This document shows positions 1-64,000 of a stretch of 64,000 nucleotides of DNA, piece after piece; the stretch's first letter is position 1, and each line of letters begins with the position of its first letter. The translations under genes and the position numbers were made by a program. The stretch spans positions 2,154,001 to 2,218,000 of the forward strand of contig NZ_CP011266.1 in assembly GCF_001477655.1 (NCBI RefSeq). Direction: 5' to 3'. The stretch comes from Methanobrevibacter millerae. Lineage in GTDB: Archaea; Methanobacteriota; Methanobacteria; Methanobacteriales; Methanobacteriaceae. The notes below the pieces were generated by a model. The model did not search any database. It was not told the DNA's origin and saw only the letters and a list, made by a program, of their open reading frames with translations.

Positions 1-3000
1 GGCATGATAATAGAAACCAATGGTTTAAACTCATTATTTTGAGATTTATTTTTTAAATAATTAGCAATATTATCCATGATTAAAAAACATCTATTTTCAT
101 ATTCTGTAAAAGGAGCATGAATTATTGGAGAAAGATATGAATTAACTAAAAATTGACTGAAATTTAGAATTGAATCATTTTTAATTTCAGAATTTAAAAA
201 CGGTTTATCATCAATAATTTCTTTAGATGAATTATCACCAGAAATTGAATAAAGTTCTGAAAAACAACGAGTAATATTAATAATCATATTTTTTATATTT
301 TCATCAGGATAATGAAGTTTTCTTATAATCTCATAATATTTTTCTGACGAAAACAAATTGAAAAGCCCAGAATAAGAATACTGATTAAAATACATAGGAA
401 TATCATATGTATGATAATATTCATTAACTAAAGAACCAAAATTATTACTATCCAAAAGAACAGGAACACACATCTCCTTAGATTGGAAAATTACATCATA
501 AAAACCTGAAAATTTATTAATAAGCACAACAAAATCCGGATTAATATCATGAGAAATATTTGAAAAGCGATTAATATCAAATAATCCATGATAAACACCA
601 TACTCATCCAAATTTGAATTATCTGATAAGAAATGCAAATCCAAATAATTATTTAAATCTTCTTTTTTAAGATTATCGATTAATTTGATGCCTATTTCAT
701 CAATATCCCCAACAAATAATAATGTTAAACTAATATTATCCTTATTAAATATATCAATAAGTTTATTATTTAATTTTGGAAAATCAATATATTTTACTAC
801 ACCATTAGAATTATTTAAAAAGGGATTATAATCCATAGATTCATTTTTATCTATTATCAGATTAGAGTTACTTAATAATTCAGAAACATTAACCTGCCAA
901 TTACTCCAAATATTCCTAAAAATATTACTATTACACTTTTTGAAATCACAATGAATAAAACAAGAATTTCCATTAAAAGGACATATTAGATAATCATTAT
1001 TACAATTTAATACCCGATTAATATTAAGCAAGTTACTAATATCCAATAAATCAAAAGAGTTATTTTTAAAATTAATTATATGAATAATATTGATATTTAA
1101 TAAAAATAATATATTAAAATAAAAATCTCTAAATAGTTCATTTCTCAATTCATTATTTTCAATATTTAATTTTAAATCCCATTTTTGAATTAAATTAAAG
1201 TTATCCCAAAGTTTAAAACCATCACCATTAGAAGTTAAGAAATAACAATCATAATATAACAAAGAATAATAACCCATGTAATCTTTAAAAGAACAAAATT
1301 CTTCCTCAGTCAATATATATAGTATTCTATTAGACAAAGTATAATCTCTTTTATCCAAAATTGCCAAATCCAAATCACGTTTGAAATCCTCATAAACAGA
1401 AGATTTTAAAAATTTATTCAATTTTAATTCAGAACAAAAATCATTAACATGATTATCAAATAAATGATAGTTATCTTCAAAAAATACATTATCATGATAA
1501 ATATAAGTAGAATCATCAATAACATGAAGACCTTTATGAATTGGTAAATAACAAGAACTATTCTTTGAATCAAAAACAAAAAACTTTTTATTGAATAAGA
1601 ATTCTTTAGAAAAATTAAACTTAACATAAATACAAAAAGCATCTGAAATTGAAGAATATATTAAATCATGATTTGAAGATTTTCTTAAAAAAGTATTAAT
1701 TCCATTGGTCACCAGCATATAATCATTATAATCAGATGCCTCTGAAAATGGAAAAATATCACTCATAAAATTAGAACATGGTGAAACAAAACCAATTTTT
1801 TGATTAGAATATGCTTTAACAATTAGTTTTGTTAACCAATTATAAGAAACTTCAGTATATGAATTTAACAAGACAAAATCACTATTTAAACCCAAAATGA
1901 ATTCATCAATATCCTCAAATAAAATATCATCATTACTATAAATTATTTCTATATTTTCTTTAAATAATAACTCACAATCATTAAATTCTTTTTCAAACAA
2001 ATTTTTATCTATAAAAATTATTAAATTAAATGAATTAAAAGTATTATTAAAAATAGATTCAATACAATCAAAAATTTTATCAGAATAATTATGAATAGGC
2101 AATATAATATATACATCATTATTTAAATTATCAATAATTCTGGAAATATCCTCATTTAAAAATTGATTATTTGAAAATGACCAGCAATTTGTCTTTAATC
2201 CCTTTTCTTTTCCAATTAAAAAATAATGGGTCAGAGGATTCCACAATTTTGTATCAACTAAATATTTAGTAGTATAATATTTATTTGAAAAACTAATTGA
2301 AGGATTTCTATAGTCAGTATAATAACCATATTTAGAATAATGATAAATTGGATTTAAATTTGCATCACGAACATCTTGATTTGTAGATAAATAATATTCA
2401 GAATCCAATAAATCAGATTTTTTAATAATGAATTCATTGATTTCGAAGTTATCCGCATCGATATTATCCTTAAAAAATGAAAATTCAATACCATATAATA
2501 AATAAAAAACAAAAGGATTTAAACCAAATTTATTAATAAACTCATCTTTTGGGGAAATATAATCTTTAAAGTCATTAAATGGAATACAATTTTCATCAAC
2601 ACCAAAAGTAAGATAATGATCAATAGGAGATAAACCACAATTTAAAACATCAGGATATGATCCTATATAAAATTCCTCATCAAAAAGTCCTGATTGCTCT
2701 ACTATAGATTTACTTTGATTAACAAGAAAAGTGTTAAACGATGAAGAAATTTCATTATCATAATATTCCATCACTTTTTCATATAATAAATTAGATTTAT
2801 TCCGTTTATTTGAATTTAATACATTTAACCAATTATCTATTAAATTTTTAATAGTATAATTCATTTTAACATCCTTTATCGCATTGTAAAGAATAGATTG
2901 TCTTAAATCAAAATTATTTATTAATTTCAGTAAATTTTCCTCCCACTGCTCCGTAGTATTATTCTCTACCAACATACCATTTTTTTCATGAATAATTGCT

Positions 3001-3899
3001 TTTGAATAGGGACCAACATCACTATAAATGGCTGGAACATTTAATGCCGTGTACTCCAAATATTTAAGTTCACTTTTACTTAAATTAATTTTATCCTCTT
3101 TGACTAAAGGCGCGATTGCAATATCCCAATCGACCGCATCTTGTAACCATGGAACAAAATCCGGATAATATGATTTATCCGAAGGAACTCTAATAATATT
3201 AATACCCTCAATATCTTCAGTTGTACCTTCGATAATCTCAAATATTACTTTTTTATCAGATAGACTACTTTGAATATTTTTAATTGCATCAATAATTATT
3301 TTTAAATCTTTAGTATGTGTTCTTGTACCCATATATCCAATTTTAATAATATGTGAATCATCATGCAATTTAGAATTAAAATCAAGTTCCCAATAATCAG
3401 ATAATGCATTAGGAATAACGACAACATTATCATTAAAAGCATCCATTTGAATCTTCAAAACATCTGTGGAAACAGTAATACAATCAGCATTCTGAGCCAA
3501 AAAACGCATAGCTGGAATTTTATGAACAAATTTATGATAAATAGGAGATGATTTTTCCATATTAATAATATCATCATCAATTTCAAAAATTAATTTAACT
3601 CCAAATAATTTACATTTATCAACCAGTAATTTAGTAAACTCCCAATCAAGAACATCTCTTTGAACAATAACAATATCCAAAAGTAAAAAATCAGATTCTA
3701 AATCTTGTTTAAATTTAACAAAATCCCTTTCATCAATCACATAAGGTTCAAAATCTTTACAAATATTGCTAAATGGAGAAAAAATCCTAATATAATTACT
3801 AGCAATATAATTTCCTTGTGTAATTAATCCAACATTCTGCTTATAATCATTAACATATTCAAATTCAGAATATCTTTTTATTCTATTTTCATATCTCAT
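1..3899 (-). CDS. Giant multi-domain glycosyltransferase (partial, C-terminus beyond window)
   Basis: The frame is open for about 1299 codons from the ATG at 3899 and leaves the window. Residues about 1-370 form a GT4-like GT-B domain (EIDDDI, VTVST, VIPNAL, then SELKYLEYTALNVPAIYS). At about 410-560 there are repeats of the pattern D-x-x-[FY]-Y ... PDV ... L-[NS]-P-x-x-HY-x-x-x-G. A GT2-like domain starts near 593 (YIILPIHNYSDKIFDC). A degenerate GT-B-like part lies near 1050-1200, and another GT2 domain begins at the edge (LVSIIMP). It probably adds several sugars to a cell-surface glycan, acting in the cytoplasm. It is divergent from the gene at 4142, and its N-terminus is paralogous to the gene at 5805. 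The acceptor is unknown. Confidence 0.85.
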   Translation of the reverse strand, partial: MRYENRIKRYSEFEYVNDYKQNVGLITQGNYIASNYIRIFSPFSNICKDFEPYVIDERDFVKFKQDLESDFLLLDIVIVQRDVLDWEFTKLLVDKCKLFGVKLIFEIDDDIINMEKSSPIYHKFVHKIPAMRFLAQNADCITVSTDVLKIQMDAFNDNVVVIPNALSDYWELDFNSKLHDDSHIIKIGYMGTRTHTKDLKIIIDAIKNIQSSLSDKKVIFEIIEGTTEDIEGINIIRVPSDKSYYPDFVPWLQDAVDWDIAIAPLVKEDKINLSKSELKYLEYTALNVPAIYSDVGPYSKAIIHEKNGMLVENNTTEQWEENLLKLINNFDLRQSILYNAIKDVKMNYTIKNLIDNWLNVLNSNKRNKSNLLYEKVMEYYDNEISSSFNTFLVNQSKSIVEQSGLFDEEFYIGSYPDVLNCGLSPIDHYLTFGVDENCIPFNDFKDYISPKDEFINKFGLNPFVFYLLYGIEFSFFKDNIDADNFEINEFIIKKSDLLDSEYYLSTNQDVRDANLNPIYHYSKYGYYTDYRNPSISFSNKYYTTKYLVDTKLWNPLTHYFLIGKEKGLKTNCWSFSNNQFLNEDISRIIDNLNNDVYIILPIHNYSDKIFDCIESIFNNTFNSFNLIIFIDKNLFEKEFNDCELLFKENIEIIYSNDDILFEDIDEFILGLNSDFVLLNSYTEVSYNWLTKLIVKAYSNQKIGFVSPCSNFMSDIFPFSEASDYNDYMLVTNGINTFLRKSSNHDLIYSSISDAFCIYVKFNFSKEFLFNKKFFVFDSKNSSCYLPIHKGLHVIDDSTYIYHDNVFFEDNYHLFDNHVNDFCSELKLNKFLKSSVYEDFKRDLDLAILDKRDYTLSNRILYILTEEEFCSFKDYMGYYSLLYYDCYFLTSNGDGFKLWDNFNLIQKWDLKLNIENNELRNELFRDFYFNILFLLNINIIHIINFKNNSFDLLDISNLLNINRVLNCNNDYLICPFNGNSCFIHCDFKKCNSNIFRNIWSNWQVNVSELLSNSNLIIDKNESMDYNPFLNNSNGVVKYIDFPKLNNKLIDIFNKDNISLTLLFVGDIDEIGIKLIDNLKKEDLNNYLDLHFLSDNSNLDEYGVYHGLFDINRFSNISHDINPDFVVLINKFSGFYDVIFQSKEMCVPVLLDSNNFGSLVNEYYHTYDIPMYFNQYSYSGLFNLFSSEKYYEIIRKLHYPDENIKNMIINITRCFSELYSISGDNSSKEIIDDKPFLNSEIKNDSILNFSQFLVNSYLSPIIHAPFTEYENRCFLIMDNIANYLKNKSQNNEFKPLVSIIM

Positions 3900-3992
3900 A
3901 ATAACTCCAATAATGATAATTTTTATTGTATAAATGTTAAAAATCCTAATAAAAAATTAATTTTATTATTAATATATTTTTATAAATTAAAC

Positions 3993-4132
3993 TATAAATA
4001 GATATGTTAATATAATGAAATAATATAATTATAATCAATACGGACGATATTAAATTTTAAGGTATAAATAGATATGTTAATATAATGAAATAATATGATT
4101 ATAATCAATACGGACGATATTAAATTTTAAGG
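3993..4132 (+). repeat. Perfect 70-bp tandem repeat (two copies) in the promoter region
   Basis: Positions 3993-4062 and 4063-4132 are direct head-to-tail copies differing at one base (TAATATAATT versus TAATATGATT). Each begins with TATAAATA and ends with TTAAATTTTAAGG. In the second copy the closing AAGG runs into GAGGAT, the ribosome binding site of the gene at 4142. The duplication therefore copies a whole promoter and 5' leader. Confidence 0.95.
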
Positions 4133-4139
4133 AGGATAA
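4063..4139 (+). promoter_or_regulatory. Promoter and ribosome binding site of the GT4 gene (second copy)
   Basis: TATAAATA at 4063-4070 fits an archaeal TATA box, with AAGGAGGAT at about 4129-4137 just upstream of the ATG at 4142. An identical TATA motif 70 bp upstream (3993-4000) could give a second start site. The element is recognised by motif only; no start site can be mapped from sequence. Confidence 0.6.
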
Positions 4140-4141
4140 AA

Positions 4142-5797
4142 ATGAAAATAGGAAAACCCATTCAAAAAAAAATTCTGAAAAATAATAAAGAATATAATTT
4201 TTATAAAGAAGAATATGAAAAATATATTTTAAAATATCAAAATTTAATTAAAAATCTTGATGAAAAAAACAACAAAAAAATAGTAATGTATGAAAATTCT
4301 TTGTCAAAAATTAATGAATTAATGATAAAAACCGATAATCTTCAAAAACAATTACCTCTTCTTGAAAAAGCATTGGAAGAAATAAAAAATGTTGATAAAA
4401 TATACAAAGTTAATGAATTAATTAATATTATTAACACACTAAAAATGAATGAAAAAATAGTAAAAGAAGAAAATAAATACCTAAAAAATACAATAAAAGA
4501 ATTACGTGATACCAATAAAAAATATGAAGATAAGTTAAATAACTCAGAAAATTTACTAAATAAAGAAAATAATTTTTATAAAAAAGAATATGAAAATATT
4601 CTTAAAAGAGAAGAAGAATACCATAATATAATAAATAAACTGTTAGAAAATAATTTAATTAGTATCCAAGAAAAACAAAAGTTATATGAGAATATTATAA
4701 AAGAATATAAATTGCAAAAATTAAATATTGCATATGTACTATCCGGATTTCCAACACTTTCAGAAACATTTGTTATTAATGAACTCAGATGGTTAGTAAA
4801 ACATGGATATAATGTGAAAGTTTTATGTTATAATAATCCACCAAACCCCATCAAATTAGATTTTAATTTAGAAGTCATACGTTTTGATAAAAGTGGAAAT
4901 CCCGCTGAAAATTTAGAAAAATTATTAATCGAACATGATATAAACTTAATTCATTCCCATTTTGTATTTCCTACAGGAACATTATACACATATCCTATTG
5001 CAACCAAACTTAAAATTCCATTTACATTATTTGCACATGCATTTGATATTTTTGTTAAAGAAAATGATAAGAAAAATAATATTTCAGAAATTTCAAAATC
5101 AAAATATTGTAAAGGAATATTCACATTAAGTAACTATCATAAAAATTATTTAATGAGTCGTGATGTTCCAGAAAATAAGATTATATTAACAAGACAAGCT
5201 ACAGAATACCAAATCCACCCATTAAAAGAAAAAAATAGAAAAATAAAAAAAATAGTGTCTATTTCAAGATTTGTTGAAAAAAAAGGAATAGATATTCTTA
5301 TTGAAACTGCAAAAATACTTGAAAATGAAAATTATGAATTTTCTATATATGGATTTGGTATTTTAGAAGATGAACTAAAAAAACAAATTAAAAAATTAAA
5401 ATTAAAAAATATTAAGGTTAAAGGAAGTTTAGAAAATCCTAAAGAAGTAAAAAAAGTATTTGATACATCAGATTTATTAGTATCTCCATGCAGAATTGCA
5501 AAAAATGGAGATCGAGATGGAATTCCAACAGTAATGTTTGAATCAATGGCATATGGAGTTCCTGTTTTAACAACTAATGTTTCAGCGATACCTGAAGTAA
5601 TAATTGATGGTAAAAATGGATTCTTAGTAAAACCAAACAATCCTTATGAACTCGCTAGGAAAATTAGAGAAATAAACTCAAAAAGTCCAGAAGAAATTGT
5701 AAAAATAAGAAAAAACGCACAATTTGATGTTCAGAATATTTCAAGTATTAAAAAAACAATGACGACATTATTAAATACATGGTCTACTACAAACTAA
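4142..5797 (+). CDS. GT4 glycosyltransferase with N-terminal coiled coil
   Basis: This is a 551-residue protein. Residues 1-190 are Lys/Glu/Asn-rich with heptad character and look like a long coiled coil. From about 195 a GT4 (GT-B) domain begins with LNIAYVLSGFPTLSETFV, typical of exopolysaccharide GT4 enzymes. The sugar-nucleotide half carries SRFVEKKGIDIL and GIPTVMFESMAYGVPVLTT followed by IPEVI-DGKNGFLV, the usual EX7E-type region. It probably transfers a sugar from a nucleotide donor to a surface glycan. The ATG at 4142 follows a strong AAGGAGG. The next gene starts 7 bases downstream, so the two are probably co-transcribed. Confidence 0.85.
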   Translation: MKIGKPIQKKILKNNKEYNFYKEEYEKYILKYQNLIKNLDEKNNKKIVMYENSLSKINELMIKTDNLQKQLPLLEKALEEIKNVDKIYKVNELINIINTLKMNEKIVKEENKYLKNTIKELRDTNKKYEDKLNNSENLLNKENNFYKKEYENILKREEEYHNIINKLLENNLISIQEKQKLYENIIKEYKLQKLNIAYVLSGFPTLSETFVINELRWLVKHGYNVKVLCYNNPPNPIKLDFNLEVIRFDKSGNPAENLEKLLIEHDINLIHSHFVFPTGTLYTYPIATKLKIPFTLFAHAFDIFVKENDKKNNISEISKSKYCKGIFTLSNYHKNYLMSRDVPENKIILTRQATEYQIHPLKEKNRKIKKIVSISRFVEKKGIDILIETAKILENENYEFSIYGFGILEDELKKQIKKLKLKNIKVKGSLENPKEVKKVFDTSDLLVSPCRIAKNGDRDGIPTVMFESMAYGVPVLTTNVSAIPEVIIDGKNGFLVKPNNPYELARKIREINSKSPEEIVKIRKNAQFDVQNISSIKKTMTTLLNTWSTTN

Positions 5798-5804
5798 ATA
5801 AATA

Positions 5805-7405
5805 GTGATTAATATGTTTAAATACTTAAATAAATATACAAACACCAAGACAGAATATGAATTAAATAGAATAGGAGTTTTTATTAAAGATTATAGTGTT
5901 TCTGCTGATATTAGATTATTATATATTTTTAATGAAATTTCAAAAAAATATGGATACTCATTCAATATTATTGAAGGTAAAGATTTACTAGCTGTTGAAA
6001 AAGATTTATTGAATAATGAATTTTTTTTTGATACAATCATTATACAGCGAAATGCACTTGATCAAAACACAGACGTTAAATCAAACTTATTTGATTTAAT
6101 AGTTAAATATTCTAAAAAAAATAAAATTAAAATTGTTTATGAAATAGACGATGATTTATTAAATATAGATAAAAGTAACCCAGGATATCAGTATTATATG
6201 AGTATAAAAAGTAAAATGGAATATTTAATTAAAAATTCAGATGTTGTTACAGTTTCGACAAAAACACTCCAAAAAACATTATATCCCCTTAACAAAAATA
6301 TTATTGTCATACCAAATAGATTAATTGATTCTTGGTTTGATTTTGTCCCATCTAAAAAATTTAAAAATAAAAATCAAATAATTATTGGATATATGGGAAC
6401 AATTTACCATTCATGGGATTTACCATTATTAGAGACTGCAATAAATAATGTTAAAAAATATTTTTTAAAGAAAAATAAAGAAGTAGTTTTTGAACTAGTG
6501 GGAGGTACTGATCAAGAGTTAAAATGGGCTAAAAAAATTGATGTTCCCCCAAAAAATAATCGATACATCAAATTTGTACCTTGGCTTAAAAGTATTGTAA
6601 ATTGGGATATTGCTGTTGCACCATTAGAAGAAAGTGCAATTAATTACAATAAAAGTGAGCTTAAATATTTAGAATATACTGGACTTAATGTTCCTGGAAT
6701 ATACAGTGCAATAGGACCTTATAAAGAAAAAGTCGTTCATAAGAATACTGGATTATTAATCAAAAATAATACTCCTGAAGAATGGGAGAGAAATATTATA
6801 CGACTTATTGAAGATAAAGAACTCCAAAAAAATATTTTAAAGAATTCTAAAAAAGATATTGAAGATAATTATTTAATAAATTTTTCTATAAACCAATGGA
6901 TGGATATATTAACTGAAGATTATAATATTAAAAAGGATTCATCTAATAAATATCAAAGTACGATACAAAATATTAAAAATAAGTATTTGAATACTAATGA
7001 AAAATTAAAAATACTCGAAATAACCCATCAAAACAACCAAATTAATCCAAGTCAAATATTAACTAAAGAAAACTGGAAATATGAAAAAATTTTCTTTGAG
7101 AACGATATTGAAAATAATCATATTATGTATTTAGATAAATTAAAAACAATTGAAAATAATAGTGTTGATATAATAATTTCTCTTGAATTTTTTAAAATAA
7201 TTCCTTTTTTTGGTTATTAATAACAGAATATGAAAGAATACTTAAAGATACTGGCCAGTTATTTATTACATTTTCAAATTCAAATCAACCAATTAAATTA
7301 ACCCAAAATGGCATTGGAATCTTTGCAAAAAATAATAACTTAAAAATTATAAAATTAGAAGAAAAAAATGGAAAAACATTTATTATATTAAAAAAAATTA
7401 AATAA
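5805..7405 (+). pseudogene. GT4-like glycosyltransferase fused to a methyltransferase-like tail, split by a frameshift at T7
   Basis: The upstream frame (5805-7220, 471 aa) has a GT-B domain: VYEIDDDLLNID, VTVSTKTL, VIPNRL, GYMGTIYHSWD, then SELKYLEYTGLNVPGIYS. It is a paralogue of the first domain of the gene at 1-3899. The tail resembles the end of a class I SAM methyltransferase (SVDIIISLEFF) and then stops at 7218-7220. After the T tract at 7205-7211, the -1 frame continues as FFWLLITEYERILKDTGQLF and ends at TAA 7403-7405, the expected 'YERILKDGG' continuation. One extra T, or a -1 slip on T TTT TTT, gives a single 533-aa protein. It could be a pseudogene, a phase-variable gene, a programmed frameshift or a sequencing error. 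Confidence 0.75.
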
Positions 7406-7412
7406 TTATAAT

Positions 7413-7925
7413 TTAATAATTAAACTTATAATTATGTCTCAAAGACTCAATGAGAAATATTACAGTATCAACAGTTTCATTATATGAAGAATAATCATAT
7501 CCTGACACACTAATTGTGAAACGATGACCATATTGATCAAAAATAAAAGAAGAATCATTTATTATTGAATTGGAATCTTGACGTTGGAAAAAAACAGAAT
7601 AAACAGTAGTATTTCCAATATTTAAAGTTCCATTACGCAAAATAGTCATATCAGAGTGATTTTCAAGATAATCCATCCGATGTTTATAGTCATTATCCTG
7701 ACGTATATCGTCATAGGTAATTAGAACCCTACCAATTTCTGGATTATTTAATTTAACATATTGATCATCAGAACTTAATAAATCGAAATTTTTAGGAATT
7801 GAAAAAGTATAATCCTTAAAATTAACAGATGCACCACCAATAATATCTGAAGAATTTGAAATCAAAAATAAATTAACAGAACAGATTAAAATTATTACAA
7901 TGATTAATAAATATCTTTTATCCAT
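7413..7925 (-). CDS. Small membrane-anchored or exported hypothetical protein
   Basis: The 170-residue product starts with KR and a long hydrophobic stretch (residues 6-24, LLIIVIILICSVNLFLI), a signal or anchor segment. The rest is soluble and rich in Asp, Asn, Ser and Tyr, with FKDYTFSIPKNFDLLSSDD and several possible N-glycosylation sequons (NGT, NTT, NDS, NET). This layout resembles small secreted PsbP-like proteins found in methanogens, but no enzymatic motif is visible and no function is assigned. It lies 9 bases downstream of the methyltransferase at 7935 and may share its transcript. Confidence 0.65.
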   Translation of the reverse strand: MDKRYLLIIVIILICSVNLFLISNSSDIIGGASVNFKDYTFSIPKNFDLLSSDDQYVKLNNPEIGRVLITYDDIRQDNDYKHRMDYLENHSDMTILRNGTLNIGNTTVYSVFFQRQDSNSIINDSSFIFDQYGHRFTISVSGYDYSSYNETVDTVIFLIESLRHNYKFNY

Positions 7926-7934
7926 AGTTTACCC

Positions 7935-8546
7935 TTATTTTTTGATTACATCAATTATTTCATCAATTTTATTCTCTAAATTAAATATTCTATCATCCAA
8001 ATTAGTTGATGGAATATCAAGAATTTCTTTTTTCTTAGCAACTAAACAAGTATCATGCCAAGGATTAGATTCTTCTGAATTATTTGTTGAAACATGAATA
8101 ACTTCAAAATTAACATAATATGCCAAAGCTTTCATACCATCTTCAAAAAACCTATAAGAATCACTATCAGATGAACCATGAATAGGACCTGAACTTGGAG
8201 CAATAATACAACAAAAACCACCAGGTTTTAAAATCCTATCAATTTCGCTCATCGTTAACCAAAAAAATCCCAAATGTTCAAACAATTGACCTGAAATTAC
8301 TACATCATAAGAATTATTTTCAATTTCTGGAAAATTATAAATATCATCGACTAAAATATCAACATTATTACCATTTTTAAAGTCAAGCCCTTCATATACC
8401 CATTTATTAATATTAAAAATTGATTTATAATTATAATTATTACCACTTGTGTCAAGAGATCCAATATCTAAAATTTTCAAATAATTTTTTTCATTAAGAA
8501 AATTTTCTTTAAACCATTTCATTTTTTCATAACTACTTTTATGCAT
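7935..8546 (-). CDS. Class I SAM-dependent methyltransferase (Methyltransf_11 type)
   Basis: A 203-aa protein starting MHKSSYEKMKWF. Motif I is ILDIGSLDTSG (about residues 27-37), acidic residues follow (GLDFKNGNNVDILVDDIY), then YDVVISGQLFEHLGFFW and the post-motif ILKPGGFCCIIAPS. The C-terminus is a short coiled coil. The family methylates small molecules or sugars using S-adenosylmethionine; next to glycosyltransferases, sugar O-methylation is a reasonable inference. Very close paralogues lie at 17880-18488 and 18504-19019, suggesting local duplication followed by IS scattering. The substrate is unknown. Confidence 0.85.
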   Translation of the reverse strand: MHKSSYEKMKWFKENFLNEKNYLKILDIGSLDTSGNNYNYKSIFNINKWVYEGLDFKNGNNVDILVDDIYNFPEIENNSYDVVISGQLFEHLGFFWLTMSEIDRILKPGGFCCIIAPSSGPIHGSSDSDSYRFFEDGMKALAYYVNFEVIHVSTNNSEESNPWHDTCLVAKKKEILDIPSTNLDDRIFNLENKIDEIIDVIKK

Positions 8547-8772
8547 AATATGAACCCAAACAAATATTTTAAAATAGCAACTTTCTCAATATATTTATTT
8601 AAGAAACATCATAAAATTTAGCATTATAAATTTAAAATGAACATGAGATAATAATTTAATATGAAATTCAAAAAATAATTCATTAAATTTAAAGCAATGA
8701 AATTTAATAAATAAATATACCATTATAGTAATATATATAGTTAGGACATATTTAAAATTAACTAAAATTAGG
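8547..8772. other. Intergenic region upstream of the methyltransferase
   Basis: AT-rich non-coding DNA. It should carry the promoter of the leftward methyltransferase gene. The last nine bases (8764-8772, AAAATTAGG) are the left target-site duplication of the following insertion sequence. No other gene is seen here. Confidence 0.5.
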
Positions 8773-10547
8773 CAACCCTGTTAATTTAAGAAACTCAATA
8801 TTGAATTTTTAATTATATTGTCTTATTTCTTTATTTTTTCTATTTATAATTTTTTATTTGATGTTTAATTGCGTTAACATATTTATTTTTTATATTAAGA
8901 CCATATTATTAATTTTTTATTTTTTTCTTATTTTTCATTTTCTGGTAATTTTTCCATGTATATTCTTTTAATTTACTTTAAATTAAGTGTAATTATTTTA
9001 ATAGTTTAAATTATTATTTTAAGTATTTTATATCTAATTTTAAGTATTTTTAATAGTTAATATTAAATATTATTAAATTATATTTTTATATATGATTATT
9101 CAATATTTTTTGTTTTGAATTTCGGGATTTGGGGGTTGTTTTTGATGATTAATTTCATGGAATATTGTGATGAAACTTGGGTAAACTTAAATAAATATGT
9201 TAATCGAAAATATAGAATTGATGATGGAAAAAATCATTTTGTTCGAAATCGAAAAACTAATCTGGAAAGTATAATCAAGTATCCTTTCTATGATTGTGGC
9301 CGAACAACTGCAATTGAAGCTATAAATTTTATTAGAAAAGAAAAAAAGGATAAAAATATGACATTAAGCAAATCTAACATTTCTCAAAGAAGAAAATTAC
9401 TCGACCATGTTTGTTATGTGGATATGAATGAAGACTTTATTGATGGAATTTACAACGATTCAGAACGACCTGGCCTTTATAGGGGATATTCAATACTTGC
9501 AGGCGATACTAGCATTTGCGATGCACCAAATATTGGATACACAGAAAAACAACTAAAAGAATTAAATAATCCACATTTCAATAGATTGCGAAAGGAATTA
9601 ATAAGATTTAGAGCATCCTGCATTGCAGATACACAAACAGATTTCATATTAACGGCCACAATAACTAACAGCAAAAAAATAGGCGAAGTAGAACTCGCAA
9701 TACAACATTTAGACAACTTAAACCAAAGAATCGACATGACCAACACCATCACAACCTACGACAGAGGATACGACGCCCTTGAACTAATGCTCAAACATAA
9801 GAACATAAATTCATATTTTCTAATAAGATTAAAAGCAGATGACTTTATAAACGAACGAAAATATATGAAAACAAATGATGAAATAATAAACATCACCATA
9901 AATAGAATACGAACACAAAACTTTCACGATGAAGAATTAAAGAAACAAGCACGAGAAAAAAGAAGCACAGAAATAAGAATAACAGAAATAGAACTAACAA
10001 CTAAAACAGGAAAAAAATACACAGAAATACTAGCAAGCAATTTACCCTTCGATAAATTCACTACCTCCGATTTAAAAGAATTATATAACAAAAGATGGAA
10101 AATAGAAACCAATTTCGACAGATTAAAAAACATAATACACATAGAAAACTTCAGCGGATACAACGAAGAAATCATACAACAAGACTTCTACGCCAACATA
10201 TTCATGTTTAATTACCTCATGGCAATGAAACTCGATGCAGACCAAAAAATACAAGAAAAACAAAAAAATAAAAACCTAAAACACGAATATAAAACAAATC
10301 TCAATGTCTTATTCGGATTAATCAAATTAGACATGCCAGACTTATTATCGGATGACCCTAAGGAAAGAGAAAATGCTGTAAAACGAATATTGAATACCGC
10401 ACAATCGAACTTAGTTGAAAAAAATAGAGTAAATGATAGGAATCCTGACAGAACAGCCAAAGATCCAAATAACAAATTCCCTCCAACTCAAAGAAGAGGT
10501 GAATAAAAAAATTAATTTCACAAAAATTTCTTAAATTAACAGGGTTG
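8773..10547 (+). mobile_element. Complete IS4-family insertion sequence with 9-bp target duplication
   Basis: The element is 1775 bp long. Terminal inverted repeats of 21 bp match perfectly at 8773-8793 and 10527-10547 (CAACCCTG...TTAAGAAA). It is flanked by AAAATTAGG at 8764-8772 and again at 10548-10556. A 9-bp duplication is usual for IS4-family elements. The left 350 bp before the transposase are non-coding and T-rich. Perfect ends, an exact duplication and one open transposase indicate a recent and probably still active insertion. Confidence 0.95.
9145..10506 (+). CDS. IS4-family DDE transposase (intact)
   Basis: 453 aa from the ATG at 9145 (MINFMEYCDE), preceded by GGGGG at about 9130; a TTG start 30 bases further upstream is less likely. 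Catalytic motifs: first Asp in SILAGDTSICDAPN, second Asp in TITTYDRGYDALELM, and Glu in LYNKRWKIETNFDRLKNIIH, the Y-(2)-R-W-x-(I)-E signature of IS4 transposases. The C-terminus is basic. The enzyme cuts and rejoins the inverted repeats at 8773 and 10547. A diverged relative with a nonsense mutation lies at 40524-41851. Confidence 0.95.
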   Translation: MINFMEYCDETWVNLNKYVNRKYRIDDGKNHFVRNRKTNLESIIKYPFYDCGRTTAIEAINFIRKEKKDKNMTLSKSNISQRRKLLDHVCYVDMNEDFIDGIYNDSERPGLYRGYSILAGDTSICDAPNIGYTEKQLKELNNPHFNRLRKELIRFRASCIADTQTDFILTATITNSKKIGEVELAIQHLDNLNQRIDMTNTITTYDRGYDALELMLKHKNINSYFLIRLKADDFINERKYMKTNDEIINITINRIRTQNFHDEELKKQAREKRSTEIRITEIELTTKTGKKYTEILASNLPFDKFTTSDLKELYNKRWKIETNFDRLKNIIHIENFSGYNEEIIQQDFYANIFMFNYLMAMKLDADQKIQEKQKNKNLKHEYKTNLNVLFGLIKLDMPDLLSDDPKERENAVKRILNTAQSNLVEKNRVNDRNPDRTAKDPNNKFPPTQRRGE

Positions 10548-10617
10548 AAAATTAGGGAATAATAGAAACTTAATAAATTCATTATTCAATGTTTTTACAG
10601 AAAAATAATTTATTATC

Positions 10618-12559
10618 AGAGTTTGTCCAATAATTCAATTTTTTAAAATTTTGATTTGATTATGTTGGATTGATTGTTTGGGGTTCGAGGTGCATTTTTA
10701 CACTTGAAATTGCACTTCGAAGTTATTTTTTTCAAAAAATGGGTGTTTTTTGATTGCTTTTTGGTGAAAAGGGTGATTGATTATTTAAGTTTTGAGATAG
10801 TGGGTGTTGTTTTTAATTGTTTGTTTTTTTGTTTAAATGAGTGTTGCATTTAATTTTTCATGTATTTTTTGTATGTTATGTGATTGAGCGTAGTGTTAGT
10901 TCTTTTTCTGCATTTTTTATACCGTTTCGGTTTAGTTTTTGGAAATTACGTGCATTTCTGAGTAATCCGAAGTGTGCTTCGTTTAGATTTGCTCTTTTTT
11001 TGTAGTATGCTTTTCCTTCAGTTGTTTGGTAATCTGCTTTCATTTTCCATCTTAAGTCGTTTGCGTGTTCAAAAATTTCTTTTACTCTGCTTTTTGTGCA
11101 TTGATTTTTTACAGGACAAGTTTTACATTTGTTTGTAGAGTATACTCTCATTAATTCGCCGTTTAGTTTTCTATTATTTTTGTAGTGTAAGTGTTCACCC
11201 ATGGGGCAGGTGAATGAGTCCGTTTTCCAATTATATGTAAAATTTACTTTGTGATATGGTTTTTCTCTATTCTTAGATCTGTTTTTGCTGCTTTCGTTTC
11301 GATCAGGAATTATTAATCTTATATCATTGTCATATGCATATTTTATTATATTATCGTCCATATATCCGTTATCTGCAACTAATACTTTGGGATTAATCCC
11401 ATTTGTATTTTTATTTCATATAACATTTCAAATAGTTCTTTGGAGTCTGTTGGATTCTGTGTTAGATATTGGCCTACGACCATTCCATTTTAGCTGTCGA
11501 CTGCTACCTGATAATTGTAATTAAAACCAATATTTTCTTTTTTATCCATCATCCACCTTGATTCAGGGTCAGTTAAACTAATAGTATGTTTTCCATCATA
11601 ATTAGCTTTTAAAACATTCAATAAATCAATAACATAACACACATTATCAACACTAATTAAAGCAGTTTTAAGAAGAATCAAAGCATTTTTATTCAAATTA
11701 TCATTTATTTCATTAATTAAATGATGTATATCTTCTTGTTTTTTATTTTCATTAAATTTTTGTGTATTTTGTACCAAATACTGTTTTTACACCAGTTTCC
11801 ACCATAATCCAAAATTAAATTTTGCAAAAATTCAATTTCTTCAATTTTGATTACACGAAAATTATTAGAATTCGCTTTTACAATGGTTCCATCAACTGCA
11901 ACACACTCACCATCAATTAAACCCAAATTAATACCTAAAATAATTGTATAATGGAAAAAAGCATTAATTAATAAACGATTATCTTGCAAAAACCTATGAA
12001 TTGTTGATTTTTTAGGTTTCTTACATTTAGGATATAATTAACAGATTCATCATTGTTATTAATCCAATTAGCCAATTTTCTACTACTAAAACGATTATTA
12101 TAAACACCATAAACATAAAATCCCAATAATTCATCAGAATAATATTCTTTTGGCCTTCCTTCATCATTATAATCATTTTTAAATAATAATGGAAAATCAC
12201 GTTTAAAATTACTGACTAACTTTTTAACTGTAAATACAATATTATCATTATTCAAATTCTGTCCAGAGAAAGCATAAGTAAAAATTGCCTGTTCACAAGT
12301 TGCATTATCATAAACTAAACTCATAAATATCAAAACACCCAATCATTAAAAACAAAACCAAAACATTTAAGTGTCACAAAATACATAAAAGTAGAATGTG
12401 GGAATTGTTTTAGTTTTGTTGTGCTAATTAACTATCTATCTTCCCACATATTTATAATTAACTACTTTTTAAATAATTACAACTAAAATGAGTACTTAAT
12501 CAAGCAAATATTTAATAAAAAAATAAAAAATTAGAAAAAATATTTATTGGACAGTTTCT
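10618..12559 (-). mobile_element. Degenerate IS1182-type insertion sequence
   Basis: Imperfect terminal repeats AGAGTTTGTCCAATAA (10618-10633) and, inverted, AGAAACTGTCCAATAA (12544-12559) bound a 1.94-kb segment, a usual IS1182 length. The enclosed transposase is broken into at least four pieces. No clear target duplication is seen. The region 10634-10875 is T-rich non-coding element end. Confidence 0.75.
10876..12324 (-). pseudogene. IS1182-family DDE transposase, multiply frameshifted
   Basis: In order of transcription: the N-terminal helix-rich domain (MSLVYDNATCEQAIFTYAF, then GRPKEYYSDELLGFYVYGVY), a second piece with LGLIDGECVAVDGTIVKANS containing the first catalytic Asp, a third with LTDPESRWMM, and a last with the DDE_Tnp_1_6 cysteine cluster (CPMGEHLHYK, CKTCPVKNQCT) and HFGLLRNARNF. 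The pieces lie in different frames at 12324-11968, 11989-11717, 11777-11490 and 11361-10876. Several independent frameshifts mean the gene is dead. Confidence 0.85.
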
Positions 12560-12723
12560 ACCAATGTATTTTTTTTCAATTATACAACAATTTTAGGGAT
12601 TACTTTAAGTTTGATTGATGGTGAATGCATGCTGCTGATTGGAACTCTCATAATAAATTTTAAATATTAGTTTTAATAATGTATTAATGTTATTATTAAT
12701 TATTGTTACTTTTGGTGAGTTAT
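12560..12723 (+). promoter_or_regulatory. Upstream region of the methyltransferase, with an IS1182 relic
   Basis: GGTGAG at 12714-12719 is the ribosome binding site that selects the ATG at 12724. At 12590-12646 a 19-codon plus-strand stretch reads ILGITLSLIDGECMLLIGT, clearly related to ILGINLGLIDGECVAVDGT of the transposase next door. It is a second, inverted and tiny IS1182 relic. No complete gene is present. Confidence 0.6.
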
Positions 12724-13671
12724 ATGAAAAAAGATTTATCATTAGATAGTTCTTCTAGGGAAAAATTATTATCTGAAATTGATACAAATTCTAAAATTTT
12801 AGAAATTGGTCCTTTAAATAATCCTATGTTCAATAAAAAAGATGCTAATGTTAGTTATGCTGATATTAATAGTACTGAAGATATAAAAAAAGAATATTCT
12901 TTCCTTGGTCAACAAGATTTAGTCGATTCAATTGTACCTATTGATTTTGTAATTGAAGATTCTTATGAAAATACTTTTAAAAATACAGATATTCGATTTG
13001 ATTATGTAGTTTCATCTCATGTCTTAGAACATATTCCTAATCCAATAGATCATTTATTAGATGTTAGTAAAATATTGAATTCAGGAGGTAAAGTTTGTTT
13101 TTTACTTCCAGATAAAGAATTTACATTTGATTATTATAGGGAAACTTCCTCAGTTGCTGATTTGTATGATGTTTATGTGAGGGGTGAAGCTAATAATACT
13201 CCTAGATTTTTACTTGATAATAAATTATTTCAAATTAATGAAAATTATGCTCCTGATTTTTGGGATAATGGTGCTAGTTCATATCCTAATCCAGATGTTG
13301 AGTCTATTTTGGATGAATATTTCAGTTTTATTGATGATTTCGATAATAATTATTTTTCCGGTCATTATTGGGTATTTACAGACCAATCGTTTTTACGGAT
13401 ATTAGGAAGTTTGTATATGTTAAACTTAATTCCATATAAACTTTTTTCATTTTATCCTACATCATATAATAGTAATACTTTTGGTTTAATTCTTGAATTA
13501 GATTATTCTATTCAAAATGACTCTGAACTTAGAAAAAATCAAATACATGAAATTTATGATATTCATAATCGCATAGGACAATTACGTTTTGAAAAAAAAG
13601 CAAATTCAATAATTCAAGAAAATATTCAATTAAAAGAAAAAATTAATAAAATTACTGATTTATTAAAATAA
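12724..13671 (+). CDS. Class I SAM methyltransferase with C-terminal coiled coil
   Basis: 315 aa from the ATG at 12724 (MKKDLSLDSSSREKLL). Motif I is ILEIGPLNNPMF, followed by YADINSTEDI. The binding-site region FDYVVSSHVLEHIPNPIDHL and ILNSGGKVCFLLPDKEF complete a Methyltransf_23/11-like Rossmann fold. Residues after about 275 (RIGQLRFEKKANSIIQEN, then LKEKINKI) form a coiled coil like those on the neighbouring glycosyltransferases. It probably modifies a sugar of the same surface glycan. It is the only plus-strand cargo gene inside the IS-rich region. The substrate is not known. Confidence 0.85.
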   Translation: MKKDLSLDSSSREKLLSEIDTNSKILEIGPLNNPMFNKKDANVSYADINSTEDIKKEYSFLGQQDLVDSIVPIDFVIEDSYENTFKNTDIRFDYVVSSHVLEHIPNPIDHLLDVSKILNSGGKVCFLLPDKEFTFDYYRETSSVADLYDVYVRGEANNTPRFLLDNKLFQINENYAPDFWDNGASSYPNPDVESILDEYFSFIDDFDNNYFSGHYWVFTDQSFLRILGSLYMLNLIPYKLFSFYPTSYNSNTFGLILELDYSIQNDSELRKNQIHEIYDIHNRIGQLRFEKKANSIIQENIQLKEKINKITDLLK

Positions 13672-13825
13672 CTTTTGATAGTGGAGATACAATAAATAAT
13701 TTTTTTATATTTCTTCATTGTTATAAAGTTAAAACATTTTTCTGACTTTTCCATTTATTATTCTTTGAACATGAAGAAACCATGCCAAATTTAAGCAAAT
13801 ACCAAGTTATTTGTTTATTTTTCAT

Positions 13826-13850
13826 AAATAAAGATTTTTAATCTTTATTT
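13826..13850. terminator. Perfect 11-bp stem hairpin
   Basis: AAATAAAGATT and AATCTTTATTT pair around a TTT loop, followed by TTGATTTTG. It could end the transcript of the methyltransferase upstream. It sits where the left inverted repeat of the adjacent IS relic should be and may be part of its decayed end. Confidence 0.4.
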
Positions 13851-15164
13851 TTGATTTTGAAATATTATATTTCGTTTTAGTTCGAATTAAATCTCTTCTG
13901 CATATTTGTTTTTAAACACCACGTTTACTCCTAAATATTCATTTTCTAGATTTTGGCATGGTTGAAAAGCATTTTCAATTTTATTGCTAGTTTTTTCTAT
14001 TTTATTATATTTAAATGAAAAATAAAGTTTTTATATCTTGAAGAGCTTGATTTTCTAATAATTTTATAAATAATTGGATGAAATTCTTTTTCACGATAAA
14101 TTAAAGACTGAAATTCTTTATTTGAATCTTCATAATTTTCTAAATCAAATAAATATTTAATCATTTTTAATTGTCTGTAGTATTCTTCGTATTTTTCATC
14201 CGAAATATGGCATTTATCTTTAAAATCATTCAATTGCTTATTTAAACTTTTTTAGTATGAAAAATACATAATTGATGTTTAAAACCTAATTTTGGAATAA
14301 TTAAAGAATATTTTTTATCTAAATCTGTGGTGATTGCAATTTTATTTTTATTTGCTGTTGATTCTTTTAAAAATTTTGTAATAGTCGTTTCATCTTCAGT
14401 ATCATGAATAACATCGGCTACAATATAATTAAAAATCTAATCTAGAAGCATATGGCGATATTTCCAATTTCCATTGATTTTTATCCATTCAACATCAAAG
14501 ACATAATATCCCGAGCAACGTCCCAAATCAAATTTTAAAATATTTTCATTAACAAAAAGCCAATTTTCTATAGTTTGGTGTGAAACACTGATTCCAAAAA
14601 ACTTTTTAAATGATTTACAAACATTTTTTTAAATTTTTAAGATAAACTGAATTAAAAGTTCCGATTCACTTTTCAATTCATTGGTAAAATTGCTATTTTT
14701 ATCAACAAGACTTGTTAAATCAGTTTGAAAGGTTTTACCACAACGTTACAATTATAACACTGAACTTTAATATGAGTCCGAATAATTTCCTTAAAAACTA
14801 ATTTTCTATCTGTAAAACCATATTTAACAACATAATAACTTCCACAATGCAGACATCTAGCTAAACTCATTTTAAAATATAGAACATCTTTTTTAAAACT
14901 TAAATAAAATGATTTAAAAACTTTTTGACAAGAATTCATTAATTTCACAAAACGATAATCAGAAAGGACAAATCCATCATCAGAAACACAAAATATATAT
15001 TGTTTAACATCCAAAATACTATTTAGAGTAATTATTTTTTGATTAGACATAATAAAAACTTTTAATTCAACTTTTTATTAAATTTAACTATTTTTAAAAA
15101 GAATTAAAAAATCAAAACATAATTCCATCAAAAATTTCTAATCAACAAAGTTTTTGAAAGAGTC
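13832..15164 (-). mobile_element. ISM1-like insertion sequence remnant
   Basis: The right end at 15141-15164 (ATCAACAAAG...GAGTC) matches the terminal repeat of the related element at 33896-37106. The left end is decayed, so 13832 is an estimate from alignment with that element. The length (about 1.33 kb) agrees with the unfilled length of the other copy (about 1.34 kb). The ISM1-like name rests on size and an 8-bp duplication in the sister copy, not on a database match. Confidence 0.65.
13860..15050 (-). pseudogene. ISM1-like transposase, degenerate
   Basis: It starts MSNQKIITLNSILDVKQY with a zinc ribbon (CLHCGSYYVVKYG ... CYNCN). Fragments then follow in other frames: a helix-turn-helix part with ITVSHQTIENWL-like sequence, the catalytic part, and FKDKCHISDEKYEEYYRQL at 14233-13997. 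Beyond a frameshift the basic C-terminus continues as MPKSRK, then SKRGV and RRDLIRT. At least four frameshifts or stops interrupt it, so it is not functional. It is 60-70% similar by eye to the transposase pieces at 34011-37099. Confidence 0.8.
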
Positions 15165-15435
15165 TTAAAAACTTAAATAAATAAATATTTGTATTTAAAA
15201 TCATATTTATACATATGTTCTTAGATTAGACATTTCATTTATTTTAAATGAACTAGAATCTAAAAAAGAACTGCGAAACTACTTTAAATTTCTGAAATTT
15301 TAACAGCAGATTAAGTTTACAAAATTTTTTCACAACATCCCAAAAACCTTTAAAAGAATTAAATAGAATATTAAATAATCAAAATAGAATTAGAAGAAGA
15401 AAAAAAGATATTTATTGTTTATACAAGACCAATTG

Positions 15436-17298
15436 GGCAAAGTTGAAAATTTTATGGGTTGAGGTATTTTGTGAGTAGGTTCTGCCAGAGATTGTTTGTT
15501 TGGATTTCTATTTCCTGTTGAAATATAACTTCTTCGTACCATTTTATTTCATTTAAGTCTAAAAATATGTCAATGCCTTGTGAGGTTATGAATCTTCTTT
15601 TATAGTATTCTTCCATTGTGTATTTGTAAAATCCTTCTATCAAATTGTTTGTTTTTGGAATTTTAGTATTTTCCATGTAATTAAATAGTTTGTCTTTGTC
15701 TTTTTCGAAATATTCTAAGTAATTGCTAATATCTTTGGGTAAATATTGTATTCTGTTGTATAATGTGTTGAATTTTCTATTTGACTGTGATATTGTGTCT
15801 GTTTAGAATATTTCTGAGATTTTTGTGCTGCATTTTTCATATAACTTATGTTGTTGTTTTAGTTTTTTGATGTCTTTTCTGTATTTTTTTGTTTTTGTTG
15901 TTAGATTCTTTTATTTTGTTTAAGGACGTGTTTCTTTTTTTATCCTTTTTTGAGGGCCTTTCGATTTGTCCTTTTCCTTTTAATTTTTCTTTGTTTATTC
16001 TTTTGGTATTTTTTGTTTTTAAATATTCTAAAGTGCCTTGTTTTCTTTTGATTTTGCGTTGTTGTTTCCAGGTGAATGTTTTTTGGTTCATTATTTTGTG
16101 GAAAACGCATAAGTGTTGTTCGACCCCTAATTCTTTTAATATATTGGGATATGCATTGACTCAGTCTGTTACAATTACTTCTTTTTTTAAATCAAGTAAT
16201 ATTAATGGATGTCTGGTATTGGGTGTTGTGGGGGTCGCTATAAACTGATACATCTTTTATTGAATATTTGATGAATATTTTTACAATATCTGAAGTGAAT
16301 TCTTCATTTGGTATTTTTAAGTCATTGATTATAACCCGAGTATTTGCGTCTATTTAAGATAATTGTGTGTATTTTTGATTTTTATTTCCTATGAACTCTT
16401 CATCGAATCAACTCACTCCAGAACATTCTAGTTTTGTTTAATTTAATAGATTTAGAATGCCTTTTCATTTTGCTTGTGAATACTGTGAATATTTATTCTT
16501 TTTGTGTAAATAAACAGTTGATCTGTGTATTTTTTAATTTCCCATTGTTTTTGTAAGAGTTTGGCCTTATTTTTATATGATGTGTGTTCTATTGAATCAA
16601 TATTGAGTATTAAATCCATTATGTAGATAGTGTAGTTGCAATGTCTCTCAACAATGCCATTTAAAGGTGTTGTTAGTGTTTTTCAACATTCACAGCATTT
16701 GTATCTTTGTTTATAAATTGGAAAGATCTTATTCATCTTCCAGAGCTTAATTTCATGTTTATGAAGCTTTCCACCACAAGGACAAGTCCTATCAGCCATA
16801 TCATAGATAATTTTAACTTCTCAGGGCATAATAAATAATAAAAATAGTGCAATGATTGAAGGAACTTCTTGTGACAAGTAAATTTTTTCATATTTAAACC
16901 AAACAAAAGAATTAAATATCTTTTCGGCATAAACTTTATCTGTAGGAGTTTTATTTCGTTTCATAATATAATATATGCTCCTACAACCTATTTAAAACTT
17001 ATTTAAGACCTAAAATTACTCATTTTTAACTATGCCAGATTATTATATCGAGCAATTAATATATTTGCCTTCATAAAAAGCGTTGTTTTAAAATTAAAAG
17101 AGGCATTATTAAATTAAAGGTATCCAAAACTTTATTAATAAAATCTGCCAAATATTGCATCAAATGACCTATAAATTTACAATTATTTATTGTTTTTCAT
17201 ATAAACATATAAAATAACTTAAATTGTTATAATATTAGTTTTAAATTAGTAATATCGTGTTTTAAAAAATATAAACACATAAAATTTTCAACTTTGCC
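15436..17298 (-). mobile_element. Insertion sequence IS-B copy 1, 7-bp target duplication
   Basis: 1863 bp with terminal repeats GGCAAAGTTGAAAATTTTAT (left) and its inverse at the right end. It is flanked by CCAATTG at 15429-15435 and at 17299-17305. It is nearly identical to the element at 34230-36090 but in the opposite orientation and with a different target duplication. The region 16965-17298 is the non-coding end of the element. Confidence 0.9.
15452..16964 (-). pseudogene. IS-B transposase, shared inactivating mutations
   Basis: It begins MKRNKTPTDKVYAEKIFNSF and contains a zinc-ribbon part (RTCPCGGKLHKHE ... YKCCEC), a DDE part (FDEEFIGNKN, VIVTD-NAYPNILKELGVEQH) and a basic spacer. 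It ends IPKTNNLIEGFYKYTMEEYY at 15676-15452. TGA codons break it after MP, CCEC, QAK, GVS and VTD. A frameshift at a C run and a TAA after SEIF break it further. All but the GVS stop recur in the second copy. The protein cannot be made intact. Confidence 0.85.
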
Positions 17299-17690
17299 CC
17301 AATTGACTTGTATTTTAATTTAACAGGAAAAAAACAAAAGAACATCCCAAAACATTAAATTTAAAATGGAGTTATTCATCATCTAAAGAATTTTATTGGA
17401 TTTAACGCCACAGTTATCATTAATTACAATAGTATGAACAATGTTTCTATTTTAATCCATTCTGGAACACCAAATGATGCGAAACTTTTTGATAGAATAA
17501 GAAAAAACGTACAAAAAAGACGAATCATGCAAAAAAAGATACCATAATTTTTGATAAAGAATATTGCAGTTATAAAACTACTAATTAAGAATAAGCATAT
17601 TTTTATGAGCCTTAATTATATCACAAGAATTTTGCTCAAAAACAGCCATACAACAATTATCGGAGAACTAAAAAATTCAGACACCTAACA

Positions 17691-17879
17691 TTTTAATTAA
17701 TAAATGTAAAAAAAATTACAAAAACCATGACAGTAATAATTAAATAATATTTAATAATAATATATAAATTAATACAAAATTAAAGAATGAATATTAACAA
17801 ATAATTTATGTCAACACTCATTACATTAAAAAAAAATATTTGAAAATATTGAACATCAAAAGAAAATTTTTTCAATTTT
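17691..17879. other. Intergenic region downstream of the methyltransferase pair
   Basis: AT-rich DNA with no gene seen. It is downstream of the leftward methyltransferase at 17880 and ends at the decayed transposase relic. Confidence 0.4.
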
Positions 17880-18488
17880 TCATTTCACAATATTTTTTAT
17901 TTTTTCTAATAAAGAATTTACATTATTTTCTATAATTTTACTCTTATCCATTTTTACATCAAGAGTACCCTGTTTTTTTGCAACCAAACATGCATCACAC
18001 CAAGGTTTAGAATAATTTTCATTATTTATCGAAACATGAAGAATATCAAAATTTACATAATTAGCCAAACCCCTCATCCCATCTTCATAAAATCTATAGC
18101 AATCTACATCCTCAATCCCATGTTTTGGCCCACCACTTGGAGCAATAATACAACAAAAACCACCCGGTTTTAAAATTCTACTTATTTCACCCATTGTTAA
18201 CCAAAAAAAACCTAAATGTTCAAACAATTGACCACAAATAACCACATCATAAGATTCATCAGCAATTTCCTGAATATTATATATATCGGCAGTAATAATA
18301 TCAACATTTTTTCCTTTTCTAAAATCCAATCCATCATAAGACCAGTTAGGTTCATTAAAAATAGATTTATAGTTATAATTATTACCACTAGTATCTAATG
18401 AACCAATATCCAAAATATTTAAATAATTTCTTTTATCCAAAAAATTATTTTTAAACCAATTCATTTTATCATGACTACTTTTATGCAT
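17880..18488 (-). CDS. Class I SAM methyltransferase, paralogue of 7935-8546
   Basis: 202 aa, MHKSSHDKMNWFKNNFLDKR. It has motif I ILDIGSLDTSG, GLDFRKGKNVDIITADIY, YDVVICGQLFEHLGFFWLTM and ILKPGGFCCIIAPSGGP, near-identical in layout to the protein at 7935-8546. It is followed by a short coiled-coil tail (IIENNVNSLLEKIKNIV). Gene and paralogue lie on the same strand about 10 kb apart with only IS material and one methyltransferase between them. The likely role is methylation of a surface sugar; the substrate is not visible. Confidence 0.85.
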   Translation of the reverse strand: MHKSSHDKMNWFKNNFLDKRNYLNILDIGSLDTSGNNYNYKSIFNEPNWSYDGLDFRKGKNVDIITADIYNIQEIADESYDVVICGQLFEHLGFFWLTMGEISRILKPGGFCCIIAPSGGPKHGIEDVDCYRFYEDGMRGLANYVNFDILHVSINNENYSKPWCDACLVAKKQGTLDVKMDKSKIIENNVNSLLEKIKNIVK

Positions 18489-18503
18489 AATAACACCAAA
18501 TAA

Positions 18504-19019
18504 TTATTTTTTTGCTATCAAAATACTATCAAACCATGGTGAAGATTCTTCATTAACATTTGTATATACTTCCAAAATTGTTAAATCAACATACTTAGCT
18601 ATTTCTTTCATACCATCAGAGGTGAATCTAAAACAATCTAAAGGATTTTTATGTACTGGACCAGAACTTGGAGCTATAATACAACAGTACCCTTCATTTT
18701 TTAGTATTCTTGATACTTCACCCATTGCTCTCCAAAAAAATTCCATATGTTCAAAAGCTTGTCCTGAAATAACAACATCAAAAGTTTCATTAGGTATTTC
18801 CTTCCAATTATATAAATCTGAAACAATTAAATCAACATTAGGACCCTCTTTTAAATCCATTCCAATATACTCCCAATTATCATTATCAAATATACTTCGA
18901 TAGTTGAATGATGTTCCGCTCGAATCATATGATCCAATATCCAAAATCTTTAATACATCATTATTATTCAGATAGTTATTTTTAAATTTTTTCATCGACA
19001 AAAAAGAACTTCTATGCAT
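18504..19019 (-). CDS. Class I SAM methyltransferase, shorter paralogue
   Basis: 171 aa, MHRSSFLSMKKFKNNYLNNN. Motif I is ILDIGSYDSSG, with GMDLKEGPNVDLIVSDLY, FDVVISGQAFEHMEFFW and ILKNEGYCCIIAPSSGP. It lacks the C-terminal coil of its two relatives and ends DSILIAKK right after the last strand of the fold. It is transcribed first of a pair, with 15 bases to the gene at 17880-18488, so the two form a small operon. It is more diverged from the other two than they are from each other. Confidence 0.85.
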   Translation of the reverse strand: MHRSSFLSMKKFKNNYLNNNDVLKILDIGSYDSSGTSFNYRSIFDNDNWEYIGMDLKEGPNVDLIVSDLYNWKEIPNETFDVVISGQAFEHMEFFWRAMGEVSRILKNEGYCCIIAPSSGPVHKNPLDCFRFTSDGMKEIAKYVDLTILEVYTNVNEESSPWFDSILIAKK

Positions 19020-19157
19020 TGATTCACCATTTAATATTTTATATATACATATATAATATTCGATGAATATAATATTTGCTTTTTAAGAGTCTGTAAAATT
19101 AGGCTTCTTTCAAATTATTTTTTTACACTTGAAATTTCACATCACTAAAAATTCATT

Positions 19158-20464
19158 CTAATTTGTTAGTGTAAAAAATTTAACTGATAATTTCATTTTT
19201 ACCTGTTTTTTGAGGACATTTCTTTCAATCCATTTTAAGTCATCGAGTTTGATTTGTGTTACTGCTCCTGCGTATGTTCGGTAAATTCTTTTTATTTTTC
19301 CAGGAAATGTTACTTTGAACAGTAATTCAACAAGATTGTTTGTTTTTGGTATTTTTTTGTCTTTTGTGTATTTTAGTGCCTTATTTATTTTTTTAGAGAG
19401 TGTTTTGATGAAATTTTTTATAATTGGTGGTAATTCTTCTAATTTATCATATAATTGATTAAAGTATTTCATTGCTGTTTTAAAGGATTTTGCACGGAAT
19501 ATTTTCTTTATGGTTCCCTTATATTCTAGGTGTTCTTTGATTTTGGCTTTATATTCTCTTATTTTTTCTTTATTCTCACCTATTTCTCTTTTTAGTTTTT
19601 TTCTTTTTTCGAGGTTGTTTATTGCTTTTTTGTCAGATTTTTTAGGTCTTCCTCTTTTTAAGGGCATTTCGTTTTTTAATTCTTCTATTTTTGCTTCTTT
19701 TTTCTCATTTGCTTTTGTTAGTGATTCTATGCGTCTTTTTTTAGTGTTGATGTATGGATTTAGTTTTACCATTAGGTTTTGCATGATATGGAATGTGCAG
19801 AGTTGGTGTTTTGCATCCAAACTTTCTATTATTTCTGGATATGAACGATAACCATCAGTAATGATAGTTTCTAATTTTATTCCTCCTGTAGATTCTTTTA
19901 AGAATTTTTCAATATATTCTTTGCTGAATTGTTCTTTGCAAATTAAGTTCATCATTGATTATCATCTTAGTATGAATCTCAATTAAGGCTAATCTCACAT
20001 AGATTTTCTTATTAATCTTTATGAATTCTTCATCATAGAATAATAACCACTTGATTTTATATTTAGTTTTTTAATTTGTTTAGTATTTCTTGTTTTTTAT
20101 TATGGATGTATTGTGGTGATAATTCTTTTTCATGAAGATATATGCTTTGTCCGGAGATATTGAGGTTAAACTGTTCGTTTACCATTTCAGTTTTTGATTC
20201 GTATGATGAGCATGTAATTTTCGTACACATTAATCCCTGTTCTTTGATTTCCCCTGCATAATTACAGTATTTATCAATATAATCAGGCAACATTGTTGTC
20301 ATGAATTTTTCCTTATTTTTAGAGGGATATTTGTAAGTTTGCTTATAAATTATGAATTTTTTATTTAATTTATATTCAACTAATCCATTTTTAACGTGTG
20401 TTCGAGCAAAATCCGGATCATACTCTCTATAATCAAAGTAAATGATAAATAATTTTGTATTCAT
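19158..20464 (-). pseudogene. IS-C transposase, frameshifted
   Basis: The N-terminal part (20464-20063) starts MNTKLFIIYFDYREYDPDFA and ends in ISGQSIYLHEKELSPQYI. A frameshift follows at the SGYYS|YDEEFIKINKK motif near 20020, and another near 19960. The rest (19955-19158) has the catalytic TIITDGYRSYPEIIESLDAK, QLCTFHIMQNLM, a Lys/Glu-rich coiled spacer and KIPKTNNLVELLFKVTFPG. The terminal TAG is supplied by the flanking target duplication, because the frame reads out through the inverted repeat. Dead by at least two frameshifts. Confidence 0.85.
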
Positions 20465-20959
20465 TATTTCTGAGAATAAATCAACGATTTTGGGCGAAAT
20501 GGTGTTGCAAATGTAGAGTAAATTTCCCTAACCAAATAAGTAATATTTAAATAAATCTTCAACACAATATATTTCTGTAGGCTGTTTATTTTTTGATTTC
20601 ATATATAATAATTAGCCTACATTCAATTTAAATGTTCCTATAAACTTTAAATTAAAAAATAATACTTAGATAATTGTAGATAAATCAATAACTCGATATT
20701 CATAAAATATACATTGATTTAATTAGTTATGATGGAATATAGTTAATTCTACGAATAATGAGCCATATTTTATGAGTTAATTAAAAATAGATGGTATTTT
20801 ATTCAAGCAAGGATATCATTTAATTGAAGTAAAATCAAATCATTTTGCCCTTATTTTTTATATAACAATTTAATATTAACTTAATAACATATTTAGTTTT
20901 AATAAATAGAATTAAGAAGAAATTAAATTAAATTCATCAGTTAAATTTTTTACACTAAC
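19165..20959 (-). mobile_element. Insertion sequence IS-C (IS-B relative), 7-bp target duplication
   Basis: 1795 bp with 24-bp perfect inverted ends (GTTAGTGTAAAAAATTTAAC...) at 19165-19188 and 20936-20959. The target duplication CTAATTT lies at 19158-19164 and 20960-20966. Its transposase is related to that of the IS-B elements, and the duplication length is the same. The stretch 20465-20935 is non-coding element sequence with no gene seen. Confidence 0.9.
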
Positions 20960-21036
20960 CTAATTTTACTTTAATTTTAAAATTATTAGTTTAAAAATAG
21001 TTAAATACTTTAATAAGTGAGGACAAATAATATTTT

Positions 21037-22120
21037 ATGCCCAATATAAATAAATCTATCCTTAATAGTAATTTAGAATTCATACAACTTAAACTTTTTG
21101 ATTTTTCTAGCGAGAAAATTAATCAAGAAAAAATCATTTCAGAAAGATTAAATAAAGTACCATATTTTGAAAATACTAATTTAAAACTATTTTTAGATAA
21201 AAATAACACTTTTAAATAGGATAATTCAATTTATCCCAATTGTAGATCACATAAAATTATTAAAAAAAATACAATAACTAAAAATAAACAAAATATAAAT
21301 GGAAAAACTACAGAATTTAAAGAACAGCAGCAACGCAAAATGTGGAAAAAAATTTGGAATAAAAAATAATCCATTAATTGAAGAACATGAACAATTTTTA
21401 CAAGAAATTATGATTAAAATTTCATTAATAATAAAAATCAGATATCAATCACTTCGTAAAATAAGTAAATACTTCGAAATATTCCTTGGAATTCGAATAT
21501 CACACCAAACAATCAATTGGTCAGACAAAAATCACGAAGAAAGAATCAACAACAAAGAATTCGAATATTCTGACTATTATTTATATGACGAGCAATTAAG
21601 GCTTAATGGAGTTAAACACTACAAATTAACTATATATGATGCAATACTCAATATTCTAGTCTCAGAACAAATTGTACGCCACAGAATACCTGAAAATACT
21701 AAAAAATTTATTCTAGATTCAACGACAAATAAACCATTTATTTGCTTAACAACCGATTTATTTCCAATGTACCGTAATGTGACATAGGAAATAAAAGTAA
21801 AACATCAATTATGCAAATTTCATCTATTTCAAACAATAAATCATAAATTAAAAGTGTATTTTCGACGAAACCAAATAAATGAAAAATCAAAAGACCATAT
21901 TTACGAAAATGCAAATGAATTGAAAAATTGTTTCAGACAAAATTCAAAACAAGAAACAATCAATCAATTTAACAATATTTACAAAACTACAGAGCAATTC
22001 CCGTCGTATTAAAAGATTTCATTAGAAAACACACAATTATGCACTTTCACAGATAAGTAAAACACTTAAATGATGAAAATATAGAAAAAACATCAAATAA
22101 AGTAACTTATTCTTAATCTT
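21037..22120 (+). pseudogene. ISM1-like transposase of IS-D, degenerate
   Basis: The leader piece MPNINKSILNSNLEFIQLKL (21037-21219) is followed in another frame by 21299-21787 (NPLIEEHEQFLQEIMIKI, GIRISHQTINWS, SDYYLYDEQLRLNGVKHY, CLTTDLFPMYRNV). After a stop, KHQLCKFHLFQTINHKLK continues past 21787 and fades around 22120. The order of zinc ribbon, helix-turn-helix and DDE domain matches the copy at 34011-37099. It is interrupted several times and cannot be functional. Confidence 0.75.
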
Positions 22121-22619
22121 TATTGCATGTTTAAAAGATTTAAACTTGAAGAACAAAAATTATTCTTGTTTCTATCATTTTAAAAGATTTTTATATTCTT
22201 TTACGATTTATTTGAATTTTTATTTGGCATATATATTCAATACCTGTGGGTTTTTCTTCCAATTTCTCTTAAAGACAATCTTCAATCGAAACACACATCA
22301 AAATGAGCCCAAGCAATAATTCACAAATATAGTGAAAAAGAGTCCACAAAATTCCCGGATTACTTTCGAACAAATAATTAAATAAACAACATGTTTAATA
22401 AAAATAACACAAATAAACTTAGGAATCAAATTCATAAGTTCAATGGATAACATACTCCAATTTATATTATAATCTTTTAAACCAAGAATAAACCCCACAA
22501 ATATTAATATCAATGCTGAAAAATTATACTTCATAGTATTTAAGATTAAAGAAAAAAAATGACCAAATAAAATTAAAAAATTGTGACTTCATGCCGCATC
22601 CTCAAAAAATAAAAAAAAG
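22121..22619. other. Intergenic region between IS remnant and glycosyltransferase operon
   Basis: No convincing gene. A 78-codon minus-strand frame (22298-22534) encodes hydrophobic stretches (FSALILIFVGFILGL, CVIFIKHVVYLIIC) but has no ribosome binding site. It may be a fragment of a membrane protein or chance. The region should contain the end of the leftward operon transcript. Confidence 0.35.
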
Positions 22620-24818
22620 TCATTTTTTAAATATATTATTAAAAAATCTTTTATTTAAAAGTTCATTATATTTTTTAAGAAGATACTTATTTCTATCTTC
22701 CAAAACCATAATTTTATTTGATTCATTTGAACTATTGAATTGATTGTATTTAAATGATACATTTAAATTATTATCTTTTTTTGCTAAAATTTTAACAGAA
22801 TTATACAATTCTTTATTCAAATTAATATTATTATCAATTTTTTCAAAGTTTTTTTCTAAATCTTTTGAAAACAAAGCCAAATTACTAATTTCATTTTGGA
22901 TTCTATCAATTTCTTTTAAATAAATATTATTTTCCAAAAATCCCAAATCAACTGAATCATTGCTTAAATTCAATTTATACTCCATTATAGAATTTGAATT
23001 CATAATTGCATTAAAACGTTTCAATGCATTATTTCTTTTTATAATACCAACATATGCATCAGTATTTAAAAAATTCATATCCTCAATTGCTAACTTAACC
23101 ATTTTAAAATAATCTTCAGAATGAGAAGAACTAATATACATTGATAATTGAGTTATTTTAAAAATTGAAAAATCCTCCCTGAATTCATCAAAACAACCCT
23201 CATTTTCAAGAAAATTTTCAACATAATCGATAATTTTGAATATATCTGGAGCATTAGATGCAGTGTTATTAACAGAATTTGGATTAGATAACCTGTAATG
23301 ATAAAAAAATTCTGGAACATAAGAAATTCTTTCTGCCCGAATCATTGATTGAACATGGAATGGTACATCATCAAAAGCAACATTCGTATGAAATCTAAAG
23401 TCATTATATTTATCCAAAAATTCTTTTTTATAAAATTTAGTCCAAGGTGCAAATGAACTCAAAAGAACATGCCTTTTTATAGCCCGATAATTAAATGTAA
23501 AATTATCAAAATCAACATCATTAAAAATTTTTTCAAATTCAAACCCTGGTTCATCATAATTTATAGGTTCACCATCCCTAAAACTAGCTATTTTAAATAT
23601 TACAAAATCGGAATTATTTGAAATTGCATTATCATATAATTTTTCTAATGCATTTGGAGTTAAATAATCATCGGGATCAAAAAAGTAAATATAATCCCCT
23701 TTAGCATTATCCAATGCTTTATTTCTAGCAGCACCACAACCTTGATTTTCTTGATTGATGATTTTAATTCTATCATCATTCTTTGCAAAATCTTCCAACA
23801 TTTTTAAAGAGTTATCCTTAGAACCATCATTAACACAAACTAGTTCAATATCTTTTAATGTTTGATTTAATAAACTATTAATTGATTCATCAAGGAATTC
23901 TTCTGCGTTATATACTGGAATAATTAAGGAAACTTTAATTTTATTGAAAAAAGAATCACAAGCATTTATAATTAATTCATCATCTTTAAAAACATCATGA
24001 ACAATATTTTTAATTTCATTTTTATCTTCAGATGAATTCTCAGGAGATTTAAGATAATAAAATAATTGATTTTTATATTGATTAGATAAATTATCAAAAC
24101 CTGAATTTTGTAATATTTCAAAAACTAACTTAAAGTGTTCAATATAATCATGTTTCTTTCGATGTGTATTTATTTTACCGAAATTATTGCCTGCAGAACG
24201 TAATGCATAAAAATCAACAGGAACCGTAGAAAAATTGTCTAATTTAGATAAAATTTCAGCAAAAAATACTGGATCCTGACCTCTAAGTAAATCAGGAAAT
24301 TTAAAATTATTATCAATTATAAATTCTCTCTTGAAAATATTTTTATAAAAAGAGTAGGGTATACCATAATCTTCAGGTTTTAAAATTTCATGTTTGGAAA
24401 ATCGCCTAAGATTTTTATTAATTATCAATTCACCATTTAAATCTATAACTTTAAGATTAGCAGAAATCATAGAAGTATCATCTTTAATAGCTACATCATA
24501 CATTTGTTCTAATGCGGTTTTATCAATAAACATATCATCAGAATCTAAAAATGCAATATACTCACCATTAGTATGTATCATAGCATTATTTCTTGCAATG
24601 CCTGAACCTTGATTTTCTTGATTAAAAATTTTAATTTTTTCACCATATTTTGATTTATAATTTTTTAAAATTTTTAAAGAATTATCAGTTGATCCATCAT
24701 TAATACATATGACCTCCAAATCTGTTAAAGTTTGATTAAATACACTATCTAATGACTCCCGAATCACTTTTTCATCATTATAAACTGGCATTATAACTGA
24801 AATTTTAATTTGATTCAT
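22620..24818 (-). CDS. Tandem GT2-GT2 glycosyltransferase with coiled-coil tail
   Basis: 732 aa. GT2 domain 1 (residues 1-230) has ISVIMPVYNDEKVIRESLDS, ICINDGSTDNSLKIL and AFLDSDD. GT2 domain 2 (about 295-520) has VSLIIPVYNAEEFLDESINS, CVNDGSKDNSLKML and YFFDPDDYLTP. Each has the nucleotide-binding Asp and a DXD-type motif. The last 200 residues are helical with a coiled coil. It probably adds two successive sugars in a surface glycan. It overlaps the upstream gene (24805-27057) by 14 bases, which indicates translational coupling. It is the last gene of the leftward polymer operon. Confidence 0.9.
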   Translation of the reverse strand: MNQIKISVIMPVYNDEKVIRESLDSVFNQTLTDLEVICINDGSTDNSLKILKNYKSKYGEKIKIFNQENQGSGIARNNAMIHTNGEYIAFLDSDDMFIDKTALEQMYDVAIKDDTSMISANLKVIDLNGELIINKNLRRFSKHEILKPEDYGIPYSFYKNIFKREFIIDNNFKFPDLLRGQDPVFFAEILSKLDNFSTVPVDFYALRSAGNNFGKINTHRKKHDYIEHFKLVFEILQNSGFDNLSNQYKNQLFYYLKSPENSSEDKNEIKNIVHDVFKDDELIINACDSFFNKIKVSLIIPVYNAEEFLDESINSLLNQTLKDIELVCVNDGSKDNSLKMLEDFAKNDDRIKIINQENQGCGAARNKALDNAKGDYIYFFDPDDYLTPNALEKLYDNAISNNSDFVIFKIASFRDGEPINYDEPGFEFEKIFNDVDFDNFTFNYRAIKRHVLLSSFAPWTKFYKKEFLDKYNDFRFHTNVAFDDVPFHVQSMIRAERISYVPEFFYHYRLSNPNSVNNTASNAPDIFKIIDYVENFLENEGCFDEFREDFSIFKITQLSMYISSSHSEDYFKMVKLAIEDMNFLNTDAYVGIIKRNNALKRFNAIMNSNSIMEYKLNLSNDSVDLGFLENNIYLKEIDRIQNEISNLALFSKDLEKNFEKIDNNINLNKELYNSVKILAKKDNNLNVSFKYNQFNSSNESNKIMVLEDRNKYLLKKYNELLNKRFFNNIFKK

Positions 24819-27057
24819 AATAATCCTCCTTTACAGATTTTAAAACATCAGGATAATAATCAATAACCTGTTTAAGTTGTAAATCATTTCCACCATCAAA
24901 ATTTGATGAATATAAAGTTTTTTCATTAATAATATTTAATTCTCTCGCCAAGTTAATATAAGTTAATTGAAACATATTATTTTTCACACATTTTATTTTA
25001 GTTTTATTTAAAATAGCCATAGCCCATACCCAAATATCATCAGCAGTAGGACATAATTTTTCAAATAATTCATTATTACAAACATCCTCATGTAAAGAAT
25101 TCGGTGGAAATAATGATCCCGCACCATTTGTAGAAAGATTAATGAAAGAAGGTTTAGTTTCACCAACATTTAATTCCCAATCATTATAACTTTCAAAAGA
25201 GCCCTCCGTATTTAAAGAAACATTTCTTGATCTCTGGCAAATAATATACTTGGGATTTTTTTTATGCTCATCATACAATAATTCTAACCAATTTTTAGGA
25301 TAAAATAAATCATCATCAGCAGTGACAATCAAATCATTTGGATATTCAGATAATGCTGGAATTAACTTTTTATAGGATTTAACATCTTTACACCACTTAA
25401 TCTTTAAACCAAACTTTTTAAGATTTAAAACATTCGGAGGAATATCATTTTCACCATTAGGAAATTGATCAGAAGCTAACCACAAAACAACTTCATCAGG
25501 TTTAATACTTTGATTAAAAATTGAGAATATGCAATAATGAATATCATATAACCTTTCAGGAAACGAAGTTAATGAAACAATTAATTTTTTATCTCTTTTA
25601 TGAGTTGTAACACCAAATTCATTAAAATTTTTAATTTTAGCATCCAATAACCGTTTATTAATCGATTTATGATAAGGATATACATCTTTATTTATTAAAA
25701 CATTACCTTCATCAATACCATATAAAACAAAATAAAGTAATGGATTTAATTTAGAATTAATAATATTAATGTTAGAACTTTCATAAAATTTCCCATCGAA
25801 TGAAACACTAGGATTTTTACCTTGATTATGGCCTATAGAAAGATAATGTAATAATGGATTAAAATTAAGAGTATAATTATATTTTGACCGATAATATTCA
25901 TAATCAAATAAATCCCATTTTTCAATTAAATCAATACCTTTAAATAATTCATCAATCGAACAATTTTCAAATAATAATCTCAACATAATCAATTGAGAAT
26001 TAATATTTATTAAAGCTTTATTAAAATTGTTTAAATTATCATACAATATTGACAAATTATCAAGAGTTTGTTTTTCATTCTTAATAGATATTGCAATTTT
26101 ACTTGCTTCATGAAAATTTTTATTAGAGATTTCTTTAAATAATGAATTATACTCTTTATGAGGGCGAAGATTATCATTTTTTTCAAATTCAATAAATAAA
26201 AAATTGCAATCCTTTAAAAGATTGACACGATCTTCAAATACCAAATCACTATCAATAAATTGACTAATCCAATAATTTAAACGAGAAAGGCCAACATAAG
26301 TTAATTCCTCACCAACAGACAATAATAAATCATATAATTCAAAATAAGAATCATATAATCCTTTCAAATATGTTTTATTTCTTTCATAACTAACCGATTT
26401 TTCAATAGATGAATTTCGAATAACATACTCAAAAACTGGAAAATCAATGAAAGAAATCCCATGGGCATGTAAAAAATAGTTTGTAGAAAAAACCAAATCT
26501 TCACCAGGCACACCAATAGGAAATTGAATATTATTTTCTAATATTACTGATTTTTTATAAATTTTAGACATTATGGCCGGAGGATATATCAAAATTTTAA
26601 AATCTTCAAAAACATTATTAAGTTTAAAATCCTTTTCAAAGAAAATATGATTATTCTTTATACCATCATCATTTGTAACATAATAACCAGATACCAAATC
26701 CAAATCATTATTATAAATTTCTTGATACAATTTTTCACAAGCATCATGATAAAAAATATCATCCGAATCTAAAAACATTATATAATCAGATGTTGCATTT
26801 TGAATACCCACATTACGGGGTTGACCTCCAAATCCACTATTATCATTTAATAAAATACATTTAACATTATCATACTCAAGAGAATATTGTTTTATAATTT
26901 GTCTGGAGTTATCAGTCGAATAATCATCAACAAATATCAATTCAATATTTTCAAAACCAATAGATTGTTCTTTAATTGAATTAAATGAATCATGAATATA
27001 ATTTTCAGAGTTATAAACTGGAATAATTATGGAAATTAAATATTTTTCACCATACAT
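24805..27057 (-). CDS. Two-domain glycosyltransferase with internal repeat module
   Basis: 750 aa. Residues 1-220 are GT2 (ISIIIPVYNSENYIHDSFNS, FVDDYSTDNSRQII, MFLDSDD). At about 385-470 there are the degenerate repeats seen in the gene at 1-3899 (NPLLHYLSIGHNQGKNPSVS, then NPLLYFVLYGIDEG). Residues about 500-740 form a second GT-A-like domain: LIVSLTSFPERLYDIHYCI, DEVVLWLASDQFP, LIVTADDDLFYPKNWLELLY. The second domain resembles capsule or lipopolysaccharide transferases of the 'SLTSFP' type. Six bases separate it from the upstream gene. Donor and acceptor are unknown. Confidence 0.85.
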   Translation of the reverse strand: MYGEKYLISIIIPVYNSENYIHDSFNSIKEQSIGFENIELIFVDDYSTDNSRQIIKQYSLEYDNVKCILLNDNSGFGGQPRNVGIQNATSDYIMFLDSDDIFYHDACEKLYQEIYNNDLDLVSGYYVTNDDGIKNNHIFFEKDFKLNNVFEDFKILIYPPAIMSKIYKKSVILENNIQFPIGVPGEDLVFSTNYFLHAHGISFIDFPVFEYVIRNSSIEKSVSYERNKTYLKGLYDSYFELYDLLLSVGEELTYVGLSRLNYWISQFIDSDLVFEDRVNLLKDCNFLFIEFEKNDNLRPHKEYNSLFKEISNKNFHEASKIAISIKNEKQTLDNLSILYDNLNNFNKALININSQLIMLRLLFENCSIDELFKGIDLIEKWDLFDYEYYRSKYNYTLNFNPLLHYLSIGHNQGKNPSVSFDGKFYESSNINIINSKLNPLLYFVLYGIDEGNVLINKDVYPYHKSINKRLLDAKIKNFNEFGVTTHKRDKKLIVSLTSFPERLYDIHYCIFSIFNQSIKPDEVVLWLASDQFPNGENDIPPNVLNLKKFGLKIKWCKDVKSYKKLIPALSEYPNDLIVTADDDLFYPKNWLELLYDEHKKNPKYIICQRSRNVSLNTEGSFESYNDWELNVGETKPSFINLSTNGAGSLFPPNSLHEDVCNNELFEKLCPTADDIWVWAMAILNKTKIKCVKNNMFQLTYINLARELNIINEKTLYSSNFDGGNDLQLKQVIDYYPDVLKSVKEDYYESN

Positions 27058-27063
27058 AAAACA

Positions 27064-28392
27064 TCACCTCAATCCACTAATTTTTTTAATGATTTTAGAA
27101 ATAATACTTTCATTTAGTTGATTTTTTAATTCCAAATTTTCATCCATTAAATAATCATTTTGTTGATTAAGATATTTAATCATGTCATTAAGATGCATCA
27201 CCTCATCAGACGAATAATGATTAATTAATTTTTTGTTTGATAAACTTTTTTGTTTATAAAAATTCAAATAATATTCCAATTCTTCTGAATAATTGACTAA
27301 CTGTGAAAAATTATTCTCTAAAATGAACAAATAATCTTTAATTAAATATTTTTCTGAATAAGAAATATCATCCAAATCATCTAATGACACATCACCATTA
27401 TAATTATCTTGCATTAATTTAAATTCTGCATAATTTTCTGAAATCATAGAATGAATATAAAAAACAAGATAATAAAATGAAATTTTATTCAAGTCATGTG
27501 CTGAGATATTTAATGATTTTAAAAATAGTTTAATCTTTTCAAAATATTGTAGTTTAAATTCATCATCTATTTCATTTAATTTACGTTCAAATTCTTTAAA
27601 AGTAAATTCTATAAATTCTAATTTAAATTCATCAAAAAAGTTATTCTCCAATAAAAATTCTTTTATACCACACATCACATCATAAAAAACAATAGCTTCA
27701 CTCGATGATACATATAAAGTTTGAAGTGAATCTTGACCTATCCTATTATAATGATAAAAAATTTTAGGAAAATAGGATATTCTTTTAGCCAACAACATGG
27801 ATTTAACATGAAATTCAACATCATTATACAATTTATGATAAGGAAATTTAATGTTATTTTCAAAAATAAAAGAACTTTTATAAAATTTAGACCATATAAC
27901 CCCAAAATATGCATTTAATACTTTATTTTTGACTAATTTATAATCAAATGATAATGATGAAAAATCTTTATTAGAATCCACACCTAAAAAATGAATTAAA
28001 TCCATTGATTGATTATCTGGTAAATGTCTTACTGCATCAAATAAAACCAAATCAGAATGCAGATTAATGGCTTGATTATATAATTTTTCACAAGTATCCT
28101 TTTCAATCCAATCATCAGAATCTAAAAATAAAACAAAATCTCCAGTAACCTTTTCTAACGCCACATTCCTACTGAAACCTGCACCAGAATTTTCTTGATG
28201 AAAAATTTTAAATCTTTTATCACCATTCGAAAAATCTTTAAGAATTTTAAAAGAATTATCTGTTGACCCATCATCAATACAGATTATCTCTATATCTGAC
28301 AATGTTTGGTTTTTAACAGACATTAAGCAATCAGTTAATAAACTCTCAGAATTATAAACTGGAATAATTATTGAAACTTTAGGATTGTTCAT
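27064..28392 (-). CDS. GT2 glycosyltransferase with C-terminal coiled coil
   Basis: 442 aa. The GT2 catalytic domain covers residues 1-230: VSIIIPVYNSESLLTDCLMS, ICIDDGSTDNSFKIL, FVLFLDSDDWIEKDTC, and SKFYKSSFIFENNI later. Residues 240-442 are helical, ending with a leucine-rich coil (MHLNDMIKYLNQQNDYLM). No transmembrane segment is seen, so it works on the cytoplasmic face. It lies 10 bases below the acyltransferase and 6 above the next transferase, inside one operon. Confidence 0.9.
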   Translation of the reverse strand: MNNPKVSIIIPVYNSESLLTDCLMSVKNQTLSDIEIICIDDGSTDNSFKILKDFSNGDKRFKIFHQENSGAGFSRNVALEKVTGDFVLFLDSDDWIEKDTCEKLYNQAINLHSDLVLFDAVRHLPDNQSMDLIHFLGVDSNKDFSSLSFDYKLVKNKVLNAYFGVIWSKFYKSSFIFENNIKFPYHKLYNDVEFHVKSMLLAKRISYFPKIFYHYNRIGQDSLQTLYVSSSEAIVFYDVMCGIKEFLLENNFFDEFKLEFIEFTFKEFERKLNEIDDEFKLQYFEKIKLFLKSLNISAHDLNKISFYYLVFYIHSMISENYAEFKLMQDNYNGDVSLDDLDDISYSEKYLIKDYLFILENNFSQLVNYSEELEYYLNFYKQKSLSNKKLINHYSSDEVMHLNDMIKYLNQQNDYLMDENLELKNQLNESIISKIIKKISGLR

Positions 28393-28402
28393 TCAAATCA
28401 CA

Positions 28403-29209
28403 TTAAATAGAGAACCTATCATGTTTTTTATTTCGTATAAATAATTTTTCAATAAAATCTAATTTTTCTTCAACTTTAAAGTTAGATAATAATGAAGAAA
28501 CTTTATTAAAGTCCAATGTTTCACCAGGTTTTTGAGAATACACATATATTCCACTCACATACTCATCGACATTTTCGGAGTATTCATTTTCAAAGTTACC
28601 TACATAATCCTTTGTAAAAAATACTTCTTTTTTTAACAAATTAATTGGATTTCCACCATATAAATTATTAGACTCTAACTTAACATAAGATGGCACATAA
28701 GAATAATTATCAATAATAGATCCAGATCCAATATTTACTCCTTTACTCACATAAGACAAATGTCCCAGCCATACATGGTCCCCAATTAAAACACTGCCAC
28801 TATGATTAACTCTTTTTTTAGTATTTATATCATAAACAATATGTGCATCAGAGGTTCTAATATTTGTACCACTACCGATTATACCTTCATCACCAATAAT
28901 TAAATTTTGATGCTCTTGAACATTAATATTAATTGGAGGAGTCAAATTGTTATCCCTACCTATAAAAACAACAGAATTTTGAAAAATATGTAAATTAAAA
29001 GAGTAATTACTATTAGTACTTGATAAATAGATTAAAGAGTTGCTGCCCCCAAATAATATTGAGCAATCAACTAAATTCACATTATTTTCACAATATAATA
29101 CATTTCCAGAACCGTGAAATGTAATTTTTGAACTAGACATATTAGGGTTTCCAGTAATCCTATTCTCTTTTAAAGATGAAAAATCATCAATACTTCTTAC
29201 AATTTCCAT
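28403..29209 (-). CDS. Left-handed beta-helix (hexapeptide) acyltransferase
   Basis: 268 aa from the ATG at 29209 (MEIVRSIDDFSSL); a GTG nine bases upstream is an alternative start. Residues 30-190 are hexapeptide-like turns typical of LbetaH acetyltransferases, with the active-site region IGSGTNIRTSDAHIVYD (candidate catalytic His) and IGDHVWLGHLSYVSKGVNIG, then YGGNPINLLK. The family O- or N-acetylates sugars with acetyl-CoA, so it may decorate the exported polymer. It is placed between the FkbM methyltransferase and GT2 genes of the operon. Confidence 0.85.
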   Translation of the reverse strand: MEIVRSIDDFSSLKENRITGNPNMSSSKITFHGSGNVLYCENNVNLVDCSILFGGSNSLIYLSSTNSNYSFNLHIFQNSVVFIGRDNNLTPPININVQEHQNLIIGDEGIIGSGTNIRTSDAHIVYDINTKKRVNHSGSVLIGDHVWLGHLSYVSKGVNIGSGSIIDNYSYVPSYVKLESNNLYGGNPINLLKKEVFFTKDYVGNFENEYSENVDEYVSGIYVYSQKPGETLDFNKVSSLLSNFKVEEKLDFIEKLFIRNKKHDRFSI

Positions 29210-29223
29210 AATAAACACTTCTT

Positions 29224-30252
29224 TTAATCATAAGCTCGACATTCCAATATTGTATCTGCAATAAATGTCCAAGGTTGTTCTTTAGATAAAATAAATTTAT
29301 ATCCCAAATCCAAATGATCAATCCAAGGTTTTATATCAAAAAAATCATCAACACTATGATAAATACTCAAAAATAAAATTGGCTTTTGAGTTTTTAATGT
29401 ATTAATTGCTCCTTTAAGGAGATTTTTTTCTTCACCTTCAACATCTACCTTAATAAGACCAACATTTAAATTATTTTCTTCAACATAAGAATCAATCGTC
29501 ATTGATTGAATTGAAAAAGAATTATCAAATTTTCGCCTATTTGAATCAGACGTTATTCCCTGATAATTATCTCCAGAGACATATAACTCCATTTCACCAT
29601 TCTTATCACTTAATGAAGCTTGAACCGGTACAATATTAGTTATATTATTCAGTTTAATATTTTGAACCAGTTTTTCATAAGATTCTTGAAATGGTTCAAA
29701 AGCATAAACATTACTTGAAGTTAAATTTGATAAAGATATTGAGGAATCTCCAGTATAAGCACCAGCATCAATTATATCCTTATCTTTTAAGAATTCTTTA
29801 TCTTTATCATTAAACGGGTCATTAGCAAAACAATGAATATTGAAATTATTATCAACAAATTCATAATCCAATATCTTATTTTCTGACATGCATTCTAATT
29901 CAAATTGAGAAAATCTATTTTGTTCTTCAACTTCAAAATTATTGAATAAAGTATCCCTTTTCATAAAATTAACAGCGATAGCACGTAAATATGCAAATCT
30001 AAAATAATTTTGTGATTCTTTAGGTAAATCTTTTATCATTTCAGATAATTTATCCCCAAAATCTTCTCGATAAAAATAATCTATATAATCCCAATCACAA
30101 AAACTTCCGGCATTTTTCTTAATCCTATTCTGATAAGAAATAAATTTAATTCTTTCTTTAAGTTCTTTATTTTCTTCTAGAAGCTTTTCATAATTTTCTT
30201 TATAAAAATTATATTGATTACTTTTAGATAATAATTTATTTTTAAAATTCAT
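29224..30252 (-). CDS. FkbM-family SAM methyltransferase
   Basis: 342 aa. Residues 1-45 are coiled coil (YKENYEKLLEENKELKERI). The FkbM core runs from about 140: DIIDAGAYTGDSSISLSNLT (SAM-binding), VYAFEPFQESYEKLVQNI, IDSYVEENNLNVGLIKVDVE and GEEKNLLKGAINTL. FkbM enzymes usually O-methylate sugars or polyketides. The start codon overlaps the stop of the 1199-aa gene (ATGA at 30249-30252), so translation is coupled. It probably methylates the glycan assembled by the neighbours. Confidence 0.9.
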   Translation of the reverse strand: MNFKNKLLSKSNQYNFYKENYEKLLEENKELKERIKFISYQNRIKKNAGSFCDWDYIDYFYREDFGDKLSEMIKDLPKESQNYFRFAYLRAIAVNFMKRDTLFNNFEVEEQNRFSQFELECMSENKILDYEFVDNNFNIHCFANDPFNDKDKEFLKDKDIIDAGAYTGDSSISLSNLTSSNVYAFEPFQESYEKLVQNIKLNNITNIVPVQASLSDKNGEMELYVSGDNYQGITSDSNRRKFDNSFSIQSMTIDSYVEENNLNVGLIKVDVEGEEKNLLKGAINTLKTQKPILFLSIYHSVDDFFDIKPWIDHLDLGYKFILSKEQPWTFIADTILECRAYD

Positions 30253-33200
30253 AATTTTATAATAGCCTCATAAACTCGCTTACAATTATTTTTATCATTA
30301 AACATATAAAAATTATCCACTCTTTTATTATATATCTCTTTCATATTACAATCAGTTTTCAAATATTCTTCAATTATATCAATTAATTCATCTTCATCTT
30401 TTGTAACTTCACCAAACCCCATTGTTTCATAGTTAAAATACCTGTTTTTAAAATTATAATCATCCCCATATTGATAGTAAACAATAGGCTTCTTATTATA
30501 TGAAAAATCAAATGCTACACTTGAATAGTCTGTGATTAGTATAGAAGAATTATTGAATAATTCTTGATAGCGTGTTGATTCATCAAAAATAACTTCTTCT
30601 TTTTTATTAAATAAATCAATGAATTCATAAACTTTAGGATGAGGTTTGAAAATAATTTTATATCCATATTCTTTAGCTAAATTAACTAACTTTTCATTAT
30701 TAATTAACGAATTAATTTTTTTAAAATACTCTGATTTATTAATTTGACTTTTATAAGTATATGATAAATTTTCTCTCCAAGAAGGCATTATTAAAATTTG
30801 TTTCTTATCTGAAATATTCTCCAAACCATCAAATCTTGGAAAGCCCAATACTTGAACAACACCATCATTATAATTATACTTATATTGATAGAATGAATTT
30901 CGTTCTATCTCCGAAACAGTTACTAAAAGTTCAATGTTTTTATCATATTTTTTTAGCCACATAGATATATCATCTTTAGTAACTCCATGCTGTAAGAATA
31001 TTTTACCTGAATTTATCAACCCAGAATAATATTTAATATTTTTACCCCAAAATGGATTTAAAATATTTTCATCAGGATGGGATGAAATAATTTTATCTGC
31101 AAATAAATATATTAAACGTTGTTTAATAGAATAAAACGGAACAATATTATCCAAATTTTTTAATCTATTAAAATCATTTGAATCCTCACAAATAGTATAA
31201 TACTTTTTAATTCGATCATTTTGTTTAATAGAATATTTATAAAGATGTTCTGCATTATCATCAGCCTGATGGCGTCTATCCATAAATAACCAAATTTTTT
31301 TATTTCTATAAAATGGGAACAATAACAGATATAAAAATCTAAAAATCAATGCAGAAGTCCAATAAGGACCTTTTTTAATGAAAATATTTTTTAAAACAGG
31401 AATTTCTGATTTAATCATGTTAAAATAATGATATCTTTTAATCACAAATCCTTTTCCATAGTATTTAATTAAATAATTATCCCAAATTGAATAGTTACTT
31501 ACTTTAGACATTCTAGCATGACTTAAGAAATCCATTTCTAAATTGACAAAAACATCTTCTGATGAAGAATACTTAACATATAACCCAATAACAGATTGTT
31601 TATCTTCGGACAAGGGTACTTCAAAATCGAAATTAATAATTGATTCGGAAAATTCATCGGAAATACGATCTGAATACTCAATACATTTAGATGAATATTC
31701 AAAAATCTCATCATTAATTTCTTTAGTTAATACTATCTCAATTTTATTTTTATCAAAAAATGATTTGAACATTCCTGAAATATACAGAGTATTTCTTTTT
31801 ATTTCAATTATATCTAACCAGAATTTATGTATAGATAAACGGTCAAGCAATATATCTCCAACATATATTACAACATCCCCATCTTCAATTTTTGTTGAAG
31901 TTTCAGAATCATATTTTGATTTTAAAAGATAGTTTTTAACATTTAATGTAACATTGCGATGTTTAAGAATTATTTCATCATCCAGAAACTTGGCAATATA
32001 TTTAAGATTATTATAAAATTCCTCAGATTCATTATTCTTAGCTAATAACAATTGAACATTATTAGAATAAAATATCCACTGAATATCATAAATAATCATG
32101 TATTGAATAAACTTTGGGACAAGAGAATATTTTTCAAGAGAATAATTTATTAAATTAATAAAATAATTTTTTAGGCGATTATTATAAAAGTTTATACTCT
32201 TATTTGAAGTATCAATTGTAGAAGATTCATCGAAACGTTTTCTATAATTATATGCTCCTTTTTTAACAACACCATAAGCCATTTTTTCTAAAAGAATTTT
32301 ATTTACCATTATTGAATCTTCAGAACTAACTAGATTAGTATCAAATTCAAACTTGTCAAAAAGTTCTGATTTAAAAAAGGCAGAAGATGCTGAAAGTTGA
32401 GGATAACACCAAAATTTATTCAAATCAACTACTTTATCTGTTTTATATTTATAATTTAACTTGTGATCTCCTTTTTGCCTTTCAAAAAATCTAATTGGAA
32501 TAGAAACCAAATCTATATCATCAAAATGTTTTTCAAAAAAAGGAAAAACATATTCTAATGTATCTGCCCTCAATGTATCATCAGAATCTAAAAAATTTAC
32601 GTATTTACCATTTATGTGTTTTAATCCTAAATTACGTGCACTGGCTTGGCCTTGATTTTCTTGATAGAAATATTTGATATTATCGGGATAATTATTCACA
32701 TAATTAAGACAGATTTCAGAGGTTTTATCAGTGCTTCCATCATCGACTAAAATAAGTTCAACATTACTTTCAAAACCAAAACTTTGATTGATTACGGATT
32801 CGATAGCATCAGAAATATAATTTTCAACATTGTAACAGGCCATTACAATAGAAAACAATTTATATTTATCATTAATCACAAAATCGTCATAGTCAACTGA
32901 ATTAATTAATAAATTTACACGATGCTTTATTTTTAAACTTAAATTATCTTTAATTTCATTATCTTGCAATAATTGAATTAACAATTCTTTAAGAGAATAA
33001 AAAAAAGATTTTCTATATTTATTTGAAGTTTGTGAATAACGCCACAACATTAAATGTATAAACCTGTTAGATACATTAACTTTATAGTCATGCCAATTGT
33101 TTGTTTCAATGAATTTTTCTATGATTAACTTAAAAATAGGCACTATATCAGAATAATCTTTATATTCTGTTTTTTCAACGGTAGAACCTTCACGATTGAT

Positions 33201-33848
33201 TCTATAATAATATAATGTTTCATCAACAATAGAAACTTTATTTGCTTTAAGATATACATCATAAAAAAAAACTTCATCCTCAAAAATTAGATTTTCAGCA
33301 AATTTAATATTATGCTTTTTAATAAAAGAATTTTTATATAGTTTATTATATGGAGTTACTGAAATTTCACAGGTAAACTCCATTGTATCTTTATGGGAAA
33401 AAACATCTCTTTCAAAATCTTTGAAAATTCCTAAAGAATAATACCATAAACTATCATTAATTTCATTTGTTAATTCATCATATGATGCTACTTTACACAT
33501 CACCAAATCAAGATTAGACTTTTTAGAAGAATTATATAATTTTTCAAGCATATCCTCTTTGATAAAATCATCACTATCAACAAAAGCAATATACTCACCA
33601 ATTGCCTTATCAATACCAATATTTCGAGCAATACCCTGTCCTTCATTATCTTTATCAATAATTTTAATACGATTATCAATTTTTTGATAATTTTTAAGAA
33701 TTTCTAATGAATTATCTGCAGACCCATCATTAATACATATAATTTCAATATTGCTTAATGTTTGATTAAGAACACTATCTAAACATTTTGGTAAAAATAA
33801 TTCTGTATTATAAACAGGAATAATAACAGAAACTGCAATTGAATTCAT
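30249..33848 (-). CDS. GT2-GT2-TagF-like trifunctional polymer synthase
   Basis: 1199 aa in three parts. GT2 no. 1 (residues 1-230): VSVIIPVYNTELFLPKCLDS, ICINDGSADNSLEIL, AFVDSDDFI. GT2 no. 2 (about 335-560): FSIVMACYNVENYISDAIES, LVDDGSTDKTSEI, NFLDSDD. The C-terminal CDP-glycerol glycerophosphotransferase-like domain (about 830-1199) has WLFMDRRHQADDNAEHLY, IFLQHGVTKDD, KIIFKPHPKVYEF and LITDYSSVAFDFSYNKKPIVYY, the conserved features of TagF/TagB enzymes. It may polymerise polyol-phosphate units and add sugars. It is the first gene after tagGH apart from the intervening IS. Confidence 0.9.
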   Translation of the reverse strand: MNSIAVSVIIPVYNTELFLPKCLDSVLNQTLSNIEIICINDGSADNSLEILKNYQKIDNRIKIIDKDNEGQGIARNIGIDKAIGEYIAFVDSDDFIKEDMLEKLYNSSKKSNLDLVMCKVASYDELTNEINDSLWYYSLGIFKDFERDVFSHKDTMEFTCEISVTPYNKLYKNSFIKKHNIKFAENLIFEDEVFFYDVYLKANKVSIVDETLYYYRINREGSTVEKTEYKDYSDIVPIFKLIIEKFIETNNWHDYKVNVSNRFIHLMLWRYSQTSNKYRKSFFYSLKELLIQLLQDNEIKDNLSLKIKHRVNLLINSVDYDDFVINDKYKLFSIVMACYNVENYISDAIESVINQSFGFESNVELILVDDGSTDKTSEICLNYVNNYPDNIKYFYQENQGQASARNLGLKHINGKYVNFLDSDDTLRADTLEYVFPFFEKHFDDIDLVSIPIRFFERQKGDHKLNYKYKTDKVVDLNKFWCYPQLSASSAFFKSELFDKFEFDTNLVSSEDSIMVNKILLEKMAYGVVKKGAYNYRKRFDESSTIDTSNKSINFYNNRLKNYFINLINYSLEKYSLVPKFIQYMIIYDIQWIFYSNNVQLLLAKNNESEEFYNNLKYIAKFLDDEIILKHRNVTLNVKNYLLKSKYDSETSTKIEDGDVVIYVGDILLDRLSIHKFWLDIIEIKRNTLYISGMFKSFFDKNKIEIVLTKEINDEIFEYSSKCIEYSDRISDEFSESIINFDFEVPLSEDKQSVIGLYVKYSSSEDVFVNLEMDFLSHARMSKVSNYSIWDNYLIKYYGKGFVIKRYHYFNMIKSEIPVLKNIFIKKGPYWTSALIFRFLYLLLFPFYRNKKIWLFMDRRHQADDNAEHLYKYSIKQNDRIKKYYTICEDSNDFNRLKNLDNIVPFYSIKQRLIYLFADKIISSHPDENILNPFWGKNIKYYSGLINSGKIFLQHGVTKDDISMWLKKYDKNIELLVTVSEIERNSFYQYKYNYNDGVVQVLGFPRFDGLENISDKKQILIMPSWRENLSYTYKSQINKSEYFKKINSLINNEKLVNLAKEYGYKIIFKPHPKVYEFIDLFNKKEEVIFDESTRYQELFNNSSILITDYSSVAFDFSYNKKPIVYYQYGDDYNFKNRYFNYETMGFGEVTKDEDELIDIIEEYLKTDCNMKEIYNKRVDNFYMFNDKNNCKRVYEAIIKL

Positions 33849-33895
33849 TACTTACTATTTTATATGTATAAGTATTTAAAAGATAGGATTTAATC
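33849..33895 (-). promoter_or_regulatory. Short leader between the IS and the glycosyltransferase operon
   Basis: In the sense direction TTTTAAATACTTATACATATAAAA precedes the ATG at 33848. A TATA-like TTTAAATA lies about 20-25 bases before the start codon, which would allow a leaderless transcript. Positions 33888-33895 (ATTTAATC) are the target duplication of the IS. Before the insertion this gap joined the tagH stop to the ATG in about 41 bases. Confidence 0.45.
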
Positions 33896-34229
33896 GACTC
33901 TTTCAAAAACTTTGTTGATTTGAAATTTTTTTATGAAATTTAGTTTTGAATTTTTAATTTTGTTTAAAAATAGTTAAATTTAATTAATAGGTGGAGTAAA
34001 AGTTCTTATTATGCCTAACCAAAAAACAAATACTCCAAATAGTATTTTAGATGTTAAACAATATATATTTTGCGATTCTAATGATGGATTTGTACTTTCA
34101 GATCCCCGTTTTGTGAAAATTTTTAAATCCTGCCAAAAGGCTCTGAAATCTTTTGATTTGAGTTTTAAGAAGGATATTCCTTATTTTAAAATGATTTTAG
34201 CTCGATGTCCATATTGTGGTACTCGTCAT

Positions 34230-36090
34230 GACAAATTTGAAAATTTTATGGGTTTATATTTTTTAAAACAGGATATTACTAATTTAAAACTAATATTATA
34301 ACAATTTAAGTTATTTTATAAGTTTATATGAAAAACAATAAATAATTGTAAATTTATAGGTCATTTGATGCAATATTTGGCAGATTTTATTAATAAAGTT
34401 TTGGATACCTTTAATTTAATAATGCCTCTTTTAATTTTAAAACAACGCTTTTTATGAAGGCAAATATATTAATTGCTCGATATAATAATCTGGCATAGTT
34501 AAAAATGAGTAATTTTAGGTCTTAAATAAGTTTTAAATAGGTTGTAGGAGCATATATTATATTATGAAACGAAATAAAACTCCTACAGATAAAGTTTATG
34601 CCGAAAAGATATTTAATTCATTTGTTTGGTTTAAATATGAAAAAATTTACTTGTCACAAGAAGTTCCTTCAATCATTGCACTATTTTTATTATTTATTAT
34701 GCCCTGAGAAGTTAAAATTATCTATGATATGGCTGATAGGACTTGTCCTTGTGGTGGAAAGCTTCATAAACATGAAATTAAGCTCTGGAAGATGAATAAG
34801 ATCTTTCCAATTTATAAACAAAGATACAAATGCTGTGAATGTTGAAAAACACTAACAACACCTTTAAATGGCATTGTTGAGAGACATTGCAACTACACTA
34901 CCTACATAATGGATTTAATACTCAATATTGATTCAATAGAACACACATCATATAAAAATAAAGCCAAACTCTTACAAAAACAATGGAAATTAAAAATACA
35001 CAGATCAACCGTTTATTTACACAAAAAGAATAAATATTCACAGTATTCACAAGCAAAATGAAAAGGCATTCTAAATCTATTAAATAAAACAAAACTAGAA
35101 TGTTCTGGAGTGTACTGCTACGATGAAGAGTTCATAGGAAATAAAAATCAAAAATACACACAATTATCTTTAATAGATGCAAATACTCGTGTTATAATCA
35201 ATGACTTAAAAATACCAAATGAAGAATTCACTTCTGATTTTGTAAAAATATTCATCAAATATTCACTAAAAGATCTATCAGTCTACAGCGACCCCCACAA
35301 CACCCAATACCAGACATCCATTATTATTACCTGATTTAAAAAAAGAAGTAATCGTAACAGACTGAAACAATGCATATCCCAATATATTAAAAGAATTAGG
35401 AGTCGAACAACACTTATGCGTTTTCCACAAAATAATGAACCAAAAAACATTCACCTGGAAACAACAACGCAAAATCAAAAGAAAACAAGGCACTTTAGAA
35501 TATTTAAAAACAAAAAATACCAAAAGAATAAACAAAGAAAAATTAAAAGGAAAAGGACAAATCGAAAGGCCCTCAAAAAAGGATAAAAAAAGAAACACGT
35601 CCTTAAACAAAATAAAAGAATCTAACAACAAAAACAAAAAAATACAGAAAAGACATCAAAAAACTAAAACAACAACATAAGTTATATGAAAAATGCAGCA
35701 CAAAAATCTCAGAAATATTCTAAACAGACACAATATCACAGTCAAATAGAAAATTCAACACATTATACAACAGAATACAATATTTACCCAAAGATATTAG
35801 CAATTACTTAGAAAATTTCGAAAAAGACAAAGACAAACTATTTAATTACATGGAAAATACTAAAATCCCAAAAACAAACAATTTGATAGAAGGATTTTAC
35901 AAATACACAATGGAAGAATACTATAAAAGAAGATTCATAACCTCACAAGGCATTGACATATTTTTAGACTTAAATGAAATAAAATGGTACGAAGAAGTTA
36001 TATTCCAACAGGAAATAGAAATCCAAACAAACAATCTCTGGCAGAACCTACTCACAAAATACCTCAACCCATAAAATTTTCAACTTTGCC
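34230..36090 (+). mobile_element. Insertion sequence IS-B copy 2, 7-bp target duplication
   Basis: 1861 bp. The right end is the inverse of GGCAAAGTTGAAAATTTTAT; the left end has two changes (GACAAATTTGAAAATTTTAT). TCGTCAT is duplicated at 34223-34229 and 36091-36097, inside the IS-A transposase gene. It is nearly identical to copy 1 at 15436-17298. The region 34300-34563 is a non-coding element end. Confidence 0.9.
34564..36074 (+). pseudogene. IS-B transposase copy 2, dead
   Basis: From MKRNKTPTDKVYAEKIFNSF it reads through a zinc-ribbon region and GVYCYDEEFIGNKNQKYTQL, with TGA stops after IMP, CCEC and QAK. A frameshift at the C run near 35289-35293 changes frame before VIVTD-NAYPNILKELGVEQH, where another TGA lies. 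A second frameshift is near 35640, and TAA follows SEIF. The last frame ends IPKTNNLIEGFYKYTMEEYY at 36074. The same lesions are present in copy 1. Confidence 0.85.
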
Positions 36091-37108
36091 TCGTCATGTT
36101 GTTAAATATGGTTTTACAAAAAGAACGTTAGTATTTAAAGAAATTGGTAAAACTAAAGTGAAAGTTCAGAGTTATATTTGTAAACGATGTAGTAAAACAT
36201 TTCAAACTGATTTAACAAGTCTTGTTGATAAAAACAGCAATTTTACGAATGAATTGAAAAGTGAATCTGAGCACTTAATTTCAGATTATTTGGGAAGCTT
36301 AAAAAATGTTTGTAAATCTTTTAAAAAGTTCTTTGGAATCACTGTTTCACATCAAACAATTGAAAATTGGCTTTTTGTTAATGAAAATATTTTAGAATTT
36401 GATTTAGATCGTTGTTCGGGATATTATGTCTTTGATGTAGAATGGTTAAAAATCAATGGAGAATGGAAATATCGTCATACACTATTAGATGCAATTTCTA
36501 ATTGTATTGTAGCCGATGCAATTTATGATACAGAAGATGAAACTACTGTTAAAAAGTTTTTAAAAGAATCAACAGCAAATAAGAATAAAAAAGCAATTAC
36601 TACAGATTTGGGTGGTAAATATCCTCAGATTATCCCAAAACTAGGTTTTAAACATCAATTATGTATTTTTCATGCTAAAAAAAGTTTAAATAAATAATTA
36701 AAAGTTTTTAAAGATAAATTTCATCTTTCTGAGGAAGAATTTAAAGAATGTCATCAACAATTGAAAATGATAAAAGATTTATTTGATTTAAATAATTATG
36801 ATGAAGATGAAAAAGAATTGAAATCTTTAATTTTTCGTAAAGACGAATTTCATCCTGCAATTTATGAAATAATTAGAAAATCAATCACCCCAAGATATAA
36901 AAGCTTCATTTATCACTTAAAAGACAGACGAATTGAAAAAACAAGTAACAAAATTGAAAATGCCTTCCAAAAAACAATGTCAAAATCCAGAAAACGAACA
37001 TTCAAGACCAAACGAGGAGTTTTAAAACGAATATATCGCAGAAATCTAATTTGGAATGACAATCGAAAAAAGGATTTTGAAAATCAACAAAGTTTTTGAA
37101 AGAGTCAT

Positions 37109-38464
37109 TTAATCCAAATTAATATTTTTTAATTGTTCTTGTGATGCATCATTTGCTGCTTTTACATAAGCATCACATACTTTATTTACTTCACCCATCA
37201 TCTTAATTTCACCATCATCAATCCAAATAGCTTTATTACATAATTCTCTTATTTGACTAACAGAATGTGAAACCAATAATACAGTAATCCCTGAATTAAT
37301 TAAAGAACGGATTTTATCAGAACTTTTTCTTTGAAATTTAATATCCCCAACAGATAAAATTTCATCAATTATTAAAATATCTGGTTCAACAATAGTTGCG
37401 ATTGAAAAACCAAGTTTAGCACGCATTCCAGAAGAATAAGTTTTTACATGATAATTAATTGCATCACCAAGTTCTGAAAATTCAACAATTTCATCATATT
37501 TTTCTTTAATGAAATCTTCAGAAAACCCTAAAAATGCACCATTTAAAAAAATATTTGCTTTACCCGTATAATTCATGTCAAAACCTGCACCTAATTCAAG
37601 TAAAGGTGCGATTCTACCTTTTGTTTCAATCGTTCCTTCAGTTGGATCATAAACTCTAGATAATAATTTAAGAAGAGTACTTTTTCCAGCACCATTAAAT
37701 CCTATAATTCCTACACGGTCACCTCGAGGAATCTCAAAAGAAATATTTTTAAGTGCAGAAATAGTTTTAGTTTTCTCACGGTTGCGTTTAATCGTCCGTA
37801 TAAAAAATTCTTTTAAAGTATCAATTTTATCTTTAGATAATTTATAATCCATAGATACATTATCCACCTTGATAACAGTTTCATTAGAATAATCTTCAAC
37901 CAAATCAGATAATGCATCATCAACAGAAGATGAATCCAAATTTACATCTTCTAAAACATCATCTTGAAAAATATCTTCAGATTCCACATTCAAACTTTTT
38001 TCAAAATCAACAACATGACTAATAGAATCAGAAGAATCTTCAAAATTTTTTAAAATATCATCAGAATTAGAAATATTATTTGAATTTTCGTAAATATCCA
38101 AAGTATTCTTTAAATCATTAGTATCATCATTGAGAATTAATTTATTTTTTTTAGAATTATTATTTTGAAAATCTTTTTGTATTGAACCTGCAGATAATAT
38201 TAAATTCAAATCTTGTTTTAATTGAATTTCTTCATCTTCAGGAATATCTAATTTTTTATTTTTAAGAGCATTAAAAATAAACTGAGCTTCATCATATAAC
38301 TTTTCATCGACATCAAAAGAATAATTAATGCCATCCTTAGAATTTATATTTTCACCAACATCATTACCCATATTATAAGATGGATTATAATCACCAATAC
38401 CATATTCATTTATGTTGTCATTTTTATCTATTTTAAACAATGATTTATTATTTTTTGAAGACAT
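37109..38464 (-). CDS. tagH: Polysaccharide/teichoic-acid ABC exporter, ATPase subunit (TagH/RfbB type)
   Basis: 451 aa from the ATG at 38464 (MSSKNNKSLFKIDKND); a TTG 12 bases upstream is weaker. Residues 1-185 are an acidic Asp/Asn/Ser-rich extension not usual in this family. The ATPase domain has Walker A GFNGAGKST, Q-loop region LLELGAGFDMNYTGKANIFL, signature YSSGM, Walker B ILIIDEILSVGD and H-loop LLVSHS, matching TagH/Wzt/KpsT-type export ATPases. With the permease at 38481 it exports a lipid-linked polymer. The stop codon lies inside the IS-A target duplication, whose sequence preserves it. Confidence 0.9.
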   Translation of the reverse strand: MSSKNNKSLFKIDKNDNINEYGIGDYNPSYNMGNDVGENINSKDGINYSFDVDEKLYDEAQFIFNALKNKKLDIPEDEEIQLKQDLNLILSAGSIQKDFQNNNSKKNKLILNDDTNDLKNTLDIYENSNNISNSDDILKNFEDSSDSISHVVDFEKSLNVESEDIFQDDVLEDVNLDSSSVDDALSDLVEDYSNETVIKVDNVSMDYKLSKDKIDTLKEFFIRTIKRNREKTKTISALKNISFEIPRGDRVGIIGFNGAGKSTLLKLLSRVYDPTEGTIETKGRIAPLLELGAGFDMNYTGKANIFLNGAFLGFSEDFIKEKYDEIVEFSELGDAINYHVKTYSSGMRAKLGFSIATIVEPDILIIDEILSVGDIKFQRKSSDKIRSLINSGITVLLVSHSVSQIRELCNKAIWIDDGEIKMMGEVNKVCDAYVKAANDASQEQLKNINLD

Positions 38465-38480
38465 TTTAAAAACCAAACCA

Positions 38481-39248
38481 TCATAATTCTAATAATAATT
38501 TTTTCTCATGAATTCTGAATACTAAAAATCCTACTGCAAAAAGCATAACGGAAAATATTGCTAAGTATAATAAAACAGAAATTTCTGGAAATACCCCATA
38601 CATTACACAATCTCTAAAACAAATAATAGCAGCATACAATGGATTTAATGAAAAAATCATCTGAATATTAGCAGGTACAATTTCCATAGGATAAAATAAT
38701 GCAGATGCATACATCAATAATAAAGTAAATATTGAATACATATGTCCAACATCAGAAAAATACGTATTAAATACTGCCAATATTAATCCAACACCAATTA
38801 TCATTAAAAATAACAAAAATATTGGAATAATTGCAAAAATTGTAGTAATTTGAAATGGAGCACCAGTAATAGCCATAACCCCAAATAATATAACCAAAGA
38901 TATTAAAAAATTTATAAATTCATAAGAAATTGATCCAATTGCAAACATATATCTTGGAACATAAATTTTTTTCAAAATAGATGCATTGCCCCTAATTGAA
39001 TACATCGCACCTTGAGTTGCTGCAATAAAGAAATCAAAAATAACCCTACCTGATAAAAAATAAACTGGAAAATTTTTAATTTGAAATCTAAATAACACTG
39101 AAAAAATAGCTGTAAATATAAGCATTATACATAAAGGATTTATAAAACTCCAAACAACACCTAAAACTGAATCTTTATATTTGGAAGTTAAATCCCGTTT
39201 AACCAACTGTTTTAATAAAAATTTTTTTTCATTAATTGTATCAAACAT
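38481..39248 (-). CDS. tagG: Polysaccharide/teichoic-acid ABC exporter, permease subunit (TagG type)
   Basis: 255 aa, ABC-2 membrane family. The N-terminal amphipathic region (LLKQLVKRDLTSKYKDSVLG) is followed by WSFINPLCIMLIFTAIFSVL and about five more hydrophobic segments, ending FLVFRIHEKKLLLEL. The signature VPRYMFAIGSISYEFINFLI resembles that of TagG, Wzm and RfbD. It forms the membrane channel for a glycan or teichoic-acid-like polymer. The ATPase gene follows after 16 bases. Transcription starts in the 78-bp gap after the L10e gene, which is read in the same direction. Confidence 0.9.
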   Translation of the reverse strand: MFDTINEKKFLLKQLVKRDLTSKYKDSVLGVVWSFINPLCIMLIFTAIFSVLFRFQIKNFPVYFLSGRVIFDFFIAATQGAMYSIRGNASILKKIYVPRYMFAIGSISYEFINFLISLVILFGVMAITGAPFQITTIFAIIPIFLLFLMIIGVGLILAVFNTYFSDVGHMYSIFTLLLMYASALFYPMEIVPANIQMIFSLNPLYAAIICFRDCVMYGVFPEISVLLYLAIFSVMLFAVGFLVFRIHEKKLLLEL

Positions 39249-39326
39249 ATAATATACACTCTGTTAAAAGATAGTTAAAAATATTACGAAAAAAAAGTAG
39301 AAAAAAATAGAATTAAAAAAATAAAT

Positions 39327-39809
39327 TTATTTAATTAATTCCTGACCTTTGTCGACAACAATTTTACAAGGTACAGGTAATTTCATACCTGCCCTTTTTA
39401 ATGCTAATTTAGCATCTTCAAAGTTTTTCTCTTGGACATCAATAGTGATGATTTTTTGATCTTTTTTAACAATAGCTTCAACACTGATTGGTTTTCCAAA
39501 AGCATTTCTCATACCTGATTGTACCCTATCCGCACCTGCACCGGTTGCCATTGGGTTTTCCCTTACAATTTGATGAGGATATACTCTTAATTTTAAGTGG
39601 TATCCTAATCTTCCAGCTGCTCTTTGCATTAATCTGTTTGAAGCAATACGAGCTGCTTCTAAGGAGTTGTGTCTAATTTGAGCTGGTTTTTTAACAGCTA
39701 AACTGACTGAAACTGGAAATTCATCTTTTAAATTACCCATATCGTATTGCACGATTCTTGAATTTGGGGTTTTTCTAATATAATCTCTTCTTGTATAAGC
39801 ACGAACCAT
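39327..39809 (-). CDS. rpl10e: Archaeal 50S ribosomal protein L10e (L16 family)
   Basis: 160 aa from the ATG at 39809 ([20 protein letters not shown]), chosen because GGAGG at 39818-39822 lies eight bases upstream; an in-frame upstream start has no such site. Conserved features are [59 protein letters not shown] and the C-terminal [10 protein letters not shown]. It binds 23S rRNA near the peptidyl transferase centre and tRNA entry. The T-rich end after the stop could terminate transcription. Confidence 0.97.
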
Positions 39810-39824
39810 AATAAATTCCTCCAA

Positions 39825-40099
39825 AATAAAAATTATATAATAAATAGAATACTTAAATTTATAATTTTAATCATTAATAAATGTTATCATATTTAATAAA
39901 TTTTGTATAAAATTTTTATGAAATTAAAAAATTTAACTAAAAATTAATAAATGAAAATTTTAAATTAATTAATATGAGAAACTATATAGCAATCTTTTAT
40001 TTATTCATAACTTTTTTTATTTTAATAATTTTAATGACAATTTATGGAATAAAAAATAGAAAATAAATTATATTAACTAACAGTACAAAAATAATATCA
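39825..40099. other. Divergent promoter region of L10e and pcc1, with a possible 30-codon ORF
   Basis: AT-rich gap carrying promoters of both flanking genes. A 30-codon plus-strand frame at 39974-40066 encodes MRNYIAIFYLFITFFILIIL, then MTIYGIKNRK: one hydrophobic segment with a basic tail. It has no clear ribosome binding site and may be chance. The part around 39881-39940 resembles the leader of the second pcc1 copy at 42093-42150. Confidence 0.4.
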
Positions 40100-40327
40100 A
40101 TGAAAGTTAAAAGCAAAATCGAATTGAAATTTAAGACATCAAAAGATGCTGAAATCATATATAATACCCTCGAAGTTGACAATGAAAACTTTTTAGATTC
40201 CAAAATAGAAAACAACACAATAACCTATGAAATAAACAATGAATCATTGACCACCACATTAGCAACAATTGATGATTTGATAGCTTGTGAAATTTTATCT
40301 GAAAAAATCACATCAATTGAAAAATAA
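40100..40327 (+). CDS. pcc1: KEOPS complex subunit Pcc1, copy 1
   Basis: 75 aa, MKVKSKIELKFKTSKDAEII, with the compact two-helix, three-strand Pcc1 pattern: KDAEIIYNTLEVDN, the acidic LDSKIENNTITYEI, and TTTLATIDDLIACEILSEKI. Pcc1 bridges Kae1 dimers in the KEOPS complex, which makes N6-threonylcarbamoyl-adenosine (t6A37) in ANN-decoding tRNAs. A second near-identical gene lies at 42177-42401 beyond an IS. Having two copies next to each other is unusual. Confidence 0.85.
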   Translation: MKVKSKIELKFKTSKDAEIIYNTLEVDNENFLDSKIENNTITYEINNESLTTTLATIDDLIACEILSEKITSIEK

Positions 40328-40342
40328 CTTTTTTAAAAAGAC

Positions 40343-42098
40343 CATTCCTAGAAACTTAATATATTTTTGGATGAAATTTTTCATCATAATTGTTTTTTAA
40401 TAACATTGTTATATTATTTTTGTATGGATAATTGATTTTTCGTAAGTTTTTTATATTATTTGAGAACAAAAAATTAAACAAGATTTAAAAACTCACTAAT
40501 TTTCTTTGATGTTTAATTTTGGATTAGTGTGTTTTTTTCTTGTTTCCTGGATGTTTGTTATTAACATCCGGGGTTTTTCGTTCTTTTTCATCTTGATGTT
40601 CTTCGTATTGTGTTAGTTCTTTGGATGCTTCTTTTATTATAAAATCGATTATTTCTTCTCTTTTTGTTCTCGATTCAAATAGTATGTCAAAGAAGAATAA
40701 ATAGATATTTCCTGTTATTTTTGCGAAATTCGACTGATAAATTATTTTTTTATCTTTATTTCTGGGTGTTCTTGTTATATTGTTTTCTGCGTGGTTTTTT
40801 ATGGTTATTGCTAGGTTATAAATGAATATGTGTGCGTAAAAATCTTGTTCGATTATTGGTCTTCGTATTCCGCTGAAATCTTCGATTTCTATTAAATTTT
40901 TTAGTCTATCGAATCCTGTTTCTACTGTCCATCTTTTTGCATATAATTCTTTTAAATCTTCTGTTGAGAATTCTTCGGGTGTTAAATTTGTTGCTAGTAT
41001 TTCTGGTTCTTTATTTCCAATATCTATTATTGCTATTCTTATTTCTAGTCGTCCCATTTTTCTTGCTTTTTCTTTTAAATTTTAATCGTTAAAATTGTTT
41101 AATCTATTGTTTGTCATGTTGATTTGTATTATTTCATCATTGGTTTTCATTTGTTTAATTTGATGTGCAAATACGTTTTTTGGTAGTCTTATTAAAAATT
41201 TTGAGTTCAAATCAATGTTTTTAGTCATTAATTCGATTGATGGATAACCTCGGTCATAAATTGTAATTAATTTTGTGATGTCAAATCTTTGTTTTAAGTT
41301 ATTTAAATGTTCTATTGCTAAATTAATTTCATTTACTATTGTTTCAACTATTTTTACAGTTAAAATATGTTTGGAATGCACATCTAATACGCATGAAACT
41401 CTTGCACGAATTCTTTTTTCTTTTAACAAGTTTTCATCACCAACAGGAAATTCTTCACGCGTTAAAGTAACATTTGGAAGATCAACAATACTTTCATCAC
41501 AAGCACTAACAATATATCCTTTAAATTTTGAAAATCCCAGAAATTTATTATATAATTCATCAATAAAACATTCACACATGTCAATAAAAACTTTAGGGTC
41601 AATAAACATTTTCTGTTTTCCAATTCCCTGGCTAGAAATCGTTTTAAAATCTTTCTTCAACCACCTATTAAAAAATCTAATAGTTTCAATATAACTAGTA
41701 CAGCTCCTTTGGGAAAGAATAAATGCATTATATTCTTTTTTAGTCATTTTTCTACCCCTAATAAATCGATTATCTTCAGTAATATATCTTTTTGATATAA
41801 AACACTCAAAAAATCGAAAAAATTTTTGATAAACCTATCAAAAGAATACATAAAATAATCCCCCAATCTACTAAATTCATAATCAAAAAACTTTAATTAC
41901 ATATATAATTATATATGACTAATAATATTTAAAATAAACTATTAATAATTATTAAAATAAGATATAAGTAAATTAAAAGTAATTAAACAAGTATTAAAAT
42001 AAATAATGATTGATTTAATTAAAATAAATAAAAATTAGATGTTTTAAATATTGAAAACATAGTTAAAAATAAGTTAAATCCTTAAGTTTCTAGGAATG
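40343..42098 (-). mobile_element. IS4-type insertion sequence without visible target duplication
   Basis: 1756 bp with 17-bp perfect inverted ends CATTCCTAGAAACTTAA at 40343-40359 and 42082-42098. The bases outside (AAAAAGAC and ATATCTAAT) do not match, so no target duplication is preserved. Size and transposase agree with the intact element at 8773, but the terminal repeats differ. It lies exactly between the two pcc1 copies. Confidence 0.85.
40524..41851 (-). pseudogene. IS4-type transposase with nonsense and frameshift mutations
   Basis: From the ATG at 41851 the frame reads MYSFDRFIKNFFDF, shifts near 41820, and continues FISKRYITEDNRFIRGRKMT. Motifs are VSACDESIVDLPN (first Asp), LITIYDRGYPSIELM (second Asp) and LYAKRWTVETGFDRLKNLIE (Glu). 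A TAA at 41082-41084 lies in frame between NNFND and NLKEKARKM; the intact relative has NFHDEELKKQ there, so a GAA codon became TAA. The frame is unbroken on either side of it. The element is inactive unless helped in trans. Confidence 0.9.
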
Positions 42099-42176
42099 AT
42101 ATCTAATAAATATTGCATAAAATTTTCATAAAATTAAAAAATAAATTTATTAACCAACAGCATAAAAATAATATCA

Positions 42177-42401
42177 ATGAAAGTGAAAAGCAAAATCGAA
42201 CTGAAATTTAAAACACAAAAAGATGCTGAAATCATCTACAAAACTCTTGAAGTTGACAATGAAAACTTTTTAGATTCAAAATTAGAAAATGACACCATCA
42301 CATACACCATAGACAATGAATCTTTAACAACAACTCTTGCAACCATTGATGATTTGATTGCATGTGAAATATTATCCGAAAAAATCACTTCAATTAAATA
42401 A
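42177..42401 (+). CDS. pcc1: KEOPS complex subunit Pcc1, copy 2
   Basis: 74 aa, MKVKSKIELKFKTQKDAEII, differing from copy 1 at about eight residues (for example QKDAEIIYKTLEVDN and LENDTITYTIDN). The C-terminal TTTLATIDDLIACEILSEKI is the same. The leader (CAACAGCATAAAAATAATAT) also matches that of copy 1, so promoter and gene were duplicated together. Both copies are intact; either could serve the KEOPS tRNA-modification complex. Confidence 0.85.
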   Translation: MKVKSKIELKFKTQKDAEIIYKTLEVDNENFLDSKLENDTITYTIDNESLTTTLATIDDLIACEILSEKITSIK

Positions 42402-42409
42402 TCTTTCTA

Positions 42410-43123
42410 CATTATCTATGACAACAATATTATCAAAACGATCAATAAAATAACTTTAATCATCATAGCGATTACAATAAAATTCGTGGTTTAATGAGAA
42501 GCAATATCATTCAATCCACCATATTTCATTGTAATCAACTTTATCAAATTTTTAGCTTGATTTTTGTTTTTGAAAAATTTTATGCTTAATATGAAATATC
42601 ATATTAATTTTTCTTTTATCCACATTTTCAATAGTGTTTGCTAGTTCTATGCATTTTTAAGCTAAATATATATTGAGTTTTTTGATGACAACAATTGCAA
42701 AAACATCAAATTAAGTCATTTTTATTCAATTTTACATTATTTGAAAGGATATCTAATATTTAATCCCCATCCTAATTATTTAGAGAAACTATATCACTTA
42801 AATGAATTATTTTCATCCAATAGGAACTTATAGCATTTTTAATTTCATGCCCACATACAACATAGAGAGAAACATATGCATTATATTTACTGCTTAATGA
42901 ATATGCATAGAATGCAAATCTTACTAAATCATCATAAATTAGTCTTGAGTGTGAAATTCAAAAAATGATTTTTACTTTTTTAAAAAACCATATCTCGATT
43001 ATAGCTGGAAGGTTCAATTTGCACACTTTAACAAGGGATATGTGCAACAACATTTATGCATGATAATTTTTTTTACAATGATTTTCCATAATCCTCAAAG
43101 GATTTTTTCCAATATTTATCCAT
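42410..43123 (-). pseudogene. Degenerate Rpn-like (PD-(D/E)XK nuclease family) gene
   Basis: From an ATG at 43123 the frame reads MDKYWKKSFEDYGKSL, then after stops VQIEPSSYNRDMVF and KSKNHFLNFTLKTNL. A neighbouring frame continues RLIYDDLVRFAFYAYSLSSK, YNAYVSLYVVCGHEIKNAIS and SYWMKIIHLSDIVSLNN, then weaker pieces (NVDKRKINMIFHIKHKIFQK). The pattern resembles Rpn/PD-(D/E)XK transposase-like nucleases of methanogens, but this is from memory of the family. Many stops, so it is a relic. It fills the otherwise empty 950 bp between pcc1 and the zinc-finger gene. Confidence 0.5.
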
Positions 43124-43353
43124 ATATTTTTAAAGGTATAATATCACTTTTTACTATTGAATACTATTAAATTTAAAAATAAAAATAAATAAATTATTTG
43201 TTATAAATAAAAAGAATTTTAATTTTTTAAATTAAAAAATAAATCCATAAAATATTATTTTACAAAAGCAATACTTACCTCATCAAAGACAAACATTATA
43301 TAATTTAAAATAAAAATATTAATAATATATTAATTCATTGAGAGTGTAATATT

Positions 43354-44448
43354 ATGGAATGTTATTATCATCCAAGTAGAGAAAGTGCAGATGTATGCGC
43401 TATTTGCGGTAAATCCATTTGTAAGGAATGTGGTTTGGAAATAGCCGGTAAAGTTTATTGTAAAGATTGTTTAGAAAAGATTGTAGGTCTCAGCATGGAC
43501 AATGCTCCTAAACAAGAGCCTACCCCGGAACCTGCTCCGGAACCTGTCAGACTTGAAAAACCGGAATCACCTGAAAGCAAAATTGAAATGGCAAATCTGA
43601 CCAGACAGCCTGAAGAAGTTCAGTTTTCCAATCAAAAGATAGCTGATGATTCCCCATACAAAATTAATGACAACATTCAATATGAGGGCAATGTTGAATC
43701 CACATATGATGACAACTATCAACCTAAAGTTTCTCTTCATGAGGCAATTGAAAGCAATCAAGTTCCAAAAGAACCCGTTCAGGACGTAAGACAGGAATAT
43801 GTGCAGCAGGAACCTGTTTTAGGTGCAAGACAGGAATATGTCCAACAAGACACTATGATGCAGGAAGTTGTCCGCCAGCCTGCAAGCCAGGCAAGAAATG
43901 AGTATGATTATGTCCAACAACGTCCACAGGCTCCTCCGTCTGATGACTACATTTATCCGGATCATTCATATCAGCCTAAAGAGACTACAGCAAGACAAGC
44001 TGTTGAAGACAAGTATGAAAGATATTTGGATGACTTGTATTTCGATGAAGAGGAAGTTCCATTGAATGAACAGTTAGCTCGCGATGAAGCTCAATACGGT
44101 TCCCTGACCAGACACGAATATCAACCAAGAAACACTCATCAGGAAAGACAAGCTGCTGATGATGATTTAGACAGAAGAATTCGTGAAGAATTAGCTAGAA
44201 GAGAACAAAGCAAAGGTAAAGGCAAATCACACAGAGGAGAATCATTCCACAATATTAACTATGAGCAAGAAAAAGAACCATACAGCGCTCTCGATATTGT
44301 CTTAACAATAATATTGATAATTGTAATCCTAATCGTATTGTTCTACATATTATACCTATTCAAATTAAGCGCAACATATCCAACATTCATCGATGCGATT
44401 TATGGCCTTAGAAACCCCGGTTTACTAATCAATACTTTAACTCACTGA
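43354..44448 (+). CDS. B-box-type zinc finger protein with low-complexity linker and C-terminal membrane anchor
   Basis: 364 aa. Residues 1-45 have a compact zinc-binding cluster: CYYHPSRESADVCAICGKSI, CKECGLEIAGKVYCKDC. Residues 50-300 are a Pro/Gln/Glu-rich linker with short repeats (QEPV, RQEYVQQ). Residues about 312-335 (LDIVLTIILIIVILIVLFYI) form one membrane segment, followed by LYLFKLSATYPTF and a short tail. It is probably a cytoplasmic zinc-finger domain tethered to the membrane; the role is unknown. The stop lies in a hairpin shared with the convergent gene. Confidence 0.75.
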   Translation: MECYYHPSRESADVCAICGKSICKECGLEIAGKVYCKDCLEKIVGLSMDNAPKQEPTPEPAPEPVRLEKPESPESKIEMANLTRQPEEVQFSNQKIADDSPYKINDNIQYEGNVESTYDDNYQPKVSLHEAIESNQVPKEPVQDVRQEYVQQEPVLGARQEYVQQDTMMQEVVRQPASQARNEYDYVQQRPQAPPSDDYIYPDHSYQPKETTARQAVEDKYERYLDDLYFDEEEVPLNEQLARDEAQYGSLTRHEYQPRNTHQERQAADDDLDRRIREELARREQSKGKGKSHRGESFHNINYEQEKEPYSALDIVLTIILIIVILIVLFYILYLFKLSATYPTFIDAIYGLRNPGLLINTLTH

Positions 44449-45506
44449 GATACATTCTCAGTGTTTACTTTCTCTTTGAATAACTCCAAAACCTCATCAT
44501 TTTTATATTTTAATATTCTTATTTGGGACGGATATTTGTCAATAAAATCAGACATGTCTTTTTTTGTTATCGGATTTTCCAATATGCTTAAAATCCTTTC
44601 CTTAAAATGTGTTGAAAATCCTTGGGGAATTGCATCCATAACATCTTCTACAGTGTCAAATGTTTTTTTAGATTCTATCTGTGAAGCCAGTTTTTCATTA
44701 AGCATATTTAAAGAGCCCAAATCCATGTTATTTGCATTATCCACTATCTTATCTTCCAGACGCTTTCCAAAAATGATTGAGTCCTTATCCTTTTTTAGGA
44801 CATCTATTGTCTTTTGGGGCATCATGTCAGCCACATCATCAAATTTTCCGCTCATTACTGCTTCACGTATCCGTGTGCCGCTTACGCCTTCAATTCTTTC
44901 AACAAATATAAATTTATTAGTGTAGTCAAATCCTATTTTTGACAAAGAATTGGCAAATGAGGTTATTACATAGTTGTCTTCCTTTAATTTATCCTTAAGT
45001 AAAATCTCACCGGTTGTCTTGTCAACAATTTTATATGGCTTTGGTGCTATGTGATGGCCCTGGTTGATTCTTTTCATGATTTCATCGAATCCTTCTACTG
45101 GATTGTATCCGCGGGGAATAAAATCAGTGTTCAGTGCCTTGAACATCTTACACAGACATAGAGAATATTGGCCTGATCCCATAAGTCCCATCGGAGGACC
45201 TTCAACTACAATGTCTGCCCCAAGTGAAACTGCAATTTCCGCTCTTTTTTGGCGAGGCAATATATATGGGATACCTCTCCCACTTCTTTCAAATAGTCCA
45301 GGCACAATAGCTACGAAAAGTGAGTCCTTAACCTTGGACCTTGCCGTTTTCATGCAATGATAATGACCGTTATGTAAAGGATTGTACTCTGTAAAATCGG
45401 CCACCAGTTTGACATCAGATGTGGCCTGGGAAGTTTTTTCCTCAATGTCCAAATACTCATAAAACAAATCCGTATCCCTTTTTGAAATTTCACTTAAAAG
45501 ACTCAT
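44442..45506 (-). CDS. HIGH-type nucleotidyltransferase (TmcAL-like)
   Basis: 354 aa from the ATG at 45506 (MSLLSEISKRDTDLFYEYLD); an upstream in-frame start adds a poor hydrophobic leader. The HIGH-type motif DFTEYNPLHNGHYHCMKTAR marks an adenylyl/cytidylyltransferase fold. FVAIVPGLFERSGRGIPYIL and VEGPPMGLMGSGQYSLCLCK follow, then VEGVSGTRIREAVMSG-like residues of the second nucleotide-binding loop. The layout resembles TmcAL, which makes N4-acetylcytidine in tRNA-Met, or archaeal cytidyltransferase-like proteins. The exact reaction is uncertain. Confidence 0.75.
   Translation of the reverse strand: MSLLSEISKRDTDLFYEYLDIEEKTSQATSDVKLVADFTEYNPLHNGHYHCMKTARSKVKDSLFVAIVPGLFERSGRGIPYILPRQKRAEIAVSLGADIVVEGPPMGLMGSGQYSLCLCKMFKALNTDFIPRGYNPVEGFDEIMKRINQGHHIAPKPYKIVDKTTGEILLKDKLKEDNYVITSFANSLSKIGFDYTNKFIFVERIEGVSGTRIREAVMSGKFDDVADMMPQKTIDVLKKDKDSIIFGKRLEDKIVDNANNMDLGSLNMLNEKLASQIESKKTFDTVEDVMDAIPQGFSTHFKERILSILENPITKKDMSDFIDKYPSQIRILKYKNDEVLELFKEKVNTENVSQ
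44443..44463. terminator. Hairpin at the convergent stop codons
   Basis: CACTGAGA (44443-44450) pairs with TCTCAGTG (44456-44463) around TACAT. Both convergent stop codons (TGA at 44446-44448 on plus, TCA at 44442-44444 on minus) overlap it. It is a likely bidirectional terminator. Confidence 0.6.
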
Positions 45507-45686
45507 GATAGAAAATATAAAAGTCAAGATATTTAAATAATTACTTATAATTTCCAAACAATAAAACAAACCTTAATCAGATTTTTTAAATAATATTACT
45601 GATTGATTACAATTTTACTAGCTAATGCCAATATTGCTTTTTAAAAAAGCCAAATTTTATATTATGTCTCTATTATAACTATATTT

Positions 45687-47132
45687 ATGGTTGTTAAAGT
45701 TTTTATCAGTAGTAATCAAACAGAATTTTCTGAAGAAAGAAAATTTCTTTATGATGAATTAAATAAAGATTCATTTTTTAATGAAACAATTAAATTATAT
45801 GTATTTGAAGAAGATAAAGCAAGCTCATTACCATCTGATGAAGTATTTATTAATGAAATTGAGCAATCAGACATCTATATTGGATTAATTGGCCAACATT
45901 ACGGAAATATCTATAAAGATTGAATTTCAGCAACAGAATATGAATATAATGTATATACTTCCAAAAAACATGATGATTATTTCTTTATTTATAAATGTGA
46001 TACTAGAGATGAAAAATCACAAGCATTTCTTGATAGAATCAGACCATTAAACAAATATAAAAACTTTACAACTAAAGAAGAATTACTAAATGAAGTAAAA
46101 AAAGTTATTAAAGAATTTATTAATAATAAATTAGAAAGTACTGATTTCGATAGTGAAATTTTAATGGAATCAACAATTGATGATGTTGATAATGAAGCAT
46201 TAGAATTATTCAAAAATGTTTTAGAAGATTCTAAAATAAAAGAATTGTTTGATGTTCGTGAATTAGATAAAATTTTAGAATATATTGGTGCTGGCAAAAT
46301 TGATTATAATGATACATTTCATTTAAATAAAGCAGGAGCTTTATTTTTTGCAAAAGACATTACTAAATTTGATATTGAACATGAAATTAAAATGGTAAGG
46401 TTCAATGGAATTGAACCAGTCGATATCATTGATAAATTATTTTCATACAAATCATTTTTCAAATTAATTGAAGATTTTAATAATTTTTTTGATAGAAATA
46501 CACGTTTAGGCGGTACAGTTAAAGGTTGGAAAAAAGTTTCCATACCCGAGTATCCTATTGAAGCTGTTCGTGAAGCATTTATTAATGCAATTGCCCATAG
46601 AGATTATACATTAACTGATGGATGTATCACTTTTTATATTTATGATGACCGCATTGAAATTGTTAGTCCTGGAAAATTACCTTTCCCTTTAACTGTTGAA
46701 AAATTAGGTATTGATATTGTTCCAAGACATAGAAACAAGAAAATTTGTAGAATACTTGAAAAAACAAAGTATATGGAGCATATTGGTACTGGAATAACTA
46801 GAATGAGACATGAAATGCATGAATTCAATTTACCCGAACCCGAATTTATAAATGAACATTATTTTAAAGTCATTCTTAGAGGTCCTAACGGTAAGTTAAT
46901 ACTTCCTAAAAATATAAAACAACATATTAAATCCAATTATTTAAATTTAAATAATCGCCAAATAACTGCATTAGAGAAAATGTTTAGTGAAAATATTAAT
47001 TTTTCACATAAAAGCTATTCGGAATTTTTTGATATTTCTTCGACCACCAGTAAAAGAGATTTATCAGAATTATTAGAAAAAGAATTAATATATAGAAAGA
47101 AAATTAAAAATTCATATTGTTATTTCATATAG
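45687..47132 (+). pseudogene. DUF4062 plus RecG-like ATPase protein, interrupted by in-frame TGA
   Basis: A 481-codon frame from MVVKVFISSNQTEFSEERKF is broken only by TGA at 45921-45923. The N-terminal DUF4062 domain has KVFISSNQTEF, EQSDIYIGLIGQHYGNIYKD then ISATEYEYN, where relatives have Gly (a GGA to TGA change would explain it). The C-terminal part (from about residue 205) is HATPase_c_4-like: LNKAGALFFAKD, EAVREAFINAIAHRDYTLTD (ATP-binding N box), RIEIVSPGKLPFP and HIGTGITRMRHEM, then a winged helix. Such fusions occur in defence-like loci. An internal ATG at 46164 could still yield the ATPase alone. Confidence 0.8.
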
Positions 47133-47488
47133 TCCATAATTATGGACTGTTATTTTTTATTTATTTAAATTAAATATTCCTTAAATTAAAGAAAATAATC
47201 AGTACCAAATTATTAAAATTATGAATCATATTTATAATTAAAATATAAGGTAAAATAAAAGTCCATTTTTCATAATTTTAAATTCCAAATATTATTCGTT
47301 TATTTTCATTTTTAATCACTAAAATTAATTATTGAATTATAGCACAAAACAAAAGTCCACAAAAATGGACTGATGTTTTTCATACAATTTAATCAAAAAA
47401 GTGATTAATTAAAATTAATCCTCACCTATCATATAATCAAATTATGCATCGCATTTTCAACTAAAATCTTGGATGGAATTAAAGTCCA
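47131..47488. repeat. AGTCCA motif cluster with palindromes
   Basis: AGTCCATAATTATGGACT, an 18-bp perfect palindrome, lies at 47131-47148 and overlaps the stop codon of the upstream gene. AGTCCACAAAAATGGACT is at 47354-47371. Single AGTCCA sites are at 47260 and 47483. The rest of the 437-bp gap (47133-47569) is AT-rich with no gene and should carry the pyrC promoter. Confidence 0.7.
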
Positions 47489-47569
47489 ATTAAACATCAT
47501 CCATTCTACTAACAACATATTTCATTAAAAATAAAAAGTAATATTTATAATAAGCAATAATTAATTAAT

Positions 47570-48811
47570 ATGTTAGATTTAGTAATTAAAAACTCCAAAT
47601 TAATTGGAAAGAACGGCGAGTATAACATCGGCGTCGATGAGGGAAAAATCAAAGAAATCACCAAAGAAAATCTTAAGGCAGATAATGTGATTGATATAAA
47701 ATCAAATTATCTTCTTTCAGGTTTTATCGATCCGCATGTTCACTTTAGAGATCCGGGACTGACCGCAAAGGAAAACTTTAAGACAGGAAGCCTTGCAGCA
47801 GCACATGGAGGATTTGCTACTGTTATTGACATGCCGAACACATTGCCTAAAACAAATACATACAAAGCCCTTAAAGAAAAAATGGATATCGCATCCAAGA
47901 AGTCATGCGTCAACTTCTACCTGCAGGCTGGACATAACGATTTGGATGAAATGTGCAGGATGATGGAATTGAATCCAATATCATTTAAGGTATTCATGGA
48001 TTTGGAAACAGATGAAAGTCTGGAAGAAATTTTCTCTAATTTAGGACAATTAAAAGATAACACATCATATAACGGGCTTGTAGCAACACACTGTGAAAAA
48101 AGAAGCATTGTAAGTGAAAAGACCGAAGAGCTTAAAGACTCAAATGACCCAATTGACTATTCTTATGCCAGACCATATACATCTGAAGATGAATCAGTGA
48201 AACAAACTATTGAGCTTGCAAGCAAAAACAATTTACGATTGCATATTTGTCACTTATCAAGTAAAAATGCATTAAATATTGCTCGTAAAAACAATATAAG
48301 TTATGAGTTTACACCTCACCACCTACTGCTTGACAACAGTGCATTCAATACCTACGGCACAATGGTCAAGACCAACCCTCCGCTAAGGCCTGAGGACAAA
48401 AGGGTGAAAATTTCAGACATCGATGAAAATTCAATAATCGGAACCGATCATGCACCACACACATTGGATGAAAAACAAAAAGGAGTGTTTACATCATCCC
48501 CGGGAATTCCATCACTTGAAACTGTGGTGAGCCTGCTTTTAACGGAAGTCAATAAAGGAAATCTTGACTTAAACCTTATTGAAAGGATATTTTCAACAAA
48601 TGCTGCGAAGGTATTTGACCTGAAAACAAAAGGAGAAATTGCTGTTGGAAAGGATGCTGACTTTACTGTTCTTGACTTGAACCGTGAAGGGAAGTTCGAC
48701 ATTACAACATTCCAGACAAAAGCGGAATACTCACCATTTGACGGATGGGAATATAAAGGCGCTCCAGTCATGACAATAGTGGCAGGAAAAGTTGTCTTTG
48801 ATAATGTTTAA
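47570..48811 (+). CDS. pyrC: Dihydroorotase
   Basis: 413 aa. The metal-binding HVHFRDPG follows GFIDP (residues about 52-65), with the substrate-site MPNTLP. SFKVFMDLETDE holds the region of the bridging carboxylated Lys. VATHCEK and RLHICHLSSKNAL provide metal-binding His residues. IIGTDHAPH carries the catalytic Asp, and SSPGIPSLETVVSLLL is typical. It cyclises carbamoyl-aspartate to dihydroorotate in pyrimidine synthesis, in the cytoplasm. It appears monocistronic. Base composition is clearly richer in G and C than the surrounding accessory genes, as expected for a core gene. Confidence 0.95.
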   Translation: MLDLVIKNSKLIGKNGEYNIGVDEGKIKEITKENLKADNVIDIKSNYLLSGFIDPHVHFRDPGLTAKENFKTGSLAAAHGGFATVIDMPNTLPKTNTYKALKEKMDIASKKSCVNFYLQAGHNDLDEMCRMMELNPISFKVFMDLETDESLEEIFSNLGQLKDNTSYNGLVATHCEKRSIVSEKTEELKDSNDPIDYSYARPYTSEDESVKQTIELASKNNLRLHICHLSSKNALNIARKNNISYEFTPHHLLLDNSAFNTYGTMVKTNPPLRPEDKRVKISDIDENSIIGTDHAPHTLDEKQKGVFTSSPGIPSLETVVSLLLTEVNKGNLDLNLIERIFSTNAAKVFDLKTKGEIAVGKDADFTVLDLNREGKFDITTFQTKAEYSPFDGWEYKGAPVMTIVAGKVVFDNV

Positions 48812-48978
48812 ACGCTTTTTAAAAACCTTATGATTAACCTCACCATATTATATTTAATTATGAATATTTCAGAAACTTATTTTATAAGATAAATTTTTAC
48901 AAAAATAATGAAAAACTTATCTTATAGAATAAATTTATATTATAAAAAAGACAGAGCGTGAAATATAGATGTGTGCTT

Positions 48979-50213
48979 ATGGTAAAGAGAAATTTATATA
49001 TGGAAAGGATATTGAGATTAATTGATTTAGATGTAATTAAAATAATTACTGGAATAAGAAGATGTGGAAAATCTTATTTCTTAGATTTATTTATCAATGA
49101 ATTAAAAAATAAAAACATTAAAGATGAAAACATAATCCATATAGATTTAGAACATCCGAAATATAATTATATTGAAAAAAGAAATGAACTGGATGAAATT
49201 TTAATCCCAAAACTTGAAGAAAACAATCAAAAAAATATTTGATAATAGATGAGATTCAAAATATTTCAGAATGGGAAAAAAGCATTAACGGATACTATAA
49301 AGCATACAATATAGACATATACATTACAGGATCTAACTCAAAACTATTATCAAAGGAATTAGCCACATTATTAACCGGAAGATATACAAAAATCAAAATG
49401 TATCCTTTTTCATTTAAAGAATTTTTGGATTATAAAAAAGAACTGAAGCATGAAATATTATTTAAAAATAAATTAAAAACAGATATTGAAAATTTATTTG
49501 ATGAATATTTAGAATATGGGGGATTACCTTTAGCCATATCAGCAGACATTAAAGATAAGCAGGCAATTCTTCAAGATTTATATTCCTCAATATTTTTGCA
49601 TGACATTATAGAAAGATATCAGATTAGAAATATTGGATTGTTAAATAGAATCACAAAATATCTTATAGAAAATACAGGAAATTTAATTTCTGCCAATTCA
49701 ATTTATAAACATTTAAAACAGGAAAAACTGTCAATCACACCAAATACCATATACAATTATTTAGAATATTTGGAAAAAAGTTATTTCATATCAAAAGTAA
49801 CACGAGAAGATGCCATTGGACTAAAGGAAATAAATAATTCTGAGAAATATTATCTGATAGATTCAGGGTTTTATAAATCTAATCTTGAAGAAAAACAACA
49901 AAAGAAAGGAAAACTTTTGGAAAACATTGTTTATCTGGAACTATTAAGGCTTAACTATAAGATTACAATAGGAAGAATAAAAGATTATGAAATAGATTTC
50001 ATCATAAGAAAAAATAACAAAAAAGCGTATATTCAAGTTTCTTATGAAATAAAAAATGATGAAACACGAAAAAGAGAAATTAGACCATTGCTTAAACTAA
50101 AAGACAATTATCCGAAATATATAATAACAACAGATCGTGAAGATTACTCCCAAGACGGAATAATAAATATGAATGTAATAGAATTTTTAAAAGAATCTGA
50201 AAATATTATTTAG
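48979..50213 (+). pseudogene. DUF4143 AAA+ ATPase split by a frameshift at A7
   Basis: From the ATG at 48979 (MVKRNLYMERILRLIDLDVI) the frame has Walker A TGIRRCGKSYF and stops at 49240-49242. In the -1 frame from the A7 tract (49229-49235) LIIDEIQNISEWEKSINGYY gives the Walker B motif and continues ITGSNSKLLSKELATLLTGR to 50213. The C-terminal PD-(D/E)XK-like domain has GKLLENIVYLELLRLNY, EIDFII and AYIQVSYEI. One more A gives an uninterrupted 411-aa protein (QKKYLIIDEIQN). These ATPases are common in archaea and bacteria and of unknown role, sometimes linked to mobile DNA. Confidence 0.8.
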
Positions 50214-50226
50214 AAAAAAAGAAAAT

Positions 50227-50250
50227 AAATAGGTGTTAAAACACCTATTT
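50227..50250. terminator. Bidirectional intrinsic terminator
   Basis: AAATAGGTGTT (50227-50237) pairs with AACACCTATTT (50240-50250). The minus-strand copy starts within the mvhB stop codon and is followed by ATTTTCTTTTTTTC. It separates the convergent ATPase and mvhB transcripts. Confidence 0.75.
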
Positions 50251-51483
50251 GTAACAAAGTGCATCTGCCGGACATGCTTCAATACATTGACCACATAAGG
50301 TACAGAATCCTGCAATTGGTAATTTAGGATTGTCTGTTTTGTGGAGCATGTCGTAAGGACAAGCACTGATACAGTCACCGCATGCATCACATTTGGATGG
50401 GTTGAATTCGATTCTGTCTCTGAGGACAGGTTCACCATCGATGGTTACTTCAATAGATCCAATGTTTAATGCGTTGTTTGAACAAACTGAAGCACAAGCT
50501 CCACATCTAATACAACTTGCAAAAGATGGATCTCCGCCAGTTTCTTCTAAGGATGGGCAACACATACCTGTTTTTGTTACAACACGAATAGCTTCTGTTG
50601 GACATTTGTTAGCACATGCACCAATAAAGTCACATTTTTCAACGTCACGGCCAATTCCTTCAGCATCCACAGGTGCACCTTCACCCCATTCAACATCAAT
50701 TTCTAATGCGTCAACAGGACAGAGGTTTACACATAAGCTACATGCAGCACATACTTCCGGAATTTGAACAGTTAAATCTCCGCTGTTTGGTTTAATAAAG
50801 TCACCAGGACAAGCTTCGATACAAGTGTTACAACCGATACATTTTGAAGCAGCGAAATTGAAAGATTTGATTTCTTTTTCACGTTTAACAGGTTTTTTCT
50901 CGGAGATGAAGATTGCATTCCAAGGACAAGTTTGTGAACATAAACCACATCTGATACATTTGTCGTCATCGACAGTAATAGGAGTTCCGTATTCATCGAG
51001 GGAAATTGCGCCTACAGGACATGGTTCTACACAAGTTCCACATCCAACACAATCTGCGATGTAAACAGGTCCTTTACCGGATAAGTCTAAATCGTATTCT
51101 TTAGGTTCAACAACACCAGGAATTCCAATTACATCTACTGGGCAAATGTCAACACATTTTTGACACATTACACAGAAACCTTTTACTTCTTTTAATTTTT
51201 CTTCAGTAACAACAATTGTTTCTTGTGGACAGACTTCTTCACATTTACCACAGGAATCACATAAGATGGAGTTGAATACTAATCTTGCTTGTTCAATACC
51301 TTCAGCAATTTCGTAGTCTTCCACTTTAAGTGCACCATTTGGACAAACATCAGCACATTTTGGTTCGCCGCCACAAGTGTCACAGTGAATAATTGTAGTA
51401 GGTGTTAATTCAATAGCTGATGTAGGACATGTACCTTCACATGCACCACATTTAATACAGCCATCATCGTTAATTATAATCAT
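50245..51483 (-). CDS. mvhB: Polyferredoxin MvhB
   Basis: 412 aa made of six tandem 2[4Fe-4S] ferredoxin units. Twelve cysteine clusters can be counted, for example CIKCGACEGTCP, CDSCGKCEEVCP, CVGCGTCVEPCP, CIGCNTCIEACP and CTLCGQCIEACP. One is CDFIGACANKCP with Phe and Ile before the second Cys, and one is an expanded CDTCGGEPKCADVCP. It is an electron carrier associated with the F420-non-reducing hydrogenase. It is the last gene of the mvhDGAB operon, 20 bases below mvhA, and ends in a strong hairpin. Confidence 0.95.
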   Translation of the reverse strand: MIIINDDGCIKCGACEGTCPTSAIELTPTTIIHCDTCGGEPKCADVCPNGALKVEDYEIAEGIEQARLVFNSILCDSCGKCEEVCPQETIVVTEEKLKEVKGFCVMCQKCVDICPVDVIGIPGVVEPKEYDLDLSGKGPVYIADCVGCGTCVEPCPVGAISLDEYGTPITVDDDKCIRCGLCSQTCPWNAIFISEKKPVKREKEIKSFNFAASKCIGCNTCIEACPGDFIKPNSGDLTVQIPEVCAACSLCVNLCPVDALEIDVEWGEGAPVDAEGIGRDVEKCDFIGACANKCPTEAIRVVTKTGMCCPSLEETGGDPSFASCIRCGACASVCSNNALNIGSIEVTIDGEPVLRDRIEFNPSKCDACGDCISACPYDMLHKTDNPKLPIAGFCTLCGQCIEACPADALCYK

Positions 51484-51503
51484 TTACAAAAACCCCCTTA
51501 AAT

Positions 51504-52931
51504 CTAGAATTTTTTAATGAGGTTTCCTTCACTGTCTACAATATTTACTTCAGCTAATCTCATTTGACTGTCCATGGTGTGAGTAGCACAGGATAAACAT
51601 GGGTCGTATGCTCTGATAACCATTTCCATTAAGTTGAAGATTTCGTCGCCAACTTCCATACCTGGTTTGATGTAGTCTTGAGCTACTTTGTGAATACCCA
51701 TTTCCATAGCAGGGTTGTTTTGGATAGTAGCTACAACAATGTTAGCTTTAGTGGTTAATCCATTGTCATCAGATTCGTAATGGTGGATTAAAGTACCACG
51801 AGGAGCTTCTACAATACCTACACCTTTACCTTCGGTTCTTTCTAATTCATCAGGGAATTTTTGACCAGATAAATCTTCTTCTAATGCGTTAGCAGCACAT
51901 TCAGCAGATGCTAATAATTCAATGAGTCTAGCATAGTTGAATAATAATGGTGCTTGAGCATATCCGAAAGCATCACGGAAGTCTTTAAGAGCAGCTTGAG
52001 CTAATGGAGCTTCATCTGGCATTTTGTCACAAACGTTGATCCTAGATAATGGAGCAACTCTGTAAATACCTTCTGGGTATCCCATTTCTTTAATGTAAGG
52101 GAATTTTAACCAGGAGTAAGGTTTTACATGTTCTGCAACAATGTCAGTGTATTCTTCGTTACGGTATTCGAAGAGGTCACTTCCATCTTTGTCTTTGAAT
52201 CTTACGTTACCGTTATATACATCCCAAGTTCCATCAGGTTTTACGAGACCACAGTGTCTGGTGTCACCGAAGTTACCTAAAGAAGAGATTAAGTCGATGT
52301 TTTCTTCAAATACAGGGAGAGCTAAGTCTAAAGTAGCTTGTGCTAATTCAACGTTGGTTTTTGCTCTTTGTAATAAGTCTTTTTGAGTTTCATCGTCTAA
52401 TTCAGTTGAGATACCACCAGGAGTGGATGAAGTTGGGTGAATAGGACGACCACCGATTTTTCTAACGATTTCTAAACCGTTTCTTCTTATGTTAATAGCT
52501 TGAAGTGCTACTTCAGGCATATCTTTAATAACTTGGAAAACATTTCTAGTTTTTCTGGTTCCGTTAGGAATGATTAAATCCGGTGCTGCTAAGAAGTAGA
52601 AGTGAAGTGCGTGGGAGTGCATGTATGATCCCCAGTTCATAATTTCTCTCATTCTGTATGCAGTAGGTAAGATTTCATAATCATCGAAACCGAAAATTTG
52701 GTCAACTGCTTTTGCAGCTGCTAAGTGGTGTTGTACATCACAAATACCACAGATACGAGGTACGATCCTTGCTAATTCTTCAACAGGACGACCTTGTAAG
52801 AATTTTTCGAATCCTCTGAATTCCATAACATGTAATCTTGTTTCTTCAACATTTCCAGCATCGTCAAGGTGGACAGTAATTTTTGCGTGTCCTTCAATAC
52901 GAGTAACAGGTTCCATAGTAAGTTTAACCAT
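51504..52931 (-). CDS. mvhA: F420-non-reducing [NiFe] hydrogenase large subunit
   Basis: 475 aa. The N-terminal L1 motif [19 protein letters not shown] and C-terminal L2 motif DPCLSCATH supply the four Cys ligands of the Ni-Fe centre. The protein continues 23 residues after the last Cys-x-x-His without the usual processed extension. It oxidises H2 in the cytoplasm and passes electrons to MvhG, then to HdrABC for bifurcation to CoM-S-S-CoB and ferredoxin. The ATG follows GGAGGAGAATAAA, with the mvhG stop in between, so translation is coupled. Confidence 0.97.
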
Positions 52932-52932
52932 T

Positions 52933-53859
52933 TTATTCTCCTCCTTTTTGCATTTTCATTGGTACTAATGCTGCAGGTAATGTGTAAGTGTAGAAAGTAC
53001 CTACAATATCGTCCAATTGATCAGCAACAGTTTCAGGGTCGACTGTTTTATCTTCGTTTACACCGTAGTCAGATGCAATTGCACTGATCATTTTTGCACC
53101 TTGGTCTAATACTTTAGAAGTAGGACCGTAACATCCTCTACATTGGATAGCAATGGAAGGACATTCTGCACCACATAATGATACGGTTGCAGGACCCATA
53201 CAGACTAAACCTTGGGTAATTAAACATAAATCAGGTTCAGGTTTACCTAATTCAAATTGTCTTTTAATGAAGTCCATAGCTAAACCAGCAGGTGGTTTTT
53301 CTCTAGGACATACTTCACATAAGTTAGTAGCAGGTAATTCTATAGTTTCACCGTTTAATAAGGTTAAAACTGCTTCAGCCACTACGTCGGAACGTGGTGG
53401 ACAACCTGGGATAATTAAATCAATATCCATAACTTCACTTAATGGTCTAACTCTGCTTTCTAAGTGAGGTACATCTTCATGAGGGATGATACCTTCAGGG
53501 TTAACAGTTGATACGGAGTTAATGTAAGCTTCTTCTTCTAATTCATCAACGGTCCATAAGTTTCCAAGACCTGGAATACCACCGTAGCAAGAACAAGTTC
53601 CGTAAGCGATAACCATCTTAGATTTTTCGTTTAACATTTCAGCTAATTCCCTGTTTTCGTCGTTTCTGATTCCACCTTCAACGATAATAATGTCCAATTC
53701 AGGTACTTCATCATATTTAGTATCCATGAGAACTGGAGAGAATTCGAAATCAGCTAATTCCATGATATCAATTAAAGATTCGTGGAAATCTGCAATTGAT
53801 AAGTGGCAACCGGAACATCCGCCTAACCACATAGTTCCTATTTTTACTTTATCTGCCAT
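52933..53859 (-). CDS. mvhG: F420-non-reducing hydrogenase small subunit
   Basis: 308 aa from the ATG at 53859 ([20 protein letters not shown]), chosen because GGAGG lies nine bases upstream; an earlier in-frame ATG inside the mvhD end is not supported. Cys motifs [35 protein letters not shown] and CRGCYGP bind the three Fe-S clusters that carry electrons from the Ni-Fe site. No twin-arginine signal, so it is cytoplasmic. It pairs with MvhA and MvhD in the Mvh-Hdr complex. Confidence 0.97.
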
Positions 53860-53875
53860 AAATAACTCCTCCAAT

Positions 53876-54301
53876 TTATCCTTCAACATTTAATTGGTCT
53901 TTTAATGGAGCTGGACCTAAATCTTTAATTCTGTTAACCATCATGTTAACAGCTTTAGAGAATTTTTCACCTTCGGATGCGGAAATCCAGTCGTGGTGTA
54001 CTCTTTCTTTTCCAATTCCCATATCTTCAACCAATTTATAAATTAATCTCATTCTACGATCTAATTTATAGTTACCAGCGTCGTAGTGGCAGTCACCCAT
54101 GTGGCATCCTGCTACAAATACACCGTCAGCACCTTCTTTAAATGCTTTTAAAACAAATTGTGGGTCAATTCTTCCAGAACACATTACACGAATAACTCTA
54201 ATATTCGGTGGGTATTGCATACGTGCAGTACCAGCTGTGTCTGCTCCTCCATAGGAACACCAGTTGCAACAAAACATTACAATTTTTACATCATCAGCCA
54301 T
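53876..54301 (-). CDS. mvhD: Mvh hydrogenase delta subunit
   Basis: 141 aa, [20 protein letters not shown]. Conserved Cys in [19 protein letters not shown] and [13 protein letters not shown] bind a [2Fe-2S] cluster. MvhD links the MvhAG dimer to HdrA in the electron-bifurcating heterodisulfide reductase complex. It is the first gene of the operon, with AGAGGAGGAAAA before the ATG. The 16-base gap to mvhG contains that gene's ribosome binding site. Confidence 0.97.
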
Positions 54302-54598
54302 AGAGTTTTTCCTCCTCTATCAAATTTTTTTATTTTATTTTTTGTTTTGAAAAGATTTCTCCTTTCAAACTCCAATTTTAGAATTTTTTAAAAAATTTTA
54401 AAATCGTTTTTTAAGACAAAAAGTTTAGGTTTGCCTTAATTTCACAATTTATGTACTTTAATGAGCTAGCTCAGCATAACATTAATGTACTGATTATTAT
54501 ATTACTATAATAATTAATATAAAGGTTACTTAGAAAAAAAAGCCAAAAAGTTTATATACTATGAAACAAAATTTTTAAAAAAATAGAAAAAATGGAAT
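54302..54598 (-). promoter_or_regulatory. mvhDGAB promoter and long leader with a 12-bp palindrome
   Basis: The minus-strand TATA-like TTTATATTA lies at about 54515-54523, implying a leader of roughly 190 bases before mvhD. TGAGCTAGCTCA, a perfect palindrome, is at 54462-54473, within the leader just downstream of the presumed start, a typical operator position. The leader is AT-rich and unstructured elsewhere. No start site can be mapped from sequence alone. Confidence 0.5.
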
Positions 54599-54609
54599 TT
54601 ACATTCCAT
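54592..54609 (-). terminator. Terminator at the sufB stop codon
   Basis: In the sense direction ATGGAAT and ATTCCAT pair around GTAA, which contains the sufB stop TAA. TTTTTTCTATTTTTTT follows directly. A compact intrinsic terminator of the suf transcript. Confidence 0.65.
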
Positions 54610-55858
54610 CTACACTCATATCAATCATCATTTGAGTTTGAGCCGCCAATTCATCAGGAAGGCCAGTAATATCCATGTTTAAGAATCCCCTTACAATCAT
54701 GGACTCTGCATCTTCTTCAGTAATACCTCTTGAAGTCAAATAATTGATTTCTTCTTCTGAAATTTTACCGACAGCAGCTTCGTGAGACATTTCAAGATTT
54801 GCAGAACTTGCTTCAAGTTCAGGAACAGCATATATCATACTGTCATCAGATAAAACTAAACCATGACATTCAAGGTGTCCTTTAACACCAGGAACAGTAC
54901 CTGACAAATGCCCTCTGGAATAGATTTTGGATTCATCCTGAGATACCGCTCTTGAAATAACTTCTCCTCTAGCATTAGGAGCATTCAATAATACACGAGA
55001 TCCAACATCAATAATAGAATCTTTCTTACCTCCCTGAATGGATTGGAAAATTGCTCTTGAATTTTTACCGTCACAATAAGCAGTAGGATAAGATTGGATA
55101 GTTGAAACAGGACTGGTTAAAATATAATTGTTAATGTAAGTTGAGTTATCCATTAGTTTAACACCAGTTCTAGGACGTACTTCAACCTGTTCAGCCCAAT
55201 TGTGAACCATAGTAAAAGTAATTTTTGAACCTGGTTTCAAATACATTTCAGATACTCCGACATGCATTGCTGAAGCCACATCATCACCGGTTGCACATCC
55301 GGTAATAAGGTGAAGCTCTGAGTTTTCCTCAGCAATGATTACATTATGTGCTGTCTGCATAATATCCTCATCACTGATGAACATACATGCCTGAACAGGC
55401 ATTACCTCTTTGGTTCCTGGAAGTGAACGTACAAAGTATCCGCTGGTAACACCACTTTCCTGTTCCCTTAAAGCAGTTTTAGCAGTATATTTATCAGCAT
55501 CAGGTTTTACAACTTTCCAAAGATAATCATCTAACCAGCTATATTTATCAAGTGCAACTGCCATATTCATAACTTCAACAGAATTGGACATTGAGTTGTT
55601 GGTGAATACGTTAGTCTGGTCCATTTGCAAAAATGATCCTGAACGATTGTTTTCTTCAGTGTCAACACCAACTTTCAATAAGGTGTTTTTGGTTTTTTTG
55701 TCAACATCATCCAAATCATCAAGTAAATCCAAAGCATTTACATCTTCATCAGTGAAGTTTTCTATTGTAATATCTGCTCCGATTGCAGCTTTTTTATTAA
55801 TTGCTTTTTCAGCATCACTATAAACATTGCGCACACTCAACACATCCATTAAATCCAT
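54599..55858 (-). CDS. sufB: Fe-S cluster assembly scaffold SufB/SufD family
   Basis: 419 aa from the ATG at 55858 (MDLMDVLSVRNVYSDAEKAI), preceded by TTAGGAAAA; an earlier in-frame ATG lies 18 bases upstream. The beta-helix core has NVIIAEENSELHLITGCATG, MHVGVSEMYLKPGSKITFTM, HNWAEQVEVRPRTG and YCDGKNSRAIFQS. C-terminal LSGTVPGVKGHLECHGLVL and LEMSHEAAVGKISEEEINYL match SufB/D. With SufC it forms the archaeal minimal SufBC scaffold for [4Fe-4S] assembly. Its start lies inside the sufC reading frame (overlap about 41 bases), so the two are translationally coupled. Confidence 0.95.
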   Translation of the reverse strand: MDLMDVLSVRNVYSDAEKAINKKAAIGADITIENFTDEDVNALDLLDDLDDVDKKTKNTLLKVGVDTEENNRSGSFLQMDQTNVFTNNSMSNSVEVMNMAVALDKYSWLDDYLWKVVKPDADKYTAKTALREQESGVTSGYFVRSLPGTKEVMPVQACMFISDEDIMQTAHNVIIAEENSELHLITGCATGDDVASAMHVGVSEMYLKPGSKITFTMVHNWAEQVEVRPRTGVKLMDNSTYINNYILTSPVSTIQSYPTAYCDGKNSRAIFQSIQGGKKDSIIDVGSRVLLNAPNARGEVISRAVSQDESKIYSRGHLSGTVPGVKGHLECHGLVLSDDSMIYAVPELEASSANLEMSHEAAVGKISEEEINYLTSRGITEEDAESMIVRGFLNMDITGLPDELAAQTQMMIDMSVDGM

Positions 55859-56573
55859 TTTTCCTAATATCTTCAAGAATTTCAGTAGGGTTTCCTGAAC
55901 AGGAAATTTTACCGTCCATCAATACGTGTGCCTTATCGGCACTGACAAAGTTTAAAATATATCCTAAATGAGTAATCAAAAGGCCACTTCTGACTCTGCT
56001 TCCTTGAGGCTTATCCTTATCAAGCAAAGTACCAATTTCAGAAGCAAGCAATTCAACATTTTCAATATCCACACCGGAATCCGGTTCATCAAACATGGTA
56101 AAATCAGGCATTTGGGCTAAAAGCTGCAAGATTTCAGACCTTTTAACTTCCCCACCGGAAAATCCGAAATTAACATCTCTATCCAGGAATTCATCGCTGA
56201 ATTTGAGTTGAGTAGCCAATTCTTTCATTCTAGGGTTCAATTCCTCATCCATATCCTGATGGGATTCTATTTTAAGCAAGTCCCTTACAGATACACCTCT
56301 GATTGAAGGTGGAGTTTGGAAACTTACACCAATACCTAACTGTACACGTTCTGCAGTGGATAAATTTGTAATATCCTGACCTTTAAATTTAATAGTACCA
56401 TTTACGACATTATATTGAGGAAATCCCAATATAGTTAAAAATAAAGTACTTTTTCCAGCACCATTTGGCCCTAAAAGAACATGGGTTTCTCCTTCTGCAA
56501 TTGAAAGGTTTATATCTTTTAAAACCCTTTTTCCCCCGACTTCAACAGCCAAATTTTCAATTTCAAGTAACAT
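55818..56573 (-). CDS. sufC: Fe-S cluster assembly ATPase SufC
   Basis: 251 aa. Walker A GPNGAGKST, Q-loop FQTPPSIRGV, signature FSGGEVKRSEILQLL, Walker B FTMFDEPDSGVDI and the H-loop SGLLITHLGYI define the SufC ABC ATPase. The C-terminus GCVECAQCL ends in three Cys, an extension not usual for bacterial SufC. ATP hydrolysis drives the SufBC scaffold. It is the first gene of the sufCB pair, whose promoter must lie in the 75-bp gap to the PRC-barrel gene. Confidence 0.95.
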   Translation of the reverse strand: MLLEIENLAVEVGGKRVLKDINLSIAEGETHVLLGPNGAGKSTLFLTILGFPQYNVVNGTIKFKGQDITNLSTAERVQLGIGVSFQTPPSIRGVSVRDLLKIESHQDMDEELNPRMKELATQLKFSDEFLDRDVNFGFSGGEVKRSEILQLLAQMPDFTMFDEPDSGVDIENVELLASEIGTLLDKDKPQGSRVRSGLLITHLGYILNFVSADKAHVLMDGKISCSGNPTEILEDIRKNGFNGCVECAQCL

Positions 56574-56648
56574 AAAATATCACCTAATATTAATTAAATA
56601 ACAATGTTTTATAATAAAGATTAAAAAAAATAGAAAATAACTGAAAAA

Positions 56649-56915
56649 TTATTCAGTTACAATAATGAACTCACCGACTTTTTCCACTTTAGCGAAAGGA
56701 ACTAACAATAAGTCTCCATTTCTTTTAGCACCTTTTACATGAATATTGCGATCTGCTTCTACACGGATTGCAATATCAACAATTTTACCTGTCTTTTCGT
56801 TGATAATAAGTTCATCCAAAACACCAAGTATACGAGCATTGTTGGTTGCTACCTGGTAGTTTCTAATTTCACTCCATAATTTTTCTTCTCTTTTAGGAAT
56901 TTGTTTATTTTCCAT
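56649..56915 (-). CDS. PRC-barrel domain protein
   Basis: 88 aa from the ATG at 56915 (MENKQIPKREEKLWSEIRNY) with AGGTGA seven bases upstream. NYQVATNNARILGVLDELII, KTGKIVDIAIRVE and LLLVPFAKVEKVGEFIIV form the compact beta-barrel of PRC-type domains, found in RimM and photosynthetic reaction centre H subunits and as stand-alone archaeal proteins. It probably binds RNA or protein. Possible roles include tRNA or ribosome maturation; the sequence does not decide. Confidence 0.8.
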   Translation of the reverse strand: MENKQIPKREEKLWSEIRNYQVATNNARILGVLDELIINEKTGKIVDIAIRVEADRNIHVKGAKRNGDLLLVPFAKVEKVGEFIIVTE

Positions 56916-56974
56916 CAAATCACCTGATAAATATAATTAAATTATTATGTATTATATATTATTTTTCATCATAT

Positions 56975-57565
56975 TTAAAAGTATAATTTGTTTGCAACAT
57001 CCGCATCTTGAAGCGTATTAATATTAAATGCAAGCTCCTGTCTATTAATAACCAATTGAGTCTCATCCTGCACTTCATTAATACTCTTTAAAATATTAAC
57101 ACCAACAGGAACCAAACCCTGATACTCATATTCATATACCATGCCCAAATCATTAAAAATATCTACAGGAATGAGTGTGGACAATGCAGGTTTGTCCTGA
57201 TTAAAATAAGAATTTAAAATATAGTCAATGCATTCACCATAAATGAAAGGCAGATCCGCATTAATAAAAAGCAGTATGTCGTTTGGAGATTTGCCTTCAA
57301 AAAAATCCAAAATAAAAGACAAATCATGCAAATAGTCAACACCTGGAGTGTCTAGAATTTCATAATCAAAATCTCTTATGTAATCTCTGGTTTTTGGAGT
57401 GTTTGGACTAGTGGCAATAATTATTTTTTCAACTAATTTAGAGGAATTCAAATTGTCAAGTACATATTTAATTAATGGTTTATTGTGTAATTTAAAAAGA
57501 GGTTTTTCGACTGGAGTTTTGAGTCGTGTTCCTCTACCTCCAGCCATCACAATTGAATAAATCAT
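56975..57565 (-). CDS. cobY: GTP:adenosylcobinamide-phosphate guanylyltransferase
   Basis: 196 aa, the usual CobY length. MIYSIVMAGGRGTRLKTPVE is the nucleotide-binding glycine-rich loop; EKPLFKLHNKPLIKYVLDNL, LLFINADLPFIYGECIDYIL and VPVGVNILKSI follow. CobY transfers GMP to adenosylcobinamide phosphate, the step before attachment of the lower ligand in archaeal corrinoid synthesis. The product family supplies the corrinoid of MtrA, encoded upstream. It lies 9 bases after mmp14, so both are probably one transcript. A generic MobA-like NTP transferase is the alternative. Confidence 0.85.
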   Translation of the reverse strand: MIYSIVMAGGRGTRLKTPVEKPLFKLHNKPLIKYVLDNLNSSKLVEKIIIATSPNTPKTRDYIRDFDYEILDTPGVDYLHDLSFILDFFEGKSPNDILLFINADLPFIYGECIDYILNSYFNQDKPALSTLIPVDIFNDLGMVYEYEYQGLVPVGVNILKSINEVQDETQLVINRQELAFNINTLQDADVANKLYF

Positions 57566-57574
57566 AACAAACCA

Positions 57575-59044
57575 CTAAGCGAATTTGCCGCCAGCCATTT
57601 TCATACGATCTTTCAATATGCATCTGCCACCTTGTTTACCTCCAATAGGAACTTTTGGAGTACCCATTGAATTCATACAACGTGCCATAATAGCAGAACC
57701 TAATGCAAGACCATCTTCAACAAAAACAACATTTTCAAATTTATCCTGAACAGCCTCTAAAATCAATTCAGGTTTGCGTCCCGTAATACCTGCCCTTCCA
57801 GTAATACCTAATGCAGAACCTGGAACAATAACATTTTCCTTAAATGCAACATCCAATACACGGGTAACAATGTTTGTACTTACATAATCCAAAGTGGAAA
57901 GTAAAGTACCTACACCATCCTCATCATAGAATTGTGCACCCAATTCCATCAGTTCCGGAAGTTTATCTCCATTGAAACCAACATCACAGCCTATTAATGT
58001 GGTACCTGCAGCATCAGCGGCAACAGGATTTACCGGAACAGTACCGAATCTGTCAACGTCCATAGGAACTTTTTGAATATTGATTAATTTATGAGCTTCC
58101 AATGCATTGGCTTCAGCTTTTTTCTTATCTCCTTTCTTAGCATCTTTTTCATTGTATAAATCTAAAGCTGCACCATTTTTCTTATCGATTTTACCTGAAC
58201 CTCTAGCCAAGGAATCACTTACAACACCTGCCAAACCTAAAAAGTTTCCAACAGTGTTCGCATAAGGTTCATTATCGTTAACTATACGACCTGCCAAAGT
58301 GGAACCAAAATCCAGTGACACACAAGGATTTCTATAGTCAACATCTGTCCATTTAGCACCTAATTTAATACCTGCTGTTACAAGTTCACCTTCCATCTCA
58401 TTTGCAACTGTTTCTTTTCCTTCAGGAGGAACAACACTTACAACAGCACCGTCAAAGAGAATGTTTTCCAAAAGGGAATGTTTTTGCAATCTTTCAGGAA
58501 GCTGTGAAATACCCATTGCAGGAGACATCTTACGTGGAGGAATATCCGCTTCAAGACAACCGTCAGCAAGAGCAATAATCAATTGACCTGCTTCCTCAGC
58601 AGTTGCAAAACCTGCAGTAACACCAGTAGATCTAACAACAAAATCCAAATCTTCGTCTTTATCGACATGACATTTCCTTAAAGCTTCCAAAACAGTATCA
58701 CGAACAAGCTCAGTTACAGCCTCTTTGGAAAGTTCAATACCCCAAACAGTTTTACCGAAAACTTCCTCATTGGCTTTAGGCGGTCTGATGTCACGAGTCA
58801 TTTTAACAGTTTTATTTAACAAATAAGACTCGCTGGTGTTCAAATTAGTAGCCATAACAATACATTTGGTAGTAGTGTTACCTAATTCAACAGAAGCTGT
58901 CACATAAAAAACATCAGGCTTCTTAACAGCACCAGGACTTGCGGGTCCTGCTCTTTGAGCTTTTAAATTTGCCAAATTACCTTCTTTAGAATGAGCAATA
59001 ATAGGCTTAGGACCTTTATTAAAAATTTTACTTAAAAAAGACAT
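57575..59044 (-). CDS. mmp14: Methanogenesis marker protein 14
   Basis: 489 aa. After a basic N-terminus, VTASVELGNTTTKCIVMATN and SLDFGSTLAGRIVNDNEPYA are actin/acetate-kinase-like phosphate loops, and TGRAGITGRKPELILEAVQD and VFVEDGLALGSAIMARCMN follow. The family is restricted to methanogens and its members resemble HSP70/actin-like ATPases that reactivate corrinoid proteins. It sits next to the mtr operon, so a role in keeping MtrA corrinoid active is plausible but inferred. It has its own promoter after the mtr terminator. Confidence 0.85.
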   Translation of the reverse strand: MSFLSKIFNKGPKPIIAHSKEGNLANLKAQRAGPASPGAVKKPDVFYVTASVELGNTTTKCIVMATNLNTSESYLLNKTVKMTRDIRPPKANEEVFGKTVWGIELSKEAVTELVRDTVLEALRKCHVDKDEDLDFVVRSTGVTAGFATAEEAGQLIIALADGCLEADIPPRKMSPAMGISQLPERLQKHSLLENILFDGAVVSVVPPEGKETVANEMEGELVTAGIKLGAKWTDVDYRNPCVSLDFGSTLAGRIVNDNEPYANTVGNFLGLAGVVSDSLARGSGKIDKKNGAALDLYNEKDAKKGDKKKAEANALEAHKLINIQKVPMDVDRFGTVPVNPVAADAAGTTLIGCDVGFNGDKLPELMELGAQFYDEDGVGTLLSTLDYVSTNIVTRVLDVAFKENVIVPGSALGITGRAGITGRKPELILEAVQDKFENVVFVEDGLALGSAIMARCMNSMGTPKVPIGGKQGGRCILKDRMKMAGGKFA

Positions 59045-59105
59045 TATTCAACCTCTCCAATATAAAGTTAAATAATAATCTATTATTAAGATAATATAAA
59101 TTTTA
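59045..59105 (-). promoter_or_regulatory. mmp14-cobY promoter
   Basis: The minus-strand TATA box TTTATATTAT lies at about 59091-59100, giving an expected start about 25 bases downstream and a short leader. GGAGAGGTT at 59050-59058 precedes the ATG at 59044. It lies directly after the mtrH terminator. Confidence 0.55.
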
Positions 59106-59145
59106 TTAAAATATTTTGAAAAAAAGTAGTGTAAAATAAAAAAAA

Positions 59146-59171
59146 GATTAGATGATAAAAATCATCTAATC
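59146..59171 (-). terminator. Intrinsic terminator of the mtr operon
   Basis: GATTAGATGAT (59146-59156) pairs perfectly with ATCATCTAATC (59161-59171) around AAAA. On the minus strand it is followed by TTTTTTTT. It lies 14 bases after the mtrH stop and separates the mtr and mmp14 transcripts. Confidence 0.9.
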
Positions 59172-59184
59172 AGGACCCCTATAT

Positions 59185-60117
59185 CTATAATAATTTGTTA
59201 ATTGGGTGGTCTTCTACAGGTTCAGTACCGATATCTTTTGCTGCTTCAGCAATCATGATATCAGCCATACCACAAGCAGGGAATGCGAGTCTTGCGTTTT
59301 CGATAGGTCCAAAGAGAACGAAGTCTCCTCCAGCCATTTGTTGAACAATGTTGGAACCTATATCACAGACAGGCCATGCTTCTTTGTGTTCTTTTTTGTA
59401 TCCTCTTAACCAGTCCCATGCAGATGGAACGTTGTGGATACCTGATCCTACTGGGTATCCCCATTTAGCTTTTACTGCGAAAGAAGTTCTTACTGCAGGA
59501 CCAGCACCTTGACCTAATGGAGTAACTGCTACGTCCATGAATGGTTTAGTAATACCACATTCATCAGCCATTTCAAGAATACCTTTGTCAATAACATCTC
59601 CACCGTCTTCCCAAATTTGGATTTTACCTTCTACACCAGGGTTCATTGGGTTGAAACCTAAGAGAATGGAAGCATCGATGTCGGAGTTTTTAACTGCTTC
59701 AATTTCTTCAGCTTCTGCAGCCATACTTAAAGAGTTGTATACAGCTCTTTCACATAATCCGACTTCTTGTACATATTCTACACCTGCAATTTTAGCAGAA
59801 GCTGCAGTTGAGTCAATAAGGAAAGGTTTGTCACAGATGTCTCCAACGAATTCTAAGTATTTTACCATAGCTTCCGGAGTAGCACCGAAAGTTTGTACAA
59901 CACAAGGGTTTCCGGTTACATCAGACATTTCTTCCATTGTTTTAATTCTTTCTTCAGCAGCATCTTTATCAAAGATACCTTCTTTTTCATCACTAATAAT
60001 GTTATGTCCGCCGTAAAAGATGGTTCCTGCTAAAACGGTAGGATATTCACCAGGTTGACCTCCCATTTTCATACCAGCAACATCAATGACGAGTTGTTCT
60101 TTATCAAATCTTAACAT
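59185..60117 (-). CDS. mtrH: Tetrahydromethanopterin S-methyltransferase subunit H
   Basis: 310 aa, TIM-barrel methyltransferase: MKMGGQPGEYPTVLAGTIFY, IDSTAASAKIAGVEYVQEVG, LLGFNPMNPGVEGKIQIWED and VTPLGQGAGPAVRTSFAVKA are family hallmarks. MtrH moves the methyl group from methyl-tetrahydromethanopterin to the cobalt of the MtrA corrinoid. It is a peripheral subunit on the cytoplasmic side. It is the last gene of the mtr operon, just before the terminator, with AGGAGGATTATTTT before the ATG. Confidence 0.97.
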   Translation of the reverse strand: MLRFDKEQLVIDVAGMKMGGQPGEYPTVLAGTIFYGGHNIISDEKEGIFDKDAAEERIKTMEEMSDVTGNPCVVQTFGATPEAMVKYLEFVGDICDKPFLIDSTAASAKIAGVEYVQEVGLCERAVYNSLSMAAEAEEIEAVKNSDIDASILLGFNPMNPGVEGKIQIWEDGGDVIDKGILEMADECGITKPFMDVAVTPLGQGAGPAVRTSFAVKAKWGYPVGSGIHNVPSAWDWLRGYKKEHKEAWPVCDIGSNIVQQMAGGDFVLFGPIENARLAFPACGMADIMIAEAAKDIGTEPVEDHPINKLL

Positions 60118-60129
60118 AAAATAATCCTC

Positions 60130-60381
60130 CTATAAAAGACTAGCTAATAATGTTTGGAACATTGATATAGCACCAAATTTTATAGATACAATCAATATAA
60201 ATAATCCAAGTATAATACCATATAAAATACCAACATCTCTTCCTGTTTGTTGTCCTAAACGTTGGTAGTATTCACCAACAGTGAAATCAACTTTTTCTTC
60301 AGCATCATCTAATTTGCTAGCTAAATCGTTGAATTCGTCTGCTGATACCATTACTTGAGGTATTGAATTTTCTTCACTCAT
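60130..60381 (-). CDS. mtrG: Methyltransferase subunit MtrG
   Basis: 83 aa from the ATG at 60381 ([20 protein letters not shown]), chosen because AGAGGTG precedes it. A helical N-terminal part ([20 protein letters not shown]) precedes one C-terminal membrane helix ([20 protein letters not shown]). MtrG is a small single-span subunit of the Na+-pumping Mtr complex. It lies between mtrF and mtrH. Confidence 0.93.
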
Positions 60382-60391
60382 TTTAACACCT

Positions 60392-60598
60392 CTATAATCC
60401 ACATGCTCTTGCAATGAAAGGAATAATAACTACTAAAAGGAGAGCAAAACAAATACCTATAGCAATTCCTTTTACTCTGGTTGCAAGTAATCCTGCGAAA
60501 AGTTTACCTTCCCTTGCAATAAGTTTTGAGCTGTATTCAGCTTCTTCGGAAGCTTTTTTAATTCCGCCTACGTTAGGTTTATTAGAAATTTGCACCAT
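60392..60598 (-). CDS. mtrF: Methyltransferase subunit MtrF
   Basis: 68 aa, [20 protein letters not shown]. The amphipathic part [20 protein letters not shown] is followed by one membrane helix ([20 protein letters not shown]). It resembles the C-terminal anchor region of MtrA, as is known for this family. It is placed 13 bases after mtrA with a GGAGGAA binding site. Confidence 0.93.
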
Positions 60599-60611
60599 AA
60601 ATTATTCCTCC

Positions 60612-61325
60612 TTATATCAAGAATAAAAATCCGATTACTAAAGTGAAGATTAAACCGATCATTATACCTTGGACTTTACCAGCATAATTACCTGCCATAT
60701 TCCTTTGAACAGCACCGACCATATCAATTTTAGTATTGATATTTCTGATTCTTGCTTCAATAAGAGCAGTTTCAGCAGAAACAACTTTCATTGCTTCTCC
60801 TTCGTCTTCATCACCGTCATCATCATCTACGGAAATGACCATAGCTTCTTCTTCGAAAGCACCAGGATCTTTTTCTACACATTCATTAATTTTAGATTGG
60901 ATAGTTCCAATATCTTCAGTATCGATTAAGTCAACAATTTCTAATTGTTGTTGGAATCTTTCAACACCATCTAATGGAACATTTTCTACAAATGGAATAG
61001 CACCAGTTGCGCCAATAATTTTCTTTTTATCCGGGTCAGCACCATTTTCATGTAATGCTTTGAAACTTTGACCGGTAATGTGTCCTTGCACTTCAGCACC
61101 AGCCAATATTAAGAAACGGATATTAGGATTAGAAATGATATTTGCTACAACTTTTTCAATTCCTAAGTTTTCTGTTTTACATGGGCCTGCAATAGCTGCT
61201 CCAGATAATTCAGCTTCAATGTGAGAAGCTAAAGTAGTTACTGCAACAGGACTTTCCGGATCACCTACAACGTAATCCCCACTGATAACAGGCCAGCCGT
61301 CTGCAGGAGCTTTTTTATCAGCCAT
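60612..61325 (-). CDS. mtrA: Corrinoid-binding methyltransferase subunit MtrA
   Basis: 237 aa. The soluble domain has [40 protein letters not shown] (His is the axial corrinoid ligand in the family) and [20 protein letters not shown]. An acidic linker ([10 protein letters not shown]) leads to one C-terminal membrane helix ([18 protein letters not shown]). It carries the methyl group between MtrH and coenzyme M; the demethylation step drives Na+ export. Its ATG directly follows the mtrB TAG. Confidence 0.97.
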
Positions 61326-61643
61326 CTAGATACCCCCGATTGATATTGCAGCGAATATGACAAATATAGCAATTAAGAATCCGTAAACAATGTTAGTTAA
61401 TAAACCTGCAGTAACATAGGAACCTTCCCTTCCAGGGTAAGCTCCAGCAGGACTGGAATAAGGATCTAATGCAGCCATTAATTCATCTGCAGCTGCTTCT
61501 ACTTTTGCAACACCTTCACCAACTTCATCCATAGATAGGAGAACAACTCCTGAACCTAAAGATGATCCGATTACCCCAGTTACAGGGTCATATGCGAAAT
61601 TCATTTCAGGTACAATTTGTACCATAGGTAACATTTGAGCCAT
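61326..61643 (-). CDS. mtrB: Methyltransferase subunit MtrB
   Basis: 105 aa, MAQMLPMVQIVPEMNFAYDP, with TGVIGSSLGSGVVLLSMDEV. One C-terminal membrane helix (LLTNIVYGFLIAIFVIFAAI) anchors it. The family is part of the membrane-bound Mtr core. AGGAGG precedes the ATG, and its stop codon abuts the mtrA start. Confidence 0.95.
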   Translation of the reverse strand: MAQMLPMVQIVPEMNFAYDPVTGVIGSSLGSGVVLLSMDEVGEGVAKVEAAADELMAALDPYSSPAGAYPGREGSYVTAGLLTNIVYGFLIAIFVIFAAISIGGI

Positions 61644-61655
61644 ATTTAATTCCTC

Positions 61656-62471
61656 CTATTCATCTACTTTAGGCCATAAACCAGCCCATCTAGTTGATGC
61701 TGCGTCATTACATGAAGCTTGTACGAATGCTCTGAATGAAATAACCCAACCGATTAAACCTACTAAAGTGACTAAGAGAGCGCCTAATCCAGCACCGATG
61801 GTTGACATTAAACCTACAATAGTCATTGATAAGAATGCGGTTGAAGCAGCACATTTTAAAGTTCTTACTTGATCTTCGTTTGGTCCTAAACATGCGTTGA
61901 ATGGGTGTTGGATAGCCATAGTACATAATATGAATAATACAGCAATGAATCCAGAAGCAACAACACTTTCATAAATAGGCATCATATTGAAACTACCTGC
62001 AATAGCTACAGAAAATGCAAAGATAGATATACATGCAGCACCAGCAATTTCAATAGTACATTGGAGCATGATAGGGATTTTCATACCTACAATTTTAGTT
62101 GCAACAATAGCAATAATAGCACCAATAATAACAGCAACAACGAAAGCTACAATAGGTCCTGCAATAGGCATTTTAAGAATAGTTGCTAAACTGAGACCAG
62201 TTAAAGCTGAAATAACACCAACAGATAATGACATGTAACCGATAGATGGTACACCAGTACCTAAACCGTAACTTGCTACTCTACGAATAGCATCTGATCC
62301 CCATACGATAGCGAGAACAGCACCAATTGCTGCAATAACTGGACCAATGATACCTCCTACGATACCACCTAAATAAATACAAATTAATCCACCAACGATA
62401 CCTAAAGCTAATAACATAGTTGAGCTTACTGCACCTGCAGCTGCACCGTCAGCACTTCCACCAGCAGACAT
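61656..62471 (-). CDS. mtrC: Methyltransferase subunit MtrC
   Basis: 271 aa with about seven hydrophobic segments (MLLALGIVGGLICIYLGGIV, IVAFVVAVIIGAIIAIVATK, FIAVLFILCTMAIQHPFNA). CLGPNEDQVRTLKCAASTAF and CNDAASTRWAGLWPKV at the end are conserved in MtrC. With MtrD and MtrE it forms the membrane core thought to carry Na+. The ATG is one base after the mtrD stop, and its GGAGG lies within the mtrD end. Confidence 0.96.
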   Translation of the reverse strand: MSAGGSADGAAAGAVSSTMLLALGIVGGLICIYLGGIVGGIIGPVIAAIGAVLAIVWGSDAIRRVASYGLGTGVPSIGYMSLSVGVISALTGLSLATILKMPIAGPIVAFVVAVIIGAIIAIVATKIVGMKIPIMLQCTIEIAGAACISIFAFSVAIAGSFNMMPIYESVVASGFIAVLFILCTMAIQHPFNACLGPNEDQVRTLKCAASTAFLSMTIVGLMSTIGAGLGALLVTLVGLIGWVISFRAFVQASCNDAASTRWAGLWPKVDE

Positions 62472-62472
62472 T

Positions 62473-63174
62473 TTATATACCTCCTGTTAAAATAACACAG
62501 AAAATTCCGAGAACGACAGATGCGATAGCACATGCGAGTGCACCAGTACCAATTCTTTTGAATTTAGGGTCGTGCATACCTTCAATAGTACCACCAATGT
62601 TATATGAAGCAATAACAGAGTTGATGAAGAAAACACCTACACCTAAAATAGCAGCTAAACCGATACTTACAGCAGGATCAGTTACAAAGGTACTATCATT
62701 AACAGCAGTGTTAATACCATAGTATACTAATCCACCACCGAAACCACCAAGGAGACCTCCTATAAGACCACTTACAAATGAAGTAGTAGGTACACCGTGA
62801 CCTTCGGTACCAGGAGTTTTGTATGCTTCTTGGTTACGTTTGGTAATCCAGTCAACAGGTACTTTAGATGCTGCAGGTACTACACCTACACCAAAGATGT
62901 AGATAAAGTTAGCTATAAGCATAGTAATACCCATCATGATCATAGCACCTATTGCACCACTTATACATATTATATAAAATGGTTGACCAGACATAGATGC
63001 AGCAGTAATAAGACCAGTTAAACCTGCACCAGCAGCTAACATAGCAGTACCAGTACCTACACCGGTAGCTGTAGCCATTGCCGCAGGAGCCCCTCCTACA
63101 GGAATAAAGTGCACACCAGCACCAATCATAATACCGCCTATTGCGATGAATAAAATTAAACTAATTGGATCCAT
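62473..63174 (-). CDS. mtrD: Methyltransferase subunit MtrD
   Basis: 233 aa from the ATG at 63174 (MDPISLILFIAIGGIMIGAG) with AGGAGGTTTCGATT upstream; a longer in-frame version overlaps mtrE and lacks a binding site. Multi-span membrane protein: FIPVGGAPAAMATATGVGTG, AGLTGLITAASMSGQPFYI, VDWITKRNQEAYKTPGTEGH and FVSGLIGGLLGGFGGGLVY. It is a core Na+-translocating subunit. Short spacing shows tight co-expression. Confidence 0.96.
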   Translation of the reverse strand: MDPISLILFIAIGGIMIGAGVHFIPVGGAPAAMATATGVGTGTAMLAAGAGLTGLITAASMSGQPFYIICISGAIGAMIMMGITMLIANFIYIFGVGVVPAASKVPVDWITKRNQEAYKTPGTEGHGVPTTSFVSGLIGGLLGGFGGGLVYYGINTAVNDSTFVTDPAVSIGLAAILGVGVFFINSVIASYNIGGTIEGMHDPKFKRIGTGALACAIASVVLGIFCVILTGGI

Positions 63175-63187
63175 AATCGAAACCTCC

Positions 63188-64000
63188 TTATTCTTCCTCA
63201 TATGGTCCGTATTTATTTCTTGCAAATACTTCTAATCTGTCATTCATAATAATTAATAAAATAACGATTATAATACCTACAATAATACCGCCAGTAATTC
63301 CAAATACTACTGTATTCCAGAAACTAAAGAATACAACGAGACCGAAACAGAAACCAGTTAATGGTCCACCGAATTTAGCACAGAAGTTTACAACATCCAT
63401 AGAGTTTTTAGCACCTAATGGAGCTTTAGTAACGATATCCCCTTGAATAGCTACAGGAGTACCTCCACCAAATTCGAATTTTTGATATTCACTTTCTGCA
63501 CCATAGTGAACATCCCCAGTTGAGGAACCGATAGCTCCTAAAGCAATACCCCAAAGCATAGCTAAAAGAGGTAATGGGAATACGTGTAATGGGCCAGACA
63601 TACCAGTTGGAATAATCATTAAGTAAGAAATTCCAACAATACAAAAACTAGTTATAAATCCGTGACCTACAATAGGTCCTAAAGATTGTGATAATACATC
63701 CATAAATAATGGTTGTTCGAATTGTGATTGACCAACAATCCTACCCATGTGGGATGTAACAGTATAAATTGCGTGAACACAAGCAGCGACAGCAGCACCA
63801 ATTGCAATAGCGATTACTGGGAATCCAGGAACCATACCAAACATTGAAATTAATATATATGCAATAGCACCAGCTACACCACACCAAACACCATAAGCGA
63901 CCGGTTCACCAGAAGCCGCTTTGTTTATCATACGGTGTAAATGTCCCATTTGTGGAGCAAGTTGAACTTGTGAGTTAGGGTTACTTTGAGAACCGATATC
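63188..64000 (-). CDS. mtrE: Methyltransferase subunit MtrE (N-terminus beyond window)
   Basis: 271 codons seen, starting in frame at the window edge with DIGSQSNPNSQVQLAPQMGH; about 30 N-terminal residues are missing. Internal hallmarks are INKAASGEPVAYGVWCGVAG, FLVDV-type membrane segments, PIVGHGFITSFCIVGISYLM, IGSSTGDVHYGAESEYQKFE and the acidic end NKYGPYEEE. It is a multi-span membrane core subunit and the first gene of mtrEDCBAFGH. The operon promoter is outside the window. Confidence 0.96.
   Translation of the reverse strand, partial: DIGSQSNPNSQVQLAPQMGHLHRMINKAASGEPVAYGVWCGVAGAIAYILISMFGMVPGFPVIAIAIGAAVAACVHAIYTVTSHMGRIVGQSQFEQPLFMDVLSQSLGPIVGHGFITSFCIVGISYLMIIPTGMSGPLHVFPLPLLAMLWGIALGAIGSSTGDVHYGAESEYQKFEFGGGTPVAIQGDIVTKAPLGAKNSMDVVNFCAKFGGPLTGFCFGLVVFFSFWNTVVFGITGGIIVGIIIVILLIIMNDRLEVFARNKYGPYEEE

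Follow-up and report, generated by a model that had tools for sequence, protein, structure and literature searches.

A GgaB-Like Three-Domain Enzyme That Probably Builds a Phosphate-Joined Surface Glycan in a Rumen Methanogen

Introduction

What kind of polymer is made by an archaeal gene that fuses two GT2 domains to a domain of the TagF family? The question bears on the walls of rumen methanogens, because M. ruminantium was reported to have teichoic homologues and teichoic-like levels of wall phosphate (Leahy et al., 2010; PMC2812497), and unspecified "teichoic acid homologues" were the only explanation offered for that phosphate (PMC2812497). We analyzed a 64,000-nucleotide stretch (the window) of the chromosome of Methanobrevibacter millerae SM9, which is a single complete contig of 2,543,538 bp (PMC4987999). 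The original prediction, made from the letters of the window, was that the fusion gene and its neighbors form a complete teichoic-acid-type pathway in a pseudomurein archaeon. We found that the locus is indeed teichoic-acid-like, and that its central enzyme is probably of a different kind from the one its family name suggests.

Results

Domain Architecture and Fold of P0001

The open reading frame at 30249–33848 on the minus strand runs for 1199 codons without an internal stop, and we refer to its product as P0001. Its parts, with the basis of each assignment, are as follows.

30249..33848, minus strand: P0001, predicted GT2-GT2-TagF-like polymerase, 1199 aa (ORF, Pfam, AlphaFold)
32874..33848, minus strand: domain 1, additional N-terminal GT2, aa 1–325, metal motif D91-S-D93-D94 (Pfam, model)
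31902..32873, minus strand: domain 2, GT2, aa 326–649 (alignment of relatives)
31434..31901, minus strand: beta-rich linker domain, aa 650–805 (AlphaFold model)
30252..31373, minus strand: domain 3, TagF-like GT-B transferase, aa 826–1199 (Pfam, profile, fold search)
30984..30992, minus strand: Q953-H954-G955 motif, WHG in glycerol-phosphate enzymes (sequence, motif survey; PMC11666461)
30639..30641, minus strand: H1070 within KPHP, opposite TagF H584 (alignments)

Pfam matched PF00535 twice (residues 7–138 and about 332–500, 246.9 bits, above cut-offs) and PF04464 once (residues 846–1197, 161.7 bits against a curated cut-off of 22.1). The AlphaFold model, which was built with 19 related sequences and has a mean pLDDT of 85.8, consists of a GT-A fold with helices (about 1–326), a second GT-A fold with helices (about 328–649), a beta domain (650–805), and a GT-B fold (about 830–1199). 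Pfam, the model, and related proteins all confirmed the predicted GT2-GT2-TagF-like triple fusion, and the three-domain architecture is real rather than a product of chance.

A fold search with the whole chain returned only GT2 enzymes among its top 50, and a search against a viral library returned nothing informative. When the predicted C-terminal domain was searched, the 20 best solved folds were all TagF, Bcs3 (CroT), TarL, or Cps3D (E between about 1e-15 and 1e-11). A different GT-B family scoring higher would have spoken against the original assignment, and none did. A single-sequence search of this domain against solved structures gave no match, and a profile or predicted structure was needed; the significant solved relatives in the profile search were TarL, TagF, and Cps3D. 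The catalytic residues are conserved as well. H954 and H1070 (equivalent to TagF H444 and H584, with H1070 also aligned to TagF) are unchanged in 19 relatives, as are D421/D423/D424 and E510-D511 of domain 2, and the metal motifs of both GT2 domains are kept alongside the two catalytic histidines.

Gene Neighborhood

P0001 is encoded by the first gene of a compact six-gene minus-strand operon in which genes overlap or are separated by gaps of ≤10 nt. The other genes of the operon and the elements upstream of it are listed below.

29224..30252, minus strand: FkbM-family methyltransferase, 4-nt overlap with P0001 (Pfam, family models)
28403..29218, minus strand: hexapeptide-repeat acyltransferase (Pfam, family models)
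27064..28392, minus strand: GT2 protein, 442 aa (Pfam)
24805..27057, minus strand: GT2 protein, 750 aa (Pfam)
22620..24818, minus strand: GT2-GT2 protein, 732 aa (Pfam)
33924..36689, strand not given: mobile-element DNA separating P0001 from TagH; a near-copy lies inverted at 14241–17296
37109..38476, minus strand: TagH/Wzt-like ATPase with an N-terminal extension of ~195 aa (220 bits, under the family's curated cut-off)
38481..39248, minus strand: TagG/Wzm-like ABC-2 permease (family models)

The FkbM and acyltransferase genes that had been noted beside P0001 thus lie directly downstream, with an overlap or short gaps. The TagG/TagH pair had also been placed alongside it: a pair of the TagGH/Wzm-Wzt type does exist at 37109–39248 in the same orientation, but it lies about 3.26 kb upstream, beyond transposase remnants, and although its best matches are TagH/Wzt and Wzm, every score is below the curated cut-off. 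The extension of the ATPase sits outside the ATPase domain, and its length differs among relatives (L120 and L126).

The inverted copies of the mobile element share 1861 nt at 98% identity, with flanks at 82–83%. They enclose the entire glycan cassette (17.3–33.9 kb), with the right arm 75 nt from the start of P0001, and the pair is possibly a composite transposon or a substrate for inversion. The G+C content is about 21–29% in positions 1–43000 of the window and mostly 33–39% in the mtr-side part, and the value for the SM9 chromosome is 31.8%.

Conservation in Relatives

The three-domain architecture of P0001 recurs in several relatives at 53–57% identity. Among the 16 neighborhoods of closest relatives, the core was found in eight (one of which, L131, has more GT2 domains in front), the first GT2 was missing in seven, and the gene was split into two ORFs in one. 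FkbM homologues were found near 13 of these 16 orthologues, an acyltransferase near 12, and TagG and/or TagH near nine. The relatives L120 and L126 carry L10e, TagG, TagH, a 1380-aa GgaB-like gene, and a P0001-like gene in that order on a single strand. This is also the gene order of the window, except that mobile-element DNA lies between TagH and P0001. Another genome, which we take to be that of M. smithii, encodes a 1193-aa orthologue (55% identity over the full length) flanked by FkbM and, at its opposite end, by TagGH; unlike in the window, TagGH is divergently transcribed there, with no mobile element in between. Because both architecture and neighbors recur in relatives, the fusion is no strain-specific accident but part of a surface-polymer locus that has been conserved. 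A search for a bacterial GT2-GT2-TagF fusion produced only two Lachnospiraceae proteins (~1,200 aa) with one Pfam GT2 each.

P0001 Belongs to a QHG Clade

At the first catalytic histidine, WHG is associated with glycerol-phosphate polymerases (TagF and TagF-like enzymes) and QHG with hexose-phosphate transferases, a donor rule that rests on a few characterized enzymes and one figure legend (PMC11666461). The third residue after this histidine is Pro in glycerol enzymes and Gly in ribitol enzymes (PMC10299916). P0001 has QHGVT, with no WHG and with Thr at +3, whereas other clades have WH..P or WH..G, and QHG is unvaried throughout the P0001 subfamily. In a survey of 127 aligned rows from Methanobacteriales, two of them reference rows, we counted 54 QHG, 54 WH..P, 14 WH..G, and five MHGTP sequences. 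When the motif columns were left out of the alignment, a branch with SH-aLRT 100 still set all 49 QHG sequences in the tree apart from the rest; the tree came from a quick search and has 31 weak branches. Two separate clades also occur in the same order, a further one with WHGTP (TagF-like proteins of ~725 aa and single domains of ~400 aa) and one with MHGTP (proteins of ~1170 aa), both among L015–L030, L133–L164, and L036.

The C-terminal domain had been described as CDP-glycerol-phosphotransferase-like. By sequence and fold it does belong to the TagF family, but its QHG motif, its GgaB-like clade, and its lack of linkage to CDP-polyol genes depart from that description.

CDP-Polyol Genes in the Host Genome and the Order

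We searched the host genome by family models for genes of CDP-polyol synthesis. No TagD was found above the cut-off; the best candidate reached 31.5 bits and scored better with the NCBIfam general cytidylyltransferase-like and rfaE groups, so it is probably RibL-like. This result bears on the proposal that P0001 is a glycerol-phosphate polymerase supplied by CDP-glycerol, as the original prediction implied. The Pfam name and the fold of the family would suit such an enzyme, but the host has only this sub-threshold TagD, P0001 lacks both WHG and Pro at +3, and some genomes that carry a P0001-type enzyme have no TagD-like gene; we therefore consider a glycerol-phosphate polymerase very improbable. 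There was also no match to TagA (PF03808) or to LCP ligases (PF03816) in the complete host genome, whereas seven control genomes were positive. With TagD, TagA, and LCP ligases absent, the pathway cannot be called complete, and neither of the polymers predicted for the host can be classed as bacterial wall teichoic acid.

In contrast, genes for CDP-ribitol were found. The host TarI (IspD family) scores 367 bits with NF001183, the model for D-ribitol-5-phosphate cytidylyltransferase (cut-off 166), and its best solved relative is TarI 4jis; the host TarJ scores 373 bits against PDB 6xh9, a ribulose-5-phosphate reductase. Within the genus, 65 of 67 genomes have TarJ; across the order, 83 of 151 do. 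The host also encodes a 363-aa TarL-like enzyme with WHAPG, that is, with the ribitol-type Gly, and in four genomes of other methanogen genera tarI, tarJ, tagG, and tagH are clustered with TarL-like genes, one to three per genome, which reach at most 341 bits with the TarL model (cut-off 1000).

Chromosome about 749275–750994, strand not given: adjacent TarI and TarJ, CDP-ribitol (curated model, solved relatives)
L253 8672–15657; L254 4126–13550; L256 5777–11024; L257 4826–9829: tarI-tarJ-tagG-tagH-tarL-like clusters in other methanogen genera

Polysaccharide pyruvyl transferases adjoin the cluster in L253. About 40 Methanobacteriales genomes (e.g., L111–L113) encode TagD-like domains in proteins of ~435–465 aa, none of which is found in the host genome; in several genomes these lie ≤5 kb from a second, more distant TarI copy, and they perhaps belong to another CDP-alcohol pathway.

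That the CDP-ribitol pathway feeds P0001 was our first assumption, which we gave up once the motifs had been surveyed and co-occurrence tested. Under this assumption, P0001 would be a ribitol-phosphate polymerase whose GT2 domains glycosylate the chain, giving a glycosyl-ribitol-phosphate teichoic acid. The side-by-side TarI-TarJ at 749 kb, the near-universal TarJ of the genus, and the TagF-like fold of the C-terminal domain favor it, and the pathway makes a ribitol donor available in the genome, which counts against a polyol-free product. However, the QHG with Thr at +3 differs from the WH..G of ribitol enzymes, and a distinct TarL-like enzyme with the ribitol-type Gly is already present in the same genome. 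The distribution of the genes outside the window's genus points the same way: by Fisher tests, which ignore the relatedness of the genomes, TarJ was found in 6/26 genomes with a P0001-type enzyme versus 12/58 without (p = 0.78), whereas the TarL-like enzyme was associated with TarJ (14/27 versus 4/57 genomes, p = 9e-6). Outside the genus, 17 genomes have a P0001-type enzyme with neither TarJ nor TagD-like genes; seven genomes carry a TarL-like enzyme but lack both TarJ and TagD-like genes. We conclude that P0001 is unlikely to be a ribitol-phosphate polymerase.

Alignment with a GgaB-Like Protein

Relatives of P0001 were found across many Firmicutes in a genome scan. Residues 332–1199 of P0001 align with residues 10–893 of a 900-aa Bacillus halotolerans protein (36% identity over 896 columns, 543 bits), which we call GgaB from its length, motif, and neighbors. 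It has the QHG motif and is adjoined by GtaB-, MnaA-, and LytR-like genes, as expected for the surroundings of ggaB.

Discussion

The QHG clade, the end-to-end alignment with the GgaB-like Bacillus protein, and the occurrence of P0001-type enzymes without TarIJ and TagD lead us to read P0001 as a sugar-1-phosphate polymerase that uses no polyol. We consider it likely that the enzyme works in the cytoplasm as a GgaB-type polymerase with three active sites. Each GT2 domain, with its GT-A fold, would transfer one sugar from a nucleotide sugar onto the growing chain, and the TagF-like domain would add a sugar-1-phosphate to the chain end (a HexNAc-1-phosphate such as GalNAc-1-P from a UDP-sugar), forming a phosphodiester. 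Repeated cycles would yield a polyol-free poly(oligosaccharide 1-phosphate) that resembles teichoic acid. The glycan may be methylated by FkbM and acylated by the hexapeptide acyltransferase, the adjoining GT2 proteins may attach side sugars or build different repeats, and the ABC pair of the TagGH/Wzm-Wzt type may export the chain to the pseudomurein wall. Among the points against this reading, the GT2 domains do not reveal which sugars they use, and in the window mobile-element debris splits the exporter from the operon.

P0001 might instead be an assembly transferase rather than a polymerase, placing one phosphorylated trisaccharide onto a lipid- or protein-linked glycan. The several surrounding GT2 and GT4 genes do suggest a complex heteroglycan, and no enzyme for a wall-teichoic linkage unit was found in the genome. 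Exporters of the neighboring type usually handle finished chains, however. In addition, the characterized multi-domain GT-A/TagF-like enzymes are polymerases (PMC5974469), and we regard an assembly transferase as quite unlikely.

Methanobrevibacter and related pseudomurein methanogens could make two kinds of phosphate-bridged wall polymer: a ribitol-phosphate teichoic acid (TarI-TarJ, TarL-like enzymes, and TagGH) and sugar-1-phosphate polymers of the GgaB type (P0001-like enzymes), both anchored without TagA or LCP. We put this forward tentatively, as an idea somewhat more doubtful than not. The lack of TagA and LCP ligases means that attachment of either polymer must differ from the bacterial one or be absent, and anchoring would imply another route. 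To our knowledge, no ribitol-phosphate teichoic acid was previously known in Archaea, and we found no description of one for methanogens in the open-access literature; if true, finding it in an archaeon, and attached by other means than the linkage enzymes of bacteria, would clearly be surprising. Judged by the open literature, two points are new: the placing of this locus with the GgaB kind, and an explicit CDP-ribitol/TarL set for methanogens. The wall-phosphate question now falls into two parts, a GgaB-type polymerase locus with an exporter and a CDP-ribitol/TarL set, and two wall polymers, if real, would account for the early reports of phosphate-rich walls. Both gene sets are widespread among methanogens of the gut and rumen, and the surface polymers of these archaea are of interest for vaccine and phage work against methane emission.

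The closest known system is that of B. subtilis 168, where GgaA and GgaB polymerize poly(Glc-GalNAc-1-P), a minor wall teichoic acid, according to studies that place GgaB in the pathway rather than define its mechanism (PMC11841062, PMC4406074). P0001 and the GgaB-like Bacillus protein share the end-to-end alignment of residues 332–1199, the GT2-linker-GT-B order, and QHG. As the second GT2 and the C-terminal domain make up the ordinary GgaB/TagF layout, only the first GT2 is extra; P0001 also differs in its archaeal pseudomurein host, which has no TagA or LCP homologue, and in the flanking FkbM and acyltransferase genes. The C-terminal domain has the GT-B fold of TagF and TarL, its top solved structures, but it has QHG instead of WHG/WHA, about 16–20% identity, and no tie to CDP-polyol genes. 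The capsule polymerases CslB, Cps12B, and Cps1B likewise combine GT-A and TagF-like domains in one chain with two catalytic histidines and DXD-type motifs. The products of such GT-A/TagF-like enzymes are of the poly(oligosaccharide phosphate) class, which has been predicted from the domain layout (PMC5974469); the same product is predicted for P0001, which differs from them in its two GT-A domains, in having no visible TPR domain, and in coming from an archaeon rather than a Gram-negative capsule system.
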